From Bombella favorum (GTDB taxonomy: Bacteria > Pseudomonadota > Alphaproteobacteria > Acetobacterales > Acetobacteraceae): a DNA stretch of 64,000 nt. Each line of letters starts with the position of its first letter. Position 1 is the first letter of the stretch. Positions 1 to 64,000 of the stretch are shown here, piece after piece. The DNA lies in contig NZ_NWUS01000002.1 in NCBI RefSeq assembly GCF_014048475.1, positions 186,001 through 250,000 on the forward strand, in the 5' to 3' direction. The notes beneath the pieces were generated by a model that worked only from the letters and a program-made list of their open reading frames with translations, ran no database searches and was not told where the DNA came from. The position numbers and the translations under genes are program-made.

Positions 1-818
1 GGTGCCACAGCCTCAAGGTGACAGTCCCTAACGCAGTCCACCCGCTCGGAATGACCAACATAGAGAAACCCACCCGGCACCAGCCGGTCCGCAAGCCTTT
101 TCCAGAGAGCATTACGGGTTTCGTCATCAAAATAGATCACGACATTCCGGCAGAAGATGACGTCAAACTGGCCCTTGAAAGGCCATTCCCGGTTAAGATT
201 GAGCGGCCGGAACGTAACAAGACGCCGTATCTCCCGCGCCATGCTAACCTGCTCCATCTCCACAGGTTCCATATAGGCATCCTGCCAGCGTTGGGGCACA
301 CTTCGGACCTCCTCTGCGGGGTACTGGCCGATGCGCCCCGTCTCCACCACAGCGTGATTGATGTCCGTAGCTAAAATCTTCAGGTCCATTCGCAAGGCAT
401 CCGGCAGCTCCGCCATAACGGACATTGCCATGCTCCATGGTTCCTGCCCGGTCGAGCAGGCCGCCGACCAAAGCCGCCCACGCCCCCCGGCACGCAGTTT
501 TTCTCCCAGCTGCGGCAGGACATGCTCTTCCAGATGCTCAAAATGGCTTTTCTCCCGGAAGAATTGCGTCACATTGGTTGTCAGAACACAGATGAGCTCC
601 TTTAGCTCTTCCTGTCCCTCCCGCCCGCTGACATAATCCAGATAATCACGAAAGGAAGCCCGCCCAGTCGCACGGATACGCCGGGACACACGGGAGAAAA
701 CAAGGCTGCGCTTGGAGATGGGCAGATTAATTCCCGCTTCCCTCCGGGCGATGTCCTGCACCCGCCGGAAATCGACCTCCGAATAGGAAAAGCCGCCCTG
801 TGGCTCCATAGTCGTCAT
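1..818 (-). CDS. cheR: CheR chemotaxis methyltransferase, 3' end cut by window edge
   Basis: Methylates glutamates on chemoreceptors using S-adenosylmethionine. The reverse-strand frame is open from the ATG at 818 to base 1, so the last part of the protein is missing. Visible features are an N-terminal helical region, NVTQFFRE, the SAM-binding stretch WSAACSTGQEPWS, ILATDIN and DVIFCRNVVIYFD followed by GGFLYVGHSE, all characteristic of CheR. The start lies 11 bases after the cheW stop, and a second in-frame ATG sits at 809. It is the last visible gene of the leftward chemotaxis operon; cheB or other che genes are expected beyond the edge (inference from rhizobial-type operons). Confidence 0.96.
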   Translation of the reverse strand, partial: MTTMEPQGGFSYSEVDFRRVQDIARREAGINLPISKRSLVFSRVSRRIRATGRASFRDYLDYVSGREGQEELKELICVLTTNVTQFFREKSHFEHLEEHVLPQLGEKLRAGGRGRLWSAACSTGQEPWSMAMSVMAELPDALRMDLKILATDINHAVVETGRIGQYPAEEVRSVPQRWQDAYMEPVEMEQVSMAREIRRLVTFRPLNLNREWPFKGQFDVIFCRNVVIYFDDETRNALWKRLADRLVPGGFLYVGHSERVDCVRDCHLEAVA

Positions 819-828
819 CGGCCTGCCC

Positions 829-1356
829 TCACCCTGCTGCCGTGCTGACAGCCTGATCCCCCAGCAGACGGCTCAGGACAGTATCCAACCGCAAGATGCG
901 GATGACATACTCCCCTATACTGACAAGGCCGCTTAGCTCCGCCGCACCACCATCAACAGAAATGGGCTGAATTTCATCCAGAGCAATCTCCGTAATGCCG
1001 ATGACACTATCCACCAGCAACCCGCATGTGGCACGGCTCGCACCATCCTCTATGATGATAACCACACGCCGCTCATTATCAGCCTGCGGGGCTGTGCCAA
1101 GATAATTGGCAAGATTGACAACCGTAACAATATTACCACGGATATTGATGGCTCCCTCCACATAAGCAGGGCAATGCGGCAGATAGGTCGGGTCCTCAAA
1201 CTCCCTGATCTCTTTGATGCTCAGGATAGGAATGCAATATCGCTGCTCCCCCACCGTGAAAATGATCATCTGCTCCCGCCCTCCTGAGGATACGGGGGAG
1301 ACTCCGTTCACCTGTCCGTCCGTCTGTTTCTTTTCTTCCAGAGACATAAGATCCAT
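829..1356 (-). CDS. cheW: CheW coupling protein
   Basis: Adaptor that links chemoreceptor tips to the CheA kinase. The 175-residue product begins with a short polar N-terminus. The CheW fold follows: a MIIFTVGEQRYCIPI start strand, IKEIREF, the conserved GAINIRGNIVTVVNL segment and a C-terminal GLVDSVIGI-like region. Length is typical for the family. It lies 23 bases downstream of cheA and 11 bases upstream of cheR on the same strand, so co-transcription is likely. Confidence 0.96.
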   Translation of the reverse strand: MDLMSLEEKKQTDGQVNGVSPVSSGGREQMIIFTVGEQRYCIPILSIKEIREFEDPTYLPHCPAYVEGAINIRGNIVTVVNLANYLGTAPQADNERRVVIIIEDGASRATCGLLVDSVIGITEIALDEIQPISVDGGAAELSGLVSIGEYVIRILRLDTVLSRLLGDQAVSTAAG

Positions 1357-1379
1357 GACTTTCTTTTCTAACCCGCCCG

Positions 1380-3623
1380 TTACGCTGCCCGCTCTGCGAT
1401 GGCTTCCAGCGCGCGGGTATCTACACGTTTCGTTGCAGAAACAATAAGCGTTGACACATCAAGAATGAGCGACACGCTACCATCCCCAAGAATGGTGGCA
1501 GCCGACACGCCCTTGATCTGGCGGTAATTCTTCTCGATGCTCTTGATGACGACCTGAGCTTGATCCCGGACACCATCCACAACCAATGCCGCACGGGCCC
1601 CTGCCTCATTCTCCACAACGAGAACGATCATCTGCCCTTCTTCCCCGGCACGGCCCATATGGTGAGGCTCTTCCTGCGTGCCGTTCTCCTCAGGGAGGGT
1701 TAGCTCATCTCCCAGATAGATCAACGGGATACACCGCCCCCTTACGGAAACGACATGGCTACCATCAGGGATGGTGTACACATCTTTCTTCATCTGCACC
1801 GTAACCAGCTCCACAACAGATGAAACCGGCACAACCATGGTAGAGCCACGGCACTCAATGAGCATTCCATCCAGCACGGCCAATGTCAGCGGCAGGCTAA
1901 GGGTGAAAAGTGTCCCTTTACCTGGCGTGCTCTGGATGTTCACACGCCCACCAAGATTCTGAATGGCCTGTTTGACCACATCCATCCCCACACCACGACC
2001 GGAAAGATCAGATACGGTTTCTGCCGTGGAGAAGCCGGGAGCAAAAATCAGCTCATTAATCTCATTCTCCCCAAGCGATGCGCCCGAGGCAACAATGCCC
2101 CGCTTGATAGCGGTCTGGAGAACACGCCGGGTATTGATCCCACCACCATCATCACGAATCTCGATCAGAATGCGCCCAGAACGATGCCGGGCAGAGAGCC
2201 AAATGGTGCCCTGCGCCGGTTTCCCTGCGGCCTGACGAGCCTGTGGGCTTTCAATGCCGTGGTCTACTGCATTACGCAGCATGTGGGTTAGCGGGTCTGT
2301 CAGATTTTCGATCAGGGTACGGTCAACCTCTGTTTCCTCCCCTTCCAACACGAGGGCGACATCCTTATTCGCCAGACTGCTGGCCTCTCGCACCACACGT
2401 TGCATCCGCTGAAACACATTGCGGACGGGCTGCGCACGGATCGCCATGACAGCCTCCTGAATATCCCGTGTCAGTGTCTTGATAACAGCCAGACGCTTGA
2501 GCAGTTCCGGGTCATACAAGGCCCCATCCCGTGTCAGGGCGGATTCAAGAGAGGCCTGCCCGATGACCATCTCACCGACCATGTCCATCAGCATACCAAT
2601 CCGCCCGATATCCACGCGGATGGAAGCATTCTGTTCCCGCTTACGCCCTATTTTCGCTGGAGCCGAGGCAGGAGCAGACGCCGGAGCTGAAGGAGCGGGG
2701 TCAGCCTGTGGTACACTCTCCACCATCTCAGCTGGAACCGGAACAACCGGTACATCTTCCTGCACGGCGGCATCTTCTGCGGGCTCCGGCTCGACGGCTT
2801 CTCCGGCCTGACCGTCTCGGGCAATCTGAAAATCACAGACATCACCAACCCAATCAAATACCGCCTGGATATCTTCTTCTAGCGCACTACCCGGTGGCTC
2901 TGGCAGGCGGACTGTCCAGCCCAAACGGGCATCCTCAGCGGGGAGGTCTACCAGAGCGGGCAGCTCCTGCGTGCTACAAACGACATCCATAGCACCGGCC
3001 TCTTCTACCGGCAGAAGCTCTTGCAGCCCCAACAGAAGATTCCGAGCATCGTCACCACGGCTATATAGTTCGCTATGCGGCCGGAAGGTCACTGTCAGCC
3101 TTTGCGGCGGTGTCTCGCCGAAACCTTCAGCGTGATCGTCAAAATCAAATCCGCCCAGATCAACTGTTACGGGAGTGAAATCTTCTGGTACTGGTGTTTC
3201 GCCAACCTCGGAAGACGCTGGTGCATCCCCTCCCTGACCAATAATTGCCTCCAACTTGCGGACATTCTCATCTATCCGCCCTTCATCGACCTCATCACCC
3301 GTATGTTTTGCCTCAGCGACAAGATCACTCAGGACATCCATCGCAAGGAAGAACGTCTTGATGATGGCCTGGTCCGGTTCTACCTTGCCAGACCGCAAGC
3401 CATCCAGCGCACTTTCATACACATGGGCGAAGCGAACGAGACGGTCCAGACCGAAGGACGCCGCTCCACCCTTGATGGAATGTACCGCCCGGAAGATGGC
3501 ATTGATGGTCTCTTGGCTGGACTCTTCCTCGGAGATTTCGCCCAGCCCCCTTTCCAGCTCGGGGAGGAGCTCATCACATTCCTCAAAGAATATCTTGAGA
3601 ATATCGTCCATGACATCGCCCAT
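1380..3623 (-). CDS. cheA: CheA sensor histidine kinase
   Basis: Central chemotaxis kinase, 747 residues; autophosphorylates in response to receptors and passes phosphate to CheY. Domains in order: Hpt with phospho-accepting His about residue 48 (AVHSIKGGAASFGL), a linker with a CheY-binding-like P2 region, a Pro/Ala-rich linker, the dimerisation helices, the HATPase domain (N box LTHMLRNAVDHGIES, G boxes DDGGGI and GRGVGMDVV, and GTLFTLSLPLTLA), then the CheW-like regulatory domain. I chose ATG 3623 because AAGGGAG sits six bases before it; the frame extends to 3662 but would overlap the response regulator. It follows the cheY stop by 11 bases. Confidence 0.96.
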   Translation of the reverse strand: MGDVMDDILKIFFEECDELLPELERGLGEISEEESSQETINAIFRAVHSIKGGAASFGLDRLVRFAHVYESALDGLRSGKVEPDQAIIKTFFLAMDVLSDLVAEAKHTGDEVDEGRIDENVRKLEAIIGQGGDAPASSEVGETPVPEDFTPVTVDLGGFDFDDHAEGFGETPPQRLTVTFRPHSELYSRGDDARNLLLGLQELLPVEEAGAMDVVCSTQELPALVDLPAEDARLGWTVRLPEPPGSALEEDIQAVFDWVGDVCDFQIARDGQAGEAVEPEPAEDAAVQEDVPVVPVPAEMVESVPQADPAPSAPASAPASAPAKIGRKREQNASIRVDIGRIGMLMDMVGEMVIGQASLESALTRDGALYDPELLKRLAVIKTLTRDIQEAVMAIRAQPVRNVFQRMQRVVREASSLANKDVALVLEGEETEVDRTLIENLTDPLTHMLRNAVDHGIESPQARQAAGKPAQGTIWLSARHRSGRILIEIRDDGGGINTRRVLQTAIKRGIVASGASLGENEINELIFAPGFSTAETVSDLSGRGVGMDVVKQAIQNLGGRVNIQSTPGKGTLFTLSLPLTLAVLDGMLIECRGSTMVVPVSSVVELVTVQMKKDVYTIPDGSHVVSVRGRCIPLIYLGDELTLPEENGTQEEPHHMGRAGEEGQMIVLVVENEAGARAALVVDGVRDQAQVVIKSIEKNYRQIKGVSAATILGDGSVSLILDVSTLIVSATKRVDTRALEAIAERAA

Positions 3624-3634
3624 ATCACGCTCCC

Positions 3635-4018
3635 TTATGCTGTAACCCGCCGAATGGCCCATACGAGCTTCTCGGCATTGAAGGGTTTGGCTATCCAGCC
3701 CGTAGCCCCGAGGGACCGGGCGCGGTTCTTTTTCTCCTCATCCGTTTCAGTGGTCAGGCAAATAATGGGAATACGGGAAAAAGCTTCCAGCTTCCTCACC
3801 GCCTCGATGAACTGGAAACCATCCATACGAGGCATGTTGATATCTGTAATGATGGCCTGCGGGGCTGGAGATGCCTGTTGCAGTACCTCCAGCCCCTCGA
3901 CACCATCGCCACCCTGAATGACATCATAGCCAGCTTCGCTAAGTGCCTTGCGTAGAACACCCTGCATAGTGCGGGAATCATCTACCGTCAGGACTCTTAC
4001 CTTCTGTTCAGCCGTCAT
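3635..4018 (-). CDS. cheY: CheY-type single-domain response regulator
   Basis: Phosphorylated by CheA and expected to act on the flagellar switch. The 127-residue receiver domain has the acidic pair D13-D14 in VDDSR, phosphoacceptor D59 in TDINMPRMDG, T89/T90 and K111 in KPF, so all catalytic residues are present. No output domain follows. The start ATG at 4018 overlaps the end of the upstream STAS gene by 11 bases; the frame continues upstream to 4078 but that part would encode a basic non-family extension. Its place between a STAS gene and cheA matches cheY1 of rhizobial operons. Confidence 0.93.
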   Translation of the reverse strand: MTAEQKVRVLTVDDSRTMQGVLRKALSEAGYDVIQGGDGVEGLEVLQQASPAPQAIITDINMPRMDGFQFIEAVRKLEAFSRIPIICLTTETDEEKKNRARSLGATGWIAKPFNAEKLVWAIRRVTA

Positions 4019-4310
4019 GGCGGCTCTCCTTCTCATCCATCGCTTCCAGAAGCTGCTGCTGAACACCAAACAGCGCAAAGGCTTCCGCTGCTTTTTCAGA
4101 ACACGGACCGACTTTCAGCCCGCTGGCCAGAAGAAGCTGAAGGCAGAGCCCTCCGACGTAATCGACCGCGGATGCATCCAACAACGGCACTGCACCTGCT
4201 GCCGCCCCGGTCTCTTCCAGCAGGAGAGCCTTCAGCCCTGCTGCCGCACTCGTATCCAGACGCTGCGGCAGAGAAATGAGAGGACTCCCTCCCTGTACTG
4301 CCTCCGCCAT
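4008..4310 (-). CDS. STAS-domain protein of chemotaxis operon
   Basis: A 100-residue protein resembling STAS (anti-sigma antagonist-like) domains: alternating strands and helices, LPQRLDTSAAAGLKALLLEE, then VPLLDASAVDYVGGLCLQLLLAS, where the DAS...V motif sits at the usual loop. An ORF of this kind precedes cheY1 in many alphaproteobacterial che operons, where its role is poorly defined. The start overlaps the receptor stop by one base (TAATG), implying translational coupling. The Ser of the DAS motif could be a phosphorylation site as in other STAS proteins, which is inference. Confidence 0.85.
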   Translation of the reverse strand: MAEAVQGGSPLISLPQRLDTSAAAGLKALLLEETGAAAGAVPLLDASAVDYVGGLCLQLLLASGLKVGPCSEKAAEAFALFGVQQQLLEAMDEKESRHDG

Positions 4311-5881
4311 TAGAAATGATCCCACCCTGTTTCATCATCCGAATGGGTCGGCAGAACCTTGCCATCTTGCTGAATCTCGCCGCGCTGACTGCTCAGCATC
4401 GGTGTTCTGCTCTTTGGAGGCATCTGGGCGGGGGCCTCATTGGCAAGGGCCGGCCTCTCATGAGAGAGTTGCAATTTCTGGTTGGAGCCAATGGTAAAGG
4501 TCGCCAATGTCTGACGCAGCTTAACGGTCTGCGTTGTCAGATTGTGGCTAGCAGCTGTGGATTCTTCGACCATAGCGGCATTCTGCTGGGTCATGCCATC
4601 CATGCTGCTCACAGCATCCGATACCTCTGCCAGACTACGGGCCTGCTCTTCAGTCGCTTTAGAGACAACCTCTACCCTGTCCGCCAGTGCTTCCGTCCCT
4701 TCTTCCACGTCCTTAAGCAGGCCGCTAGTCCGGGCGACAAGGCGGACACCTTCCTGCACATGGGCCGTGGCTGTCTCCAGCACATCACGGATCATATCGG
4801 CCGCCTTGGCAGACTGTTCCGCAAGGGACTGAACCTCCTTAGCGACCACAGCAAAGCCACGTCCAGCCTCACCAGCACGAGCGGCTTCCACACTGGCGTT
4901 AAGAGCCAGAACATTAGTCTTAAAGGCAATATCGCTCACAGAGCGTGTGATCTGCACGATATCGTCAGACGAGGTCTTGATGGAGTTCATCGCTACGCTG
5001 GTCTGTTCCATCCCATTGGAGGCCGTTTTGACTTTCTCCAGCGTTGCCTTGGTCTCGCTACTGGCGTGCGAGCAGTTGCTGGCTGTAACTTTGAAGCCAG
5101 AAGCAATGGATTTAACAGACGCTGTCACCTGCCCGAGACTTGCCGCCTGACGCTCCGTGCGTTTTGCCAGATCATCCGATGCTGTAGAAATCTCGCTAGC
5201 CCCATTGGCGATCATGTTGGAGCTTTCTGCCACGACAGACAGGGCACCACCCAGCCCGGTCAGAGACTCATTAAAGGCCTCCCGCACAGGACCAAACTCA
5301 CCGTCAAACAGGGCGCTCGTAATGCGAATGGACAAATTACCCTGCGCCAGCATCTGCATGACACGGTTCAGCTCTTCCACAACGGCATGAGTGCGAGCCT
5401 CACGCTCCTTGAGCTTCTCCGTAGTGTCCAGAGCTTTATTGACAGCCTCATTATGCGCTTTTTCTGCTGCTTTCTGCTCCTGAAGGCTCAAGGCGAAAGA
5501 GGCTAGCATCTTGCCAACCCGTCCGACACAGTTTGTCCTGTTCTCATACGGGCTGAGGTCGGGCGTTTCCCCACGACCCAGAGCAATGCCCATATCTGTC
5601 AGTTTCTCGATAGGTTCAGTCAGAGCTTTGGTCAGGAACAGCCAAACAGCCCACGTAAGGGCCATACCAAAAAGGAGCGTTGCCATATTAATGATGGAAA
5701 CACGGCTGAATATACCACTCTGGATATAGCCGACAGTCTCTACAAAGAGCTGTACAGCGAGATAAAGCTCGATGGCCAGCATTGCTACCCGTACCTGCAC
5801 ACGGAACGGAGCTGACTTATACAACCAGTTGAACATGAAAATGTCCCATCCCTCCAGAAATTTCATTCCTTCCGCCAGCAT
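4310..5881 (-). CDS. Methyl-accepting chemotaxis receptor without a large periplasmic sensor
   Basis: First gene of the chemotaxis operon. Residue numbers here count from a possible TTG start at 5941. Two hydrophobic segments lie at about 50-72 and 84-104 with only a very short loop between them. A HAMP region follows, then a second HAMP-like stretch and the signalling hairpin, whose tip (KTNVLALNASVEAARAGEAG and RGFAVVAKEV, about 341-370) is diagnostic. The sensor input is therefore probably membrane or cytoplasmic rather than a periplasmic ligand domain. The start is uncertain: TTG 5941, ATG 5881, ATG 5866 or ATG 5836 (GGAGGG 13 bases upstream) are all possible. It has no C-terminal CheR-tethering pentapeptide; it ends GWDHF. 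Confidence 0.93.
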   Translation of the reverse strand: MLAEGMKFLEGWDIFMFNWLYKSAPFRVQVRVAMLAIELYLAVQLFVETVGYIQSGIFSRVSIINMATLLFGMALTWAVWLFLTKALTEPIEKLTDMGIALGRGETPDLSPYENRTNCVGRVGKMLASFALSLQEQKAAEKAHNEAVNKALDTTEKLKEREARTHAVVEELNRVMQMLAQGNLSIRITSALFDGEFGPVREAFNESLTGLGGALSVVAESSNMIANGASEISTASDDLAKRTERQAASLGQVTASVKSIASGFKVTASNCSHASSETKATLEKVKTASNGMEQTSVAMNSIKTSSDDIVQITRSVSDIAFKTNVLALNASVEAARAGEAGRGFAVVAKEVQSLAEQSAKAADMIRDVLETATAHVQEGVRLVARTSGLLKDVEEGTEALADRVEVVSKATEEQARSLAEVSDAVSSMDGMTQQNAAMVEESTAASHNLTTQTVKLRQTLATFTIGSNQKLQLSHERPALANEAPAQMPPKSRTPMLSSQRGEIQQDGKVLPTHSDDETGWDHF

Positions 5882-5941
5882 GACCAAAGGCTTGGCTGAT
5901 GACAGAGTCTCAAGACATAATTTCTCAAAAAAACCATACAA

Positions 5942-6184
5942 AATGCATGGATTAGACTTGCCTATGCCAAAAACATGATGAAATTTTTAACGGAATAAAA
6001 GACATTTTTCAAAATAGATGAACAATATTCCTTAAATTAAGGTTTACGTTAATATTTAGGTTATGCCTTATTTACAGTTGGCTATTTGTTAATAGCTATG
6101 TAGCCATTCATATAAGCTTGGACAGCATTCTATGGTGAGGTTCCTCCCCTCCTACGAGTCTTCAACCTCTATACGGTCTAACGC
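5942..6184. promoter_or_regulatory. AT-rich leader/promoter region of the chemotaxis operon
   Basis: No gene seen. The stretch is strongly AT-rich and carries a TAAGGTTT element at 6038-6045 and several TTAA steps, resembling the motif found before other flagellar units in this window. It probably contains the che operon promoter. The precise start site cannot be read from sequence alone. Confidence 0.4.
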
Positions 6185-6502
6185 TCATCTTGCCTTGCAG
6201 ACCTGCCCTTGTTTGGCATCCTTCTGACAGTCCGTCATGCTAGCAATAGCACTACCCGCTCCCCCAAAGCGGAGAGACTGTGTCGTAGATGCCTGCTTTT
6301 CAGAGGAAGGACGGGCAGGCACGGTCTCCCGTCCCTTCAGGTGAAATCTCGGCAGATGCACCTTGCTGAACAACCTAAAAACGCCCCGGACTGGAAAAGA
6401 GGGACGCCCCGCCATTGCAGGCTCCGGAAATATCCCTCCCGCAAGCATTAAAAAAATCAATGAGATGACAAATACCCTATGTGGAGCATTGTTTTGTATC
6501 AT
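6185..6502 (-). CDS. Small secreted or periplasmic protein, unknown function
   Basis: Not recognised. The 105-residue product begins with a convincing signal peptide: basic start, hydrophobic VFVISLIFLMLAGGIF, and an AMA-G cleavage site near residue 31. The mature part is basic and Ser-rich, with two cysteines near the C-terminus (DCQKDAKQGQVC) that could pair in the periplasm. AGGGTG lies six bases before the ATG. It is divergent from the HEPN gene, with 46 bases between the starts, so the two may share a regulatory region. Confidence 0.6.
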   Translation of the reverse strand: MIQNNAPHRVFVISLIFLMLAGGIFPEPAMAGRPSFPVRGVFRLFSKVHLPRFHLKGRETVPARPSSEKQASTTQSLRFGGAGSAIASMTDCQKDAKQGQVCKAR

Positions 6503-6548
6503 AATATCACCCTAGTCTATATAGAAAATACACCCAGAGAGAGGCTTT

Positions 6549-7217
6549 ATGACTACCGTATTACACTATGAAGCCCTGAAAGAAAGACAACGTAGCCTTC
6601 GGCATGATTTCCCCGAAACCATGGGGTTGCGAGTCCACCGTGCTATCAGCTGGATTGGCCGAGCCGAACAGTGCGGAAATGATGAAGATGCCCGCTTCAT
6701 TTTCCTCTGGATTTCTTTCAATGCCGCTTACGCTGATGAAACCGATTTTCAAGGGACTACCATCGGCGAACGGGCTACCTTCATCAATTTCTTCAATAGG
6801 TTGACCCAGCATGACATGAAAGAAAAAACCATCTACACCGCCTTATGGCATCGCTTCTCCGGCCCTATCCGCACCCTCATGAACAACCACTATATATTCC
6901 ATCAGTTCTGGCAACATCAGAATGGTATGGAGGGCTTTGAAAACTGGGAAGAGACATTCCAGACATCCACGCGGTCATTCCAACAAGCCTTTCAGGATGG
7001 CAATGTCCCCAAAGTTCTCCGTTTCGTCTTCGATCGCCTCTATGTTCTACGCAACCAACTGGTACATGGTGGGGCGACGTGGAACAGTAGCATCAACCGT
7101 CACCAAGTACGTGATGGAGCCGCCATCCTCGCCTTTCTCATGCCCCTTTTCGTGCAAATCATGATGGCTAACCCTCACGAAGACTGGGGCCGCCCCTTCT
7201 ATCCGGTCGTAGATTAA
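6549..7217 (+). CDS. HEPN-domain protein (Apea-like)
   Basis: A 222-residue helical protein. It carries FIFLWISFNAAY near residue 51 and the motif RNQLVHGG at 168-175, where R168 and H173 form the R-x4-H signature of HEPN ribonucleases. This arrangement resembles Apea-like HEPN proteins, often found in defence and toxin-antitoxin settings. A role as an RNase is inferred from the motif, not shown. AGAGAGG lies four bases before the ATG. Its 3' end converges on the small repeat protein, and a 10-bp inverted repeat lies between and across their ends. No obvious antitoxin (MNT or similar) is adjacent. Confidence 0.8.
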   Translation: MTTVLHYEALKERQRSLRHDFPETMGLRVHRAISWIGRAEQCGNDEDARFIFLWISFNAAYADETDFQGTTIGERATFINFFNRLTQHDMKEKTIYTALWHRFSGPIRTLMNNHYIFHQFWQHQNGMEGFENWEETFQTSTRSFQQAFQDGNVPKVLRFVFDRLYVLRNQLVHGGATWNSSINRHQVRDGAAILAFLMPLFVQIMMANPHEDWGRPFYPVVD

Positions 7218-7229
7218 CAACACAGACCA

Positions 7230-7280
7230 TCAAGCGAAGGTAGTCAGGTATAATCAAAAATAATCTGGCACTTCGCTTGA
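7230..7280. repeat. 10-bp perfect inverted repeat between convergent genes
   Basis: TCAAGCGAAG at 7230-7239 is the exact reverse complement of CTTCGCTTGA at 7271-7280, with 31 bases between. The right arm lies inside the end of the small repeat protein gene and the left arm just past the HEPN stop. It could fold in transcripts from either side. There is no T-run immediately after an arm, so a classical terminator is not supported. Confidence 0.6.
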
Positions 7281-7465
7281 GATAGAATACTACTGAGTGC
7301 CGCTGTTGATGCTTCAGATGCGTCTGTAATGATGAGATAACAACCCGGCTTAACATATTGAGCCAATGTTATAATCTCCGAGGCACTATAAACAGAAGCC
7401 GAAACCTTTATTCCTGCGCCCCGTTGAGCCAAGGTCATGATTTCTGAAATAGATTTGCGTGGCAT
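7244..7465 (-). CDS. Small triple-repeat protein, unknown function
   Basis: Not recognised. The 73-residue product consists of three copies of a roughly 23-residue unit: SISEIMTLAQ followed by a GIKVSAS strand, SASEIITLAQ followed by YLIITDAS, and TAALSSILSQ followed by CQIIFDYT. Each looks like a short helix followed by a beta strand. I chose ATG 7465 because AGGAG sits six bases upstream; the frame continues to 7528 without a comparable site. It is convergent with the HEPN gene. Such short repeat proteins may act as partners or scaffolds, but that is speculation. Confidence 0.6.
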   Translation of the reverse strand: MPRKSISEIMTLAQRGAGIKVSASVYSASEIITLAQYVKPGCYLIITDASEASTAALSSILSQAKCQIIFDYT

Positions 7466-7859
7466 CACGCACTCCTTATCTCTAAATATAAGAATTTTTT
7501 CGTACGACACTAGGAAATCATCACTCAAGAAATCTCCCTTCCGTTACCGTAGATGACTATACGCCTCTCTACCCCAAAGTCTCTACCCTAAAACGAGGCT
7601 GTTACTGCCACCTATGACCATTTCTGACGTAACAACGAGCTAAATCTCATCACTATTCCTTTCATACCCCATACCAACATATAAGAAGCTATTACTATGT
7701 ATGCACTCTATGCAGCCGTGTTAATCACCTAACGGGCAATCTTCGTACTTAACGCCATTATACAAGGCCAAGAAACTTGAAAAAACAACACGTTAACGCT
7801 TATGTAGAAGCACTAACCGTTAAATAGACATAACAGCTATAAACTAAGGAGAGCGTATT
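7466..7859. promoter_or_regulatory. Gene-free region upstream of the WYL regulator, with TTAACG elements
   Basis: No convincing gene in 394 bases. TTAACG occurs at 7749-7754 and 7793-7798, the latter inside the palindrome CGTTAACG (7791-7798). The inverted form CGTTAA is at 7818-7823, close to the WYL gene start. These could be operators for autoregulation by the WYL protein (inference). The gap also holds the likely promoter of the leftward small repeat gene. Confidence 0.35.
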
Positions 7860-8840
7860 ATGAGAAAAGAAAAACTGGCCGACATTATAAAACTTGCCCG
7901 CCGCCTCTCTGTCTCCGCTGAGGGCATGACCCTAGATGAAATAGCCAGCTATATGCAGGTCAGTCGCCGCACAGCCGAGCGCATCCGCGATGTTCTTCAA
8001 GAAGCATTTCCCGGTATGGATGTCCTAACAGATGGGCCCAAGCACCGCTTCCGCTTGCCTGCCGGTATCATGGACCGTTTTATGAACACACCAACTGCCG
8101 ATGAGATGGCCGCCCTGCAACATGCAGCAACATCACTTGAGAGACAGAATGCCACAGGACGGGCCCTTCTCCTCTCCGAACTTTACAACAAAATTGAGAG
8201 CATGCTTCGCCCACCAGCCCGCACCCGTCTCGCACCAGACATCAATGCGCTTGTACTGGCAGAAGGCGATGCTATGCAGGCTGGCCCTCGCCCTACGGCT
8301 GATGCGCCCCTTCTAAGCACAATCCGCCATGCCCTAAAAGCAGGACATGCTCTGCATTTTACCTATCAATCTACCCAAAATGCAAAAAAGCGTACTGTTT
8401 CACCTTGGGGACTTCTATACGGTAAAGCCTATTACCTAGTCGGCCCCATGCAGGGCGTGGAAACCCCGGTCCTCTGGAGGCTAGACCGCCTCCAAGATGT
8501 AACAGAAGCAGGACTAGCTACCCTTCCCCCAGAAAACTGGTCCTTACAAGACTTTGCCAACCGTTCCTTTGGGGTATGGCAGAACAAGCAATATGACGTT
8601 GCTCTCCGCTTCTCACCCACCGCCGCCGCCGACGCCCGCCGTTTTCTCTTTCATCCCAGCCAAACCGTAACGGACGAAAAAGACGGTAGCCTACACGTCA
8701 CCTTTACGGCCAGCGGACTACACGAAATGGCCTATCACCTCTTCACATGGGGCAAGGAAGTCACCATCCTCGCCCCTACTGAACTTAGGACAATCCTGCT
8801 AGAGATGTGTCAAGCAATCCTAGATAACGGTACTACTTGA
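7860..8840 (+). CDS. WYL-domain transcriptional regulator
   Basis: A 326-residue DNA-binding regulator. The N-terminal winged helix-turn-helix (about 1-65) contains MTLDEIASYMQVSRRTAERIRD. A WYL domain spans about 140-215, with LHFTYQS and VSPWGLLYGKAYYLVG; the eponymous Trp is Tyr here. A C-terminal WCX-type domain ends the protein. WYL proteins bind ligands such as nucleotides or nucleic acid and often control defence islands (known for BrxR/CapW relatives). AAGGAG lies eight bases before the start. Convergent with the SUKH gene, it may regulate the neighbouring operon and its own promoter, which is inference from position. Confidence 0.88.
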   Translation: MRKEKLADIIKLARRLSVSAEGMTLDEIASYMQVSRRTAERIRDVLQEAFPGMDVLTDGPKHRFRLPAGIMDRFMNTPTADEMAALQHAATSLERQNATGRALLLSELYNKIESMLRPPARTRLAPDINALVLAEGDAMQAGPRPTADAPLLSTIRHALKAGHALHFTYQSTQNAKKRTVSPWGLLYGKAYYLVGPMQGVETPVLWRLDRLQDVTEAGLATLPPENWSLQDFANRSFGVWQNKQYDVALRFSPTAAADARRFLFHPSQTVTDEKDGSLHVTFTASGLHEMAYHLFTWGKEVTILAPTELRTILLEMCQAILDNGTT

Positions 8841-8850
8841 AGACAATCAC

Positions 8851-9249
8851 TTAAACTCTGAAGAAATCCTCAAGGAAAACTTTCAGACTTTTCCTCTGAT
8901 CATCAACATCACCGGCGATTTGCCAAGAGAATACGCTACCCCTTTGACAATCATACAAAAACCACGCTCCCGCCCCATTACTGACCAAAGGTAACATCAA
9001 AGGTGGATAATCAGGGAGCAGTCGTAGCTTCTGCAACGCATTCCCGATGTTCAAATAATAATCTTTGGGGACCCCTAAACCATAGAACTCTTTCCCATCA
9101 AGATAGATAGTACCCATACATCTAAGATAATCTTTATAGTCATTATCAAAAGAAAATCCGATAATATGCTCAGAATTTTCAATATCACTATCACTAGATG
9201 TGGTAAAAATAGCACCCTTTTCGAGCAGGGTTTTTTTTACATTTTCCAC
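8851..9249 (-). CDS. SUKH-family (SMI1/KNR4) immunity-like protein
   Basis: The 132-residue protein matches the SUKH pattern: an early acidic region, PKDYYLNIG-type helix, DYKDYLRCMGTIYLDG leading into FYGLGVP, then LPLVSNGAGAWFLYDC and a C-terminal FLEDFFRV helix. SUKH proteins are common immunity proteins against polymorphic nuclease toxins (established). It begins with GTG, with GAGAGG eight bases upstream, and starts 33 bases after the stop of the nuclease-like gene. This is the classic toxin-then-immunity order. It is the last gene of the leftward operon. Confidence 0.82.
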   Translation of the reverse strand: MENVKKTLLEKGAIFTTSSDSDIENSEHIIGFSFDNDYKDYLRCMGTIYLDGKEFYGLGVPKDYYLNIGNALQKLRLLPDYPPLMLPLVSNGAGAWFLYDCQRGSVFSWQIAGDVDDQRKSLKVFLEDFFRV

Positions 9250-9282
9250 AATACATTCCTCTCAGACAAAAATATCAGTTTA

Positions 9283-9993
9283 TCACAAAGACTTTGTTCT
9301 ATCCTGCCAATACTCATGTGTATTACGGCCAAAGTCTCTGATATCAGAGACAACACCAGTCTCCTGACGAAACAAATTCACTGCTGTATTTACGTTACTC
9401 ATAATAGAATTTGTCACTTCAGCATACGGAGCATCTGACTTCTGCCCGATCTGATGCAATTCTACGACTTCTCCTGTTGGCGTTAATGGCGGAAGACCAC
9501 GTTCCATACGCTCAGCATTTGTCCAGTTACGCACCGGATCAACCTGCTGCATGTCGATATCGGGCCGCACAAGAGCTATAGCGTCACCCACCTTGGCACC
9601 CTTTAGCCCTTCTTCTGCGTAAACACTCGCTTCACCTATCCCCGAAAGAGATATGATAATGCTACCAATCATCGTCTTATCCAAGCCTAACGCCTGCACA
9701 ATAGCTCCGGCTTCCTGTGCTGTAACCTTAATCTCGTGCTTAACAGCCTCAATCTCAGCTTTAAAAGCATCTGGAATTGACTCACCGTCCAAAACACGCA
9801 AGGCTGTACCGACTACACTACCACCAAGCATCCCCCCCATGATGCCACCTTCCGGTCCTCCCACCATGGTGCCCAAAATTGCCCCTGCGGCCATACCACC
9901 ATATCGCCCCCAAGAACCATCTGAAACATGTGTCTCTTGAGTCTCTTGAGTCTCTTGAGTCTCTCGAATACTACTCTGATTATTATTCATCAT
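9283..9993 (-). CDS. Glycine-zipper protein with C-terminal HNH/Endo VII-like toxin domain
   Basis: A 236-residue protein. Residues 11-22 are an (ETQ) repeat. A glycine-rich hydrophobic segment at about 31-68 (repeated GG and GxxxG) looks like a membrane-inserting glycine zipper. Residues 156-236 resemble LHH-type HNH/Endo VII nuclease toxins: NAERMERGLPPLTPTGEVVELH, QIGQ, DAPYAEVTNS and a final EYWQDR. The LHH motif reads L179-H180-Q181, and the later family histidines before the YW segment are not evident, so catalysis may be altered or lost. The start overlaps the ATPase stop by four bases (ATGA). The SUKH gene follows, supporting a toxin-immunity pair. Nuclease activity is inference. Confidence 0.75.
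   Translation of the reverse strand: MMNNNQSSIRETQETQETQETHVSDGSWGRYGGMAAGAILGTMVGGPEGGIMGGMLGGSVVGTALRVLDGESIPDAFKAEIEAVKHEIKVTAQEAGAIVQALGLDKTMIGSIIISLSGIGEASVYAEEGLKGAKVGDAIALVRPDIDMQQVDPVRNWTNAERMERGLPPLTPTGEVVELHQIGQKSDAPYAEVTNSIMSNVNTAVNLFRQETGVVSDIRDFGRNTHEYWQDRTKSL
9933..9968. repeat. 9-bp tandem repeat in the 5' end of the toxin-like gene
   Basis: The unit TCTCTTGAG is repeated perfectly at 9933-9941, 9942-9950 and 9951-9959, with a degenerate fourth copy to 9968. On the coding strand it encodes Glu-Thr-Gln units. Because the unit is a multiple of three, copy-number change would alter protein length without shifting frame. Confidence 0.9.
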
Positions 9994-12900
9994 GCTACCG
10001 CTCCATCCTGACTAATGTAACCTCTCCACCGGGCACAAGTGGCGGTACGATCTACGTTATCAACCCCTGCCCAGTCGACCAACAAAAAAGAAGTCAACTG
10101 TCTCTGTGTTGTCCCAGGCAGTCTAAAATGCCGCTGAATTAATCTACCTACGGCAACATCCAAGTCTTGCTCAGACTGTTTTCGCCCAGCAATCAAAGCG
10201 ATCTGGCGGCGTAACCCCACTATATCGGTTACAAGCTTTGCCAAAAGATAATTCTCAACTTCTGAAGACCGTGGCATTTCAGAAAAAGTCCCTGCCTCAT
10301 ATCGTCGTATATAAGACATCAATTTCTGACTAATCGCTTCATCAGGCCACCTTTGTGCCTGTTTCTCCAGAGCGGTGATATCCGGCTTACTCGCCATATT
10401 TGTCCATGGCCACATGAGAAACTTAATAGCGGCGGACTGAAAGGCTTTAACCTCCAAACTTGTCAACTTAGCCTTACCAGTTACCACCATTGGCTTGGAT
10501 AACGTTTCTTCATCAAAACGATCCATATGGCACAACACAGCTTGCAACCACCCTGACTGCCTAACAACGGCTACACCGTTCTCCAACCGTGCCATTTCTT
10601 TGATCTGCTCATCATTTAAACCAATAGAGGCTCCCAACACACGGCGATCTTCCTCATCTGGCAAACGAAGAGCAATCTTCGTGCCTGTATTCCGAATAGC
10701 AGCGCGATGAACCGCTTGTGGAGACTGGTCAACGATGACAAAACCTTCACCGTAGGTTCTCATCTCTGCAATAGCATCTGTAATCATCTCAACAGATTTA
10801 CCAATTACACCCCCCTGCTGCTCATCACCTCCTTGCGTTGCACCAGCACGCAAAAGATTATGGGCCTCTTCCAGCACAGTGACATGACGCAAAGGTGCAT
10901 TCATCTCCCCCTGAGCCTGTCGGTATTCCACTAGCCGCATGACCAACATTCCCATGATGAGAGACCTTGTTTCAGCGGACCCAACACGGCTAAGGTCTAC
11001 AAGGGCGGCTTTATCAAACAGGACTTCATCACCTGTCTCATCTGCTACAAAAATTCTGCCACTAAATCCACTTGTCAAAGACCTAACACGGGTACAAAGG
11101 GCCCCTGTATATTCGGCTTGTAAACGCTCACCGTACCCTGCTGCGGCAATCACATCTTCCAAGGCGGCAAGCAGCATCACAAAATCAGGATAAGCGGGAT
11201 CACCATCACCCAGATAAACTGATGCCTCTACATTCCAGCCTGCTCGCTCATAAGCGACAATAACAGCCTCTTTCAACAAAATCGGCATAGCATTATAGAG
11301 CGGCCAGCAAACGCAGAATATCCCCGTTAAGCGGTCGATATGCTCCAACAAGGACAACTCTTTCGGGCAACGGAATGGATTTAATTTTAACCCATTCGCC
11401 CGTCCTGTCCCAGCATCATAGCAATTGACCTGCTCATACCCACCGAAAACCTGAGCATACTCCCCCTTAGCAGGCTCCACGACCAGAAAAGGAATCCCTG
11501 CTTCAAGCAATTGGTGCAACATAAGATACAGCGTATTGCTCTTGCCGGACCCCGTGGTGCCAGCCACAAAGGCATGTGTTCTCAACTGTTCCCGGTCGAG
11601 CCATATCTTTTGTGGCATATCCTCCCATAGGTGACGGATACAACCAAGCTTCAGAGCGGTCTGCCCCCGCCCTCTCCGCTGGTCGGACATCGTGCCATCA
11701 ACATGCTGTATAGAACGCCCAAAAGGTTCAGCCTGCAATACGGGCAGGGTGGAGGCCGAGCGTCTCGGCAGACTCAACATCATAGCAGCTTCACGTGTGC
11801 TTACTATGGTAGCCGGTGAAAGACAGTTGCCCACATTCCCGTTCATCCCAGGAAGAGCCTGAGCACTCAGACGAGGATGATGAAAATCCCCTAACCACTT
11901 GCGCGGCAATTCAGCCGCTGCACCACTCCATGTAGTAATGGCATGAGTATCTTTACCAGAAGCTACCCCGCGCATCAGCCCTATGTAGGTACTCGCCAAG
12001 CTTTCCGAAACAGCCGGCGTATCCGCCACAAAATAAGCAGCCGCATTCCAACCACCATAAGAATGAGCTTCATCAAGCCGTTCAAGACGATAATCAATCG
12101 TTTTCAAAAATTGTTCGGCACTCTTGTTCTGCTGCTCGAATGTATGAGTGATGCCACGATTAACACCATCTGTTGTAGTATTCCCCTCACTTGTGGAAGT
12201 ACCACCGGTTTTAGCCCAGGATGTAGAGGAATTAGTCCCACGACTCTCCCCCCAGCTCTCACTCTTCGTATCCGTCTTATGCGGAGCAATAGACGAACCC
12301 AGAATGTTCCCTATCTCTCCCGCACCGATGCCAGCTACAACCTCCCTAAGTAGACCGCCACCCGGTACCATGGCATCAGCCAGAACACCTAGCCCTGCTG
12401 CTAGTCCTGTCGTCAGACCACGAACAACAACACGCCCTCTAGAATCCTCGGTCGTGCCTGTACTTCCACCTATATTGGAAGTATGGTTCTCCCCCTCAGT
12501 AACCGTTTCAGAAAAACCCTCATTTATTGATTTTGTTAAGCTTTCTGCAACAGAGTGACTTTCCGACTGGTTATAAGCCGTTGTCGTCTTAACCAGAGGT
12601 GAGATTAGAGTCGCAAGACGCTCACAACTCGACCTCAGGACGCTCAGCTCTCCTGGCGATACTGGATCAGCCAATATTAACGCCTGATAGCGTTTCCCTT
12701 CTGCAGCATCAATAAAATGTTCCAACCCCTGAATAAACATGGATCGGTCCTCACTCGAGAGCCCAGGAACACTAGTTACCGCCGTCACGCTCCCCCATGA
12801 GTCCATCACCATCGTACCACACAAGGAGGCCGAGATCATCTTGGTGGCATCGCCATCCTGCTTTTCTAACTGGCTACCCGGGAAATGACCACGGAACACC

Positions 12901-13268
12901 TCCTGCAACAATGCGCCATGCTGCTCCCCAATGCCGGCACCAGATGCCCCACGTACACCAATGTACAGGTTCGTTTCCTGCCCTGTAGAATAAAGATAGA
13001 AAAAAATAGAACTCTTTACGGCACCAAGTGTAGCGTAGGCTGCTGTCGCACTCTCCAACACAGCCTCCCGGTTCTCCTGCACAAGGCGAGTAACCCGGAA
13101 CAAACGTACATCACCGCCTAGAGTAAATCCTTCTTCATCTTTGAGCTGCGGACGCAGAACTGTGCAGCTGCCTAGCTGGGGCAAATAGTCCTGAGTGACA
13201 ACGGACTTTGCCAGAGACAAATTACGTTCCGCTCTTTCCCGAGCCACAGCTAGTGTCTGATCAATCAT
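9990..13268 (-). CDS. HerA/FtsK-type ATPase with large atypical N-terminal region
   Basis: A 1,092-residue protein. The C-terminal half is a HerA/DUF87-type P-loop ATPase: Walker A FVAGTTGSGKSNT near 567-579, EPAKGEY following strand two, Walker B HVTVLEEAHNLL near 795-806, and FVIVDQSP near 843-850. The N-terminal 560 residues contain a folded domain (about 20-230), a Ser/Thr/Gly-rich low-complexity linker (about 235-390) and, inside it, a hydrophobic Gly-rich segment (about 283-328) that could contact membrane. Start ATG 13268 has GCAGGAG six bases before it. HerA-type ATPases translocate DNA or proteins as hexamers (known). Its position beside a toxin-like gene suggests export or DNA handling, but the substrate is unknown. 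Confidence 0.85.
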   Translation of the reverse strand: MIDQTLAVARERAERNLSLAKSVVTQDYLPQLGSCTVLRPQLKDEEGFTLGGDVRLFRVTRLVQENREAVLESATAAYATLGAVKSSIFFYLYSTGQETNLYIGVRGASGAGIGEQHGALLQEVFRGHFPGSQLEKQDGDATKMISASLCGTMVMDSWGSVTAVTSVPGLSSEDRSMFIQGLEHFIDAAEGKRYQALILADPVSPGELSVLRSSCERLATLISPLVKTTTAYNQSESHSVAESLTKSINEGFSETVTEGENHTSNIGGSTGTTEDSRGRVVVRGLTTGLAAGLGVLADAMVPGGGLLREVVAGIGAGEIGNILGSSIAPHKTDTKSESWGESRGTNSSTSWAKTGGTSTSEGNTTTDGVNRGITHTFEQQNKSAEQFLKTIDYRLERLDEAHSYGGWNAAAYFVADTPAVSESLASTYIGLMRGVASGKDTHAITTWSGAAAELPRKWLGDFHHPRLSAQALPGMNGNVGNCLSPATIVSTREAAMMLSLPRRSASTLPVLQAEPFGRSIQHVDGTMSDQRRGRGQTALKLGCIRHLWEDMPQKIWLDREQLRTHAFVAGTTGSGKSNTLYLMLHQLLEAGIPFLVVEPAKGEYAQVFGGYEQVNCYDAGTGRANGLKLNPFRCPKELSLLEHIDRLTGIFCVCWPLYNAMPILLKEAVIVAYERAGWNVEASVYLGDGDPAYPDFVMLLAALEDVIAAAGYGERLQAEYTGALCTRVRSLTSGFSGRIFVADETGDEVLFDKAALVDLSRVGSAETRSLIMGMLVMRLVEYRQAQGEMNAPLRHVTVLEEAHNLLRAGATQGGDEQQGGVIGKSVEMITDAIAEMRTYGEGFVIVDQSPQAVHRAAIRNTGTKIALRLPDEEDRRVLGASIGLNDEQIKEMARLENGVAVVRQSGWLQAVLCHMDRFDEETLSKPMVVTGKAKLTSLEVKAFQSAAIKFLMWPWTNMASKPDITALEKQAQRWPDEAISQKLMSYIRRYEAGTFSEMPRSSEVENYLLAKLVTDIVGLRRQIALIAGRKQSEQDLDVAVGRLIQRHFRLPGTTQRQLTSFLLVDWAGVDNVDRTATCARWRGYISQDGAVA

Positions 13269-13320
13269 ATTCTGCTCCTGCAGCATTATCATTTTTCATC
13301 AAAGGCAGATTTGCGCCCGT

Positions 13321-14232
13321 TTATGGGGCAGAATGCACATACATATACGCAGCCACACCACCTACAACCAAAAGCAGCGCTACTCCCCCAACCAGCAAGA
13401 CCTTAGTCAGGCCGCAGTCGTTTGGGGATACACTCGAACCACAGCCAAAAGGGCCAGTTCTTCCCTTTCCTGTCTGGGGGGATTGGGATGCCTTGACCTT
13501 CTCAGCAACAGGAAGCTGCCCTGTTTTGCGCAGCCGATCCCGAAGTTCAATCAACGCCCTGTAACGTCTCTCCGAGAAATTATCACGCGTCCATGCTGTT
13601 TGCTCATACAAATCCTTCTCGACCGGATTTTTTATCTCCGACTCTGGCAACGGATCGGCCAACATGGTCACAGCATAATCTACAAACAAATCATTAGGAC
13701 GCCGCCTTTTGCACCACGCCAATGTCGTATAGAGATCGGCGGTACTAGTCGCTGGATTATTCAAAATCAACAGCATTGCCATACGTGCGTTGCCAACAGG
13801 CTCTTGGCTACTTCCAAAGAGATTTTCAAAATCGACAGGAAGCTGGCCGCGTGTATCCTCCCCTTTAGCCGAAGAGGTCGGCGTCTTAATGAGCTGCGCA
13901 GATGAACCAGACCTCGCATTTCCTGTCACAGATGAGGCTGCGGGCGATACCTGCTTCTCCAGCTTGCCAATAGCTTGTAGAATAGCCTGACGCTTTTTCA
14001 GCAGAGTTTGTACCTCATTTCCCGGCAAAAAAGAGCCGGGAGCTACACAACCCTTCTTATAACGTTGCCACAGCGGCTCATTCAACATGTCGAGTGACAA
14101 CTTTTCAGCCGACATCTTGACTTCCCCATCTGAAGACTGGGTAAGCCACTTACGGCGAACCTCAGTATCAGGAAGCGATGTATTCTCAAAATCCTCAAAA
14201 AATTGAGACAATGATTCTGCTCTTTCACCCAT
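13321..14232 (-). CDS. C-terminally membrane-anchored protein, unknown function
   Basis: Not recognised. The roughly 303-residue product has an acidic/helical N-terminus (ESLSQFFEDFENTSLPD), a middle Ser/Thr-rich linker and a second helical region with two basic stretches (WCKRRRPNDL, ERRYRALIELRDRLRK). It ends with one transmembrane helix (LTKVLLVGGVALLLVVGGVA) and a very short tail, so most of it should face the cytoplasm. ATG 14232 follows AAGGAG by nine bases; the upstream ATG at 14259 has no ribosome site. It is 34 bases after the dynamin gene and 52 before the ATPase, and may anchor the ATPase or GTPase to the membrane. Confidence 0.8.
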   Translation of the reverse strand: MGERAESLSQFFEDFENTSLPDTEVRRKWLTQSSDGEVKMSAEKLSLDMLNEPLWQRYKKGCVAPGSFLPGNEVQTLLKKRQAILQAIGKLEKQVSPAASSVTGNARSGSSAQLIKTPTSSAKGEDTRGQLPVDFENLFGSSQEPVGNARMAMLLILNNPATSTADLYTTLAWCKRRRPNDLFVDYAVTMLADPLPESEIKNPVEKDLYEQTAWTRDNFSERRYRALIELRDRLRKTGQLPVAEKVKASQSPQTGKGRTGPFGCGSSVSPNDCGLTKVLLVGGVALLLVVGGVAAYMYVHSAP

Positions 14233-14266
14233 ATTCTTATTCTCCTTTCTCTGTAACATAATCTAA

Positions 14267-16525
14267 TCAAGATTTTTTATTGAGTATTTCGTCCAGACGA
14301 CCTCTTATTGCACGAATTTCTTCCAGATTTTTCTCTGCTTCGGCTTGTGCCCTAGCTTGTTCGGCTGCATCGCTTTCCCGCTTTTCAATATCCCGGTCCA
14401 GCTCATCCAACTTTTCTGGCAAAAGCTTGTTCACACGTTCCTTGAAGAGTTCCACGTAATCAGCACGATACGTTAGAATCTTCTCCTCTGCCCGCGATGT
14501 AGCGTCGTCAAAAGTCTCTGAAACATCGAGAGCCCGTTGGTTCCAAACTGCGTTTACGTTACCAACCTTGTAATCATAAACTTCCTTCTCTGAGCCCCAA
14601 GAGAACGGATTCCACCATCTGGATGTAGAAACCTTTCGGGCCTCCTTCACGACCTCGCTCGAATCAAGTTTCATATCCATACTAAACGTCACATTTTCCA
14701 AAGCACTCCACAATGGACGATTCATCGTGCCATCATCAAGGCCAGCAAATACGGCTTTTATCTTCTCAGCATAAAAAGATTCCAGCTCAGCCGCAATCTG
14801 TTGGTTTGAGTCCTCCATACAGCCATTGAGAAAGGCTAAATAAGTCTGAAAATAGCCTTTAAATTCTCTCATAAGAGAATTTAACTCGCTATTGACCCGA
14901 CTAACATCATCAAGCCCGGTCAGGCGCCTCCCAGCCGTATTAAGAAACATTTCACGCTCAGTCCGTTTTTCCTGAATCGCCTTCACAAAAACTTGAGGGA
15001 GCTCTTCACGCTGTTTCAGCTCATCAAGAAAAGACTGACTTTCCCATACCTTCGTAGACTCGTTCCGCAACCGCTCCACAGCGTTCCGAATCTTCTTTAT
15101 TTTTTCACCACTTTCCGAAATTAACTTTACAAACTGCTCCTCACTCCTTCCAATTTCCAACACTTCCTTTGCAACACTCGCAAGGCGATGCAGTCGGAAC
15201 GAATAATTATATTTACGAGCATATCCTTTAATAGCTGCTTCCAAAGCAGTAATACCAGACCGGCATGCAAGTTCATTATTTCGATCAATCGCTACAGAGA
15301 AAGTAGTCGGGGCCTTCTCACTCAGATCAATACCCGGCCAATTACTCTCCGGATCCGGCAGGAAAGTCGTCTCCATACCAGTTAAATCGCCTTTTTCCTG
15401 ACGCGTGAAACTACTAACTGGATTGGCCTTCTTTCGTGACAACAAGGCTAAGCGGGCTGATACAGGATAAATAAAGGGACTCTCAATACCAACACCTTCC
15501 AAATAATCGCGGCACTGTCCCAATATTCTATCAATGTCCTCCCCTTTTTCTGGATCAAAAGCGTCTGCTTTATTCAGAACGAAAAGGAACCGGTCTCGTG
15601 CCTGTGGATCGTCCTTTATGACCCTTCCAATCTCCTCCAATAATCTCCTATCATCATTAATACCCATCTGTTCAGAATTAAGAACATATAGAATAAGAGG
15701 TTTCTTTTTATTATCTTTTATCTTTGCCATGGTAATAACACCATGACTCTCATCACGGCTGTTATTAGGACCAGGTGTGTCCGTAAGAACAACATTAAGG
15801 TTCTTCTCATCCATCACGAAAGGAAGAGGCCCCTCCAACGAAATCGTATCTACCTGCTGATGACGATTCCACTTTCCCATCGTCTCAAGAGTGACATTCT
15901 CAGGACCGCCCATCTTTTTAGCATCGGAAGCACCCGGCGTGCCACGATAGGCCGTACCTGCATAAGATGCCCTCGGCACATTCTTAATTTCCGTTATGAC
16001 AGCCGTTGTCGCCTCATTGGCAGACGGCATTAACTCTTTGTGCAAAAAGGCATTAATGAGAGTCGACTTGCCAGAAGACATAGTAGCGACAACATAAATA
16101 TCAAACCTATCCCCTAGAGCTTCATCAATTTTTGCCTTTTTATCTGGATGTTCCTCCAATAACTTTTTAAAAAATAGTCTATCATATTGCTCATCAAGCC
16201 AATTCCTAAATTCCCCGAACTTCTCCTGCGGGGACGGCATGGCCTTATACTGCTTAAAAGTAATCTTAAAGCCCTGCTCATTCGCTTGGCGAACCATCTT
16301 CTCGACATCTTGTAGGTCGGACTCTGTTCCTGCGAATGTCAAATCAATGACATTCTCCCCTTGGTAGCGCTGCTTTAGCTCACCAGGCAGTTTATGGATC
16401 CACGTCTGAAGCATCTTCTGGCTCAGTACTGCTAGCTCGTTCGGCTTCTCAAGCTTTTTCCCATTTACCTCAATGGATCGATTATCTGGGCTAACTGGGT
16501 CATAAACCAAAGAAACATCAAGCAT
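14267..16525 (-). CDS. Bacterial dynamin-like GTPase
   Basis: A 752-residue protein and the first gene of the leftward operon. The GTPase domain begins near residue 140. P-loop ATMSSGKSTL is at about 147-156, a switch I Thr in EATTAV near 171-176, G3 DTPG at 249-252 and G4 NKAD at 318-321, matching the dynamin family. The C-terminal half is long helices with strong coiled-coil character (KIRNAVERLRNESTKV; DRDIEKRESDAAEQARAQ), the expected stalk. An N-terminal 140-residue extension is not recognised. Bacterial dynamins remodel or tether membranes, and some protect cells during phage attack (known). No strong ribosome site precedes the ATG. Codon use looks more AT-rich than the flagellar genes. 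Confidence 0.88.
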   Translation of the reverse strand: MLDVSLVYDPVSPDNRSIEVNGKKLEKPNELAVLSQKMLQTWIHKLPGELKQRYQGENVIDLTFAGTESDLQDVEKMVRQANEQGFKITFKQYKAMPSPQEKFGEFRNWLDEQYDRLFFKKLLEEHPDKKAKIDEALGDRFDIYVVATMSSGKSTLINAFLHKELMPSANEATTAVITEIKNVPRASYAGTAYRGTPGASDAKKMGGPENVTLETMGKWNRHQQVDTISLEGPLPFVMDEKNLNVVLTDTPGPNNSRDESHGVITMAKIKDNKKKPLILYVLNSEQMGINDDRRLLEEIGRVIKDDPQARDRFLFVLNKADAFDPEKGEDIDRILGQCRDYLEGVGIESPFIYPVSARLALLSRKKANPVSSFTRQEKGDLTGMETTFLPDPESNWPGIDLSEKAPTTFSVAIDRNNELACRSGITALEAAIKGYARKYNYSFRLHRLASVAKEVLEIGRSEEQFVKLISESGEKIKKIRNAVERLRNESTKVWESQSFLDELKQREELPQVFVKAIQEKRTEREMFLNTAGRRLTGLDDVSRVNSELNSLMREFKGYFQTYLAFLNGCMEDSNQQIAAELESFYAEKIKAVFAGLDDGTMNRPLWSALENVTFSMDMKLDSSEVVKEARKVSTSRWWNPFSWGSEKEVYDYKVGNVNAVWNQRALDVSETFDDATSRAEEKILTYRADYVELFKERVNKLLPEKLDELDRDIEKRESDAAEQARAQAEAEKNLEEIRAIRGRLDEILNKKS

Positions 16526-16947
16526 TAGATCACACAGCCATTACTAGAAAGATTAACCGGACAATAAGAACGCTAGGACCGAAAAAAAATCTTGGCAAGT
16601 CCATTTATCAGACCATACCTATAATCATATTACGTCATTTCCGGTCGCACATAACGACATGGGTGGAAATAAAAGATATATAAATAAATTTAAAATTTTT
16701 GTTTAAAATATTATCATTAGTAATGATCAAGAAAGGCAGAATAACATGAAATTTTCTCTATCCTTAGATGGGTATTGTGCAACAAGGATGGCAGAATGGC
16801 TCCCAGACGCCCATACATAAGAAGCGCAAGTGTCTGCTGGACTATAGCCAATGAGTTGAACGGCCCTAATAACCGTTACTGGACATGCCGCCCCGTCACA
16901 GTACCGGCCTATTTCTTTAACTAAACAATCAATCTTAAGGAATGATC
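16526..16947. promoter_or_regulatory. Gene-poor AT-rich divergent region before the dynamin operon
   Basis: About 420 bases with no supported gene. The part at 16,660-16,730 is extremely AT-rich (long A/T runs) and is a likely divergent promoter zone for the dynamin operon and the rightward secreted protein. A 24-codon reading frame at 16746-16820 is too short and unsupported to call. No repeat or attachment site was recognised. Confidence 0.4.
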
Positions 16948-17604
16948 ATGCCAACACAGTTCTCACGCCGCAGGAAACCACTCTACACCCTTCTTGCCTT
17001 TGCACTGTCAGCCCTCTCATCTAGCGCGAGCTATGCGGCGTCTACAATTCGGGATGTCCGTGATACAGTCCAAGCCATTCCCGTCAAACTAGATGCAGAA
17101 GCGCAAGTACCCATCAAAAAAGGGGAGGTCCTTCAACTCCTCAAGCTCTATCACGACAACGCTAATGCATGGTCATGGAACGAATATCTCGCCTTTGAAC
17201 CCTGCCCCCGCAATGCGACCCTTCGCTGTGCTGTGCCTTTCCAAGATACACAAGGGAAAGAGTACACCCTGAAAGATGCCCTTCATAACGAAGAAGATGC
17301 GCTAACCACCATCGGGTTTTACAGAGTAGAGAGCAGCCAAGGCCGTTGGAATCTCTTCATGATCCGCATGGAACGGCCGCTAGGTGATTCAACCTATGCG
17401 AAAACAGAGACAACAGCCCATATCAGCCTGTTCAAACTAGCTCCGCAAGCATCGGATGTCGCCATGCCAGAGAATAACTACTTTGAAGAAATCGCCACCC
17501 TTCCCATGGGCGGCTACTGCAATAGCACCGTGGCCCTCAGCACATTCCTCAACCAGCCCCTTCCCCCCGGGGTCGCACCCGATGGCTGCATGCAAGGCCA
17601 GTGA
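16948..17604 (+). CDS. Periplasmic/secreted protein, unknown function
   Basis: Not recognised. The 218-residue product has a signal peptide (RRRKPLYTLLAFALSALSSS, cleavage near ASYA-A) and a mature domain with four well-spaced cysteines (FEPCP, LRCAVPF, GGYCNSTV, DGCMQ) that could form two disulfides. Start ATG 16948 has AAGGA six bases upstream; the ATG at 16942 is too close to that site. It stands alone between the accessory operon and the flagellar genes and converges on the MotE-like gene. Confidence 0.75.
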   Translation: MPTQFSRRRKPLYTLLAFALSALSSSASYAASTIRDVRDTVQAIPVKLDAEAQVPIKKGEVLQLLKLYHDNANAWSWNEYLAFEPCPRNATLRCAVPFQDTQGKEYTLKDALHNEEDALTTIGFYRVESSQGRWNLFMIRMERPLGDSTYAKTETTAHISLFKLAPQASDVAMPENNYFEEIATLPMGGYCNSTVALSTFLNQPLPPGVAPDGCMQGQ

Positions 17605-17612
17605 GATCATCT

Positions 17613-17637
17613 CCCCCTCCCATAACTACGGAGGGGG
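17613..17637. terminator. Hairpin between convergent genes
   Basis: CCCCCTCC (17613-17620) pairs with GGAGGGGG (17630-17637) around a 9-base loop, in the gap between the secreted protein and the MotE-like gene. There is no clear T-run on either side, so it is at best a weak or factor-assisted bidirectional terminator. Confidence 0.35.
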
Positions 17638-17646
17638 GCAGCAACC

Positions 17647-18468
17647 TCACGGAGCAATATTAGAATCAATCGGACTATTCATACGGTTAATCGTATCGGG
17701 ACTGAGCTTGCGGATGCCAGCCAGATACTGAGATAGAATATTCGCACGGTCAGGCTGCATGTTGCCAATGACATCCGAAATCCGGCGAGGAATCATATGC
17801 TGTGCCACGGGAACAAGCACCCTCATGTCCAGAATATTGAACATGGCAGCAGCATCACGAGGTGGCATCTGCTCATAAATATGAGCCAACCGGGCAATGC
17901 TCTGCTCTACATCCTGCCGACGCTGTTCCTGCTGGGCTGAAAGTTCGGACGCATTCCGACCCAACGCCTGTAACTTCTCATCCAGCTCCTTCTGTTGCTG
18001 CTCAAGAGCCTTCTGCTGCTGCTGGAAACTCTCTTCCTGCCCCTGTACGGCCCGCCGATGAGTAGCCAATTCTCCACTTAGCCCCTGTTCAGCCAAACGA
18101 ACACGGGAGTCCGGCTGCTCCTCGTCAACTTGACCCGTAGCGGGGTCATCATCTGCCAGACCATTGGCGGGCGTCCATCCCTGAAGATGATTCATGAAAA
18201 GACGCTGCTTGCTCGGCCGCAGACTCTCAGGTGCCTTCACACCGGCAGGGGCAGGCGTTACAGGCGCAGCTTTTGCGCCCGTACCATGAGGGGAAGCCTC
18301 CCCCGATTTACTAGAAGGCGCCTCACTCTGAGCAGAGGGAGTGCTAATCTGCGCCGCAAGAGAATGGAGGTTCAACGCCAGCAGCACCGTCATCAGGCAA
18401 GAGGCGAGATTGGTGATCTTGCTCAGCGAAAATCCGGGTTTTCTCATGGGTCTGACAGTCCCTCTCAT
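17647..18468 (-). CDS. MotE-like flagellar protein (first copy)
   Basis: Exported or membrane-anchored protein of about 273 residues. It has an N-terminal hydrophobic segment (ASCLMTVLLALNLHSLAA), a Pro/Ala/Ser-rich spacer and a long Gln/Glu-rich coiled coil. The C-terminal domain is MgtE-N/MotE-like: HIYEQMPPRDAAAMFNILD, then MQPDRANILSQYLAGI. In rhizobia MotE is a periplasmic chaperone for the motility protein MotC (known family role); motC is not visible here. Start ATG 18468 has GAGGGG seven bases upstream, 11 bases after the flgC stop. A second homologous gene lies at 55984-56601. Confidence 0.8.
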   Translation of the reverse strand: MRGTVRPMRKPGFSLSKITNLASCLMTVLLALNLHSLAAQISTPSAQSEAPSSKSGEASPHGTGAKAAPVTPAPAGVKAPESLRPSKQRLFMNHLQGWTPANGLADDDPATGQVDEEQPDSRVRLAEQGLSGELATHRRAVQGQEESFQQQQKALEQQQKELDEKLQALGRNASELSAQQEQRRQDVEQSIARLAHIYEQMPPRDAAAMFNILDMRVLVPVAQHMIPRRISDVIGNMQPDRANILSQYLAGIRKLSPDTINRMNSPIDSNIAP

Positions 18469-18479
18469 GACGTTTCCCC

Positions 18480-18890
18480 TCAATCCTTCATCAGATTGAT
18501 AGCCCGCGCCAACATGGACCGGGTAACCTGCATGGTATTGAGATTGGCCTCGTAAGAATGTTGGGCATCGTGGCTATCCATAATCTCAACGATAGAGCTG
18601 ACATTGGGCATCTTCACATACCCCTGCTCATTGGCAGCCGGATGGGCGGGGTCATACCGCATCTGAAAGTCAGACTGATCCTCCCCGACAGACCGTACCG
18701 CCACGCTGGAGACGCCACTGGCACGGTCTAACGCTTCTCGGAAGGTTACTGTTTTACGGCGATACGGGTCAGCACCAGGGGAAGACCCTGTTGTCTCTGC
18801 GTTGGCAAGATTTTCGGCAGCAACACGCAAGCGGGCTGTCTGTGCTCGCATCCCGGCGGCTGAAACACCAATTGTATCGGAAAAATCCAT
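18480..18890 (-). CDS. flgC: FlgC flagellar proximal rod protein
   Basis: Rod subunit of the basal body, 136 residues, typical length. The N-terminal rod signature is present (SAAGMRAQTARLRVAAENLANAET), and the C-terminal helix SHDAQHSYEANLNTMQVTRS matches FlgC. GAGGATAGA precedes the ATG. It follows flgB by 41 bases and precedes the MotE-like gene. Confidence 0.96.
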   Translation of the reverse strand: MDFSDTIGVSAAGMRAQTARLRVAAENLANAETTGSSPGADPYRRKTVTFREALDRASGVSSVAVRSVGEDQSDFQMRYDPAHPAANEQGYVKMPNVSSIVEIMDSHDAQHSYEANLNTMQVTRSMLARAINLMKD

Positions 18891-18931
18891 TCTATCCTCC
18901 TCTCTCCTGTCCCGCTTTGCCCGCCCGGGCC

Positions 18932-19333
18932 TTACTGTCCGCCGCCACCTGCACCAAGAGCCATGCCGTAAAGCCCCATGTATCGGCCATAAACAGTAGT
19001 GGCGAAACGCTGCTGATCACTCGTCTGGGCAATCTTCCCCAGCTCGTCCTCCAGCACTACACGGTTACCGTCTAGCGAGGCCCGCCCGCCCTGCTTGCGG
19101 GCATGCGTCTCCCCCGCAGGCCCCAACATATGCCCCGGCTGCGTGCGCTTCAGTGCTATGGTATGGGCATTCTCCAAAACACCTTGAAACGGCGATACAT
19201 CCTTAGGGCTGTAATGGGGCGTATTGGCATTGGCCACATTACCCGCCAGCACGGATTCACGGTTCTGAAGCCAGCTCATCCGCCGTTCCGCCAGATTTAG
19301 AAGGTCCGTTCCGCCTGTATGCGTCATGCTCAT
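18932..19333 (-). CDS. flgB: FlgB flagellar proximal rod protein
   Basis: Most proximal rod subunit, 133 residues. Its N-terminal signature (LAERRMSWLQNRESVLAGNV) followed by ANANTPHYSPKD is characteristic of FlgB. The C-terminus ends in a Gly-rich tail. AGCAGGAG lies upstream of the start. It begins 25 bases after the large TPR-type gene on the same strand, in an operon with flgC. Confidence 0.95.
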   Translation of the reverse strand: MSMTHTGGTDLLNLAERRMSWLQNRESVLAGNVANANTPHYSPKDVSPFQGVLENAHTIALKRTQPGHMLGPAGETHARKQGGRASLDGNRVVLEDELGKIAQTSDQQRFATTVYGRYMGLYGMALGAGGGGQ

Positions 19334-19358
19334 CTCACTTCACTCCTGCTTCGTGGGT

Positions 19359-22145
19359 TCACGGGGCCTGCTGTACAGACACAAGAAGACGGAACATCCG
19401 CCCGGCATCACCCTCAAAAGGCCGATCTCCTACACGGTTGCGTATCCATTCCAATGCTCCCGCATCCCCAGCACGGGAGGCATCCGAGGCAAAACGGAGG
19501 GCAAGAAGCTGCTGGTCCACCGTCAACTCTCCCTGTGGCGGCAAAAGCTGCTCCGCCATGCTGCGCAGGTCTGTAATGGCAGGGGACCATTCTTCCCGGT
19601 TCTCATGGATATGCGCCCGCATATCCGCCGCTTGCGGGTCCTGATCCGCCCCCAGCAGATACAGGGCCACTTCCGGCTTGCCCGAGGCCGCTGCCATACT
19701 GGCCATAAGGCGGGTCCGTCTAGCAGTTTCCTGTGCAGGCAGAGACGTATTGCCTGTGCTTGCCAGTATGTCAGAAGCCTTATCAAACAGGCCTCGCCTG
19801 ATTTCATTCTCGGCCAAAGCATCCCCGGCTGCGGCTTTGTCCTGTGGGTTTGTCATCATGGGGATGGCCGTACTCATGGCGTCTCCGGCCTGTTCATCCA
19901 GCCCCAACCTGCCTAGCAGCTTACCGTAAGCCAACAGCAGGTCCCCTTTCTTCGCACTAGCGGGCAAGTCCGGCATATGCGCCCTAAGAAGAGCAGCCTC
20001 ATGCAGCAAGGTAGCTTCATCTTGCGGTGTAACCTTGTGCCCTGCACCTGCCGGCTCGGACAGTCCCTGCACAACACCGGAAAGTGCAGCGGACAGCAGG
20101 GCTTGCATACGGGCTTCATCGTGTGGTGGGGGGGCCTGTCGAGCCTGATCCAACGCCTGAATCGCTGGCTCCCACTGATGCGCCCGTATATCGGCCCCGG
20201 CCCGCAACATATTCACAATACCGTCCCGGCCAGACAAACGAGCATCCGGCAACAGGGAGGCATATTGCCGGGCAGCTTTCTCGGCAGAAAGATGACCATC
20301 CCGGAAGCTCAGAGCCACACCCTCTTCCATAGCTTTCTCGGCAATGACGGGATCATGATCCACCGAAAGTGCTTCCAGAAGGCTAGTGGCCTTTTTCTCG
20401 TCACCATCACGCAACGCCCGCACCGCCTGAATGAAGCGGAACTTGCTGTCTTCCGGCAGATGGTTCAGGGCTTCACGCTCTTCTGGCGTTCCACGGCGCG
20501 CGATAAGTTCTGCCGCCACAGGCAATAAGGACGACCGCAATGGTTCGGGATAATTCAACAAGCGGGGCATATCCCGGGCCAGCAAACGAGTAGCATCACT
20601 GGCTTTCTCGCCAGAAAGAGCCTCATACAAGCCCTGCCACAGTTTCGTAGCCCGCATGGCCTGCTCCGGCCATTCCTGTACCAACTGAGCCGCAGCGTTC
20701 ATCTGGCCCGTCAGCAGGTCAGTCGCTGCCAGAAAAAACCGTATATCCGGACGAAACGCCTCTTCTGGGTCATCCTCCAAGGCTACATCCATGATGGCCC
20801 GTGCATCCGGAAAAGCACCGACACCCAAGGCAGCCTGCGCCGCTTCTAGCCGTTTCCTAAAACGATCTTTTGGGGATGAATCTGCTGCAGCCACAAGAGC
20901 CTGACGGTAACGCTCCTGCGCTTGCGATGCTGTCAGATGTTTCAGGCCAAGCCAGTTCAAGTCCACATCACTGGCATAGACAGCTCTGTCCATATCCGCC
21001 AACGGGCGGTCATCAGCCCGTTGGAGCAGGTCTCCCTGCATGATGGCCCGCATGACCACCTGCGGCGGCTCATGTTGGGCAATCACGACACCTTCCAGAG
21101 ATGGCCAGACGTCATAATCCTTGCCTTTACGCAAAGAAAGCAGACCACCATCATCCAGAGCGGTCGTCCCCACGACCAGCGGTGTTCCTGATGCCGGGTC
21201 CTTAATAGAAAAGACACGCCCTGGACGCCGCATGGGGAAAAGCAACCCATTCCCCCGTGGTTGAGGAGTAATTTCTGGTCTATCTGTATAATCCATGCCA
21301 GGTGGCGGCTGATCGCCCAACACCCATCCATCACTCTGCTGAGAAAGATAAAGCTGGCGTGTATCTGGCACGGGTAGGCTGATCATTGTTAGGTCCGGCA
21401 GCGTTGTCACACCCAACCGGGAAAATATACCATCCCCATGCAGGGCTGAGACATCCATGGGCTGGCGGGCATCCACCAAAATGATGAAACGATCCCCACT
21501 CTGATAAGCCGCAATACCCATCTGCTCGGGAACAGGAAGTAAAACCCTATTACGAGACGACACGGAAGCAGCCGGCTCATTACCTACCGTCTGAGAGACG
21601 TGACTGGATTCTGTGCCACGAGGCCCGGCTGCGCTGGCCTGCTCCCGACCCGCTTCTTCCAGAAACTGATTAAGGGACTGATCCTTGTGGTCTGCTGGAG
21701 CGGCTGGGTCCTGCTTCTTCGCAACAGCCCCTCCCTGTGCAGCTCCCACGCCTAAAACATGCGCCCCCCACCCCGAAGGCACCCCCTGAAGAAGGGGATC
21801 ACCCGGTTTTACGTGATCCTGCACATGTAGAGACGATGAATCTGGCTTATTTGGTTGCGCCTGCTTCTGCATCACATGCGGGCGATTATGATGGGCACTC
21901 ACAGGAGCCCGCTTATGGTCTGCTACAGGCTTCGGAGATGGGGACTTAACTGAGGCAGCATCCATAAAAGAGGACGCCCCGGACGTGGTCTGCTCTGCCA
22001 GAGCCGTGCCACATAGCAACCATGACGAACCACCAGATACAGCCCCGCCAAGTATGATCAGACTGGCAACACCATAGCCAGCCCTGCGCCAGATTCCATC
22101 TCCCGCCATGGCTCTAGAGACAGCCTTATGAACAGCGCATAGCAT
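19359..22145 (-). CDS. Large membrane-anchored TPR-like protein in the flagellar locus
   Basis: A 928-residue protein. A hydrophobic segment at about residues 24-50 probably anchors it to the inner membrane, with the rest in the periplasm. Residues about 55-200 are low-complexity and polar. The middle holds beta-rich segments (DRFIILVDARQPMDVS). From about 410 onward come helical repeats with TPR spacing (RKRLEAAQAALGVGAFPDARAIMD and similar). The function is not known to me. Its position directly upstream of flgB and flgC suggests a role in rod or peptidoglycan-spanning assembly (inference). GGGGGA precedes the ATG at 22145; a later ATG at 22109 is possible. Confidence 0.8.
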   Translation of the reverse strand: MLCAVHKAVSRAMAGDGIWRRAGYGVASLIILGGAVSGGSSWLLCGTALAEQTTSGASSFMDAASVKSPSPKPVADHKRAPVSAHHNRPHVMQKQAQPNKPDSSSLHVQDHVKPGDPLLQGVPSGWGAHVLGVGAAQGGAVAKKQDPAAPADHKDQSLNQFLEEAGREQASAAGPRGTESSHVSQTVGNEPAASVSSRNRVLLPVPEQMGIAAYQSGDRFIILVDARQPMDVSALHGDGIFSRLGVTTLPDLTMISLPVPDTRQLYLSQQSDGWVLGDQPPPGMDYTDRPEITPQPRGNGLLFPMRRPGRVFSIKDPASGTPLVVGTTALDDGGLLSLRKGKDYDVWPSLEGVVIAQHEPPQVVMRAIMQGDLLQRADDRPLADMDRAVYASDVDLNWLGLKHLTASQAQERYRQALVAAADSSPKDRFRKRLEAAQAALGVGAFPDARAIMDVALEDDPEEAFRPDIRFFLAATDLLTGQMNAAAQLVQEWPEQAMRATKLWQGLYEALSGEKASDATRLLARDMPRLLNYPEPLRSSLLPVAAELIARRGTPEEREALNHLPEDSKFRFIQAVRALRDGDEKKATSLLEALSVDHDPVIAEKAMEEGVALSFRDGHLSAEKAARQYASLLPDARLSGRDGIVNMLRAGADIRAHQWEPAIQALDQARQAPPPHDEARMQALLSAALSGVVQGLSEPAGAGHKVTPQDEATLLHEAALLRAHMPDLPASAKKGDLLLAYGKLLGRLGLDEQAGDAMSTAIPMMTNPQDKAAAGDALAENEIRRGLFDKASDILASTGNTSLPAQETARRTRLMASMAAASGKPEVALYLLGADQDPQAADMRAHIHENREEWSPAITDLRSMAEQLLPPQGELTVDQQLLALRFASDASRAGDAGALEWIRNRVGDRPFEGDAGRMFRLLVSVQQAP

Positions 22146-22235
22146 GGTGCCACATTCCCCCGTGGTGCTTGATCCGTTTCCGCAATCCCCTACGTCATGC
22201 GGAATGCCAAAGGCTCCGCATGACGCAACCGGCCA

Positions 22236-22478
22236 TTAGGCCAGCAAATTAACAAAACTAGCTGTGGCGGAGTTTTTGCGGACCCCCTTGGCACTAGGAA
22301 CGACCTGACCGGTCGCATCAAACTGCATGGAAGCCTCAGCCCCATTGCTGCGATGGGACGAAAGCTGCACACGGGCGGCTTTCTCCGACATGGCCGCCTT
22401 GCGCATCTCATTCGCCTGCTGAACTGTTTTAAGCCGCATGGCTGTGCCGATTTCGGAAGCTACTGATGTATCCGACAT
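22236..22478 (-). CDS. Small flagellar-locus protein, unknown function
   Basis: An 80-residue protein, not recognised. The N-terminal half is helical and charged (RLKTVQQANEMRKAAMSEKA), and the C-terminal half is polar with SAKGVRKNSATASFVNLLA. No signal peptide. ATG 22478 has GGGAGG seven bases upstream; the frame extends to 22502 without a better site. It leads the leftward unit that includes flgB and flgC and is divergent from fliE. Confidence 0.6.
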   Translation of the reverse strand: MSDTSVASEIGTAMRLKTVQQANEMRKAAMSEKAARVQLSSHRSNGAEASMQFDATGQVVPSAKGVRKNSATASFVNLLA

Positions 22479-22688
22479 GATCTTTCCTCCCTGATATTTC
22501 ATTCTGTATCGCTCTAACCGCCCCTCCTGATACCGAATACAAAAAGAAAAACAAAGCCATTTGCATACATATATGTGAAAATAACCTTACATAAACCTTA
22601 TGTTAAGATAAAAAACATGGCGCTATCAAGGTGAAGATATTACAAACATGCCATTAACCCATGAAGAAAAAGGAGGTTAGAATCAGCC
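22479..22688. promoter_or_regulatory. Divergent promoter region between the flgB unit and fliE
   Basis: AT-rich, with TAACCTTA at 22582-22589 and AAACCTTA at 22593-22600, matching the motif before other flagellar units. It probably drives both directions. AAGGAGG lies before fliE. Confidence 0.45.
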
Positions 22689-23045
22689 ATGTCTCTATCC
22701 AGCATTACCAGTTCCGCAGCGCACAATTTTGATGCCGGACAGGCCTATGGGCGTGCGCAGCAACTCAGCCAATCCAGCAATTCCACCAGTAGCGCACTCG
22801 CAAGCGAGGGCGACAATACCGATGCGGTCTCCAGCTTTAGCTCTGTTCTCAACAATGCCATCCAGGGGGCCATCAACACAGGTAAGGTTGCTGAAAGCCA
22901 GACAGCTCAAGCCCTTTCTGGCAAAGGCAACATGTCCGACGTCGTAGCCTCTGTGGAGGAAGCCAAACTGACCCTCCAGACCGTCACGACCCTGCGGGAC
23001 CGGTTCGTCAGTGCTTATCAGGATGTCATGCGGATGTCGGTCTGA
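22689..23045 (+). CDS. fliE: FliE hook-basal body protein
   Basis: Adapter between the MS ring and rod, 118 residues. The conserved C-terminal part is present: FSSVLNNAIQ, VAESQTAQALSGKG and VEEAKLTLQTVTTLRDRFVS followed by AYQDVMRM. AAGGAGG lies upstream. It begins the rightward unit with fliQ, fliR, flhB and flgE. Confidence 0.94.
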   Translation: MSLSSITSSAAHNFDAGQAYGRAQQLSQSSNSTSSALASEGDNTDAVSSFSSVLNNAIQGAINTGKVAESQTAQALSGKGNMSDVVASVEEAKLTLQTVTTLRDRFVSAYQDVMRMSV

Positions 23046-23074
23046 CCGATACAACAAAAACAGGAGGACAGTTC

Positions 23075-23350
23075 ATGGGACACGCTGTTGATGTTCAGGA
23101 AGTCCTGCGTCAGACGCTTCTTGTTGCCGTCAAGCTGGGGGCTCCTTCTCTACTAGCCTCCCTGCTGGCGGGGCTTTGTGTATCCCTCTTCCAAGCCATG
23201 ACACAGATTAGTGAAGCTACGCTGTCCTTCGTGCCGAAATTCATTGCCGCCACAGCCACACTAATCCTGACAGCCTCCTTCATGCATGCCACTATTCATG
23301 CCTATGCCGAAATGATCTTTGACCAGCTCATCAAGGCTGGGGGCGTCTGA
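23075..23350 (+). CDS. fliQ: FliQ flagellar export gate protein
   Basis: Small inner-membrane subunit of the type III export gate, 91 residues, two transmembrane helices. LGAPSLLASLLAGLCVSLFQ followed by AMTQISEATLSFVPK is diagnostic. CAGGAGG is well placed before the ATG. The stop is directly followed by the fliR start. Confidence 0.96.
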   Translation: MGHAVDVQEVLRQTLLVAVKLGAPSLLASLLAGLCVSLFQAMTQISEATLSFVPKFIAATATLILTASFMHATIHAYAEMIFDQLIKAGGV

Positions 23351-24196
23351 ATGTTATCCCTCTCCGACTTCTTCGGTTCGCCTGATCTAACAGCGCCGCA
23401 TGGCTCATTACCTGTGCTGACAGGTATGTTTGCCATCATTCTCTGCCGGGTCAGTGCCGTTGTCATGCTGGCACCGGGATTAGGAGAGAGTGGTGCCCCG
23501 GCACGGGTGCGGGCTGGCCTCTGCTTAATGATCACGCTGGCACTGTTACCCGTACTCCAAAGCCGGCTGACGGCTGTATCGGGGGAGGCATTGCGGATGC
23601 CTGCCATGGCCCTCAAACTGATTGCAGGAGAGCTGCTCTGCGGCTTCTTCCTTGGGGCTCTGGCCCGGCTACTCACCATGTCTCTCGCCATTGCAGGGCA
23701 GATCATTGCCGTTTTTACTGGCATGGCCAGTGTCATCCAGACCGATAACCAGCTTGGGGCCTCCAGCACAGCAGTTAGCCACATGACAAGTGCTCTGGTG
23801 CCCATCATTCTCTTTTCCACTGGCCTCTATGCTTTTCCGCTTCTGGCTCTTTCTGGATCTTATACACTCTTCCCAGCGGGGCATGTAACAGCCATGATCA
23901 TCGGGGATATGGCCATAGATATTACCCGGGCTATCAGCACCAGTTTTCTCATCGCCATGCAATTAGCCGCCCCCTATTTGCTACTCGGGACACTCTGGCC
24001 GGCTATGTTGGGTGTGCTGAACCGCCTCATGCCCTCCATACAGGTTTATTCTCTCGCTATTCCGGCCCAGATTCTGGGGGGAATCCTACTCATGGCCCTT
24101 CTGATCCAGATTCTGACAGGCACATGGACAGAAAAAATGCAGCTTTACCTTTCCACACTCCCCGGCCTCATGGCCCCCACCACACCCCCCGCCTAA
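23351..24196 (+). CDS. fliR: FliR flagellar export gate protein
   Basis: Export-gate membrane protein of 281 residues with about six hydrophobic helices, including RVSAVVMLAPGLGESGAPAR near the start and LGALARLLTMSLAIAGQIIA in the middle. The start codon abuts the fliQ stop with no gap, and flhB starts six bases after its stop, so the three are translationally linked. Confidence 0.95.
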   Translation: MLSLSDFFGSPDLTAPHGSLPVLTGMFAIILCRVSAVVMLAPGLGESGAPARVRAGLCLMITLALLPVLQSRLTAVSGEALRMPAMALKLIAGELLCGFFLGALARLLTMSLAIAGQIIAVFTGMASVIQTDNQLGASSTAVSHMTSALVPIILFSTGLYAFPLLALSGSYTLFPAGHVTAMIIGDMAIDITRAISTSFLIAMQLAAPYLLLGTLWPAMLGVLNRLMPSIQVYSLAIPAQILGGILLMALLIQILTGTWTEKMQLYLSTLPGLMAPTTPPA

Positions 24197-24202
24197 CCCC
24201 AC

Positions 24203-25315
24203 ATGGCAGAAGAGAATGGCAGCGGGGGCGGTGAAAAGTCACAAGCTCCAACAGAAAAACGCCTCCAAAAAGCTCGAGAAGAAGGCAATATTGCCCAATC
24301 TAAGGAGCTTCTAATCCTTGTCGCACTGGGTACCTTTCTTCTCGTCTTTGCATTGAGCATCCCCGCCTCGGCACGCCGGTTCATGCGGGAGATGAGCAGT
24401 CTTTTCCTCAATTTTGGTCGTGTTCCCAACGATCCCGCAGCCTTGTACGGTTTCACCCTCCAAGCCATCATGACAGGGCTGCATCTCATAGGCCCGCTGG
24501 TAGGGACAGGGGCCTGTGCCATATTGATGGGCGGCCTCCTTCAGACGGGGTTCCTCTTCCGCCCCGAAGCGTTAAAGCCAGATATCACCCGCCTCTCTCC
24601 CCTGAAGGGCATTAAACGAATTGTCAGCCTCAATAATCTCATTGAGCTGCTCAAAACCATCGCCAAAATCACCGTGTTTGGCCTGATCCTCTATAAAGTT
24701 GCCCTCCAGACCATCGATTTAGCACCACAAACAGAACGATGGACAACCTATCAGCTTATTGATGCCATGAAGTCCTGGTTCATTTATGCGGGCTTTATGG
24801 TTCTGGCCATACAATGCGTCATCACCGGGCTGGATGAGGTCTGGTCCCGTTATCACCGTTTCTCCAAACTGCGTATGAGCTTTCAGGACATCAAAGATGA
24901 AATGAAGCAGAGCGAAGGTGATCCGCAGGTCAAAAACCGCCTTCGACAACTCCGGCTCAGCCGTTCCCGCCGCCATATGAAGAAGGCCGTCCGAGAGGCT
25001 ACGGTTATTGTGGTCAATCCAACCCATTATGCCGTTGCTATCCGCTATGACCAGAATAGCGGTACGGCACCGCAGATCGTGGCCAAAGGAACAGATGAGC
25101 TGGCCTTCCGCATCCGCGAGGTTGCCCGGGAGGAGAAGATTCCCATCATGTCTAACCCACCTCTGGCACGCGCCCTACATGCCTTGCCGCTGGACAGTGA
25201 AATCCCTGAAGAATTCTGGAAACCAGTAGCGACCATCATTGCCTATGTCGTCAGACTCAGAACACCCGGCTCCCGTACAATGCGCTCACCAGAGGCAGAA
25301 CCACCAAAGCTTTAA
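24203..25315 (+). CDS. flhB: FlhB export switch protein
   Basis: Controls substrate switching of flagellar export. The 370-residue product starts with a soluble EKSQAPTEKRLQKAREEGNI segment, then four membrane helices, then the cytoplasmic domain with the autocleavage motif NPTH in VVNPTHYAVAIRYD and PLARALHALPLDSEIPEEF. The motif is intact, so self-cleavage is expected. Confidence 0.96.
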   Translation: MAEENGSGGGEKSQAPTEKRLQKAREEGNIAQSKELLILVALGTFLLVFALSIPASARRFMREMSSLFLNFGRVPNDPAALYGFTLQAIMTGLHLIGPLVGTGACAILMGGLLQTGFLFRPEALKPDITRLSPLKGIKRIVSLNNLIELLKTIAKITVFGLILYKVALQTIDLAPQTERWTTYQLIDAMKSWFIYAGFMVLAIQCVITGLDEVWSRYHRFSKLRMSFQDIKDEMKQSEGDPQVKNRLRQLRLSRSRRHMKKAVREATVIVVNPTHYAVAIRYDQNSGTAPQIVAKGTDELAFRIREVAREEKIPIMSNPPLARALHALPLDSEIPEEFWKPVATIIAYVVRLRTPGSRTMRSPEAEPPKL

Positions 25316-25422
25316 CACCCTGTTCAGGAAATGAGCATGTTATGTTTGATTTATTCAAAGCCATTTCATAGGGTTTTCTCCTAAATAGCCTTCATCACCA
25401 GGTCACAGACAAGGATAGAATC

Positions 25423-27180
25423 ATGGCAGGTGTGTTCAATGCACTTACGACGGCTGTCAGCGGTATCAATGCCCAGTCAGACGCCTTTACCAACCTGAGT
25501 AACAATATCGCCAACAGCCAGACAGTCGGTTACAAAGCCAACACGACATCCTTTGCCGACTTCGTGGCTGGCAACATCACAGGCAATTCGGCCTCGCAGG
25601 CGGAGTCCAACACGGTTCAGGCCATTACCGTCCAGCATGTCGACAATTCTGGGACAGCCACCAGCAGCAGCAATGGTCTGGCCATGGATATTTCTGGCAG
25701 CGGCATGTTCGTTACCTCCAAACCGACAGGTGCCGGTACAGCCAATGCAGGCGCAACCAACTTCTCCGAGCAGAAATTCTACACGCGGAATGGTGATTTC
25801 CAGCAGGATAAAAAGGGCTATCTCGTCAACACATCTGGATATTATCTGGATGGCTATATGGCAGACTCAACAGGAACGCTGAGCAATATTCTCACCCCCA
25901 TTAATGTCAGCAACATCGGGTTCAAACCGACAGCCACCACAACCATGACCCTGAATGCGGCTGTCGGAAAGCTACCTGCGGACTCCACAAATTACACACC
26001 ACAGAGCTATACGACAGCCCCCACCACGACATACGACTCTAGCTCCAACCCGCATAAAATTGCCGTGCAATGGCAGGAGAGCGATACCAACCCGCTTATC
26101 TGGAATGTCTCTGCCTATGATGCTGATGGCAACGGCACTGTTGCACCGAACAGCTATCAGGTAGCTTTCGACCACTCTGGTGCTTTATCTTCCATCACCG
26201 ACCTACAAACGGGTAAGACTGTTGGGTCCTCCACCTCTGGCTCCGCTGCGGAAATCCCCATCACCGCCCATTATGCGAATAATGAAGAGCAGACCATGAC
26301 GCTCTCCCTCGGTACGATTGGCGGTACCAGCGGCACCACTATGGTAACCTCCAACAATTCTGCAGCTCCCAATCAGGCTAATCCCCTTACCCTGTCCGGT
26401 ACAAAACTGACCATGAGCCCGACCACTCTCGGAACCTCCACGGACAGTCAGCAAAGCTATATGAGTTCCCCGCTGACCATCAGCAGTAAGGACAAAAACG
26501 GAACAACCACCAACACGCCTGTTTCCGTTAAATGGACCCAGACAGCCGCCTCCCCGCCTACATGGTCCGTACAGGCTGTTAACCCCTATGACAGCTCCGC
26601 CACATCTGCGGTCCAAGCGGACAAAGTTCATTCTGTCGTCTTCAACAAGGATGGCAGCATGCAGAGCTTTGACGGCCAAGCCGTTACCAAGGGCAATCCT
26701 GTCACGGCAAATCTGACCATCAATGGCAACAATTACAGCCTGGACCTCTCTAATGCGTCCCTGACAACTGGCACATCCACAGGGGCCGATACCAGTGCCC
26801 TGACCAATGACAGCATTACCTCAGGCACCTACAAAGGCGCAGAGATTGAAAGCGATGGCTCTGTCATGGCGCAGTTTGACAACGGATACAGCCAGCTCAT
26901 TGGCAAGGTAGCCCTGACGAACTTCAACAACGTCAATGGGCTTCAGGCTGTGGATGGCCAGGCTTATCTTGCGACCGCACGGTCCGGCACACCCAAGACT
27001 GGTCTTGTTGGGGAGAACGGAACCGGGTCTCTTGCCGTTGGGTATGTAGAATCCTCTACAACGAACCTGACAGGCGATCTCTCGGCCCTTATCGTGGCGC
27101 AGGAGGCTTACAGTGCTAATACAAAGACCGTGACAACAGCGGATAATCTGCTTCAACAAACCATCGCTATGAAGCAATAA
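25423..27180 (+). CDS. flgE: FlgE flagellar hook protein
   Basis: Hook subunit, 585 residues. It has the conserved N-terminus (FNALTTAVSGINAQSDAFTN followed by LSNNIANSQTVGYKA), a Thr/Ser/Asn-rich variable middle and the C-terminal ALIVAQEAYSANTKTVTTAD helix typical of axial proteins. CAAGGAT precedes the ATG. It is longer than enteric FlgE, with the extra length in the central surface domains. A strong terminator follows. Confidence 0.94.
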   Translation: MAGVFNALTTAVSGINAQSDAFTNLSNNIANSQTVGYKANTTSFADFVAGNITGNSASQAESNTVQAITVQHVDNSGTATSSSNGLAMDISGSGMFVTSKPTGAGTANAGATNFSEQKFYTRNGDFQQDKKGYLVNTSGYYLDGYMADSTGTLSNILTPINVSNIGFKPTATTTMTLNAAVGKLPADSTNYTPQSYTTAPTTTYDSSSNPHKIAVQWQESDTNPLIWNVSAYDADGNGTVAPNSYQVAFDHSGALSSITDLQTGKTVGSSTSGSAAEIPITAHYANNEEQTMTLSLGTIGGTSGTTMVTSNNSAAPNQANPLTLSGTKLTMSPTTLGTSTDSQQSYMSSPLTISSKDKNGTTTNTPVSVKWTQTAASPPTWSVQAVNPYDSSATSAVQADKVHSVVFNKDGSMQSFDGQAVTKGNPVTANLTINGNNYSLDLSNASLTTGTSTGADTSALTNDSITSGTYKGAEIESDGSVMAQFDNGYSQLIGKVALTNFNNVNGLQAVDGQAYLATARSGTPKTGLVGENGTGSLAVGYVESSTTNLTGDLSALIVAQEAYSANTKTVTTADNLLQQTIAMKQ

Positions 27181-27204
27181 AATCCTAGAAACATCCCATA
27201 AACT

Positions 27205-27249
27205 AAAGGGCGCAGAGGTATATAACATCCTCTGCGCCCTTTCGCTTTT
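27205..27249. terminator. Strong bidirectional rho-independent terminator
   Basis: AAAGGGCGCAGAGG (27205-27218) pairs perfectly with CCTCTGCGCCCTTT (27229-27242) around a 10-base AT loop, followed by CGCTTTT. It sits between flgE and the convergent MucR-like gene and should end both transcripts. Confidence 0.92.
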
Positions 27250-27285
27250 ATAGCCCCACACACCTCATATGCCCATTAGGCGGCA

Positions 27286-27996
27286 TCAAGCCTTGATGCG
27301 AGAGCGGCCTTTCTTCCCACGGTCATAATGACCCAGCCCGGTTCTGGAGGCCTCCAGCTTCTTCATCGTAGAATAGCTCTCACAAGCCATGGGATAGTCC
27401 GGTGATAGCCCCCAATAAACACGGTAACCATCAGGGCTCTGCCGATGCTGCCGTTCAATATGACGCTTCAGCATGCTGAAGGCCCCGCCACAATGCAGAC
27501 AGATGATCTCATCACTAAAAACGGAATCTTCCGGTGCACAATAAGGCTCGCTCCGGTCTGCAATCCACTGGCCGGGCTTTTCTTTCACTTCCGGGGACAT
27601 ACCCTGCACGAAGTGGCTACCAAGCCCGCTCATGCCATAGCTTTCCTGCTGCGGCAAGCGAGCTGGGAGCCCAGTGAACGACTGGTTGCTACCTTCCTTC
27701 TCGGAAACCAGACCAGCTTCCATCTTACGAGCAAGAGCAGCGATCTCATCGGCTGCACTGGCCATATCATGAATGATGCCAACATCTGCAAGACCAGACA
27801 GGACATTCAATACCGCACCAGCCCGTTCGGGATAATGCTGGGATAGTGCCAAAAGAGTTTCTGTCATTACACGCAGACGATCCGCCTGACCGACAATATC
27901 ACTCAATGTCTGGGATGACGAAAATTCTTGCTGGAACCGTGAGAGAAGACGCCCGATCCCTTTCTCAATGAACGTACTTGCTGATTGTAATGTCAT
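27286..27996 (-). CDS. MucR/Ros-family zinc-finger regulator with long N-terminal extension
   Basis: DNA-binding regulator of 236 residues. The C-terminal third matches MucR/Ros: VFSDEIICLHCGGAF, a zinc finger with C166, C169, H179 and H184, then GYRVYWGLSPDYPMACESYS. MucR proteins regulate flagellar, exopolysaccharide and cell-cycle genes in alphaproteobacteria (known). The first 155 residues are an extra helical region not seen in ordinary MucR of about 140 residues. It may add a signal-sensing or oligomerising role. GGAGAAGGGAG lies upstream. It may control this flagellar locus, which is inference. Confidence 0.85.
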   Translation of the reverse strand: MTLQSASTFIEKGIGRLLSRFQQEFSSSQTLSDIVGQADRLRVMTETLLALSQHYPERAGAVLNVLSGLADVGIIHDMASAADEIAALARKMEAGLVSEKEGSNQSFTGLPARLPQQESYGMSGLGSHFVQGMSPEVKEKPGQWIADRSEPYCAPEDSVFSDEIICLHCGGAFSMLKRHIERQHRQSPDGYRVYWGLSPDYPMACESYSTMKKLEASRTGLGHYDRGKKGRSRIKA

Positions 27997-28330
27997 ATCC
28001 CACTCCCTTCTCCGGCCTACGCCTTGCGCTACATTAAATGATTGTTGCGCCCTTGCCTATAAGACCTTTTTCAAGGCCATTGCTCTAATAAAAGCAAGCT
28101 GATCCCAGTTCAAACAGACAAAGCCCATCAATCTGATAAGCATGACCATACTGCAGGAAAAAGCCAAAAAAATGGCCAACATGACCATTTCTTGAAAATA
28201 GCCTTCAAAAAAATAAAGCCCACCGGAAACACTCTCGGCGGGCCTACTTCTAACATCCTAAAAAGACGGGATTGTCATAACTATCCAACAGCATAGTCGC
28301 CTGACTACCCTTATAAAGGCAAAGGCAAGG
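27997..28330. other. Gene-free region with minus-strand terminator
   Basis: About 330 bases with no gene seen. It probably contains the promoter of the MucR-like gene near its right-hand start and ends with the terminator of the leftward small genes. No repeat or RNA gene was recognised. Confidence 0.4.
28209..28243 (-). terminator. Rho-independent terminator of the leftward small genes
   Basis: Read on the minus strand, GCCCGCCG and CGGTGGGC form an 8-bp stem with one mismatch around a 10-base loop (28218-28243), followed by TTTATTTTTTT. The position fits the end of the transcript carrying the 28331-28639 gene. Confidence 0.75.
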
Positions 28331-28639
28331 TCATTCCAACATGCTATCCCCGCTGAATGCCACCATACCAGCCATACCTAAACCGATATTTAGGGCGAGT
28401 TCGTAAAGACTTCTGTCCTGTCCACACCCTGTAGGGCAAAGCGTGGGGGGGCCGCAACGCCTCATCATTCTGCCTTGCCTATAAGCAGAATCTACCATGC
28501 TACCTTCAGCGAGCGCACGTATATCGGAAAGGAAATCCTTCATGCGTCCTTCCGTTTCCGTAGGACAGAAAGAACCAGCTATACGATGCATTAGGCAATC
28601 CTTCTCTAAAATTTTGTCATGGTAGACATCTGCCCTCAT
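28331..28639 (-). CDS. Small hypothetical protein, unknown function
   Basis: A 102-residue product, not recognised. It has a Cys cluster (RCGPPTLCPTGCGQD) and a hydrophobic stretch near the C-terminus (LALNIGLGMAGMVAF). Support for it being real: GAGGA six bases before the ATG at 28639 and a good minus-strand terminator about 90 bases after the stop. Close Cys residues might bind metal (speculative). A tiny upstream frame ends one base before its start. Confidence 0.5.
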   Translation of the reverse strand: MRADVYHDKILEKDCLMHRIAGSFCPTETEGRMKDFLSDIRALAEGSMVDSAYRQGRMMRRCGPPTLCPTGCGQDRSLYELALNIGLGMAGMVAFSGDSMLE

Positions 28640-28640
28640 A

Positions 28641-28751
28641 TCACGTCCTCACGAACCCGGTATACAGGCCAATCATGTCGTAAAGTGCGTAGAAAGCAAT
28701 CAGAAAGCTTTCCACATAAAGCGTTCTGACGGGCCCCATGTAGCACAGCAT
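28641..28751 (-). CDS. Possible micro-ORF upstream of the small hypothetical gene
   Basis: A roughly 36-codon frame (starts at 28751 or 28739 possible; open up to 28826). It encodes a hydrophobic peptide with TLYVESFLIAFYALYDMIGL. AAGG lies before the start. Its stop is one base before the next ATG, which could allow coupled translation. It could equally be a leader with no function. Confidence 0.25.
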   Translation of the reverse strand: MLCYMGPVRTLYVESFLIAFYALYDMIGLYTGFVRT

Positions 28752-28921
28752 CCTTAAATATATCTTAAATACCCGACACCAGTGGAAAACTTTTACGGTT
28801 ATTAAAGGATATAACAAAAACAACATCTCTGTTTTCTAGCATTTAATACTTCATGCATATCATATCATGACAAGATCATAACTTAACTGCCAACCTGTTC
28901 ACGCGATGCAGGAAATATAAC

Positions 28922-29344
28922 ATGAACTGTCTCAAACGCTCGGCCATCACCATTAGTCTTCTTGCTATAACCTGTGGCATGTCTCTACCAGCCAAGGCAC
29001 ATGGCTTTTATGGTGGCAGTGAATATCTGCTCAACCCACCGCCGCCGCCGCCGCCACCCATGAGAGAGTTCACCCATCTTCCACCGCCACCACCGCCGCC
29101 GCCATCCTTCACAAATACATGGCAGCAGGACCGATACCGCCAAAATGACAAGCCAGCCCCATGGGCAGCCCCACTCTGGGGAAACTATCAGGACCCACGC
29201 TTTTCCAGTCAGAATGGCTGGGATGAACCTGCTTTCGTTCCGTGGAACACCTATATCCAGACACAAGCCCCCTATCCTGGTATGACCTACCCTCCAGCAC
29301 CACCAAGCCGGAGCTGTGTCGATCAGAACTGCACTGGCCCCTGA
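28922..29344 (+). CDS. Secreted proline-rich protein, unknown function
   Basis: A 140-residue product with a signal peptide (ITISLLAITCGMSLPAKA, cleavage near AKA-H). The mature part has two runs of eight prolines encoded mainly by CCG/CCA codons, then a Trp/Pro-rich tail ending with two cysteines (SCVDQNC). Such proteins are often low-complexity envelope or surface proteins. Function unknown. It is followed by the UDP-galactopyranose mutase gene 12 bases later. Confidence 0.65.
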   Translation: MNCLKRSAITISLLAITCGMSLPAKAHGFYGGSEYLLNPPPPPPPPMREFTHLPPPPPPPPSFTNTWQQDRYRQNDKPAPWAAPLWGNYQDPRFSSQNGWDEPAFVPWNTYIQTQAPYPGMTYPPAPPSRSCVDQNCTGP

Positions 29345-29356
29345 GCTCATCCTGCC

Positions 29357-30511
29357 ATGCATTTCTGTATTGTCGGAGCCGGCTTCAGCGGAGCCGTTAC
29401 GGCCCGCCATCTGGCTGAACGAGGCCATCGCATCACCGTCATTGATGAACGCGCGCATTGCGGGGGTAACTGCCACACAGCACGGGACCCGCAGACGGGC
29501 ATCATGCTCCATCACTATGGGCCTCACATATTCCACACAGCGCAGGAAAACGTCTGGCAGTATGTGCAGCGTTTCGGGAAATTTGCGCCCTACATCAACC
29601 GGGTAAAGGCCATCAGTCAGGGCCGGGTCTATACCCTGCCCATCACCTTACTGACCATCAATCAGTTTTTCGGCCGGACCATGCACCCCGCAGAAGCACG
29701 GGAATTCATTCACCAACAGGCTGTGCAGGACATTACGACCCCCCGCAATTTTGAGGAGCAGGCCCTCCATATGATCGGCCCTGCCCTCTATGAAGCCTTC
29801 TTTAAAGGCTACACAACCAAACAATGGGGTCTTCCACCAACCGACCTGCCGGCGGCCATCCTGAAACGGCTACCCGTGCGGTTCAATTACGATGACAACT
29901 ATTTCAGCCATCCTTATCAGGGCATCCCAATAGAAGGCTACACCGCCCTTATAGAATCCATCCTTACCCACCCCCACATCACCGTGAGACTAGACACGGC
30001 CTTCGAGACATTCCGGAATCAGAATAATTTAGACCACATAATCTATACCGGCCCGCTGGATCGCTACTTCCGATTCTGTCATGGCCGCCTCGGCTATCGC
30101 ACGCTGGATTTTGAACGCATTGATGCAGAAGGAGATTATCAGGGAACAGCCGTTATCAACTACTGTGATGCCACCACCCCCTATACCCGCATCAGCGAGC
30201 ATAAGCACTTCGCCCCTTGGGAAGCGTCACTCTTCAGCAAAACAGTCTGTTTCCGTGAGTATAGCCGCCTAGCCGGGCCGGAGGACACACCCTATTATCC
30301 CATCCGCTTGGCCCGGGAAACAACCATGCTAGACCGCTATGTCCGCACAGCCATGGTCACCAGAAACGTCTCTTTCCTCGGCCGACTAGGCACTTATCGT
30401 TATCTGGACATGGATGTCACCATCGGCGAGGCATTGGAGGCTTGCACCATCATGGACCAGCACCTCGCCTTGGGCAAACCACTCCCCGTCTTCTTCACCG
30501 ACCCGCATTGA
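29357..30511 (+). CDS. glf: UDP-galactopyranose mutase
   Basis: Flavoenzyme converting UDP-galactopyranose to UDP-galactofuranose, the donor of galactofuranose in glycans. The 384-residue product begins with the FAD dinucleotide motif CIVGAGFSGAVTARHLAERG. It also has DERAHCGGNCHTA, HHYGPHIFHT, GYTTKQWGL, RFNYDDNYFSHPYQGIP, and a late VTIGEALEA segment, all family signatures. There is no obvious ribosome site, so translation may be coupled to the Pro-rich gene. Its presence inside a flagellar locus suggests a role in filament or surface glycan synthesis (inference). Confidence 0.95.
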   Translation: MHFCIVGAGFSGAVTARHLAERGHRITVIDERAHCGGNCHTARDPQTGIMLHHYGPHIFHTAQENVWQYVQRFGKFAPYINRVKAISQGRVYTLPITLLTINQFFGRTMHPAEAREFIHQQAVQDITTPRNFEEQALHMIGPALYEAFFKGYTTKQWGLPPTDLPAAILKRLPVRFNYDDNYFSHPYQGIPIEGYTALIESILTHPHITVRLDTAFETFRNQNNLDHIIYTGPLDRYFRFCHGRLGYRTLDFERIDAEGDYQGTAVINYCDATTPYTRISEHKHFAPWEASLFSKTVCFREYSRLAGPEDTPYYPIRLARETTMLDRYVRTAMVTRNVSFLGRLGTYRYLDMDVTIGEALEACTIMDQHLALGKPLPVFFTDPH

Positions 30512-30531
30512 GGCTCATCGATGAACGGCAG

Positions 30532-30903
30532 TCAGCCTTCGCTAATGGCCATTTCCAGCCCTTCTAGCACGTTACGGGCTGTATCTATCAATGGCGCAAG
30601 GCTGAGGGTGGGGTCCAGTATTGCCCTTATGCCGTACCTCTGCGCCTGATCAGCCATCCGAGCAAACAGCAGTCTATCTTCTGTCTCAACCATGCCAGCC
30701 TCCACAGCATTAGCCCGCTGGATCAGCGACCAGAGACGCTGGTTTTTGGCAAGGGCCTGATTCCGCTGGATGACATCCGTCTCATGCGCCGCACTTTCCA
30801 ATGTGGCAATCAACCGCCGGAAACATTCGGCATCCGCCTCCCTGTCCGACAGAGACGAACTAGCCGCCAAGCGGTAAGCGTTCATGGCATTATTCTGATA
30901 CAT
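30532..30903 (-). CDS. flaF: FlaF flagellar biosynthesis regulator
   Basis: Alphaproteobacterial protein of 123 residues needed for flagellin secretion or translation. It starts YQNNAMNAYRLAASSSLSDR and contains DADAECFRRLIATLE-type and LAKNQRLWSLI segments, with a helical C-terminus, as in FlaF. GAGGGGGAAAT precedes the ATG. The partner gene flbT and the flagellin genes are not in this window. It is downstream of flgD on the same strand. Confidence 0.85.
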   Translation of the reverse strand: MYQNNAMNAYRLAASSSLSDREADAECFRRLIATLESAAHETDVIQRNQALAKNQRLWSLIQRANAVEAGMVETEDRLLFARMADQAQRYGIRAILDPTLSLAPLIDTARNVLEGLEMAISEG

Positions 30904-30994
30904 ATTTCCCCCTCACAACCTCCCTATCCATCGTACAGGCAGCCATCACGCCACGACTGCCTGTTTTGAACCACCATGCCGTGTCAGATAGTTA

Positions 30995-31720
30995 TCAGCT
31001 GGTAGATTGCACGTTGGACAGCGGAATCTCCGCATCACCCATCACCACATTCATCCCGGAACTGCCCTTCTTCATGCCCGTAACCGTACCCCGAACCGTA
31101 AAGGGAACATCCGCCGTATTGCCACGGCCATCCACACTCTTCACAGCGACACTGTAAGCACCATCGCTCAGAGATGTACCGTTGTCATCCTTGCCATCCC
31201 AGTTCCAAGAGGTCTGACCGTTATTCGCCCGCACCACATCGTGATAGACCACCTGCCCAGCACTGTTCGCCACGGAGATACCAACCATCTGCCCAGCCCC
31301 AGCCTGGAAGGACAGACCCGCAGACCCAGACTGCAATGGCAATGTAGAGCCAGACACACTGACCTGACGCCCCACCAGCCCTTTATCCTGCGTTAGCTGG
31401 GCAGTTTCATTCAGAGAGATAAGCGTATTGAGGTTGCTGTTAGTCTGCACCTGCTGTTCCACACTGGAGAACTGAGCCAGCTGTGCCGCCATGTTTTCCG
31501 TATTCATCGGGCTGCTAGGGTCCTGATGCTTTAACTGGGCCGTAAGCAGAGTCAGAAAGTTGTTTTCATTCTTTGCCATGGAGGCAAAAGCACCTTCCGT
31601 ACTCCCCGCAGCTGAGCCACTTTGCCCTGCAGTGGAGAGAGAGGACGCCCCGCTACGAGCGGCACTATCCGTTGCCTGCTGCAAGGCCAGAAGATTGCTG
31701 GAAGACAGTGAATTGACCAT
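30995..31720 (-). CDS. flgD: FlgD hook cap (scaffold) protein
   Basis: Caps the growing hook, 241 residues. NNFLTLLTAQLKHQDPSSPM followed by NTENMAAQLAQFSSVEQQVQ is diagnostic, and the C-terminal half has the WNWDGKDDNGTSLSDGAYSV fold of FlgD. ATG 31720 has GGAGGGAGA upstream. The frame continues further upstream, but there it reads an arginine-rich shadow of fliK. It begins 25 bases after the fliK stop. Confidence 0.95.
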   Translation of the reverse strand: MVNSLSSSNLLALQQATDSAARSGASSLSTAGQSGSAAGSTEGAFASMAKNENNFLTLLTAQLKHQDPSSPMNTENMAAQLAQFSSVEQQVQTNSNLNTLISLNETAQLTQDKGLVGRQVSVSGSTLPLQSGSAGLSFQAGAGQMVGISVANSAGQVVYHDVVRANNGQTSWNWDGKDDNGTSLSDGAYSVAVKSVDGRGNTADVPFTVRGTVTGMKKGSSGMNVVMGDAEIPLSNVQSTS

Positions 31721-31745
31721 GAGACTCTCCCTCCGAGATCGTGTG

Positions 31746-33695
31746 TCAGACTGAAATATTGAGATGGCCCGTGCGGACGGACCGAGTTGTGGCCGGGGCG
31801 GCGACATCGTCCCCCTCTGCCCGAACAAACGGCTCCTGCTGTAACGGAGCAGAGAGATCACGCCCCTGCCGGGAACGCTGATCCTGCTGCCTGCCACTCT
31901 CCCCACCAGCAAAGAAGCCTCCCTCCTGCTGGAAGGAAGACTGACCGGTATGCTGCCCCGATGCCTGATAGCCCCCCTGCCCCTGATGCTGCGATGTGTT
32001 CCGGTCCTGCCCCCCGGCCATGTGGCCTGCATCGGCAGGAAGGACATCAATCTTCATAAGACCAGCATGCAGACCGGCTTCATCCAACTGTCTGGCCAGA
32101 ACATGATGTGTCTTCTGAAGTGCCTCGGTCGTGCCATCATCCTGCCCCTGCAGGGAAAGGGCAGACATACCCGCCGCCGAACGGTCCAGCTGAACATGAA
32201 CTGAGGTTGAATCCGCCGTCATGACCGTCATGGTCAGTGTTCCGGCCTGTCCAACTGCGGCACGCCCAGTCAGCACCCCCGCAGCGGAACTCCCCTGCAA
32301 GACAGACAGGCCCGTTTCCGTAGCTGTCTGCCGTGTCTCGGACGTTACGACACCAGCCGTCCCGCCATGTGCTTCCGACTGTATAAGGCGACCTTCAGAT
32401 GATGTCACAAGGCCAGCAAAAGATGAGAGATTACCCGGCATGTCCTGCCCGCTATCTCCAGCAGAAGCGTCCGTGTTCACAGTACCGCCATGCCCGGCCA
32501 TACCCTGCTCACTACCAGACCTTCCTTGATCCCCACTCCCTGCCAAAGAAGGCTCCGGCTCTTTGGAAGACGCCTTCACCATGAGGCTAAAAAGGCTATC
32601 TGGCTGCCCTTCCGGCCCGTTACGGGTATCATCCTGACGAGATGTGGCAGATGCACCATTCACCATAAATGCCGAAACAGGCAAAATGCCTGCCGTGCTG
32701 GGCTGAAAACTCATCGTCTGCACGGTAGGGAATGTCCGGTCCTTCATGGCCTGTGTAGCCGACATCGCTGTAGCAGGAGCCTGAGCGGCCTGTTGCGACG
32801 CCATCAGAGTCGTTTCGGTCTGCCTCTCACCGGTGGCATGACCAGATGACACATTGCCATAACCTATGGGCTGCTGCTGACTATGAGAGGAGGCCCCCTC
32901 CATTGCGCCAGCGATAAACGACGTCATTGCGGATGTTGGAGCTGTTGCAGCACTTCCCACCGTGCCCATAGACAACAAAGCTTGGGACAAATGGCTTGTA
33001 GTGGACGATGCCGACATAGCCGTGGCACTAGCGGTTGCCTGCGTCGAGTTTCCCGCTAAAGCATTCCCCGTCAGGGCCATGCCCAGACCTGCACGAGAAA
33101 ACTGATCATTATGGCTCAGGGCCTCTATCGACCCCGCATTAGAAAACGCCATCGCCATCCCCGTTCCGCCAGTCTGAGAAGACTCCAACGCACCAGACGA
33201 TGAAACCTGAACCGGCTGCGGCGATGCCATGAGAGCCGCCAGAGACAGGGCCTGCATGTTCAGAGATGCGGCGGTCGCTGCATCATGATCCTGCGGGCTG
33301 TTCTGTTCCTGCTGCTCAGCAGCATGAGGATCAGCACCCGCCTTTTCATCCTCCGTTTTTTCTTCCTCTGCCCGGCTCACTCCGACGGAGGATAAACCAG
33401 CCGCCTTATCCTGTGCTTCTACAGCAGAATGTGACGCATCATCTGGCCGCCCTGTGCTCTTTGCCGGCTCATCAGTCCCTTTTTTCTCCGGCACTGTATC
33501 CCGCCCGCTTTCAGCTGGTGAGGATATATTTGCTTCACTATGATCGGACGGGGCCTGATCCGCCAGAACGCCGGCAAAGTTCTTCCCGGATGAAGAACGC
33601 ACGCTCCCTCTACCAGCAGGCATGGTCGTTGAAGAACGGCCCGTGCTAGCGGTGGGCAAAGGGAGAGTTGAGAGTGAAGGACGGGGCATTACCAT
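31746..33695 (-). CDS. fliK: FliK-like hook-length control protein
   Basis: Measures hook length and triggers the FlhB switch. The 649-residue product is mostly low-complexity Ala/Ser/Gln/Gly-rich sequence, as expected of FliK rulers. A conserved-type C-terminal domain follows (LTMTVMTADSTSVHVQLDRS and ALQKTHHVLARQLDEAGLHA followed by GLMKIDVL), then a Gln-rich tail. Identification rests on that C-terminus and on position next to flgD. It is longer than enteric FliK (about 400 residues). Confidence 0.85.
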   Translation of the reverse strand: MVMPRPSLSTLPLPTASTGRSSTTMPAGRGSVRSSSGKNFAGVLADQAPSDHSEANISSPAESGRDTVPEKKGTDEPAKSTGRPDDASHSAVEAQDKAAGLSSVGVSRAEEEKTEDEKAGADPHAAEQQEQNSPQDHDAATAASLNMQALSLAALMASPQPVQVSSSGALESSQTGGTGMAMAFSNAGSIEALSHNDQFSRAGLGMALTGNALAGNSTQATASATAMSASSTTSHLSQALLSMGTVGSAATAPTSAMTSFIAGAMEGASSHSQQQPIGYGNVSSGHATGERQTETTLMASQQAAQAPATAMSATQAMKDRTFPTVQTMSFQPSTAGILPVSAFMVNGASATSRQDDTRNGPEGQPDSLFSLMVKASSKEPEPSLAGSGDQGRSGSEQGMAGHGGTVNTDASAGDSGQDMPGNLSSFAGLVTSSEGRLIQSEAHGGTAGVVTSETRQTATETGLSVLQGSSAAGVLTGRAAVGQAGTLTMTVMTADSTSVHVQLDRSAAGMSALSLQGQDDGTTEALQKTHHVLARQLDEAGLHAGLMKIDVLPADAGHMAGGQDRNTSQHQGQGGYQASGQHTGQSSFQQEGGFFAGGESGRQQDQRSRQGRDLSAPLQQEPFVRAEGDDVAAPATTRSVRTGHLNISV

Positions 33696-33731
33696 GGCGT
33701 TCTCACATTCATTCGGGCAGCATCATGTCTG

Positions 33732-34592
33732 TTAGGTCAGTTCACTCAACATGCTGTCGACTGCAGCAAAATCGGGCATAAATTCTTCGGGAATCTCCTT
33801 CCGGCCGATCTCGATACAAACCTGCGGAGGCTGCCCCTGAAGATACGCCACCAACACGGTGCGGATCGTCTCATAATAACGATTATCCATCTTCACGATG
33901 GCCCCCATCCGTGCGGCCAGAGGCCCCACGACACCATAAGCCAGCAGCACCCCAAGGAAGGTTCCCACAAGAGCCCCAGCGATCATTTCACCCAGAACGG
34001 CAGGCGGCTTACTGATGGCAGCCATGGTTTTCACCACCCCTAGAACCGCCGCCACAATACCCAGAGCAGGCAGCGCATCGGAAATACCGGAGAATGATTC
34101 CGCGATGTGCAAATCCTCATGCAGGTTCTTCTTCAGCTCCCGCCCCATAATCTCATCCAGCTGGTGGCTTTCATCCAAATTCATGCTGATGAGCCGCAAA
34201 TAATCGCAGATCATGTCGCGGGTTTTCTCATCCTGCTTGATCCGCGGTGAGGTCGCAAAAATGCTGCTTTCCTGCGGCTCCTCAAAGTCATTTTCCAAAG
34301 AGGCAATGCCCTTCATATTGGCTTGCCGTAGGAGGCGGTACATCAATGCCAGGAGGTCCATGTAACTCTGCTGGCTGTGGCGAGGCCCCTTCACAACCAA
34401 CATCAGATACCCGAAGACCGACTTTAATGCGGCCATGCTGTTGCTCATCACAAACACGCCCACGGCGGCCCCGAGAATGGTCAACAGCTCAAACGGCATA
34501 GATGCCAGCAAAGGGGCCAGCGCACCGCCTGAGGCCGCAAAGGAACCAAACACGCAAAGCAGTGCAAAAATCAGTCCACCGATATACAGCAT
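33732..34592 (-). CDS. motA: MotA flagellar stator protein
   Basis: Proton-channel stator subunit, 286 residues, four transmembrane helices. Contains the cytoplasmic loop and the conserved PALGIVAAVLGVVKTM and GEMIAGALVGTFLGVLLAYG helices. GAGAGAGGA lies upstream. It follows motB by 60 bases and precedes fliK by 36, all leftward. Confidence 0.95.
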   Translation of the reverse strand: MLYIGGLIFALLCVFGSFAASGGALAPLLASMPFELLTILGAAVGVFVMSNSMAALKSVFGYLMLVVKGPRHSQQSYMDLLALMYRLLRQANMKGIASLENDFEEPQESSIFATSPRIKQDEKTRDMICDYLRLISMNLDESHQLDEIMGRELKKNLHEDLHIAESFSGISDALPALGIVAAVLGVVKTMAAISKPPAVLGEMIAGALVGTFLGVLLAYGVVGPLAARMGAIVKMDNRYYETIRTVLVAYLQGQPPQVCIEIGRKEIPEEFMPDFAAVDSMLSELT

Positions 34593-34652
34593 CCTATCGT
34601 TCCTCTCTCAAAACGGCTTTGGGACCGCTTTTCTTCTTCCCATCCTGTATTG

Positions 34653-35822
34653 TCATTGTGCGCCTCCCTGTGAGGGCGCAGCTGTGTTCCCCTGAAAAGA
34701 TGCAGGCAACGCATGGAGACGATGGATAAGTAGGACAATCCGCCGGTTCTCTGGTGCTTCAGGGTGGGCAGGGTCGGCCAGACTACGATCTGCGCGCCCT
34801 TCCACGCTCCTAATCCGCCTATCCGGATATCCAGCCCGCACTAGCAATTCCCGCACACGGTCTGCTCTCATCTCCGACAACGTCCAATTGGATAGGCCAT
34901 GCGGATTGACCCTCCGCAGATGGTACGGAACGCCGTCTGTTTCCCCGACAATGGAGATATCTTCTGGCAGGCCGCCAAGCCACGCTCCGATCTGCTCCAA
35001 CAGGGCCATGCCTTCCTTGTTGGGCATGGTCTCACCATTATCGAACATCGGTTTATGGGCAGTATCCTGCACCTCGATGCGGATCTCATCACTCCCCATT
35101 CGGAAACCGAGATTATCCTTCAGGCTACTCAACCCGGCCTCATGGGCGATGCTGGCCTTCAGCCCTTCCATCGTCTGCCGAAGATGGGCATCTTCCTGCA
35201 CTGCCTGATGCAGAGCCCCCCCAGTGCCCGTAGCACCATAGCCATGCAACGCACTAGAAGACTGTACAAACGAGGTGCCAGCACTGCCATCCACCGCTTC
35301 ATTACCCTGACCAACCTGCCCGATATTCTCTGCTGCGCCGCTCTTGGGCCCACCTAACGGAATGATCTCCGGCCGGCCAACACCTACTTCATCCGGACGA
35401 TCTGCCGTACTAGAGGGCAGGATGCTGATACCGCTATTGGTCAGAATTCCTTCATCGGCTTTACCACCCCTCCGCCCCTGATCCTCTGGATGATTTTCAG
35501 AGGAATCCGGCTTCGGCGGTGGTTCATGGTCAGAATTATGGACCGTCCGCAAGGCAGAAGGCGCCGAAAGAGGGGATGTTTCTAGCAAAGCCTGATCCGA
35601 CGTTGCCTTGCCGGTTCTGTCCGCCATTGGGTTAAAGAACAAGGCAATTCCACGCTTCTGCTCATCTGTGGTGATATTCAACAGCCACATGAGCAGAAAG
35701 AACGCCATCATGGCGGTCATGAAGTCGGCATAGGCCACCTTCCAAGCACCACCGTGATGACCAGCCTCCACCACTTCTTCCCGCTTGATGATAATGGGAC
35801 GGCTATTCTTCCTGTTAGCCAT
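34653..35822 (-). CDS. motB: MotB flagellar stator protein
   Basis: Stator subunit that anchors MotA to peptidoglycan. The 389-residue product has the transmembrane helix with the proton-binding Asp (AYADFMTAMMAFFLLMWLLN), a long Pro/Gly-rich spacer and a C-terminal OmpA-like domain (NWTLSEMRADRVRELLVRAG and RSVEGRADRSL, ending with ENRRIVLLIH). ATG 35822 matches the family start; an upstream GTG at 35849 is less likely, although the AGGAGG is 14 bases away from the chosen ATG. Confidence 0.95.
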   Translation of the reverse strand: MANRKNSRPIIIKREEVVEAGHHGGAWKVAYADFMTAMMAFFLLMWLLNITTDEQKRGIALFFNPMADRTGKATSDQALLETSPLSAPSALRTVHNSDHEPPPKPDSSENHPEDQGRRGGKADEGILTNSGISILPSSTADRPDEVGVGRPEIIPLGGPKSGAAENIGQVGQGNEAVDGSAGTSFVQSSSALHGYGATGTGGALHQAVQEDAHLRQTMEGLKASIAHEAGLSSLKDNLGFRMGSDEIRIEVQDTAHKPMFDNGETMPNKEGMALLEQIGAWLGGLPEDISIVGETDGVPYHLRRVNPHGLSNWTLSEMRADRVRELLVRAGYPDRRIRSVEGRADRSLADPAHPEAPENRRIVLLIHRLHALPASFQGNTAAPSQGGAQ

Positions 35823-35885
35823 GATGACAGCACCATCCTCCTGCTTCACCCATCAGCATCAGGCAACTAACCGCCCCAGCCATCA

Positions 35886-36668
35886 TCAACGACCCCGATT
35901 ATGGGCAATACCCACACGCACGGACGGCATGCCGGAGAACGATGCCGTACCGGTATGGGTCAGTTCGATGGACGTATCCAACCAGACTTCACCACCGATT
36001 TCCCGCCAACGTTTGCAGAAGGTGTAATCCTCACTGAGGTACGTACCGCTCTCGGCATCCACACTGCCCTCAAACAGTGCAAAGCGACGGCCATCCTCAC
36101 CTGCTGGCGCATCAATACGCCTATATTCCAGCTCCGGATAAGCCTTGATCATACGGCTGATCGCATGACGGCTGATCATCATAAAACCTGTTCCAGCATA
36201 GGCTGTCTTCAACAGGGGACCATGCTCGTAGGTCTCATGCATAGCGGAAGTCTCGCCGACATAACGCAGCGAGGCTGTCTGCTGGCGTTCACCAGCTAGA
36301 ATGTTATGTTTTGTCTCATCATCCCAGAAACGGTCACGCAGTGGATACAGCCCGGCGATCACGTCTTTCCCAGATTCAAAGAGACGTGTCGGTGCATTAG
36401 CAGGGAAGCTGATATCAGCATCCACAAAAAGAAGATGCGAGCAGTCTGACCGAAAATAGAAATTGGAAAGAAGCGTATTGCGCGCCCGTGTCACCAGAGC
36501 ATCATCACCAACATGCATAACTGTCATGGGAATACTCTGACCGCTGGAGGCATAGCCGATAACGGACAGCATGTAACCAGTCGTTACCATCCCACCGAAA
36601 CAGGGTGTTGCCAGCATAATCTTCCCTGAAGGTGTCGTCCCCGTCTGCATCGTTGCTATTTCCTCCAT
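35886..36668 (-). CDS. Glycosyltransferase-like protein (GT-A fold)
   Basis: A 260-residue cytoplasmic protein. It starts like a nucleotide-sugar binding domain (IMLATPCFGGMVTTGYMLSV), then ARNTLLSNF and the D-x-D metal-binding motif in LLFVDADISFP. AGTGFMMISR and LSEDYTFCKRW follow, as in Anp1-like and GT2-like enzymes. The sugar and acceptor are unknown. It lies just upstream of motB in the same direction and could be co-transcribed with the stator genes. AAGGGCAGG precedes the ATG. Confidence 0.75.
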   Translation of the reverse strand: MEEIATMQTGTTPSGKIMLATPCFGGMVTTGYMLSVIGYASSGQSIPMTVMHVGDDALVTRARNTLLSNFYFRSDCSHLLFVDADISFPANAPTRLFESGKDVIAGLYPLRDRFWDDETKHNILAGERQQTASLRYVGETSAMHETYEHGPLLKTAYAGTGFMMISRHAISRMIKAYPELEYRRIDAPAGEDGRRFALFEGSVDAESGTYLSEDYTFCKRWREIGGEVWLDTSIELTHTGTASFSGMPSVRVGIAHNRGR

Positions 36669-36848
36669 GAAGCCTGCCCTTAGAAAAAGGACATGATAAA
36701 GCTTATCTAGACATGAGGATACCGCAGCAAATTATTGAGCCTCAAGGCTTTTATAAGGAATAAAATTAAATTAGCGTCAAAACAAAGGCGATTTAACAAT
36801 AATAAAACCGCAAAGAAGGTTCTATGTTATCTATTCTAAACCTTTTAT

Positions 36849-37307
36849 TTACATTTCTAACCCTTCCAGAAATTTCTGATGCTGTGCCCGCTCATCAAGG
36901 CTCATTTGTTCCTGCTGCTGCACTCTCTGAACCCGCTCCAACTTCTCATGACGCAGCAAACCGTCTGTTGCTTCCTGCTCCCGCACCAGTCCCATCACTC
37001 GATTCCGTGCCACTCCACTCACCTGTCGGGCGTCTTCCAGTGCCTGTTCCAGCCGCTCCAACTCTTCTTGCGCTATGGGCAACCAGTAACGGTATCCGTT
37101 CCATAATGTCAGATCCTGCGCTTCTTCTTCTCGGGCTTTGCTGACAAGAATCCGGTTCTCCTGCATCTGGCTCTTTAGCTCTATGATGCTATTTTCAATC
37201 CGCTTTTCCTCTGCCAAGCAACGAGCCAACTCTATCCGAGCCAGATTGCTGTTCCGCTTCTGGAGCGTGCCAAGCGATGTCAGCGCCTTAAAGCGTGCCG
37301 GTTTCAT
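36849..37307 (-). CDS. fliJ: FliJ-like export chaperone
   Basis: Coiled-coil stalk/chaperone working with the FliI ATPase. The 152-residue product is almost entirely helical and charged, starting KPARFKALTSLGTLQKRNSN and continuing with heptad-rich LERLEQALEDARQVSGVARN. Position immediately downstream of fliI (19-base gap) is the main basis for the name, as FliJ sequences diverge. GGAGGAGAGATC precedes the ATG. Confidence 0.82.
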   Translation of the reverse strand: MKPARFKALTSLGTLQKRNSNLARIELARCLAEEKRIENSIIELKSQMQENRILVSKAREEEAQDLTLWNGYRYWLPIAQEELERLEQALEDARQVSGVARNRVMGLVREQEATDGLLRHEKLERVQRVQQQEQMSLDERAQHQKFLEGLEM

Positions 37308-37326
37308 GATCTCTCCTCCTTAAGCC

Positions 37327-38814
37327 TTACGCCGCATACCCGTTCGACCCTTCACCCTGTGACAAAATCTGTCGCAGACCAGCAAAGGCGTCTTCGAGTG
37401 ACACACACTCCGTCTTCTTCTGGATGAGAAATTCCTCTAGCTGCGGGCCAAGCTGTACGGCGAGATCCGCCTCAGGGTCATTACCGGCCTTATAAGCCCC
37501 CAACCGCACAAGGTCCCGCACTTCCTCCCACTGGGAAAGAAGCCGCCGTGCCCGAACTGTCAGTTCATTTTCATCCTCGCTATTACAGCCTGGAACAGAG
37601 CGGGAAAGAGACCGCAGAATATTGATGGCGGGATACCGACCCGATTCGGCAATGGAACGCTCCAGCACAACATGACCATCCAGAATCCCCCGGACCGTAT
37701 CGGTTACCGGTTCGTTCTGGTCATCACCTTCCACAAGAACGGAAAAGAAAGCCGTCATCTGACCTGCCCGGCCTTTCTCATCCAGAGCGCCCGGACCGGC
37801 TCGCTCCAACAGGCGAGGCAACGTAGCAAACACGCTAGGCGGATAACCACGGGTGGCTGGTACCTCGCCGGCAGAAAGACCAATCTCCCGCAGGGCCTGA
37901 CAAAAGCGCGTGACGCTATCCATCAGCAACAGAACGGACTTACCTTGATCCCGAAAATATTCAGCCACCGCCATAGCACTATAGGCAGCTTCTCGACGCA
38001 TCAGTGCAGAACTATCCGATGTGGCGACAACCAGAACAGACTTTGCCAACCCTTCTGGCCCCAGATCATCCTCCATAAATTCCCGGACTTCCCGGCCTCG
38101 CTCCCCCACAAGGGAAATAACCGTGACATCACAGGTCGTTTCTCTCGCCAGCATCCCCATAAGTGTGGATTTCCCCACGCCAGACCCAGCAAAAAGCCCA
38201 AGACGTTGCCCCTGACGGCATGTCGTGAACAGATTCAACGCTTTGATGCCTAGATCAATCCGTGGCCCAAGACGGGCCCGGCCTGCTGCTTCTGGCGGGG
38301 GGGCATGGCGCTGCTGCCGTATGGCCGATGGCAGAAGAGGCCCTTTACCATCCAAAGGCTGGCCCATAGGGTCCACAACACGGCCAATCCACGACTTATT
38401 AACCGCCAAACTGCTCGACGCACCCTGCTGCCCATGCCCATGCAGAACATGGAAAACAGGGCAGCCAGCACCAATGCCCTCAATGGATTCGTACGTCATG
38501 GCTAGAGCCTGCCCGTGACGGAACGCAATAATCTCCGCCAGAACATCCCGACCATCCAACGTTCTAATCCGTATCTGGTCTCCCACGGCTGTAAACAGGG
38601 TCATGCCAGTTACGGTAACGCATAGCCCTGACACATCCACAACACGGCCCAACAATTCCCCTATCGGGGCGTCCGCTATTGCGGGATGGATGACACTTGT
38701 CAGGGCGGTTATAATGTCCCTCTGCCGAGACAGTTGGACAGACAACATCACATGCCGTTCCTGTACATCCCGGCATTGGGCCTCAATATCTGGCAGAAAG
38801 AGCGGATCAAACAT
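37327..38814 (-). CDS. fliI: FliI flagellar export ATPase
   Basis: Hexameric ATPase that energises export. The 495-residue product has the Walker A loop LGLFAGSGVGKSTLMGM, ISLVGERGREVREF, Walker B VLLLMDSVTRF, and RGYPPSVFATLPRLLERAG, all typical of FliI. Its ATG overlaps the stop of the DUF1217 gene by one base (TGATG), so translation is probably coupled. Confidence 0.96.
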   Translation of the reverse strand: MFDPLFLPDIEAQCRDVQERHVMLSVQLSRQRDIITALTSVIHPAIADAPIGELLGRVVDVSGLCVTVTGMTLFTAVGDQIRIRTLDGRDVLAEIIAFRHGQALAMTYESIEGIGAGCPVFHVLHGHGQQGASSSLAVNKSWIGRVVDPMGQPLDGKGPLLPSAIRQQRHAPPPEAAGRARLGPRIDLGIKALNLFTTCRQGQRLGLFAGSGVGKSTLMGMLARETTCDVTVISLVGERGREVREFMEDDLGPEGLAKSVLVVATSDSSALMRREAAYSAMAVAEYFRDQGKSVLLLMDSVTRFCQALREIGLSAGEVPATRGYPPSVFATLPRLLERAGPGALDEKGRAGQMTAFFSVLVEGDDQNEPVTDTVRGILDGHVVLERSIAESGRYPAINILRSLSRSVPGCNSEDENELTVRARRLLSQWEEVRDLVRLGAYKAGNDPEADLAVQLGPQLEEFLIQKKTECVSLEDAFAGLRQILSQGEGSNGYAA

Positions 38815-39647
38815 CAGAAAAGCCCAGAGGACGACGTCCCGTCGCTACTGCCGCCAAACAGAGCGAGAATGCCATCCCCACCATCATCCCCTCCAAAAAG
38901 ATCGATCATACTGGCGGGCTTATCATCACTATTGTAGCTAGGATGTATCTGTATCTGTGTCAGATAACGTTCTGCATAACGCTGAACAGCATCAGGTTTG
39001 GAAAAGCTGTTCATATCTACTTTGTTGCTAATGATCCGTTTCTGCTGGTCAAAGTCCAGAGCACCAAACTGATCGGGGTCATACCCGCTGACAACCTCCG
39101 CCACACGTAGCAAGGTAGGGTCCGCCATCAGGTCATTCACTGTCTTCACCGTACCGGACTGCATCTTCCGGGTGAAATAGAGCGCATCACCCACGCCATC
39201 CTTCTGCTGGGCATCGCTCGTTTCATACTGGCGTTGCTCATAAGAGCTTACGGTCGTGGCAATCATGTCGGATGTAAAAGGCGTTGCAGAAGCCGTGCCA
39301 TGCCCTGCCCCCATACTAGAAAATGCATCAGCAAAAGCCAGCCAGCTAGCGTTCTGCGATGTCCGCGCTAGGGAGGAGGATGAGGTGGGGTCCTGCGTCA
39401 ACAAGGCTTTCTCTATCGCCTGCTGCGACCCGAGAGAGCTCAAGTTATAAGCCTTCAACACTACCTGGTTAGCGGAATAATTCCGCATTAACTGGTCTGC
39501 CGTGGTGATGGACGGTGCCTTATCCTGAAAATCCGCCACCATACGTTTAGCCGTATTGTCGCCCTTCACGCTGTCAGCCGCTGCTTTGACCTCATTCTTC
39601 TGGGCCATCAAAAACTGCGCCACGGGTGAAATGCCACTAAGTCCCAT
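38814..39647 (-). CDS. DUF1217-family flagellar-locus protein
   Basis: A 277-residue protein with the DUF1217 pattern: starts GLSGISPVAQFLMAQKNEV, then ITTADQLMRNYSANQVVLKA and YNLSSL, a second unit YEQRQYE...GVGDALYFTRKM, and LDFDQQKRIISNKVDMNSFS. This family is found in alphaproteobacterial flagellar clusters; its function is not established. ATG 39647 has GGAGGTGG upstream; the frame opens to 39731 but without a good site. It leads the fliI-fliJ unit. Confidence 0.85.
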   Translation of the reverse strand: MGLSGISPVAQFLMAQKNEVKAAADSVKGDNTAKRMVADFQDKAPSITTADQLMRNYSANQVVLKAYNLSSLGSQQAIEKALLTQDPTSSSSLARTSQNASWLAFADAFSSMGAGHGTASATPFTSDMIATTVSSYEQRQYETSDAQQKDGVGDALYFTRKMQSGTVKTVNDLMADPTLLRVAEVVSGYDPDQFGALDFDQQKRIISNKVDMNSFSKPDAVQRYAERYLTQIQIHPSYNSDDKPASMIDLFGGDDGGDGILALFGGSSDGTSSSGLF

Positions 39648-39842
39648 AAGCCACCTCCCTCCATAGAAGCATGTCGCTGACATGACCTCTGCCAGCATTC
39701 CGCTCAACATTAAAGCATTAATAATTAACATAAGGCTAAAAAGGACTTACTTTAACCATAGTATCATATGATGCGCCCTACAATCATTCCATATATCCAC
39801 TATAAAGCATGTGATAAGAGCGGTACGACAAGAAGGATAGCC
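39648..39842. promoter_or_regulatory. Divergent promoter region between the DUF1217-fliI unit and the GT25 gene
   Basis: AT-rich with repeated TTAA steps and a TTAACCAT sequence at 39752-39759. That resembles the CtrA half-site reported in Caulobacter, but the second half-site was not confirmed. Confidence 0.35.
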
Positions 39843-40568
39843 ATGAAACATTACGTCATCAGCCTTACCCGGACACCGGACCGACTAGAGAGGTTTCGGC
39901 GGGTCAACCAGCATGCTCCCGACATCATCCACGCCCCCGGCATTGATGGCAAAACGCTGGATAGGCAGGGCGTCATCCAAGCTGACCTCCTTAGCAAGGA
40001 CTGCCGTTTTACGGCGGGAGCTGTCGGGTCGGGGCTCACTCATGTTGCCTTGTGGGGTACCATCGCCAAGAGCGGAGAGCCTGCCACCATCTTTGAAGAT
40101 GATGCGTTCCTCTGCCAAAACTTTGAGCAGAAAAGCCAACAGATCATCAACCAGCTACCAGAGGACTGGGAGGTCATCCTGTGGGGCCAAAACTCCGATG
40201 CGCCCCTGCATTATGAAGTCCTGCCGGGGCAGACGGACTGTTTCGCCCATTTCAATCAGAATGATGTTCGCCGTGGCATCGAAGAGTTCCGCCATCAGAC
40301 GGTCGAAACACTGCCCTTCCGCCTGAAGCAGGCCTTTGGCATATGTGGTTATGCTGTATCTCCCCATGGGGCGCACTCTCTCATGAAACGCTGCCTGCCC
40401 ATGACGACACTGCCCATCAATTATCCCTCACTTGGCAACAGAACCCTGCTGAGTACCAGCATTGATCACCTCATGAATCGCCATTATGTGGACATGAAGG
40501 CCTATTGTTGCGTCCCGCCTCTTGTCCTGACGGACAACTTAACAGCCCAAAGCCTGAACCGGGACTAA
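39843..40568 (+). CDS. GT25-like glycosyltransferase
   Basis: A 241-residue enzyme resembling lipopolysaccharide-type family 25 glycosyltransferases: start KHYVISLTRTPDRLERFRRV, then GAVGSGLTHVALWGTIAKSG, IFEDDAF with the DD metal site, and GICGYAVSPHGAHSLMKRC. The acceptor is unknown. ATG 39843 has AAGGA five bases upstream; the frame opens at 39768. A lipoprotein gene follows at once. Confidence 0.82.
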   Translation: MKHYVISLTRTPDRLERFRRVNQHAPDIIHAPGIDGKTLDRQGVIQADLLSKDCRFTAGAVGSGLTHVALWGTIAKSGEPATIFEDDAFLCQNFEQKSQQIINQLPEDWEVILWGQNSDAPLHYEVLPGQTDCFAHFNQNDVRRGIEEFRHQTVETLPFRLKQAFGICGYAVSPHGAHSLMKRCLPMTTLPINYPSLGNRTLLSTSIDHLMNRHYVDMKAYCCVPPLVLTDNLTAQSLNRD

Positions 40569-40573
40569 GCACC

Positions 40574-41062
40574 ATGCCCATAAAAATCACCTGCCCGCCT
40601 GCGCTCTCAACGCTTGCCTGCACGGCTCTGCTAAGCCTAACGCTGACTGGGTGCACACGGCCAGCTGCCCCGTATCTGGAGAAAGGCAGTCTGCTCAGCC
40701 ACGCCGGTTTCGTGGCACATGCCGCTAATACGACGGCCCGTTTTGCCCTCATGAACAGTCTACCACCCGGAAGCCTAACCTACCGCATGAGCCCAGAGGG
40801 ACAACGCATCTATCTCTATGCCGACCCACTAGCTTGTGGCTGTGTCTATATGGGGGATGAAGCCGCTTACAGCACGTTACAGGCGCATATGCGGGCCATC
40901 ATGCAGCGCAAACACGCTCATCATCCGCCGCAGGACCCACCTCTACCCGCCATGACCGCTGAAAATTATCGGGACACGACCCCATGGGACTGGACTGTCT
41001 GGAGTCCGGCAGCAGACCCGGACAATAACCAGCCCCGCCACATGATCGGTGGTTACTGGTAA
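40574..41062 (+). CDS. Putative lipoprotein, unknown function
   Basis: A 162-residue protein with a lipoprotein signal peptide (LACTALLSLTLTGC, lipobox LTGC). The mature part has two further cysteines (ACGCVYMGD), and ends rich in Pro, His and Trp. Not recognised otherwise. It starts six bases after the GT25 stop, and a terminator hairpin overlaps the intergenic region after it. Confidence 0.65.
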   Translation: MPIKITCPPALSTLACTALLSLTLTGCTRPAAPYLEKGSLLSHAGFVAHAANTTARFALMNSLPPGSLTYRMSPEGQRIYLYADPLACGCVYMGDEAAYSTLQAHMRAIMQRKHAHHPPQDPPLPAMTAENYRDTTPWDWTVWSPAADPDNNQPRHMIGGYW

Positions 41063-41090
41063 AAAACGCAACGGGCCAAAAGCCCGTTGC
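41061..41090 (-). terminator. Rho-independent terminator of the flgI-flgJ unit
   Basis: GCAACGGGC (41068-41076) and GCCCGTTGC (41082-41090) form a 9-bp stem with a five-base loop. On the minus strand the stem is followed by GTTTTTT (41067-41061). It directly follows the FlgN-like gene stop and may also serve the rightward lipoprotein transcript weakly. Confidence 0.85.
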
Positions 41091-41576
41091 TCAAGCTCGG
41101 TCATTCAGCGAAAGCGACCCGCAGGATGTATCCGACCCTGCTTCTCCTGTCCGGCTATAGCCATGCCGATTGGCTTCTACCGCACTCTCAATAAGCAGCT
41201 TCATCACGGCTTCCTGCGTCACAAGGGCTTCCTGCAACAGCTCACTATTCTGGGTAGACACCTCAACAAAACGCCGCTGCACCTGCTGGAAGCTGGAAGA
41301 CAGATTCTCCGCCCGTACGCCATTCTTACGTGCCTGAGCAACAAGAGCGGCCAACTCCTCCATCGTGGAGGTTTTTTCCGGTAGAAGTGCCGCAGCGGCC
41401 GAGACATCATTATTCTGCAAGAAATGATTCTCCCGCACCATGATATCAGCGGCTCTGGTAAAGGCCCCCATGAGGTGGGGCAGGAAGGAACCATCCAGCC
41501 CCTGACCATCCTTGTCCCCTCTGGAGAAATGTTCAGCAAACCGACGCACGGTTTTACCAAGCTTCCGTAACGTCAT
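41091..41576 (-). CDS. FlgN-like export chaperone (putative)
   Basis: A 161-residue helical protein. MRENHFLQN-type and LLPEKTSTMEELAALVAQAR segments resemble FlgN chaperones for hook-filament junction proteins FlgK and FlgL, but the match is from pattern only. Its ATG overlaps the flgJ stop by four bases (ATGA). It is the last gene before the terminator of the flgI-flgJ unit. Confidence 0.55.
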   Translation of the reverse strand: MTLRKLGKTVRRFAEHFSRGDKDGQGLDGSFLPHLMGAFTRAADIMVRENHFLQNNDVSAAAALLPEKTSTMEELAALVAQARKNGVRAENLSSSFQQVQRRFVEVSTQNSELLQEALVTQEAVMKLLIESAVEANRHGYSRTGEAGSDTSCGSLSLNDRA

Positions 41577-41944
41577 GGTCTGTTCCCTTTTACTCTGCCA
41601 CCGCTCTGGGCCGCTTTTTCCTGCATGGCTTTCATCCGGCCATAAACCTGATGAGCAATCCCCACACCACCGCTACGGGCGACCTCTTTCCCCAACTCCA
41701 GCACCTGCATGGAGCGGAACTGTTTCTCTGCATTGCCACCCCCGAAGGGGGCTGCGGAATTATCGACCGTATCAAACATAGGCTGGAGCATTTCCCCCAG
41801 AGCCATGGCCTCGAAATCCTGTGCGGTTTTACGCGTCTTGCTTTCATCCTGCTGTGAAAGGGGCTGGCTCCGGGCCGCCGGCTTTCCCACAGCATGAGTC
41901 GCCATAGGCATGGACGCTACATGCGAGACTGACGAAACACTCAT
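41573..41944 (-). CDS. flgJ: FlgJ-type rod-binding protein (N-terminal domain only)
   Basis: Rod cap protein of 123 residues. The RKTAQDFEAMALGEMLQPMF segment and the Gly-rich AAPFGGGNAEKQFRSM region are characteristic of the FlgJ N-terminal domain. The peptidoglycan hydrolase domain of enteric FlgJ is absent, which is usual in alphaproteobacteria. A separate lytic transglycosylase gene lies 1.3 kb away. GGAAGG lies upstream. It follows flgI by 62 bases. Confidence 0.88.
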   Translation of the reverse strand: MSVSSVSHVASMPMATHAVGKPAARSQPLSQQDESKTRKTAQDFEAMALGEMLQPMFDTVDNSAAPFGGGNAEKQFRSMQVLELGKEVARSGGVGIAHQVYGRMKAMQEKAAQSGGRVKGNRP

Positions 41945-42006
41945 GATTCAGCTTTTCCTTCCATATAAAGACAGAGGACCAGACCGGAACTGCCCTGCTC
42001 CTGTGG

Positions 42007-43179
42007 TCAGCGCACTTCCAACTCGGCCTGTAACGCCCCATCCGCCTTGATAGCCTGAAGAATACTAATCATGTCTCTAGGACCGACCCCTAAAGCGTTA
42101 AGACCGGTCACGAGGTTGGCCAGAGATGGGCCATCCGACAGAATACCCATCTTATGCTCACGGTCTGTCGTAACGTTGACCTGCGTTCTAGGAACAACCG
42201 CCGTCTGCCCTGCACCAAAGGCATTAGGCTGGGACACTTCGGGGCTATTCGTCACCTGCACGGTCAAATTCCCCTGCGCAATAGCCACCGTGGTGATGCG
42301 GACATTATCCCCGATGACAATGGTACCGGCGGCTTCATCTACAATGACCTTGGCCATCGTATCCGGTGTGACGGTCAAATCCCCGATCTCATACAGAGCT
42401 TCGGACACATTGCGCCCCGCCAGATTGACCGCCACTGTTCTGGGGTCATCCACACGGGCGGTTCCCCGGCCCATATGCCGGTTGATGACCGTGGCAATAC
42501 GAACAGCTGTCGTATAATTCGAGTTCTTAAGAGAGAGATGGATGACCCCACCAGCACCCAGCAGCACAGGCACCTCCCGCTCCACCACGGCGCCGTTGGC
42601 GATGTGACCGCTGGTTGGCACGTTCCGGGTAGCGACCGCCCCCGGCCCTCGGGCTGTAAAAGCATTCGTCACAAGAGAGCCCTGCGCCACGGCATAAACC
42701 TCTCCATCAGCCGCCTGAAGGGGGGTGACAATCAACGTACCACCGGTCAAACTCTGCGCATCACCCACAGCAGAAACCGTCACGTCGATGCGGCTTCCCC
42801 CATGCGAAAAAGGCGGCAAACTGGCCGTAACCATGACAGCAGCGGTGTTATGCGTCTGTAACTGGATGGCCTTGTCGCGTATGTTAACGCCGAGACGATT
42901 GAGCATCCCGACCAATGTCTCACGGGTAAAAAGCGTGTTGGTCAACCGGTCTCCGGTGCCATTCAGGCCGACAACCAGCCCGTATCCCACCAGCTGGTTA
43001 TCCCGAATGCCTTCATAATCCACAATATCCTTGATGCGGACCGCAGACGCATGGGCCGAGCCACCCAAAAACATGCCAGACAGCACGCACCCGAAGGTCA
43101 CCAACATCATATAGCGACAGGCAGGCCGAGCTCCATTCAGACCTCGGGACAGCCAGGCGCAACAGCTCTTTAAAAACAT
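42007..43179 (-). CDS. flgI: FlgI flagellar P-ring protein
   Basis: Periplasmic P-ring subunit, about 390 residues. After the signal peptide the mature start reads VRIKDIVDYEGIRDNQLVGY and GLVVGLNGTGD, highly conserved, and the C-terminal QAIKADGALQAELEVR also matches. Start ATG 43179 has AGGAGA nine bases upstream; the frame begins at a TTG at 43203. It is the first gene of the flgI-flgJ unit. Confidence 0.96.
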   Translation of the reverse strand: MFLKSCCAWLSRGLNGARPACRYMMLVTFGCVLSGMFLGGSAHASAVRIKDIVDYEGIRDNQLVGYGLVVGLNGTGDRLTNTLFTRETLVGMLNRLGVNIRDKAIQLQTHNTAAVMVTASLPPFSHGGSRIDVTVSAVGDAQSLTGGTLIVTPLQAADGEVYAVAQGSLVTNAFTARGPGAVATRNVPTSGHIANGAVVEREVPVLLGAGGVIHLSLKNSNYTTAVRIATVINRHMGRGTARVDDPRTVAVNLAGRNVSEALYEIGDLTVTPDTMAKVIVDEAAGTIVIGDNVRITTVAIAQGNLTVQVTNSPEVSQPNAFGAGQTAVVPRTQVNVTTDREHKMGILSDGPSLANLVTGLNALGVGPRDMISILQAIKADGALQAELEVR

Positions 43180-43274
43180 CAAGCATAGTCTCCTACGCTC
43201 CAATCTAACCTTATATATGGAATATACAAGGTAAATTATTTATGATTAAGCCTTGTTAGCCTGAATATTTCCTG

Positions 43275-44369
43275 ATGGAAAGCCTTGATGAGCACATGAT
43301 AGCCTTCTCCCGGTACCACAGCCTCCGCCCCGGCTCCTTGTCCCGCTCTGCCATACAATATGTTTTAGGCCTGCTGCTGGGAGCGATCATTAGCCCACCC
43401 GCCACGGCACAGAATCTCTTTTCCCCTCTGGACCCTGCCCAGTCGCACCTCTGCCGCAACGCCACAGAGCAGGTAGAACGTGCCCTACGCCTGCCGGATG
43501 GTTTTCTCTCCGCCATCAGCCGGGTGGAAACGGGGCGACCGGATAGAAATGGCAACCTTATCCCATGGCCTTGGAGCATAAATGCTGCTGGCACGGGCCA
43601 TTATTATGCCTCCCGACAGGAGGCCGTGGAGGCCGTAAAAAGCTTTCAACAACAAGGGATACAGTCCATTGATGTCGGCTGCCTACAGGTCAATCTTCTC
43701 CACCATCCAGCAGCCTTTCCCTCTCTGGACATGGCTTTCGACCCCTACAGCAATGCTCGCTATGCAGGGCTGTTCCTACAGAAACTGAAAGATCAGACAG
43801 GCAGCTGGCCACGAGCCGCCGCCGCCTATCATTCGCAGACAGGCACACTTGGAACCCCCTATCTGCAACAAGTTCTCCAGCAATGGGCCACACCATTGGA
43901 CACGCCCCAACCACACACACCGCTACCCACCCCACCGTACCCGGCCGCAACCATGCCGGTAGCGGGGAACCATTCCAGCATCAGCCAAAACCACCCGGCA
44001 CACACAACGGTGCCTTACCGGCCTTTCGTTATTCAATCAGCCTCCTCCCTTTCATCGGGAGCGCATCCTTCTGGAGGGGGCATTACCCATGCAACTAACG
44101 GGCCAGCTAGTTTTCTGGCCGCACTGCGCCATCAAGAAACGACACAGCCTTTACCGCCCACGAACCAACCTACCGCCACAGCCACACCGGGCCAGAACAC
44201 CCCACAAGGGCACCGCCCTTTCCGTCCCTTTCGGGGGTATTTCCGACCTGCCATGCCACCACCACCGCATCAAAGGATAAAAAGCTCACAGAATGGGCGC
44301 AGCCTCGCCACCTATCGGGCTATGCCTGTCCATACCGTCAGCCCCATGCCTTATGTTCCGGCCTATTGA
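43275..44369 (+). CDS. SLT-type lytic transglycosylase
   Basis: Peptidoglycan lytic enzyme of 364 residues with signal peptide (AIQYVLGLLLGAIISPPATA). The catalytic domain has LPDGFLSAISRVETGRPD, where the Glu of VETGR is the expected catalytic acid, and SIDVGCLQVNLLHHP, WPRAAAAYHSQTG. The tail is Pro/His/Thr-rich. Adjacent flgI-flgJ and the absence of an FlgJ hydrolase domain suggest that it opens peptidoglycan for the rod. Start site uncertain: ATG 43275 or ATG 43296, neither with a strong ribosome site. Confidence 0.85.
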   Translation: MESLDEHMIAFSRYHSLRPGSLSRSAIQYVLGLLLGAIISPPATAQNLFSPLDPAQSHLCRNATEQVERALRLPDGFLSAISRVETGRPDRNGNLIPWPWSINAAGTGHYYASRQEAVEAVKSFQQQGIQSIDVGCLQVNLLHHPAAFPSLDMAFDPYSNARYAGLFLQKLKDQTGSWPRAAAAYHSQTGTLGTPYLQQVLQQWATPLDTPQPHTPLPTPPYPAATMPVAGNHSSISQNHPAHTTVPYRPFVIQSASSLSSGAHPSGGGITHATNGPASFLAALRHQETTQPLPPTNQPTATATPGQNTPQGHRPFRPFRGYFRPAMPPPPHQRIKSSQNGRSLATYRAMPVHTVSPMPYVPAY

Positions 44370-44430
44370 AGACCTGTTCACAGTCCCTCGTGACCTGATG
44401 AGGAAGACAGACTCTCTTTAAGTAGCCACC

Positions 44431-45348
44431 TCAGCGTTTGAGGTGTGGCAGAAGCTCCATCATCATATTGGAAAGACTCACAAAGCCTTCCTGCAACTGA
44501 GCCACCTGCTGCTGAAGCTGCATCATATAATGCCGCTCTAAATGGTTGCTCTGGATGAAGCCAGCCTGCAACTGCCGCAGGCGGTCACCACCCTGTATGG
44601 CTTTGCGTATCACGCTGTTTTTATAGGTAATTGAATAATCATACGGCACTTCATGCCAGCTCGTATCATTAGCGCCACCAGCTGCTAAACGATGATGATA
44701 AGAGCAGAGGAAGTCCCCAATGATGCCGATTTCTCCAGCAAGCATAATGCGGATGAACAGGTCATGATCCTCGACATAATCGAGCCGCGTTTCCACATCC
44801 CCTGCCACAGCCAAAGCAGACCGCCGAAAGAGAAACGTAATAGGCATGACAACATAAGCGTGAGACAGATACAGGCTATAATCCACCACAGCGCCGCTCT
44901 TGAGGCCATATTGATCGGTTTTTCTGTCTGTAATGATACGGCCATCTTCAACATGTTCGTACACATCGTAATTGCTGGTTGTGATACCCGCAAAGAAACC
45001 AGCTTTGTCCTTCTCGAGATAAGCGACTGTCTCTGCCAGGAAGGCAGGCTCCAACGTGTCATCATCATCATGAATGAGGATGTAGGGCTCATCAGAGACG
45101 GCGAGCGCAAGGGCCAATGCCTTGCTACGCCCGACTGACCGGGGCAGATCCACACAGGAGAGACGCTCCCCCCATGGAGCACTCTGCTCCGCCACGCAAT
45201 CCCGCAAGGCGTTCATATCCCCACCATCATTGATGATGTGAATACGGAAATCCTGAAAACTCTGCCGCTTCAGACAGTCCAAAGCCCGACGCAAAAAGAG
45301 TGGACGGTTTTTTGTTCGTAATAGAATCGCTACTTTATGGGATGACAT
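44431..45348 (-). CDS. Family 2 glycosyltransferase
   Basis: A 305-residue cytoplasmic enzyme with a GT2 fold: VAILLRTKNRPLFLRRALDC, IHIINDGGDMN, SVGRSKALALALA, the metal-binding ILIHDDDDTLEP, and LDYVEDHDLFIRIMLAGEIG. The C-terminal 40 residues are helical (LQQQVAQLQEGFVSLSNMMM). The TPR-glycosyltransferase gene ends four bases upstream, so they form a pair. Acceptor unknown; flagellin is a candidate from context. Confidence 0.85.
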   Translation of the reverse strand: MSSHKVAILLRTKNRPLFLRRALDCLKRQSFQDFRIHIINDGGDMNALRDCVAEQSAPWGERLSCVDLPRSVGRSKALALALAVSDEPYILIHDDDDTLEPAFLAETVAYLEKDKAGFFAGITTSNYDVYEHVEDGRIITDRKTDQYGLKSGAVVDYSLYLSHAYVVMPITFLFRRSALAVAGDVETRLDYVEDHDLFIRIMLAGEIGIIGDFLCSYHHRLAAGGANDTSWHEVPYDYSITYKNSVIRKAIQGGDRLRQLQAGFIQSNHLERHYMMQLQQQVAQLQEGFVSLSNMMMELLPHLKR

Positions 45349-45351
45349 GCC

Positions 45352-46986
45352 TCAGGCCTCCATAATCCGCTGTCGCAGGCGGTGGCCTACGTCTTGCAGA
45401 ACCGGGGCCAAAGATAGTTCCTGCGCCCGGAAGATACGCATGGTGGGGTACCACGGGGTCCGCTCCCCCTGATCCCCCCACCGCCAACAAGCATCCCAGC
45501 GACTGACAAGCCAAACCTCCCGGCCCAGTGCCCCCGCCAAATGCAGCGGTGCCGTATCTACGGAAATGACAAGGTCCAGACTTTCCATCAGGGCTGCCGT
45601 ATCGGCCATGTCCTGCACGCTCCCCATCAGATCATGCACGACCGGCCCGCCTGCCTGTTCCAGCTCCTTACGCCGGGAGCCATATTGCAGGCTAAACACA
45701 TCAGCCTGCACAGGGCCCAACGCCTCCATCATTTCGGCAAAACTGGTGGATCTCCGCCGGTCTGCCGCTACATCTTCCGCACTGGTTCGGGCATCCCCGG
45801 CCCATACCAACCCCACACGCAAACGCCGCCCGGTAGGTGATGGACCATCTATACGGCCATTCTGTGCCACGGCCTGTTCCACAAGATGGGCAAAATGATC
45901 CCGCCGCCGTTCTAGAACCTCCAAATACGGACTAAAGGCCGGGACATCGGCGGGGCTTCTGAGGCCACAAAAATAAGGAAGGTCCGGTATCGGAGAGGAA
46001 AAATCATACTCGCCCGCCAATTCTGGATGATCCAGAATATCCGTTATCGGGCAGACCTCCACCATAGGGTAGCTCTCCCGCAGTAGCCGGACTAACACTG
46101 GTGGAACAGCCAGCGTAACCCGCCCCGCCTGACGGGCAATCTGCGGCAGGAAGCGGATGAACTGGATCGTATCGCCCAGCCCCTGCTCCTGATAGAAGAG
46201 GATATTCTTTCCCTTGAGTGGGACATTCTTCGTCAACCGTGGCAGGTCCTGATAAAACCAACATTCGAGACTAGGCACACGGGGCACACGCTTTACATAA
46301 CGGGCAAAACCTTCCTCGTACTCACCAGCCTTCAGAAGGGCGATGGCATAGCCAAAGGATACGGTCTCATGCCGGGAAGATAGTTCCATACCCCGGCGGT
46401 AGTAGGTTAGTGCCTCCCGGGAGCGGTTCAGCCGTTCCAGCGCGCAGCCCATATTATTATAGAGCGAGATGGAAGGCGGTTCATCCCGCAACCATACGGC
46501 CAATATCTGCTCGGCCTGATCGGCCATGCCAGCTTCCAGAAGTGCCATAGAGAGATGCGCCCCTACCAGTGGCCGATGTTCCGGCAGGGTCTGGGCAACC
46601 TCCATAAAGAGGGCCATAGCTTCCTCTCTCTGCCCCGCCGCCATGAGCGCATCCGCTAAAAAAACCTTTATCTCGCCCCGCACGGAAGCCATCGCCGGTT
46701 CTGTTTCTGGCAACAGGAGCAAAGCCTTGCGGAATACGGCAATCACTACCTCATATCGAGAGCAAAACCGATTCAGAAAAAGCCCCGCAGCCAGTATAAG
46801 GGGCACATCCTGCGTACTCTGTGCTGCCTGTATGGCTAACCCTACAGCGTGTTCTAATTCACCACAGGCAACCAGCTTCTGGCAGTAGGCTGTCAGTTCC
46901 TGTGGTGTTAGCGCACTCTGTTCATCCTCCGTCCCGGCTACGTGCTCCCCCCGTTCCACTTGCACCATCCTGCTGCCCTTCTTCAT
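45352..46986 (-). CDS. TPR plus glycosyltransferase protein, FlmG-like
   Basis: A 544-residue protein. The N-terminal half is TPR repeats (LTPQELTAYCQKLVACGELE; AQTLPEHRPLVGAHLSMALL; SLYNNMGCALERLNRSREAL). The C-terminal half is a GT-B type glycosyltransferase: NILFYQEQGLGDTIQFIRFL, RVGLVWAGDARTS, and LVISVDTAPLHLAGALGREV. The combination resembles FlmG, which modifies flagellins in Caulobacter; this is a context and architecture match, not proof. It is divergent from flhA and paired with a GT2 gene. Confidence 0.82.
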   Translation of the reverse strand: MKKGSRMVQVERGEHVAGTEDEQSALTPQELTAYCQKLVACGELEHAVGLAIQAAQSTQDVPLILAAGLFLNRFCSRYEVVIAVFRKALLLLPETEPAMASVRGEIKVFLADALMAAGQREEAMALFMEVAQTLPEHRPLVGAHLSMALLEAGMADQAEQILAVWLRDEPPSISLYNNMGCALERLNRSREALTYYRRGMELSSRHETVSFGYAIALLKAGEYEEGFARYVKRVPRVPSLECWFYQDLPRLTKNVPLKGKNILFYQEQGLGDTIQFIRFLPQIARQAGRVTLAVPPVLVRLLRESYPMVEVCPITDILDHPELAGEYDFSSPIPDLPYFCGLRSPADVPAFSPYLEVLERRRDHFAHLVEQAVAQNGRIDGPSPTGRRLRVGLVWAGDARTSAEDVAADRRRSTSFAEMMEALGPVQADVFSLQYGSRRKELEQAGGPVVHDLMGSVQDMADTAALMESLDLVISVDTAPLHLAGALGREVWLVSRWDACWRWGDQGERTPWYPTMRIFRAQELSLAPVLQDVGHRLRQRIMEA

Positions 46987-47166
46987 GGTTTCATTCCTAA
47001 ATGACCTTAAAAGCCATATTTCATGAGAATAACATGTCCTTATAAGCCTTGATGGGCAAGGCTTTAATGGTTAAATTAAAAATCCATAGATAACATGCCT
47101 TAATAAACCCTGTTACAGGCCTTTCCCACAACTGGGGGGGGCTCTGGCAGCACAGCATCAGTCAGG
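46987..47166. promoter_or_regulatory. Divergent promoter region before flhA and the glycosyltransferase pair
   Basis: AT-rich gap with CAAGGCTTTA and GGTTAAATTAA elements around 47058-47080. No gene. It probably drives flhA rightward and the TPR-glycosyltransferase leftward. Confidence 0.35.
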
Positions 47167-49374
47167 ATGACAATGTCCGCTTCCTCTTCCTCTCCGCAGC
47201 AGTCTGGCCCTTCTGCTCCCAAGGCGGCTACTGGTGCAGGAGAAGCTAGCGGCCTTGGGGGATGGATAAGCGGCTTAATACGAAATCCCGCCGAACTCTT
47301 CAGGCCGAATGGTGCCGCCTCCGGGATTGTCACCCGCCTGCCCGGAACGGACATTCTGCTGGCTCTGGGCGTGATCCTGCTGATCTCCATTCTCATCGTA
47401 CCACTTCCCACTCTGATTCTAGATATCGGGCTCTCCCTTTCCATTACCTCCTCGGTGCTGATCCTCATGGTGGCGCTGTTTCTGGAGCGTCCGCTGGACT
47501 TCACCTCCTTCCCGACATTGCTCCTACTGACGACTATGTTCCGCCTCTCGCTGGAGGTAGCCACAACGAGGCTCATCCTCAGCCACGGGAATGAAGGAGC
47601 CTTTGCAGCCGGGCATGTCGTGGCCTCCTTCGGGGGCTTCCTCATGGGGAATGATGTGGTGATCGGCGGAATCGTCTTCTGTATCCTGCTGGTGGTGAAT
47701 TTCATGGTCATCACCAAAGGGTCGGGCCGTATTGCCGAAGTCTCGGCTCGCTTCTTTCTGGATGCCATGCCCGGCAAGCAGATGGCCATTGATGCCGACC
47801 TCGCCTCTGGGGCCATCAATGAGCGTGCGGCTCGATCCAAACGTAAGGAACTGGAAGAGGAAAGTGCCTTCTATGGCGCTATGGATGGTGCGGCAAAATT
47901 TGTCCGCAATGACGCCATAGCGGGAATCCTTATCACGGCCATCAACATTCTTGGCGGGCTGACCATTGGTGTGCTGCGCCATGACATGCCTATCAGTGAA
48001 GCGGCAAAAACTTTCACGACCCTAACCATCGGTGACGGTCTGGTCTCCCAGATTCCTGCGCTACTGGTCTCACTAGCAGCTGGTATTGTCGTCACAAAAG
48101 GCGGGACGGATGGCTCTGCAGACGTCACGCTTTTCCGTCAGCTTGGGGGTAATGCCAAGCCGCTCGCCATTGCGGCCACCCTGTCGGCCCTGTTTGCCGT
48201 TATGCCCGGCCTGCCTGCCCTGCCCTTCCTTATGATTGCCGCTGTTGCCGGGATCGGGGCGTGGATCCGTTATAAAACACCACAAAAGGATGAAAGCGAG
48301 CAGGACCTCACCCAGCCGCCTGCCCCCACGACACAGCCCATTTCCGACCTTCTGAAGATTGACCTCCTCCGGCTGGAAATCGGCTACGGGCTGCTACCGC
48401 TTGCCAGCGGCGACAATGCCCAGATCACCAAACAGATCAAAGCACTCCGCCGCAAGATGGCAGCGGATATGGGCTTCATTACCCCCTCGGTACGGATTCA
48501 GGATAATATCCAGCTGGCGACAGACCAGTATATCATCAAACTCAAAGAGATTGACATTGCTTCCGGGGAGGTTCGTCCCAATCATCTTCTAGCTATCTGC
48601 CCATCTCACAAGAATGACCAGAACACCCTGCCCGGTGAGAAAACAACTGAGCCCTCCTTCAATCTGCCTGCCGTATGGATTGATCCTGACCTGAAGAAAC
48701 AGGCAACAGACTGGGGGTATACTGTGGTGGACCCAGTCACCGTCATCATCACCCACCTGACGGAATCCATCAGCCAGAATCTGGGCGATCTGCTGACCTA
48801 TGCCGCTACACAAGCCCTACTGGATGACCTGCCCTCTGAAGAGCAAAAGCTCGTCAATGACCTCATCCCCTCACAGGTTTCACTCAGCACGGTGCAGCGT
48901 GTCCTCCAATCGCTGTTGCAGGAGCGTATCTCCATCCGAGACCTGCCCACCATTCTGGAAAGCATACAAGAAGGGCACGCCCTCGCCGCCAAGGGCATCA
49001 AGGCGCTGACAGCCCATGTCCGCATCCGTCTCGCCCGACAAATCTGCAATAGTTATGTTGGTGCCTCCGGCTGTATCTCCATGATTACCCTCTCCCCCGA
49101 CTGGGAGAGCAACATCCTCAACAACACGGTTGGGCAGGGTGATGACCGCACATTGGCCATGCCCCCGGCCATGCTGGACCGCTTTGTTACGGCGCTGCGT
49201 AGTGCCTTCGACCAAACAGCCTCATTAGGGGAAATGCCCGTTATCGTCACGACCTCTGCCACACGGGATTCCGTGCGGATGATCGTAGACCGTATCCGCC
49301 CCTCGGTCGCTGTCATGGCGCAGGCAGAAATCTATCCCCGCACCCGTATCCGTACCGTCGCTACAGTGAACTGA
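47167..49374 (+). CDS. flhA: FlhA export gate protein
   Basis: Central export-gate protein of 735 residues. The N-terminal part has eight hydrophobic helices, with LILDIGLSLSITSSVLILMV, FTSFPTLLLLTTMFRLSLEV followed by ATTRLIL, then AISEAAKTF-type and SQIPALLVSLAAGIVVTKGG. The cytoplasmic C-domain ends NEIYPR-like QAEIYPRTRIRTVATVN. Start may be ATG 47167 or ATG 47173; AGGATGAC favours the latter. The FlhF-like gene follows 45 bases later. Confidence 0.96.
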   Translation: MTMSASSSSPQQSGPSAPKAATGAGEASGLGGWISGLIRNPAELFRPNGAASGIVTRLPGTDILLALGVILLISILIVPLPTLILDIGLSLSITSSVLILMVALFLERPLDFTSFPTLLLLTTMFRLSLEVATTRLILSHGNEGAFAAGHVVASFGGFLMGNDVVIGGIVFCILLVVNFMVITKGSGRIAEVSARFFLDAMPGKQMAIDADLASGAINERAARSKRKELEEESAFYGAMDGAAKFVRNDAIAGILITAINILGGLTIGVLRHDMPISEAAKTFTTLTIGDGLVSQIPALLVSLAAGIVVTKGGTDGSADVTLFRQLGGNAKPLAIAATLSALFAVMPGLPALPFLMIAAVAGIGAWIRYKTPQKDESEQDLTQPPAPTTQPISDLLKIDLLRLEIGYGLLPLASGDNAQITKQIKALRRKMAADMGFITPSVRIQDNIQLATDQYIIKLKEIDIASGEVRPNHLLAICPSHKNDQNTLPGEKTTEPSFNLPAVWIDPDLKKQATDWGYTVVDPVTVIITHLTESISQNLGDLLTYAATQALLDDLPSEEQKLVNDLIPSQVSLSTVQRVLQSLLQERISIRDLPTILESIQEGHALAAKGIKALTAHVRIRLARQICNSYVGASGCISMITLSPDWESNILNNTVGQGDDRTLAMPPAMLDRFVTALRSAFDQTASLGEMPVIVTTSATRDSVRMIVDRIRPSVAVMAQAEIYPRTRIRTVATVN

Positions 49375-49419
49375 ATTCTCCCGACAGATTACAACTCCCT
49401 CAACACCGGACCCTGACCC

Positions 49420-50250
49420 ATGAGCAGCTTTTCCACCTATCAGACCTCCCACCAGCTTCCTCCCGGTTCTGCTGGCCCGGCCCGGCCAGATGGCGCACCA
49501 GGAGCCAGTGGAGACGTAGCCCTTCCGGCCAATGCCCTCAGCATCCCGGACATTCTGGCGTGGCATTCCATACCGCAGGAGCTGATCAACGCCATGGCGG
49601 GCAGCAGTCTCGCCGCAGGGCTAGAACGTATGATCGACTTTTCTCCTTTCCCCCTACAACTGGGGGTGCCGATGGCACTGGGGGGGGCCTCAGGCTCCGG
49701 CAAGTCCCTAACTCTAGCCAAACTAGCCGCCCGCTATGCCCGACAAGCCCGACAGTCTGGCGGCAGAATAAGGCGGCCCCTCGTCCTCGCATGCGACAGC
49801 ACGCCGGGCAGTTACATCAAACTTGCCTCCATCCTGCGTGGCTGCGACATTGACCTCATGAAGGCCTATGGCGGCATAAATCCCCGCTTTATCGACAGCT
49901 ATAACCGCATCATTCTGGTGGATTTGCCGGGGCTCTGCGTCTACTCCCCTAAGGCCATGACAGAAATGAGAGATGTCGTAGCCCGCACAGAAGCCAACCT
50001 TTCCCTCGTCATCCCGGCGGGGATGGACCCGGAGGAAAGTACGGACATTGCCGCTGCCTTCCAGCAATATGGTGCAAAATCGATGATTGCCAGCCGTATG
50101 GAACAATCCGGCCGCATTGGCAGCATCATCACAGCGGCAGCTTGCGGCCTGTCCCTAACCTATGGCAGCTACTCCGGCAGCATCAATGAAGGCTTTACCC
50201 AGCTGACACCTGCCATTCTTGCCCGGCGGCTTCTGGTACTGCCGGGGTGA
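49420..50250 (+). CDS. flhF: FlhF-like SRP-type GTPase, degenerate G4 motif
   Basis: FlhF recruits or positions flagella (known). The 276-residue protein has P-loop GGASGSGKS at 88-96, strand VLACDSTPG, and G3-like VDLPG at 167-171. The usual TKxD specificity motif is SRMEQ at 225-229, lacking the Asp, so nucleotide specificity may be altered. C-terminal GLSLTYGSYSGSINEGFTQ matches SRP GTPases. It lacks the long N-terminal B domain of many FlhF proteins, so it is shorter than usual. It directly follows flhA, which supports the name. Confidence 0.78.
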   Translation: MSSFSTYQTSHQLPPGSAGPARPDGAPGASGDVALPANALSIPDILAWHSIPQELINAMAGSSLAAGLERMIDFSPFPLQLGVPMALGGASGSGKSLTLAKLAARYARQARQSGGRIRRPLVLACDSTPGSYIKLASILRGCDIDLMKAYGGINPRFIDSYNRIILVDLPGLCVYSPKAMTEMRDVVARTEANLSLVIPAGMDPEESTDIAAAFQQYGAKSMIASRMEQSGRIGSIITAAACGLSLTYGSYSGSINEGFTQLTPAILARRLLVLPG

Positions 50251-50254
50251 GTAA

Positions 50255-50274
50255 GGCGGGGACTATCCCCCGCC
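50255..50274. terminator. Hairpin between convergent flhF-like and fliP
   Basis: GGCGGGG (50255-50261) pairs with CCCCGCC (50268-50274) around a six-base loop at the junction of the two genes. No T-run follows, so termination is likely weak. Confidence 0.4.
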
Positions 50275-51129
50275 AAAACTGCGAACCAGCCCGCCCGATA
50301 CCATCTGAAACCCATCCACAAGCACAAAGAAAATCAGCTTGAAAGGTAGAGAAATGGTCGGAGGGGGCAACATCATCATGCCCAAGCTCATCAACACGCT
50401 AGAGGTAACAAGGTCGATTACCAAAAAAGGCAGATAGAGCAGAAAGCCCATCTCAAACCCACGACTTAGCTCTCCAACCATGAAGGCCGGAACAATGACC
50501 CGCCACGGCGGAGGTGGTGCAACCCCGTTGGCTGGTGCAGGCTGAGGCTTGAGCCCGGCCAGATGATAGAAGATGGCTACATCATTCGGACGGGCATTAT
50601 GGATCATAAAATCCCGGAACGGCTCCGCCGCTGCCTGAAGCCCAGCCATCTCTTCCACACGGCCATCCATCAGAGGTTCAATGCCCTGCTGCCATGATCG
50701 TTCCAAAGTAGGTTGCATGACAAACAAAGTCAGGATCAAGGCCAGAGCCACCAGCACCATATTAGGCGGCGTCCCCTGCGCACCGATGGCACTCCGCAGA
50801 AGGGAGAGCGTGATGATAATGCGTGTGAAGGCTGTCATCATCACCAGCAGACTGGGGGCTAGAGACAGAAACGCTACAAGGGCTGTAAGCTGGATGAGGC
50901 GGCTTGTTGTCCCGGCCTCACCAATGCCACCACCTTTTCCCATGTCCAGCGTAACGGATTGCGCTGTAGCCGGATGAGCTAAAAAACACAGCAGCGTGAT
51001 AGCCCCTACTAGACCAAACACCCCTACCGCCCCTAACAGCACAGCCCGCCGCAGACGCCGCCAAACCACTGCTATTTTTACCCTGCTCTCAGAGGCCAGG
51101 CGGCCTTCCATCGCACAGTCCGCCATCAT
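50263..51129 (-). CDS. fliP: FliP export gate protein
   Basis: Core of the export gate, 288 residues, with a signal-like N-terminal helix and four membrane helices. Diagnostic segments are LTALVAFLSLAPSLLVMMTA, FTRIIITLSLLRSAIGAQGT and the C-terminal SLPFKLIFFVLVDGFQMVSG. Start ATG 51129 overlaps the fliO stop by four bases (ATGA). The frame continues to 51219 inside fliO without need. Confidence 0.95.
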   Translation of the reverse strand: MMADCAMEGRLASESRVKIAVVWRRLRRAVLLGAVGVFGLVGAITLLCFLAHPATAQSVTLDMGKGGGIGEAGTTSRLIQLTALVAFLSLAPSLLVMMTAFTRIIITLSLLRSAIGAQGTPPNMVLVALALILTLFVMQPTLERSWQQGIEPLMDGRVEEMAGLQAAAEPFRDFMIHNARPNDVAIFYHLAGLKPQPAPANGVAPPPPWRVIVPAFMVGELSRGFEMGFLLYLPFLVIDLVTSSVLMSLGMMMLPPPTISLPFKLIFFVLVDGFQMVSGGLVRSFGGG

Positions 51130-51530
51130 GTCATCTCCCGCCTCTGTCCCTGTCCTGCTCGTCCCGTAGGGCATGATTCTGCCGTAGGACCCGCACCAGC
51201 CCCCAACCAACCGACGCACAGATCAGACGGGCCACCTGTCAGAATAATGGCTGTCGCCCGCCGCCCTTCTGCATCCCGGACAGCTACGGAGAACAGGGTC
51301 CGTTTCGTCCCCAGGGGGATAGCTTCCTGCACCTTCAGGGCACGTTCCTTCATGCCGCCATCGTTCAGCAAGGCTGGCATACGGTGCTTCAGCCGCCGCA
51401 CACACCAAGGAGTGATAAAAATCAGCCCTACGACAAGCAAAAGGGCTAGAAGCGGGTTCATGTGAAAACCCATGACAGCGTGCATCATGGCACCAGAACC
51501 GTGCGTCTCTCCACCGGGGGCTACCATCAT
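51126..51530 (-). CDS. fliO: FliO export gate assembly protein
   Basis: A 134-residue protein with one transmembrane helix (PLLALLLVVGLIFITPW) and a small cytoplasmic domain (KVQEAIPLGTKRTLFSVAVR), as in FliO. Its start overlaps the fliN stop and its stop overlaps the fliP start, which confirms the operon order fliN-fliO-fliP. Confidence 0.88.
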   Translation of the reverse strand: MMVAPGGETHGSGAMMHAVMGFHMNPLLALLLVVGLIFITPWCVRRLKHRMPALLNDGGMKERALKVQEAIPLGTKRTLFSVAVRDAEGRRATAIILTGGPSDLCVGWLGAGAGPTAESCPTGRAGQGQRREMT

Positions 51531-51904
51531 GTGCTAGCGGATGAAGACATGATCTCCGTCATTGTCACGGCGATGTTATCATCCTCAATGATGGTGATTT
51601 CACCACGGGCGATCAGCCTGTCATTGGCGTAAATATCAATGGAGGAACCAAGTTTACGATTCAACGGCACCACAGCACCGCGGCCAAGACGTACAAGGTC
51701 CCGGACCGGCATTTTCACATCACCCACAACAGCCGTAATCTTGACTGGAACATCGAGGATCGCTTCCCGCTCCCGTTCCTTTTCCTGCTGGGTGTCATGT
51801 AAGGTTCTGCCCTCTTCCTGCACATCCGAGGCAAAATCAGCCAGATCGACCTCTGGTGCGTGCGTCTGCTGCGCCGTTTCAGCTGTGTTGTTATCCTCTG
51901 CCAT
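51527..51904 (-). CDS. fliN: FliN flagellar motor switch protein
   Basis: C-ring subunit, 125 residues. The SpoA-type domain is clear: LDVPVKITAVVGDVKMPVRD, LVRLGRGAVVPLNRKLGSSI, DIYANDRLIARGEITIIEDD. The N-terminal 50 residues are acidic linker. GGAGAGTAACG lies before the ATG. fliM is not in this window. Confidence 0.95.
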   Translation of the reverse strand: MAEDNNTAETAQQTHAPEVDLADFASDVQEEGRTLHDTQQEKEREREAILDVPVKITAVVGDVKMPVRDLVRLGRGAVVPLNRKLGSSIDIYANDRLIARGEITIIEDDNIAVTMTEIMSSSAST

Positions 51905-51906
51905 CG

Positions 51907-52686
51907 TTACTCTCCTTCATGCTCTGCTGTCTGTTCTTCATCCGTGGGCGGGTTGACTGCGGGGCGAGCCTCCGCAGCGGGTGGGCGGGTTAGGGCCTGC
52001 ATGGCATCCTCCACACGCTGGCGAACCCCCTCCGCCCATTTTTGCTTGTCCAGAACAATTCGTGTCTCTTCTGCTGCAACTGTGAGATGTCCCATCTGCC
52101 GGTCCGCTTCCACATGCAGGGACACACCCTTCAACCCGGCCAATGCAGCCCGTAAAGCGGCCTCATCCGCTCCCGAGCAGGTCAGACTGACCGGCCCCTC
52201 ACACCGCCGGACAAGTGCGGCGGCATCCTCTGCCAGATGGCGGCCCAGTTTTGTGCGGGACAAATCACCAGCGACCAACTCTTCCACCGTCTGGCATACG
52301 CCCTGCACAAACAAATCAGCCATCTGTGTCGCAATGTCATGACGGCGGCTTTCTTCTTCCTCCATGAAGGCCAGAACCTGCCGCACAGCCTCTGCCATCT
52401 GGCCGGAAAGCTGCTGACCAGCTGCCTGCTCGCCCGCATCATGTCCCTGCTGCCAGGCATCCCGTTTTAACTGCTCCAACTCATCGGGATGGAGCGTGAC
52501 AACCGGCTCCGCAGTAGGGGCTTCCTCCTCCTGATCAGCCTCATCATCCCCCTGCTCCACACCTGCCAACATGACAGGATCATGAGCGGAAAAATCCTCC
52601 AAACTATCACTGAAAGCCCGGCTCCCGGCAAAAGACGTAGCCTCCAAGCCTGTTTGATGCTGCACATCCTGTCCCATTGGCGTCAC
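51907..52686 (-). CDS. fliH: FliH-like export ATPase regulator
   Basis: Regulator of FliI, 259 residues: acidic N-terminus, a GxxxG-like helix (WQQGHDAGEQAAGQQLSGQM), coiled coil and a C-terminal domain (LHVEADRQMGHLTVAAEETR). Identified by position between fliG and fliN as well as by sequence. GTG at 52686 overlaps the fliG stop; ATG 52677 is an alternative start. Confidence 0.85.
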   Translation of the reverse strand: MTPMGQDVQHQTGLEATSFAGSRAFSDSLEDFSAHDPVMLAGVEQGDDEADQEEEAPTAEPVVTLHPDELEQLKRDAWQQGHDAGEQAAGQQLSGQMAEAVRQVLAFMEEEESRRHDIATQMADLFVQGVCQTVEELVAGDLSRTKLGRHLAEDAAALVRRCEGPVSLTCSGADEAALRAALAGLKGVSLHVEADRQMGHLTVAAEETRIVLDKQKWAEGVRQRVEDAMQALTRPPAAEARPAVNPPTDEEQTAEHEGE

Positions 52687-53768
52687 TCGATGATCTCATC
52701 ATCGGAAGAGGAGGGCGAAATATCAATTTCCCCATCATTAGCCATTGTCTTGATAAGGGTAATAAGCTCCATCTGGGCTGCTTCAGCATCCCTCATACGG
52801 ACAGCCCCCAGCCCTCGGATCTCATCTTCCAGAAGGCCAGCGGCACGTTTGGAAACACAGCCAAAGAAGAGCTGACGAATGCCCTCATTCGTACCCTTAA
52901 GGGCCAGAGGCAGCCTGCTTTTGGCCTCACCATCACGATTGATGGCAGCCATAACACGCATCATATCATCCGGTGTCAGACGCTTAATGTCATCGAAGGT
53001 GAATTTCAGCTTATTCACCTTCTCCATATCTTCCTCGCTCCGGCGGCCAAGCTGTTCTGTCAGGAGTGCTTCGGTCTTCCGATCGAAATTATTGTATACC
53101 TCCGCCACAAAAGCGTAGCTGTCCCGCTTTGTGGAACGACCAAAGGCAGTAATAAGTTCCTTGCGCAAGGTTGTTTCCAAACTCTCCAACACATCTTTGC
53201 TAACCGGGCTCATATGCAAGATGCGCATGATGACATCCGTAGCGAAGTCTTCCGGGAAGAGTGAAAGAACACGGGCCACATGGGCCGGTGAAATGTAACT
53301 CAGAATAACAGCGACCGTCTGCGGCTGTTCGTTACGCAGATAATTGGCAAGAGCTGTTTCGGGCATATTGCCCATCTTTGCCCAGACACTCCGCCCAGAA
53401 GGCCCCCTAATGTCCTCCATAATCTTCTCGACCATTTCAGCCGGGAGGGCACGCTTCAGATAATCTTCTGTCGTTTCGTAACTACCAACAAAACCATCCG
53501 AACTTGCGAATTTCTGCGAGAATTCGCTACAGACAGCCTCCACAATCGAGGCCTTAACCAGCCCCAGAGACGACATAGCCCGCGAAATATCCCGCACCTC
53601 ATCTTCCTGAAGGGAACGGAAAATACGGGCAGAATGTTCCTGCCCAATGGCCAACATCAAGATCGCAGCCTTCCGGCTACCGCTCATCCCTGCCGTCAAG
53701 CTGGGTGGTGCCACGCTGGATGATGAAACTTCATTGCCTGCCTCCGCAGGGAGTGCCTGTTCTGCCAT
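52683..53768 (-). CDS. fliG: FliG flagellar motor switch protein
   Basis: Torque-generating C-ring protein of 361 residues. The N-terminal domain has KAAILMLAIGQEHSARIFRS, the middle domain NEQPQTVAVILSYISPAHVA followed by RVLSLFPED, and the C-domain DDMMRVMAAINRDGEAKSRL. GCTGAGGAG precedes the ATG. It begins 12 bases after the fliF stop. Confidence 0.96.
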   Translation of the reverse strand: MAEQALPAEAGNEVSSSSVAPPSLTAGMSGSRKAAILMLAIGQEHSARIFRSLQEDEVRDISRAMSSLGLVKASIVEAVCSEFSQKFASSDGFVGSYETTEDYLKRALPAEMVEKIMEDIRGPSGRSVWAKMGNMPETALANYLRNEQPQTVAVILSYISPAHVARVLSLFPEDFATDVIMRILHMSPVSKDVLESLETTLRKELITAFGRSTKRDSYAFVAEVYNNFDRKTEALLTEQLGRRSEEDMEKVNKLKFTFDDIKRLTPDDMMRVMAAINRDGEAKSRLPLALKGTNEGIRQLFFGCVSKRAAGLLEDEIRGLGAVRMRDAEAAQMELITLIKTMANDGEIDISPSSSDDEIIE

Positions 53769-53780
53769 GGTTGCGTCTCC

Positions 53781-55412
53781 TCAGCTTTCTGCCGCCTGTT
53801 TGGGGGGCTCCGGCTCAGCCAGCCAGTTGCGAACAACAGCGATGGCGTCTTCAGGATTCTCTTCAACACGCTGCACCACACGGGCCAGGGCCTCACGGCG
53901 CATCTCGCCTTCCACCCCTTCCACACTAATGCGGTCGCTACGTCCTGCCTCACCCTCGGCAGAACCTCCGCCGGCTCCGGCCGCAGAGCCACCGGTGGCG
54001 GTACCATCTGTTTCAGCTCCCTTGCGGGCACGGCGCAGGATGGGCCCGAGCAGCATAGCAGCGGCCCCCAGAAGAAGCAGAATGGGGACAATCCATTCCG
54101 CCAAATAGATCATCATCTCCCGGGTGAAGAATGGCGTATCTTGCTGAGGCAGATCAGCCCCGCCATCCACACGGAACGGCATAGACACCACATTAACCTC
54201 ATCCCCTCGGGCCTTATCGTACCCGATAGCCGTCTGCACAAGCTGGGTCAGCCGTTTGACCTCTGTCTCATCCAACGGCTTCCACGATGGCTTACCTGCC
54301 TTATCGGTCGTGACTGTTCCATCGACCATGACAGCAAGACTAATACGGGACACACGAGGCCGGGTCTGATTAATGACACGGGTCCGTTTGCCGATCTCAT
54401 AATTGTTGGTCTCGTCCGTCCGCTCCTCGCTGGAGCCAGTACGATTATTGCCTGCATTAGCATTCGGTAGGTTATTACCTACGCTGGTATTCTGGTTGGC
54501 TTCGGTATTGGCACTCTTGTCCGTACTCGTACTCTGAGAGCGTAGAACCTGCTGGTTGGGGTCGTAGGATTCATCCGTCTCATGAATGATGTCCGTATTC
54601 ATGGTTACGGCGGCACGGGCCCGAACATGCCCCATACCCAGCGTGGGCGTTAGGATATCTTCCACCGCCTGCGCAAGTCGCTGCTCCTCGGAATGACGCT
54701 GCTTCTCGAGCGAAGATTCCTGCCCGGCGAGACTGTCCGGATCACCCGGACGAGCCAGCACGTCACCTCGTGTATCCACAATAGAAATGCCGTGTGTCCG
54801 CAACCCCGGCACAGCAGCCGACACCAGATTCTGGATCGCCGCAATTGCATCTTCCGATACGGCACCAGACCGGCCTACATCCAAAATGACGCTCGCCTGA
54901 GAAGGATTCGTTTCTGTAGAGAAAAGATCACGATGCGGTAGAACAAGATGAACCCGCACGTTCCGCACGCCATGAATTAAACGAATAGACCGCTCCAGCT
55001 CACCTTCCAGCGCTCTGGTTTCATTAATGCCTTGTTCAAACTGGGTACTGGTCAGCGTGCCGCTCTTATCAAAGAGTTCATACCCTACGGCACCACCACC
55101 GGGTAGACCGGCCTTTGCCAGCAGAAGACGAGCCTGCGCCACATCATTACCTGGAACGTACAGGCTGCGACCATCCGGCCCTGTTGTTGTCGGAATATGA
55201 GCCTTAGCCAGATCATCCACCATCTCGGCGGCTTCATTCAGCTCCAAATCACCATAAAGCAGAGCCATTGGCTCTGATCGATTATGGAAAGCAATCACCC
55301 CCAAAGACAGCAGAAGAAGCACACCGACAACCCCAAGGGCTGCAAGCCGCATACGGCCCAGACTCTTCAGCCCTTCCATGATCTTCGGCAAACGGAGCTT
55401 ATCAAACTGCAT
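53781..55412 (-). CDS. fliF: FliF MS-ring protein
   Basis: Membrane ring of the basal body, 543 residues, first gene of fliF-fliG-fliH-fliN-fliO-fliP. It has an N-terminal membrane helix (LAALGVVGVLLLLSLGVIAF), ring-building domains with LLYGDLELNEAAEMVDDLAK, GGGAVGYELFDK and RALEGELERSIRLIHGVRNV, and a C-terminal membrane helix before the FliG-binding tail. The last residues end EPEPPKQAAES. Confidence 0.96.
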   Translation of the reverse strand: MQFDKLRLPKIMEGLKSLGRMRLAALGVVGVLLLLSLGVIAFHNRSEPMALLYGDLELNEAAEMVDDLAKAHIPTTTGPDGRSLYVPGNDVAQARLLLAKAGLPGGGAVGYELFDKSGTLTSTQFEQGINETRALEGELERSIRLIHGVRNVRVHLVLPHRDLFSTETNPSQASVILDVGRSGAVSEDAIAAIQNLVSAAVPGLRTHGISIVDTRGDVLARPGDPDSLAGQESSLEKQRHSEEQRLAQAVEDILTPTLGMGHVRARAAVTMNTDIIHETDESYDPNQQVLRSQSTSTDKSANTEANQNTSVGNNLPNANAGNNRTGSSEERTDETNNYEIGKRTRVINQTRPRVSRISLAVMVDGTVTTDKAGKPSWKPLDETEVKRLTQLVQTAIGYDKARGDEVNVVSMPFRVDGGADLPQQDTPFFTREMMIYLAEWIVPILLLLGAAAMLLGPILRRARKGAETDGTATGGSAAGAGGGSAEGEAGRSDRISVEGVEGEMRREALARVVQRVEENPEDAIAVVRNWLAEPEPPKQAAES

Positions 55413-55589
55413 ATGACGGGTATCTACCTGCTGCTTTCACCCCGGACGCCAGACATGCTGTTTCCGGTATTCACCATAATCCGCCCTACTCGGAAGAGGA
55501 CACCTTAACTACACCACCAATTAACCTTGCTATGATGGCGTGTAAAGTAGATATAAAGGTTAATTGTGGCAACTTTTGCAAATAAACCT
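55413..55589. promoter_or_regulatory. fliF promoter region with inverted AACCTT motifs
   Basis: AATTAACCTT at 55519-55528 is repeated in inverted orientation as AAGGTTAATT at 55556-55565. This paired motif lies upstream of fliF and could be a regulator binding site. The lipoprotein gene ends to the right of it. Confidence 0.5.
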
Positions 55590-55973
55590 TTAAGGAGCGT
55601 AATACGGATTGGAAGGCGGCACTTTGCCTTCCGGCATCATGAGGCGATTTGCATTCTGCTGTGTCGTCAATCCTCGTGGCCCTTCGTAAACTTCATGAGC
55701 CATGTTGGGAGTCAGTTCTGGCCGTGCCCAGCAATCAACACCATTCCAACTCTGTGTGCAGTAAGGCTGAGGGGGCAAGACACGTTCCGGTGGGTTGCAC
55801 CAATCTTCTCCCTCGGCCAGATAACCGGCCTGACAGTCCCGCCCTGTCAGTTTACTGGCGAGATAATCCGGCGCACAGGCTGACAGCCCAGCAACAACAG
55901 GCAGCATGACCAACATACGCCGCCACAGACCATGAACGGAGCAAAGCCGCCTCATCATTCGTTTCTCTTTCAT
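55590..55973 (-). CDS. Putative lipoprotein of the flgG-flgH unit
   Basis: A 127-residue protein with a lipoprotein signal (MLVMLPVVAGLSAC, lipobox LSAC) and several further cysteines (DCQAGY, DWCNPP, YCTQSW, DCWARP) that could form disulfides. Not recognised. Start ATG 55973 is chosen because it directly precedes a basic and hydrophobic signal sequence; it lies 10 bases after the second MotE-like gene. Confidence 0.65.
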   Translation of the reverse strand: MKEKRMMRRLCSVHGLWRRMLVMLPVVAGLSACAPDYLASKLTGRDCQAGYLAEGEDWCNPPERVLPPQPYCTQSWNGVDCWARPELTPNMAHEVYEGPRGLTTQQNANRLMMPEGKVPPSNPYYAP

Positions 55974-55983
55974 GACAGTCCCA

Positions 55984-56601
55984 TCACTGCCGTGAGGGCA
56001 ACAGAGGCCCGTGCTGGGACATGGTCTCATACTGTATATGATCCACCGTACCATCCGACGACACGGCATCCTGTCCGGCTGGCAGGTTCACGCCTCCATC
56101 ACCAAAGGCAACGGGAACGGAGAGAACGGCATGATGAAAATGCCGAACGCCCCCTAAATACTGCGACACCAGATTCACCCGGTCCGGTGTCATATGGGCC
56201 ATGATGCCAGAGAGCTTGCGGATGTTCATAGAGGCGGCAATGGCAATAAGCACATGCGGGTCCATCACATTGAAAACTGCCGCTGCCTCACGAGGGCGCA
56301 TTGCCTCGTAGATACCTACCAGCCGGGCTGCTGCCTCCTGCGGGACCAGCTTGTGATTATCCACATGGTCAGACAGATCAGCCATGGACTGATTCAGCAG
56401 ATGGAAACGAATCTCCAGTGCCTTGCGGGCCGAGCCCAAAATGCGCTGCTGCTCCTGCATCTGCTGCTCCACCCCATCGGCAGGCAAGGCATCACCTCCC
56501 GCTGCTATGGCAGGTCGCACGGTTGGCATCCCGCCGAGCAGCGTCAGCATCATGCAGAAGAAGGACCAGCCCTTATAGTGATGGAAACGCCTGCTGAGCA
56601 T
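55984..56601 (-). CDS. MotE-like flagellar protein (second copy)
   Basis: A 205-residue exported protein with hydrophobic N-terminal signal (FFCMMLTLLGGMPTVRPAIA), a coiled coil (QQRILGSARKALEIRFHLLN) and a C-terminal MotE/MgtE-N type domain (IYEAMRPREAAAVFNVMDPH; MTPDRVNLVSQYLGGV). The motifs closely parallel the 17647-18468 product. Its start overlaps the bactofilin stop by one base. The family acts as a periplasmic chaperone or regulator of motility proteins in rhizobia. Confidence 0.8.
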   Translation of the reverse strand: MLSRRFHHYKGWSFFCMMLTLLGGMPTVRPAIAAGGDALPADGVEQQMQEQQRILGSARKALEIRFHLLNQSMADLSDHVDNHKLVPQEAAARLVGIYEAMRPREAAAVFNVMDPHVLIAIAASMNIRKLSGIMAHMTPDRVNLVSQYLGGVRHFHHAVLSVPVAFGDGGVNLPAGQDAVSSDGTVDHIQYETMSQHGPLLPSRQ

Positions 56602-57101
56602 CAGCCCCCCAGTGGAATGTCAGCGTCCTGATCCGCCTCGCTGATATCAGGCGTCTGGGAAGGCCAATGCAGGTCTGGCTCATCATCCCCAGCCGGTATG
56701 CTAGCCTGCGGCTCTACCTTGCTGGCGTCAGCCTTTCTGGCTCCTCCCTTACGAGAAACAGAAATACGCACATCGCCTTCAAAATGGGCATCCTCATGGA
56801 TGGCACAGCCTGTCGGGCTCCCCATCTCAATCACGCAATCCGAAATACGAGCACCGGCCCCGGCAGAAAGACGCGGCGTTGTGAAGGTCACACCGGATAC
56901 GCTACCATCAATGATGATGGATGTCGCTTCTACCTGACCATCCTTCATAACGCCCGTTTCTGTGACGCAGAGCTGGCCAGCCTGAAGCTCGACATGCTCT
57001 ACTTCACCGGCGATAGTCAGGCTCCCTTCCAAGGTCCCGCAAAGATTATCTACAACCAGACCGCTGGGAATGAAGCCTTCCGGCTGTTTTGAATCCGACA
57101 T
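56601..57101 (-). CDS. Bactofilin-family polymer-forming protein
   Basis: A 166-residue protein with beta-helix repeats: SGLVVDNLCGTLEGSLTIAG, EVEHVELQAGQLCVTETGVM, GQVEATSIIIDGSVSGVTFT and a further CAIHEDAHFEGDVRI rung. Bactofilins polymerise into membrane-associated scaffolds (known). The tail is polar and acidic. AAGGGG lies upstream of the ATG. It is embedded in a flagellar operon, upstream of the second MotE-like gene, and may localise or scaffold flagellar parts (inference). Confidence 0.82.
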   Translation of the reverse strand: MSDSKQPEGFIPSGLVVDNLCGTLEGSLTIAGEVEHVELQAGQLCVTETGVMKDGQVEATSIIIDGSVSGVTFTTPRLSAGAGARISDCVIEMGSPTGCAIHEDAHFEGDVRISVSRKGGARKADASKVEPQASIPAGDDEPDLHWPSQTPDISEADQDADIPLGG

Positions 57102-57255
57102 TCACTACCCCTTTATTTTTACGCCATCATTATGGCCATGCCAGACAGGCTAAACGAAGGCCATTTAAGGCGAATATTAGGAACATACCTTAAGGTTAGT
57201 CAATTAATAAACCTTGTAGGCATGATCATATCAAGTTCTTTTCATGGCTGTGCCA
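57102..57255. promoter_or_regulatory. Promoter-like gap between flgH and the bactofilin gene
   Basis: AT-rich with TAAGGTTA at 57191-57198 and AACCTTG near 57210. It may provide a second promoter for bactofilin, the MotE-like protein and the lipoprotein. Confidence 0.4.
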
Positions 57256-58002
57256 TCAGAAAGGAAGAACGCTATCCAACACCTTCTGCCCGTACCGGGG
57301 CTGCTGATACTGCGAAAGCTGCCCCCGCCCGCCGTAAGAAATACGAGCCTCGGCAATACGGTCATGCGTTACGATATTATCTTCCGAAATATCCTGCGGT
57401 CGCACCACGCCACTGACCATGATCTGCCTCAGCTCACCATTTACCCGGACTTCCTGCCGGGCCACGACCACAAAATTACCATTAGGCAGAACCTGCGTGA
57501 TGACACCTCCTAATGTCAGCGTGACCGTATCAATACGCCGGATCGTCCCCGCCCCGTTATTGGAACTAGAGCTGTTCGTCTGAAGAGCATCAGTACTCGT
57601 CAGATGAGACATAAGCCCCCCCTTCAGGCCGAAGAAACTCGGAATCCCGAAGGCTTCGGCACCACTGCCGGATGCTGTCGTATTGTTGGTCACGTTGGCC
57701 GTATCAGCCACCTGGATTTTCACAGTCAGAAGGTCTCCCGCCTGTGCCGCCCGTTGGTCCTTAAAAAAGGCACGGCTTCCCGGCCGCCAGAGGCTTCCGG
57801 CTTCAGTCGGCGGGGCCTGAAGCGGCGGGGTCGGCATGGTTACGGGGCGATAATCTGGTGCTAAAGTGGGATCGGCTGTCCGTGTCATCCGGGGGAGATG
57901 CCCCAACTCACTAAGCGTCTCTGCCCCCATACAGCCCGTCAACCCAAGCAGGGTAGTGGCAAGGCCTGCCATCCTAAAACCCTTGCGGAAGGAATGGATC
58001 AT
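57256..58002 (-). CDS. flgH: FlgH flagellar L-ring lipoprotein
   Basis: Outer-membrane ring protein, 248 residues, with lipoprotein signal (LATTLLGLTGC). SLWRPGSRAFFKDQRAAQAG and DLLTVKIQVADTANVTNNTT are diagnostic, as are VVARQEVRVNGELRQIMVSG and VVRPQDIS. The start overlaps the flgA stop by four bases. Confidence 0.95.
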   Translation of the reverse strand: MIHSFRKGFRMAGLATTLLGLTGCMGAETLSELGHLPRMTRTADPTLAPDYRPVTMPTPPLQAPPTEAGSLWRPGSRAFFKDQRAAQAGDLLTVKIQVADTANVTNNTTASGSGAEAFGIPSFFGLKGGLMSHLTSTDALQTNSSSSNNGAGTIRRIDTVTLTLGGVITQVLPNGNFVVVARQEVRVNGELRQIMVSGVVRPQDISEDNIVTHDRIAEARISYGGRGQLSQYQQPRYGQKVLDSVLPF

Positions 58003-59066
58003 GGCCGGCTCCCATCACCCAGCATCAAGTTATTGATGCCAAGACGTTTCACTTCTTCCGAATCTGGGGGAATGGCTGTGGAGGATGCATCAACCCGCAC
58101 CTCACCAGAGGCCATGACCTTGCCGATGAGGACCATCCGGCTCCCCAGATTCAGGGCATGGATGAACTGACCACTCCCGCCATCCTCCAAAGCTCTACCC
58201 GTAGCGGTCAGGCGGATACCGGTGCTGTTATAGCTGAGCAGGACCGGGTCCCCCCGATGCACCAAAACGGCCCGCCGCAGGTCTGTCCCCTGCACGGGCT
58301 GCCCTGTTCCAACCGTGCGGACAAGTGCCATACCGATCATCTTCTCCGGCTCTGGCAAAGAGCGGGCTAAGGGAGGCACAGTTCCTGTAAAAGCTGGGTC
58401 CATATGCATATCGTCTGGCTGGATGATATGACCAGATGGCAAAGCGTGGTCATACACCATCACCGGCTGTACCGGGCGGATACTACCCCGCAACGGGAAA
58501 CTGCCCGCCCCCATCTCTCCCACAGAATGAGCAGGCTGCACGGTGGCGGAAAAAAGCCCCGTCTTATGGTCCCAGTTCAGATTCATAAGCGTAGCTGGGT
58601 CTGATTCGTTCTCACCAGCAACGAGCGGCGTAAAACTGGTCACATCCACCACGATGCTGCCACCGCCCTCATCCTGCGAGATCGCCTTGCGGACGAGAGC
58701 GGCATAATCCTCCCTCCCCAGCACATGCCCGGCTCTGGTCAATGTCAGACTGGTGGATGATGATTGGTCATCCCAGTCCACACCATACTGATCCGCCAAT
58801 GCGATAAGCTGGCTGCCCCCAATAGTGATGCTCTTACCCGGTGCAGGAGCGGGGCCAAGCAGTCGGTCCTGCCCTGCACCCAGCCCATCGAAAACATCGG
58901 ACAAATAGACGGAAGAGCCATGGACCACACCGGAAGGCCGCAAAGTGGCCGCCATGAGCGACCCTGAAGCCACCCCACCAGCCAGAACCAGCCCCACACC
59001 CAGCCGAGAAAAAGCCAGCAAAAAGCGCCGTCCGCCTCTCCAATATCCAGTGCCGAGAAAAGCCAT
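57999..59066 (-). CDS. flgA: FlgA P-ring chaperone
   Basis: Periplasmic chaperone for P-ring assembly, 355 residues, longer than short FlgA. It has a signal region and an N-terminal extension (VHGSSVYLSDVFDGLGAGQD), and the C-terminal SAF-type FlgA domain: GHIIQPDDMHMDPAFT, RTVGTGQPVQGTDLRRAVLV and a final GEVRVDASS region. It follows flgG by 13 bases. Confidence 0.92.
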   Translation of the reverse strand: MAFLGTGYWRGGRRFLLAFSRLGVGLVLAGGVASGSLMAATLRPSGVVHGSSVYLSDVFDGLGAGQDRLLGPAPAPGKSITIGGSQLIALADQYGVDWDDQSSSTSLTLTRAGHVLGREDYAALVRKAISQDEGGGSIVVDVTSFTPLVAGENESDPATLMNLNWDHKTGLFSATVQPAHSVGEMGAGSFPLRGSIRPVQPVMVYDHALPSGHIIQPDDMHMDPAFTGTVPPLARSLPEPEKMIGMALVRTVGTGQPVQGTDLRRAVLVHRGDPVLLSYNSTGIRLTATGRALEDGGSGQFIHALNLGSRMVLIGKVMASGEVRVDASSTAIPPDSEEVKRLGINNLMLGDGSRP

Positions 59067-59079
59067 GCTGCTCCAGCCC

Positions 59080-59868
59080 TTAGCGCAGGTTGGTCAGTGT
59101 CTGGAGCATCTCATCAGAAGCCGTGATGCTTTTACTGTTCATCTCATAGGCACGCTGTGCCGTGATGAGATCAGTAATTTCCGTCACCGCATTAACAGCC
59201 GATTCCTCAACAAAACCCTGGCGGATAGTCCCAAAACCTGTTGTCTCCGGGTTACCAATGATGGGGTCACCCGAGGAAGTCGTTTCTGTAAACAGGTTCT
59301 GCCCCATAGCGGCCAGACCATTCTCGTTCTGGAAGGTCGTCAACTGGATCTGTCCGGCGACCTGAGAATTCGGCTGCCCGGAAAGCGTGTATTGCACCTG
59401 TCCGGTCTGGTCGATGGTGATGTTCTCGGCATTGTTGGGGATGGAAATATTCGGAGTCAGCGGGTAGCCATCCGCCGTCACGATCGTGCCATCCTGAGAA
59501 AGGGAGAATGTGCCATCACGGGTATAGGCATATTCCCCATTCGGCAGAAGAATACGGAAATACCCCCGACCCTCTACGGCGAGGTCCAGCGCATTGCCAG
59601 TTTGCGACAATGTGCCTTGCTCATTAATGCGATAGATCGCCGCCGTGCGCACACCCAGACCCACCTGTGCCCCAGCAGGCACCCGGTACCCGGTATCGGA
59701 ACTCATCGTCCCGACCCGGCGCAGGTCCTGATAAATCAGGTCCTGGAACTCAGCCCGGCGTCGCTTGTAGCCGGTCGTCGTCATATTGGCGATGTTGTGG
59801 GATATGGTTTCCACATTGGTGGACTGGGCCTGCATACCCGTTGATGCAACATCAAGTGATCTCAGCAT
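59080..59868 (-). CDS. flgG: FlgG distal rod protein
   Basis: Distal rod subunit, 262 residues, typical length. RSLDVASTGMQAQSTNVETI followed by SHNIANMTTTGYKRRRAEF and C-terminal ITDLITAQRAYEMNSKSITA are diagnostic. First gene of the leftward flgG-flgA-flgH unit, divergent from flgF. Confidence 0.97.
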   Translation of the reverse strand: MLRSLDVASTGMQAQSTNVETISHNIANMTTTGYKRRRAEFQDLIYQDLRRVGTMSSDTGYRVPAGAQVGLGVRTAAIYRINEQGTLSQTGNALDLAVEGRGYFRILLPNGEYAYTRDGTFSLSQDGTIVTADGYPLTPNISIPNNAENITIDQTGQVQYTLSGQPNSQVAGQIQLTTFQNENGLAAMGQNLFTETTSSGDPIIGNPETTGFGTIRQGFVEESAVNAVTEITDLITAQRAYEMNSKSITASDEMLQTLTNLR

Positions 59869-60130
59869 AAATGAACATCCTCACAACTCTGCCATCACCC
59901 ACGTTTCCAGCAACGCAAGGCCACCCTGACAATGGCAGGCACAGAAAACACATTAACCGTGCCTCCCCCATAAACCGACACAAAAACCATTATCAAGGTT
60001 AATTGTAAGAATAAATCATTAATTAAGCCATATATTAATGTTCAAATGATGGGATACTCTTCCATAAAGCATGAACAGATGGCATGATGTCTCTATTCTT
60101 GTCATGATATAACCTTTAGGAACAGTCTCC
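59869..60130. promoter_or_regulatory. Divergent promoter region between flgG and flgF
   Basis: AAGGTTAA at 59995-60002 and TAACCTTT at 60110-60117 lie near the flgG and flgF sides respectively, among many AT steps. No gene. Confidence 0.45.
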
Positions 60131-60886
60131 ATGGATGTGACCGGTTATCTCGCCCTTTCGCGCATTGATGCGCTGACACGAGGGCTGGAGGTTACGGCCA
60201 ATAATCTGGCCAACAGCAGCACGGATGGCTTTAAAGAACAGCGGGTTCTATTTTCTGACTATCTATCCCGCCAGCATGGTGATCAGCTCATTAATGGTGA
60301 AAAGACCCTGACCTACAATCAGGACAGATCCACCTATATGGATATGCTTCAGGGTGAACTGCGCCAGACAGGCAACCCACTAGACCTTGCCATCAACGGG
60401 TCTGGTTATTTCATGGTCCGCACCCAGCAGGGAATCCGGCTGACCCGCAACGGACAGTTCCACCGTAGTGATGATGGAACCCTGGTCGATTCCCTAGGTA
60501 ATGCCTTGCTGGACGACCAGCGCCAACCCATCACCCTGACCCCTGATGACCAAGTTCTTCCCCTTGGCATTGGTGCGGATGGCATCATCTCGACAGAAAA
60601 AGGCGACATAACCCGCCTCGGCCTTGCGACGGTTGATAACCCCAATACGCTTCATGCTGAAGGGAATCATCTCCTCCGCCCAGCCAATGAAAATGACCTG
60701 CGCGCTGTGCCTGCCCAAGAGATTCGCCAAGGCATGCTGGAATCCAGCAACGTGAATGCCGTGGAAGAGACCACAGCAATGATCAAAACCCAACGGGAAT
60801 ATGACCTCAACTTCCAGCTACTTCAGACGGAATTCACTCGCAGGCTGAACGCCATCGACAAGATTGCGACAGAGGTAACGGCGTAG
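60131..60886 (+). CDS. flgF: FlgF proximal rod protein
   Basis: Rod subunit, 251 residues. LSRIDALTRGLEVTANNLAN followed by SSTDGFKEQRVLFSDYLSR, LQGELRQTGNPLDLAINGSG, and a final ETTAMIKTQREYDLNFQLLQ are typical. AGGAACAG is 13 bases before the ATG. It starts the last rightward unit. Confidence 0.95.
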   Translation: MDVTGYLALSRIDALTRGLEVTANNLANSSTDGFKEQRVLFSDYLSRQHGDQLINGEKTLTYNQDRSTYMDMLQGELRQTGNPLDLAINGSGYFMVRTQQGIRLTRNGQFHRSDDGTLVDSLGNALLDDQRQPITLTPDDQVLPLGIGADGIISTEKGDITRLGLATVDNPNTLHAEGNHLLRPANENDLRAVPAQEIRQGMLESSNVNAVEETTAMIKTQREYDLNFQLLQTEFTRRLNAIDKIATEVTA

Positions 60887-61050
60887 CTAATTTTAGCCAT
60901 TTCAAGGCCTATTTAACAAATACAGGCTTTGTATTTAACTTCCCTTAAACTCAGAACCTTAGGGTGAGATGTGGATGACGTCGCTGGACCATCATCCAGA
61001 CGTGTCTGGCCGTAGGGCCAGTCCCTCACTCCGGGAGAAAGACTGAAACC
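60887..61050 (+). promoter_or_regulatory. flgK leader with overlapping inverted repeats
   Basis: GAACCTTA at 60954-60961 resembles the shared motif. Downstream, TGGATGA (60972-60978) pairs with TCATCCA (60992-60998), CCAGAC (60996-61001) with GTCTGG (61004-61009) and TGGCC (61007-61011) with GGCCA (61016-61020). These stems overlap and cannot all form at once, suggesting a structured 5' leader. Confidence 0.45.
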
Positions 61051-62598
61051 ATGGATCTTGGCCTGTCCCTCAATATTGCCACATCCGGTCTCAAGACGAT
61101 TGAGAACGAGCTTTCCACAGCATCCAACAATGTTACCAATGCATCCACGCCGGGTTATGTTTCGGAGACCGCCAACACATCCTCCACAGTCGTCTCCGGT
61201 GTGGGGGTTGGCACAACCTCAACCGCCAATCGGCTGAACATCTCCAAACCCCTTCAGGATGCGTTGTATCAGCAGAATGCCCATGTCTCCGGGCTAACAG
61301 CCACCAGCAACTCCCTTGCTGCCGTTTCTGCCGTGCAGGGAACCACAACGGGGTCTGATGGGGCCAATACCATCGGCACGCTGACCAACAATCTCCAGAA
61401 TGTCAGCACGGCGTTCGTCAGTCTCTCCAACACACCGCAGAACAGTGCATCACAACAGGGTGTCATTTCCGCTGCGCAGACTCTTGTCAGCAACATCCAT
61501 ACCCTGTCCTCGGTCTATCAGGCTCAGCGTCAAAGCGCACAGGATGCCGTCACCAGTACAGTCTCTGGCATCAATACCGACCTGACCACAATCGGGCAGC
61601 TTTCCCAACAAATCATGCTAGCCCGCAGCTCTCACGCCGATACGGCAGACCTCGCCAACAAACGCCTAGAGGCCATGCAGAGCCTCTCCAACAAGCTAGG
61701 GGTTAACTTCACCGAGAAGCCAAATGGAGACATGCAGGTCACTACGCAGGACGGCACACGCTTGCCAACACGGCCGGACCAGCTTGGCCTCTCTGATGGG
61801 CAGTTCCTAGCCCCCAGCACAACATGGCCTCTTTCCACAAAAGCCACGGCTACCCTAAGCCCCAGCATGTACCATGCCACAGATGGCAGCGATCAGGGTG
61901 TGTCGGGCATCATGCTGGCCGGGAAAGACATCACCTCCCATCTGACAGATGGAACATTGGGAGCGAACCTGACCCTGCGGGACTCAACCTACCCGCAAAT
62001 GCAAGCGCAGCTTGATGCCTTCTCCTACACACTCATCAACCGTTTCAACACTGCGGGGGTGCCCCTCTTCACCAATGGCAGCGCACAGTCTCTCTCCAGC
62101 GATCCAACGAAAACGGCACCAGCAGGACTGGTCGGGCTTTCCTCCCAACTCTCCGTCTCTGACACTTATCAGAAGACCCCATCCCTGCTGACAGCAGATG
62201 GACCGGACGGTCACAGCAGCACACTTGCCAATGCCGTCCTCAGCAAAGCCATGAGTGGAAGCCTAGAAGCCACATCCGGGGCACTGGCTGCGCCATCCTC
62301 CGCCCTCGGGCCGGATGGCACACAGGCCACAGGCTACGATGGAACGCAAAGCCTCGTCCAACTGGCTACATCCCTCACCACTAGTCAGGCAGGGGTGATT
62401 AGCCAGACCAGCAGCACCCTCTCCACGGCCACATCCATACAGACCTCTCTTTCCACCAAGGTTTCTTCTGTTTCCGGTGTAGACGTCAACAGCCAGATGG
62501 CTGCCATTGTGGCCCTAAAAAACTCCTACTCGGCCAATGCCAAGGTCGTCTCCATGGTGCAGTCCATGTTCAGCACATTGCTGGATGCCGTCCACTAA
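61051..62598 (+). CDS. flgK: FlgK hook-filament junction protein
   Basis: HAP1, 515 residues. It starts LGLSLNIATSGLKTIENELS and has TASNNVTNASTPGYVSETAN, with IGQLSQQIMLARSSHADTAD in the middle and a C-terminal INSQ-like SQMAAIVALKNSYSANAKVV helix. The central region is Ser/Thr-rich. GGGAGAAAG precedes the ATG. A hairpin terminator separates it from flgL. Confidence 0.94.
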   Translation: MDLGLSLNIATSGLKTIENELSTASNNVTNASTPGYVSETANTSSTVVSGVGVGTTSTANRLNISKPLQDALYQQNAHVSGLTATSNSLAAVSAVQGTTTGSDGANTIGTLTNNLQNVSTAFVSLSNTPQNSASQQGVISAAQTLVSNIHTLSSVYQAQRQSAQDAVTSTVSGINTDLTTIGQLSQQIMLARSSHADTADLANKRLEAMQSLSNKLGVNFTEKPNGDMQVTTQDGTRLPTRPDQLGLSDGQFLAPSTTWPLSTKATATLSPSMYHATDGSDQGVSGIMLAGKDITSHLTDGTLGANLTLRDSTYPQMQAQLDAFSYTLINRFNTAGVPLFTNGSAQSLSSDPTKTAPAGLVGLSSQLSVSDTYQKTPSLLTADGPDGHSSTLANAVLSKAMSGSLEATSGALAAPSSALGPDGTQATGYDGTQSLVQLATSLTTSQAGVISQTSSTLSTATSIQTSLSTKVSSVSGVDVNSQMAAIVALKNSYSANAKVVSMVQSMFSTLLDAVH

Positions 62599-62602
62599 CA
62601 GC

Positions 62603-62631
62603 CTACCCGGCCCCACAAGCCGGGTAGTTTT
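62603..62631 (+). terminator. Rho-independent terminator between flgK and flgL
   Basis: CTACCCGGC (62603-62611) and GCCGGGTAG (62619-62627) form a perfect 9-bp stem with a seven-base loop, followed by TTTT. It sits just after the flgK stop and 39 bases before flgL, so flgL may have partial read-through or its own promoter. Confidence 0.85.
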
Positions 62632-62669
62632 CCCCTCCCACCCCACAACCTACACAGGAGTGCAGCCCC

Positions 62670-63755
62670 ATGAGCATGAATGTCAGCCAGTATGGTGCCG
62701 CCGGAACAAACCTGATCCTCAATGCGGGCATTAGGCAAATTGAATCCGAGCAGACAGACATTGCGTGGCAGACCTCACAGGGGACCACATCCTCCAGCAT
62801 TTCTGGACTGGGGAGCGACCAACAGACCATTCTGTCCCTCAGCCCGAAACTGGCTGAACTAAATGGCTATCAAGACAATCTCTCGTCCGTCCAAAGCCGC
62901 CTATCCCTCAGCTCCACGGCTCTCAAACAGGTTACTGACCTTGCACAATCCCTCAATACCCAGCTGCTAGGAATGCTCTCCTCGGAAGGCAGCACCAGCA
63001 CTGCCACATCCACCGCAGCCGACAGTGCACGAATGGGCCTAAGCAGCCTTGGAACAATCCTTAACACGTCTGATGGAAACGGCTTCATCTTTGCGGGCCA
63101 GAACACATCCACAGCCCCTGTCACATCGCCTTCAACGCTCAGCAACAGCCCGCTGGCGCAGACGATTTCCCGCCTCGTCTCTGGGCTTAATGATAGCAAC
63201 AGCAACGAGGTCTTCAGTCAGGCTACAACCGCCAGCGCAGATAACAGCACGGGGATGAGTGTTTTTTCTCAGGCTCTTTCCCAGCCTGCCGATCAGGCTG
63301 GTCGCCTCCAATCCTCTGCCATCATCGGGCCAGATGGTTCCAGCGTCCAGACGGGGCCAGTCGCCACGGAAGGGGGGCAAGCCAGCAGCACCTCCACCGG
63401 CTCCCCCGTACGGGACCTCATGCGGGACATGATGATCATGACCTCCATGAAAGGGATGGCCTCGACCACACCCGGCTTTACCAGCCTTGTCCGCCAACTA
63501 CACGATTCATTGGGCAAGACAACCAATCAGCTCATCGACATGAATACCAGCGTCGGTGTGACACAGAACACCCTGACCAAGCAGCAGGGTATCTATTCCA
63601 GCCTTCAGCTGATGGTGAAGGGACAGCTCTCCAATGGTCTCAACGTCAATCTTGCTGAAGTGGCATCCCGGTCTTCCGATCTCACCCTCCAGCTAAAAGC
63701 CTCTTTCTCTCTCATCGCCGATACCAAAAATATGTCACTCGCCGATTATCTCTAA
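62670..63755 (+). CDS. flgL: FlgL hook-filament junction protein
   Basis: HAP3, 361 residues. N-terminus QIESEQTDIAWQTSQGTTSS, central Ser/Thr/Ala-rich domain with FIFAGQNTSTAPVTSPS, and C-terminal DLTLQLKASFSLIADTKNMS match the family. ACAGGAG lies upstream. Immediately follows the flgK terminator. Confidence 0.9.
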   Translation: MSMNVSQYGAAGTNLILNAGIRQIESEQTDIAWQTSQGTTSSSISGLGSDQQTILSLSPKLAELNGYQDNLSSVQSRLSLSSTALKQVTDLAQSLNTQLLGMLSSEGSTSTATSTAADSARMGLSSLGTILNTSDGNGFIFAGQNTSTAPVTSPSTLSNSPLAQTISRLVSGLNDSNSNEVFSQATTASADNSTGMSVFSQALSQPADQAGRLQSSAIIGPDGSSVQTGPVATEGGQASSTSTGSPVRDLMRDMMIMTSMKGMASTTPGFTSLVRQLHDSLGKTTNQLIDMNTSVGVTQNTLTKQQGIYSSLQLMVKGQLSNGLNVNLAEVASRSSDLTLQLKASFSLIADTKNMSLADYL

Positions 63756-64000
63756 ACTCCATCCCCCACGAGTATGAAAAAACGGGCCATTCACCGCTTG
63801 AGCAGGTGGGTGGCCTTGGTGTTTCAGGCGGGACGCATGAACAGGACAGTGACATGGCCGAACAAGCCCTGAAGAGTCTGGGGTTCGATCTACCCTGAAA
63901 AATACCCCCACATAAAACCTGAACGCTATCCCAGACTTGTTGCCGAAGGGACAGTTCGAATACAAGGAGGGTCATGTTGCCACAGATAGGGACCCTCCAA
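63756..64000. other. Right-edge region, no supported gene
   Basis: Rightward frames here are short and none has clear support. An inverted repeat, GGAGGGTC at 63966-63973 with GACCCTCC at 63991-63998, lies at the very edge and may be a terminator or part of the next feature; the window ends before its context can be read. Confidence 0.35.

Follow-up and report, generated by a model that had tools for sequence, protein, structure and literature searches.

What holds together the cluster of genes that separates chemotaxis from flagellar genes in Bombella favorum, and what might such a cluster do? Bombella is a honeybee-associated acetic acid bacterium. The window analysed here is a stretch of 64,000 nucleotides from its 1.97-Mb genome (G000), for which a preliminary description had proposed a defence or conflict cluster made up of a HEPN protein, a WYL-type regulator and a five-gene operon. 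WYL regulators are known alongside defence islands, and the signal that they read is rarely known.

An accessory insert between chemotaxis and flagellar genes

The window proteins were mapped onto the corresponding interval of nine Bombella congeners (G118, G170 and G200–G206, among which G202 is B. pluederhausensis); G032, whose flagellar gene gave no match, was left out. The cluster is an accessory insert, and its proposed location between chemotaxis and flagellar genes is borne out: in five congeners (G201, G203, G204, G205 and G206), the gene for the chemotaxis receptor is next to the flagellar gene and the interval is empty of island genes. Only orf16942 of the island genes is found in the interval of G200. 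The intervals of G170 and G118 contain orf6185, the HEPN-like gene, a 73-aa gene and the WYL gene, with the operon absent, and that of G202 contains the WYL gene, the 73-aa gene and the operon, with HEPN absent at the locus. Of the 11 Bombella genomes searched, 4 have the WYL gene and 2 the dynamin gene. The G+C content of the insert is 47.5–50%, against 54–56% in the flanks.

The internal arrangement differs from that first described. The HEPN-like and WYL genes are next to the operon, as claimed, but they do not flank it on two sides; both are at its 3′ side and convergent with it (Table 1). When the HEPN–WYL–operon neighbourhood was followed through relatives, partial pairs were seen to recur, the operon standing beside a WYL gene in G202 as well, but no fixed unit emerged. 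HEPN and WYL genes occur without the operon in G170 and G118, WYL and operon without HEPN in G202, and the operon without WYL or HEPN in G135 and on an Escherichia coli plasmid; the reading of the cluster as one unit is contradicted by each of these arrangements.

Table 1. Features of the island in the window
Feature	Position	Strand	Remarks
Short exported protein (orf6185), opposite island edge	6185..6502	-	
HEPN-like protein, 222 aa, R168-NQLV-H173	6549..7217	+	separable island passenger
73-aa protein between HEPN and WYL genes	7247..7465	-	no family; alpha/beta model, pLDDT 89.8
Predicted DriD-type operator TATGACCATTTCTGACGTA, upstream of WYL	7613..7631	+	
-10 match GCTAAATC after WYL-side operator	7639-7646		matches Caulobacter -10
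WYL+WCX transcription regulator, DriD homologue	7860..8840	+	Pfam, PDB match
SUKH / SMI1-KNR4 immunity-type protein	8851..9249	-	PF14568, E 9e-11
Glycine-zipper N-terminus with LHH (HNH/Endo VII) nuclease-type domain	9283..9993	-	PF14411, E 1.7e-11
HerA/DUF87-type ATPase, Ser/Thr-rich N-terminal region	9990..13292	-	PF01935, E 1.5e-9
312-aa protein, C-terminal membrane segment	13321..14259	-	no family; conserved in G202, G135
Dynamin-like GTPase, first operon gene	14267..16525	-	PF00350, E 6e-13
Predicted DriD-type operator TGCGACCGGAAATGACGTA, upstream of dynamin operon	16631..16649	-	-10 'TA' at 16621-16620
Exported 220-aa protein (orf16942), island edge	16942..17604	+	in G200 without island

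The WYL regulator and its predicted operators

The assignment of a WYL-type regulator has stood: its WYL and WCX domains lie well above the Pfam cut-offs, and its open reading frame is the sole WYL match in the 1.97-Mb genome. The best PDB matches, 8tp8 and 9pfq (residues 1–315, 273 bits, E = 4e-80), are labelled 'DeoR-family transcriptional regulator' and 'WYL domain-containing protein' in their files; we take both to be structures of DriD, which fits the description in the papers. The window protein is a full-length homologue of DriD, with 46% identity over 315 aa, the RRTAER of the N-terminal HTH region is identical in the two proteins, and the DriD architecture of wHTH, three-helix linker, WYL and WCX domains is present in one chain of about 330 aa. 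Judged by these sequence features, the regulator is DriD-like. The resemblance to DriD of Caulobacter crescentus (8tp8, 9pfq; PMC12340889, PMC4211646) takes in the domain order, the operator and the −10 spacing. Repression of the type carried out by BrxR was rejected on sequence, the BrxR-type entries 7QFZ and 7T8K not being among the PDB matches at E ≤ 0.01 and the closest match being DriD.

The WYL domain of DriD is the site of ssDNA binding, and the protein activates promoters at which it occupies the −35 region (PMC12340889); by analogy, the window protein may bind ssDNA and act as an activator on DNA damage. In Caulobacter, DNA-damage genes are under the control of DriD, and the target list of PMC12340889 contains no defence genes. 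The window regulator differs in being an accessory island gene whose predicted target is a neighbouring exchangeable cassette rather than didA, recJ, bapE or dnaG.

A common palindrome, TACGACCGNNNNTGACGTA, was found by eye upstream of the WYL gene and of the cassette in G000, G170, G118, G202 and G158, the last being of another genus, before the likeness of the WYL protein to DriD was recognised. It is the published DriD operator, ATACGAC-N7-GTCGTAT, and resembles the sites in the didA and driD promoters, much of the spacer included (PMC12340889). The core of the cassette-side operator, CGACCNNNNNTGACGTA, has a single exact match in the 1.97-Mb genome. With matrices trained on the other genomes, the two operators are the top two matches in G000 (64 kb), G170, G118, G202, G142 and G189 and rank first and third in G158, a comparison in which the initial choice of sites was made by eye in these loci themselves and some of the genomes are close relatives. 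The expected number of chance matches per Bombella site in 400 bp is about 0.0003–0.0005 on a Markov background. Taken alone, the cassette-side operator of the window scores 15.8, within the best chance matches of 64-kb shuffles (mean 12.8, maximum 19.3), so that the weight of this site comes from its position and from the relatives.

The spacing of the sites is similarly consistent. A 'TA' begins nine bases past the palindrome in 16 of 22 sites, with no other offset occurring more than four times, and both window operators have it at the nine-base position, which is that expected of the −10 element if DriD binds over the −35 region (PMC12340889). Loci without a WYL gene mostly have no comparable site: in G135, where the operon occurs without WYL, the best score is 7.1, that is, no site, and in G203 there is one match of 16.2, inside the chemotaxis genes. 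Other near-operator matches in the genome (L132–L136 and L138) are without the nine-base 'TA', L135 being one base off, and we therefore claim no wider regulon. Matrix scoring of the region upstream of the HEPN-like gene found no DriD-type site. These predicted sites give good support to DriD-type control of the cassette, and the suggestion that the WYL protein controls the operon gains support from the putative operator in front of it.

Each of the four Bombella loci with a WYL gene has the 73-aa gene beside it, as does G158, apparently in duplicate and with a stop in one copy. G118 and G202 (L048:7054-7236, + strand; L063:15026-15208, − strand) encode a 60-aa protein, with a single predicted membrane helix, in the stretch that separates the DriD-type site from the WYL gene; it looks decayed in the window (near 7697–7860) and in G170. 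Caulobacter likewise has a small membrane protein with a single helix, the division inhibitor DidA, which is under DriD control. In other Acetobacteraceae, a DriD-like WYL gene is often paired with that of an AAA+ ATPase of about 700 aa (L052, L053, L032, L089, L091, L092, L099 and others), with the same operator and −10 spacing upstream of the ATPase gene; on this sequence evidence, the ATPase is a probable DriD target, a form of control of which we saw no description in the literature. DriD-type sites also precede a hypothetical–AAA–WYL operon and an ADP-ribosylglycohydrolase gene on the Leisingera plasmid pBMJM1_5 (L139:16894-16916 and 19960-19982).

Cassettes of the slot and the HEPN-like gene

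The slot beside the WYL gene is filled differently from genome to genome. In G000 and G202 it holds the operon for dynamin, membrane protein, HerA-type ATPase, LHH and SUKH proteins. In G118 it holds, convergent with WYL, genes for two dynamin-like GTPases that match, along their length, PADLOC LeoA (332 bits) and LeoBC (314 bits), and a LeoA/LeoBC pair likewise lies beside WYL in G158 (314–350 bits for the LeoA/LeoBC matches overall), the PADLOC models including candidate as well as known systems. In G170 it holds, in tandem with WYL, a pair of genes whose products are a small GTPase and a membrane protein. All these cassette types carry the operator. The Leo proteins (PMC4159319) are dynamin-like GTPases, as is the first product of the window operon, but the latter has no match to the Leo models. 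A literature search found no paper in which Leo was tested against phage. The Leo profile, run over 289 genomes of the class, picked up housekeeping GTPases in almost all of them, so that a rate of WYL–Leo linkage could not be drawn; G373 alone looked like true Leo.

In the window operon, the LHH-domain gene is followed by the SUKH gene, the order of a toxin and its immunity protein. A scan of genome contigs with the window ATPase matched B. pluederhausensis only. The E. coli plasmid pTW10590_133 has a cluster with the same gene order (ATPase 43%, dynamin 30%, toxin 29% and immunity protein 32% identical), annotated as dynamin, dynamin, hypothetical, ATP-binding, HNH/Endo VII nuclease and SMI1/KNR4; clusters of this type were found in 1 of 5,426 E. 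coli genomes. It differs in having no WYL or HEPN gene, an extra dynamin gene, an ELHH motif and no glycine zipper. The three Acetobacteraceae copies of the LHH protein have a glycine-rich N-terminus, missing from the E. coli copy (L143:10112-10711 compared), and read ELHQ or ELHR at the motif (ELHQ in the window). This departure from ELHH makes nuclease activity of the toxin doubtful, and the mode of action of the Acetobacteraceae protein may have changed relative to that of the E. coli copy. Since the operon occurs elsewhere without WYL or HEPN, it exists independently of them, and in Bombella it appears, from its predicted operator, to have come under control of the DriD type.

The preliminary identification of an R-x4-H HEPN protein is upheld by the RNQLVH motif and by homologues at 51–69% identity that are annotated 'HEPN domain-containing protein', although the match to PF18735 (E = 0.03) is below the Pfam cut-off. 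The R-x4-H motif is kept in every standalone copy read. The AlphaFold model is helical (pLDDT 80.7), and its best VIA structural match among those compared is the AMPylated HEPN toxin 8xdj (Z 7.6 over 109 aa, next row 5.9), which is below the bar for helical bundles and, for a helical protein, no more than suggestive of a HEPN-toxin fold; Foldseek with the same model gave nothing below E 0.7. The protein may act as an RNase. An MNT–HEPN toxin–antitoxin arrangement was rejected, no neighbouring open reading frame scanned having a nucleotidyltransferase match.

Homologues of the HEPN-like protein are found on 27 plasmids, and a WYL gene is near the homologue in six of the seven plasmid loci read, which belong to different genera. 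It lies 25 bp upstream and co-directional in Leisingera and Haematobacter, and a frameshifted WYL gene has the same place in Aminobacter; the distance is about 1 kb or less in Sinorhizobium and Sphingobium and 4.8 kb in Paracoccus, and the Ochrobactrum locus has no WYL gene. Genes for RecB-like, exonuclease or AAA proteins are often found nearby, and the WYL–HEPN pair is also seen on two viral-collection contigs. The family is defence-associated and does tend to occur close to WYL genes. The WYL proteins beside the plasmid and viral homologues belong to a different branch, about 31–37% identical with the window WYL protein, and DriD-type sites are absent where the plasmid genes lie next to HEPN. 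A HEPN paralogue that carries an additional, fused N-terminal region lies next to hsdM–hsdS–hsdR in G202 and in the window genome (L055:9304-10408 and L059:9238-10350). These paralogues have RSQLLY instead of RNQLVH, with the catalytic histidine replaced, and the copy in the window genome is frameshifted. Because the HEPN-like gene comes and goes separately in Bombella and has no DriD-type site, we regard it as a separate passenger of the island.

A proposed switch for exchangeable cassettes

The low G+C content of the accessory insert, the LeoA–LeoBC pair in the slot of a sister genome, the occurrence of the HEPN family near WYL and nuclease genes and the HEPN paralogue at hsdM–hsdS–hsdR together support a defence or conflict island. 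That part of the original proposal is well supported, but the HEPN–WYL–operon trio as a single unit is not. The island may serve against phage; a literature search on defence in Bombella found nothing direct.

Overall, we favour, at a probability of about two in three, the explanation that the island combines a switch of the DriD type with interchangeable conflict cassettes under its control, HEPN being separate from it. The WYL gene and its 73-aa partner gene would form the regulatory module, adjoined by the slot for the cassettes. Single-stranded DNA, accumulating in DNA damage or phage replication, would be the signal for the WYL protein, which would bind the palindrome over the −35 region and so switch on the cassette, here a dynamin-like GTPase, a membrane protein, a HerA-type ATPase, an LHH-type toxin and a SUKH immunity protein. 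HEPN would be a second, separately acquired RNase-like defence gene outside operator control. The proposed switch has partial parallels. BrxR (PMC9122601) and CapW-type regulators are WYL proteins beside defence genes in mosaic islands, but BrxR binds a different site and represses. SiwR of Mycobacterium (PMC10693628) is an ssDNA-binding WYL activator of adjacent genes under genotoxic stress and as such similar, but it controls DinB/YfiT-like genes and not an exchangeable defence slot.

The main rival explanation, which we consider unlikely, is that the operon serves as a weapon against competing bacteria and is induced by damage, colicin-like but under DriD instead of LexA; the glycine-zipper/LHH protein would be exported with the HerA-type ATPase and the dynamin, and the SUKH protein would give immunity. 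Bacteriocin-like genes are often damage-induced, which counts for such a weapon. So do the LHH–SUKH combination, a toxin/immunity pairing of the polymorphic systems treated in PMC3482391, and the glycine zipper of the window toxin, glycine-zipper bacteriocins being found in Caulobacter (PMC5380434). The zipper is, however, missing from the E. coli toxin, and the Leo and small GTPase pairs that occupy the same slot have no toxin/immunity gene.

It is distinctly improbable that HEPN, WYL and operon make up one defence unit in which the WYL protein represses or activates a HEPN RNase effector. In the three Bombella genomes with HEPN at this locus it does adjoin WYL, and the close plasmid pairs of Leisingera and Haematobacter, with the frameshifted one of Aminobacter, point the same way; against this, HEPN is absent at the G202 locus and without a DriD-type site upstream, and the plasmid regulators are of the other, site-less branch. 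The locus is clearly a hotspot in which HEPN assorts independently, and the WYL protein might regulate only itself or distant genes, with the cassettes as unrelated arrivals. Such chance co-location has very little in its favour once the operator is seen to precede three unrelated cassette types and to be missing from the cassette without WYL.

Returning to the DriD-type switch, we put forward a wider proposal tentatively, at somewhat less than even odds: the ssDNA sensor would be a mobile, general-purpose on-switch whose operator precedes whichever conflict cassette fills the slot (dynamin–HerA–toxin, Leo or small GTPase pair, and the AAA+ ATPase in other Acetobacteraceae), tying the cassettes to ssDNA from infection or damage. 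Here exchangeable cassettes are tied to a WYL protein whose operator is defined and which has an ssDNA-gated relative of solved structure, and the idea that ssDNA switches on defence thereby becomes directly testable. The operator and its spacing, moreover, provide a sequence signature for finding candidate DriD-controlled cassettes in other alphaproteobacteria.

Follow-up and report, generated by a model that had tools for sequence, protein, structure and literature searches.

Ordinary members of the Ros/MucR family are described as proteins of about 140 residues that carry a short N-terminal oligomerisation region (PMC13297338, PMC6250670, PMC9779718). In Ros, the zinc-finger motif C-X2-C-X3-F-X2-L-X2-H-X3-H-H is placed at residues 79-97 and is preceded by 78 residues (PMC9779718). 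The N-terminal region of the MucR protein of Brucella is reported to be conserved and hydrophobic (L36, L39, I40); according to the same source, this region is needed by classical MucR proteins to form decamers, and their regulatory function depends on it (PMC6250670). In Brucella melitensis, MucR is reported to repress the flagellar genes via ftcR (PMC9779718), and in Sinorhizobium, where MucR has been described as a xenogeneic silencer, MucR binding peaks have been reported at flagellar and motility loci. For Sinorhizobium meliloti, MucR2 and MucR3 are described as poor oligomerisers that bind DNA without bridging it, and MucR2 has about 20 additional residues at its N-terminus, a feature described there as unprecedented (PMC13297338, 2026). 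Among the open-access papers listed for MucR in connection with Gluconacetobacter, acetic acid bacteria, flagella, an N-terminal extension or domain architecture, none was evidently on the type of protein that is the subject of this work.

In this work we analyzed a MucR-type gene located in a stretch of 64,000 nucleotides from Bombella favorum (Acetobacteraceae), hereafter the window. Its product joins a Ros-type zinc finger to an N-terminal part of a different kind, an architecture that is real, conserved and recurrent. The features discussed are collected in Table 1.

Table 1. Features of the MucR-type gene and of its surroundings in the window
Feature	Position	Strand	Remarks
Two-domain MucR protein gene	27286..27996	-	236 aa, ATG start, stop codon included
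C-terminal part, residues 133-236	27289..27600	-	Subfamily signature GMS...KP.QWIA, then putative Ros/MucR DNA-binding domain
Zinc-finger motif, residues 166-184	27445..27501	-	C-x2-C-x3-F-x2-L-x2-H-x4-H, full C2H2, Ros type
Variable linker, residues 98-132	27601..27705	-	Longer in the metagenome-assembled genome (L042) and in the Gluconacetobacter and Acetobacter forms
N-terminal helical domain, residues 1-97	27706..27996	-	From the isolated model, selection and the four-lineage alignment
Purine-rich stretch resembling a ribosome-binding site, AGAAGGGAG	28003..28011	-	Before the ATG; read from the sequence
Conserved T-rich 20-nt block, GCCATTTTTTTGGCTTTTTC	28157..28176	-	Upstream of the gene; nearly identical in most of nine Bombella-group upstream regions
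fliR and flhB	23351..25315	+	PF01311, PF01312
flgE-like hook gene	25423..27180	+	Convergent neighbour; 65-67% identity to L144/L145 genes annotated 'flagellar hook-basal body complex protein'
14-bp perfect inverted repeat, 10-nt loop	27205..27242		Between flgE and the mucR-type gene; found by eye; perhaps a bidirectional terminator
flaF, flgD, 649-aa ORF, motA, motB	30532..35849	-	

The protein and its two domains

The earlier note had placed a MucR-type zinc-finger domain at the C-terminus of a 236-residue protein, and this was borne out, with an open reading frame of exactly the extent given in Table 1. The Pfam profile PF05443 (Ros/MucR) matches with 72.3 bits, the curated cut-off being 25.4, and pairs residues 141-222 with profile positions 47-123 of 123; the homologs from Gluconacetobacter diazotrophicus, Acetobacter persici and A. 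pasteurianus score 73-81 bits. The sole sequence match in the PDB up to an E value of 1 is 2JSP, the zinc-finger domain of Ros, which covers residues 147-224 (E 1.4e-15). The residues of the finger (C166, C169, F173, L176, H179 and H184) are spaced as in Ros, and Q183 replaces the middle histidine of the Ros motif. The zinc ligands, two cysteines and two histidines, are invariant across all the lineages in the alignment, where L176 is replaced by isoleucine in A. persici; the residues that follow the finger are altered in the subfamily (YPMACESYS..KK.EA, vs YPMVAPNYA..RS.LA elsewhere). Judged by the sequence of its finger, the window protein is a member of the Ros/MucR domain family, and the conserved motif together with the family suggests that the C-terminal domain binds DNA. 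In the full-length model, residues 97-236 have pLDDT values below 50 and the finger is therefore not confidently modelled.

The N-terminal part had been put at roughly 155 residues and regarded as an extension. It is real and translated, but the figure, which includes all residues ahead of the finger, is an overcount, and nothing has been added to a full MucR. The first zinc cysteine is preceded by 165 residues in the window protein vs 78 in Ros, a net surplus of about 87, and the window protein is 94 residues longer than the MucR of Brucella (142 residues, a length implied by the mutant names in the source). In hhalign comparisons with 69 canonical MucR sequences, gathered by motif from the fetched loci, the canonical N-terminal region gave no match to the first 107 residues or to the full-length profile (probability 0.1, with a shallow query profile of Neff ~1.8), and the C-terminal domains aligned over residues 149-223 with a probability of 99.5. 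Descent of the N-terminal domain from the canonical N-terminal region was accordingly rejected, with the proviso that so shallow a profile leaves room for a very distant homology. Since no match to the canonical region was detected, the N-terminal part is most readily understood as an exchange of domains, with a new domain of about 95 residues and a variable linker, rather than as an addition. To call the protein a MucR-type regulator with an extension is thus correct for the finger but understates the change, since the N-terminal domain appears to be a different one. Given that the N-terminal oligomerisation region that was looked for is undetectable, we would not file the protein as a classical H-NS-like MucR, and an altered oligomerisation through the N-terminal domain seems plausible.

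Translation of this domain was examined in nine orthologous loci (B. intestini, B. apis, B. mellum, B. pluederhausensis, B. saccharophila, Bombella sp. ESL0385, Parasaccharibacter apium, Acetobacteraceae bacterium B3987 and one metagenome-assembled genome), which share 66-99% identity in the best segment and overlap with the Bombella-genus genomes counted below, so that the two sets are not independent. All nine have an in-frame start codon in a similar position, an ATG in eight of them and a GTG chosen in the metagenome-assembled genome, where an alternative ATG lies a few codons upstream. The purine-rich stretch AGAAGGGAG ahead of the ATG in the window likewise supports translation of the N-terminal part. 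Relative to the window gene, the N-terminal domain (residues 8-97) has dN/dS values of 0.035-0.15 in six of the nine ortholog pairs; in the other three the ratio is not computable due to saturation of the synonymous sites. The C-terminal part is under tighter selection (0.014-0.09 in six of nine pairs) and the linker is looser (up to 0.52). The invariant blocks of the N-terminal domain are present in all ten aligned rows. The conserved frame and the purifying selection contradict the alternative named in the earlier note, namely that the extension is not translated and the protein starts downstream.

The same note had described the N-terminal part as helical, in agreement with the AlphaFold2 model obtained for residues 1-105 from ten close rows, in which four helices are predicted (2-21, 31-54, 56-71 and 78-102; pLDDT 80.4, pTM 0.71). 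Nineteen positions of this domain are invariant across four lineages, R16, R20, Q29, Q37, R58, D71 and E84 among them. In Pfam the sole match of the window domain is UBX, below its cut-off (E 0.0045, 17.6 bits vs 21) and matched by six of the ten rows; the best match among the other rows is BIG2_C (E 0.0034), found in one row of ten. Both were taken as chance. NCBIfam gave nothing relevant for the window protein and no match for the A. pasteurianus homolog, a PDB sequence-profile search with the N-terminal domain gave nothing better than E 0.11, and none of the 52 Foldseek matches of the N-terminal model reached E <= 0.001. The best VIA-align matches were a designed repeat protein for the N-terminal model (Z 7.2, 3.6 A over 94 residues) and the four-helix bundle of Zuotin, 6CGH, for the full-length model (Z 8.1, 3.6 A over 84 residues); Z values of 7.2-8.1 are within the range of unrelated helical bundles, and no fold is claimed or excluded on these grounds.

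Flagellar surroundings and distribution

As had been noticed, the gene is inside a flagellar locus, between fliR, flhB and flgE on one side and flaF, flgD, motA and motB on the other. The connection is stronger than the earlier note could know, given that it recurs in G. diazotrophicus and on plasmids of two Acetobacter species. In each of the nine fetched Bombella-group loci, flgE, convergent, is on one side of the gene and flaF on the other. In G. diazotrophicus the gene follows flgF-flgK-flgL and precedes DUF6468-fliM-fliL (names given by eye). On both Acetobacter plasmids it stands at the edge of the annotated flagellar cluster, convergent to flgE-flhB-fliR-fliQ-fliE, and a GapR-family gene plus an MCP or protoglobin-domain gene are found between it and flgE. 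The GapR-family nucleoid protein gene directly adjoins the MucR homolog (L144:21055-21336 and L145:20999-21280, with 95% identity between them), and PF10073 was confirmed for the L144 protein. In the window, the open reading frames before fliR-flhB-flgE stand where fliE and fliQ are usually found (names given by eye). Other genes of the window were also observed: at 28922-29344 (+), a proline-rich 140-aa open reading frame, whose product begins like a signal peptide and ends in SCVD..C, is kept in place in the nine fetched Bombella-group loci, and a protein with a similar ending adjoins flgE in Aristophania. The stretch at 9990-16525 (-), next to flagellar genes, encodes a protein of 1100 aa that matches DUF87 (HerA type) and a dynamin-family GTPase of 752 aa.

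The T-rich block upstream of the gene, which is most changed in the metagenome-assembled genome and overlaps terminator-like pattern matches, could act as an operator, as part of a promoter or as a terminator of transcription; it occurs only once within the window, so that no repeated operator was found there. The inverted repeat between flgE and the gene is absent from the terminator scan, which allowed loops of 3-8 only. A sigma-54-based flagellar hierarchy is known from Caulobacter. In the window, sigma-54 promoter patterns are not above chance (24 matches vs 18.2 expected; 9 of 100 shuffles reach 24). The sigma-54 DNA-binding domain PF04552 was not found in the genome of the window despite its large flagellar cluster; therefore the Caulobacter-type hierarchy probably does not apply as such. 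Just beyond the window, the same genome carries beside fliL a gene for a CtrA-like response regulator (L132:10520-11284), which could be a target or a partner of the window protein. Its receiver domain is degenerate (PF00072 below cut-off), it shares 65% identity with one in Aristophania, and it has relatives in other flagellar loci examined. Mutual exclusion of the two regulators was considered and discarded, since this genome has both.

Across the four lineages the C-terminal part shares the signature GMS...KP.QWIA...CLHCG..F.M.KRHIE..HRQ.P..YR.YWGL..YPMA, and in a tree with 27 other MucR rows the six subfamily zinc-finger domains form one clade with 100/100 support, the bootstrap being not fully settled. 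In a FlhB tree of seven rows, the three available carriers group together. The carriers do not form one clade in the FliM tree, where three changes are needed (207 of 500 shuffles are as low); hence the history of the gene is not simply that of a single flagellar lineage, and the gene may have been either lost repeatedly or moved between flagellar clusters. On the strength of the sequences, we propose a flagellar-cluster-linked MucR subfamily whose members, from the Bombella group, G. diazotrophicus, A. pasteurianus and A. persici, share the N-terminal domain, the GMS..KP.QWIA motif and the Ros/MucR domain, and are encoded in or beside a flagellar cluster.

A search for the extension in other MucR proteins, suggested beforehand as a check, was thus positive in G. 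diazotrophicus, in the two Acetobacter plasmids and in the genus Bombella, where the full two-domain protein was found in 10 of 11 genomes; all ten have the gene on the motA contig, at most 7 kb from motA. The remaining genome (G032) alone gave no MotA match, and it has no FliM match either; the co-occurrence with flagellar markers in this genus rests on this one flagellum-less genome. Of 397 family genomes, 12 contain the N-terminal domain at E <= 0.01: the ten of Bombella and two (G221 and G252, G. diazotrophicus PAl5) that probably count as one species. Twelve weaker matches (E 0.017-0.087) were put down to chance, among them L083, which resembles an ABC transporter ATPase. Of 299 family genomes, 229 gave a FliM match, and in the genus of G. 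diazotrophicus the gene is present in 2 of 14 genomes and MotA in 13 of 14, with motA in 11 of the 12 non-carriers. Most of the sampled flagellated Acetobacteraceae are without the gene, which is therefore not needed for flagella in general.

At the level of the class, the N-terminal domain matched its own genome and one other protein (E 0.0065), the latter without a MucR finger, among 385 genomes. The full-length profile matched 188 of 289 class genomes at E <= 1e-17, and among the class-genome matches listed none except that of the own genome starts before profile residue 89. When 72,556 plasmid records were searched with tblastn, the N-terminal domain gave two matches, A. pasteurianus pAP22518-1 and A. 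persici pAC1084_1; these are two of the 22 plasmid records with a FliM match, and the other 20 are without the domain. Phage records gave no match to the N-terminal domain, and viral contigs one match, to the zinc finger only. A profile search was also made in the open reading frames of flagellar stretches from nine genomes of the G. diazotrophicus genus (including G. diazotrophicus), five genomes of four other genera, the own genome, L083 and L084; of these, the window and G. diazotrophicus alone reached the inclusion threshold. Among further flagellar stretches, the two Acetobacter loci matched, and those of G166, an Aristophania vespae plasmid and a Komagataeibacter saccharivorans plasmid did not; the stretches are parts of clusters rather than whole genomes, and the plasmid records were covered whole by tblastn. 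The A. vespae plasmid (L159, NZ_CP047653.1; 53 kb, wasp gut) carries a large, near-complete-looking flagellar gene set in an order partly like that of the window, with the regulator absent, and the K. saccharivorans plasmid (L158) carries many flagellar genes.

Candidate role of the protein

We regard the window protein, with moderate confidence, as a dedicated transcription regulator of its flagellar cluster, with the helical domain in place of the H-NS-like assembly. The C-terminal Ros-type zinc finger would bind DNA, and the four-helix domain, joined by the variable linker, would dimerise or dock a partner or a signal and in this way tune binding at flagellar promoters. Such a protein would probably be a local, classical DNA-binding regulator rather than a genome-wide DNA-bridging silencer; as the poorly oligomerising MucR2 and MucR3 bind without bridging, a conventional DNA-binding regulator is the simplest reading, unless the new domain rebuilds large oligomers. 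Genome-wide silencing would then fall to the two ordinary MucR paralogs that this genome also encodes. The flagellar genes are the likely targets because the gene keeps company with them, and direct or indirect flagellar control is plausible given that MucR acts on flagella in B. melitensis and Sinorhizobium. Since MucR proteins mainly repress, as in B. melitensis via ftcR, the protein would more likely be a repressor than an activator. Counted against this reading are the CtrA-like protein beside fliL, which is a competing flagellar regulator, the lack of the gene in most flagellated relatives, the FliM tree that leaves the carriers ungrouped, and the lack of a repeated operator in the window.

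Another explanation, which we hold to be rather unlikely, is that the protein is still an H-NS-like silencer whose new N-terminal domain is another multimerisation module; it would bridge AT-rich DNA and hold the flagellar cluster, which may have been acquired, in a silent state as long as it is not required. The reported requirement for N-terminal oligomerisation in classical MucR function (PMC6250670) and the xenogeneic silencing described in Sinorhizobium are in line with it, as are the plasmid location of the Acetobacter cluster with its adjoining GapR-family nucleoid protein gene, and the motility genes of G. diazotrophicus, which are called an accessory region, GI15, in the source (PMC2765452). 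The base composition of the window gene bears on this explanation in two ways: its GC3 (0.523) is below that of the eight flagellar-locus genes compared (0.548-0.662), but its overall GC content (0.527) is close to theirs (0.531-0.571), so that the window gives no evident sign of a recent acquisition. In addition, the model shows a compact bundle in which polar residues are conserved, unlike the short hydrophobic helix of MucR.

Less probable still, and in our view clearly unlikely, is an ordinary extra MucR paralog that hitchhikes with a mobile cluster and whose flagellar location is incidental. Plasmids often carry extra mucR genes (412 plasmid records match), the order of the neighbouring genes differs between G. 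diazotrophicus and Bombella, and most of the flagellar clusters examined are without the gene. Nevertheless, in a group of few known members the gene occupies two distinct positions, each of them within a flagellar cluster, which argues for a functional link, and the zinc-finger domains constitute a single deep clade that shares an N-terminal domain of its own. It is very improbable that the protein is a flagellar accessory factor for export or assembly, which would bind protein through a co-opted zinc finger and regulate no transcription; the flagellar linkage and the residues altered after the finger would fit, but the zinc ligands and the core motif are kept in all lineages and no flagellar fold stood out in the structure searches. 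Finally, a gene-model artefact or a downstream start, for which Met133 would be available in frame just ahead of the conserved C-terminal part, can hardly be entertained in view of the selection on the N-terminal domain, its invariant blocks and the kept start position.

A wider picture can be offered tentatively, as a possibility about which we are doubtful: a mobile flagellar cluster of acetic acid bacteria with a MucR-type controller on board, in which the H-NS-like assembly domain was swapped for a helical domain gated by a ligand or a partner. If true, a transferable motility module would bring its own switch, independent of the MucR silencers or the flagellar hierarchy of the host.

Comparison with known MucR proteins

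In α-proteobacteria, MucR proteins are seen as organisers of DNA that resemble H-NS, and a subfamily in which the oligomerisation region is exchanged would provide a clean test of which MucR functions need the H-NS-like assembly. Such a subfamily also points to an unexplored layer of flagellar control in insect- and plant-associated acetic acid bacteria. Among the known proteins close to the window protein are WP_160255974.1, from the A. pasteurianus plasmid, and WP_157763076.1, from the A. persici plasmid, which are the same two-domain protein (45% and 44% identity, respectively) encoded beside flgE, flhB and fliR; database records name both just 'MucR family transcriptional regulator'. They differ from the window protein in their longer linkers, their plasmid location, and the GapR-family and MCP or protoglobin-domain genes that come before flgE. 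The ordinary MucR paralogs encoded alongside it in the genome (G000 C3:26750 and C1:102429) belong to the same C-terminal domain family; in contrast to the window protein, they have a canonical N-terminal region, and CLEDG instead of CLHCG at the finger.

Ros of Agrobacterium tumefaciens (2JSP) and the MucR proteins of Brucella and Sinorhizobium have the same C-terminal zinc-finger domain, with Ros-like C2H2 spacing, whereas the window protein carries a predicted, unrelated four-helix domain plus a linker instead of their short oligomerisation region. The plasmid-encoded MucR2 and MucR3 of S. meliloti are likewise atypical, with altered oligomerisation; as described, the canonical oligomerisation residues are for the most part retained in them, and their zinc sites are of the Cys-Asp-His type, in which the fourth ligand, a histidine, is missing (PMC13297338). 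The window protein, in contrast, combines a different N-terminal domain with a full C2H2 site.
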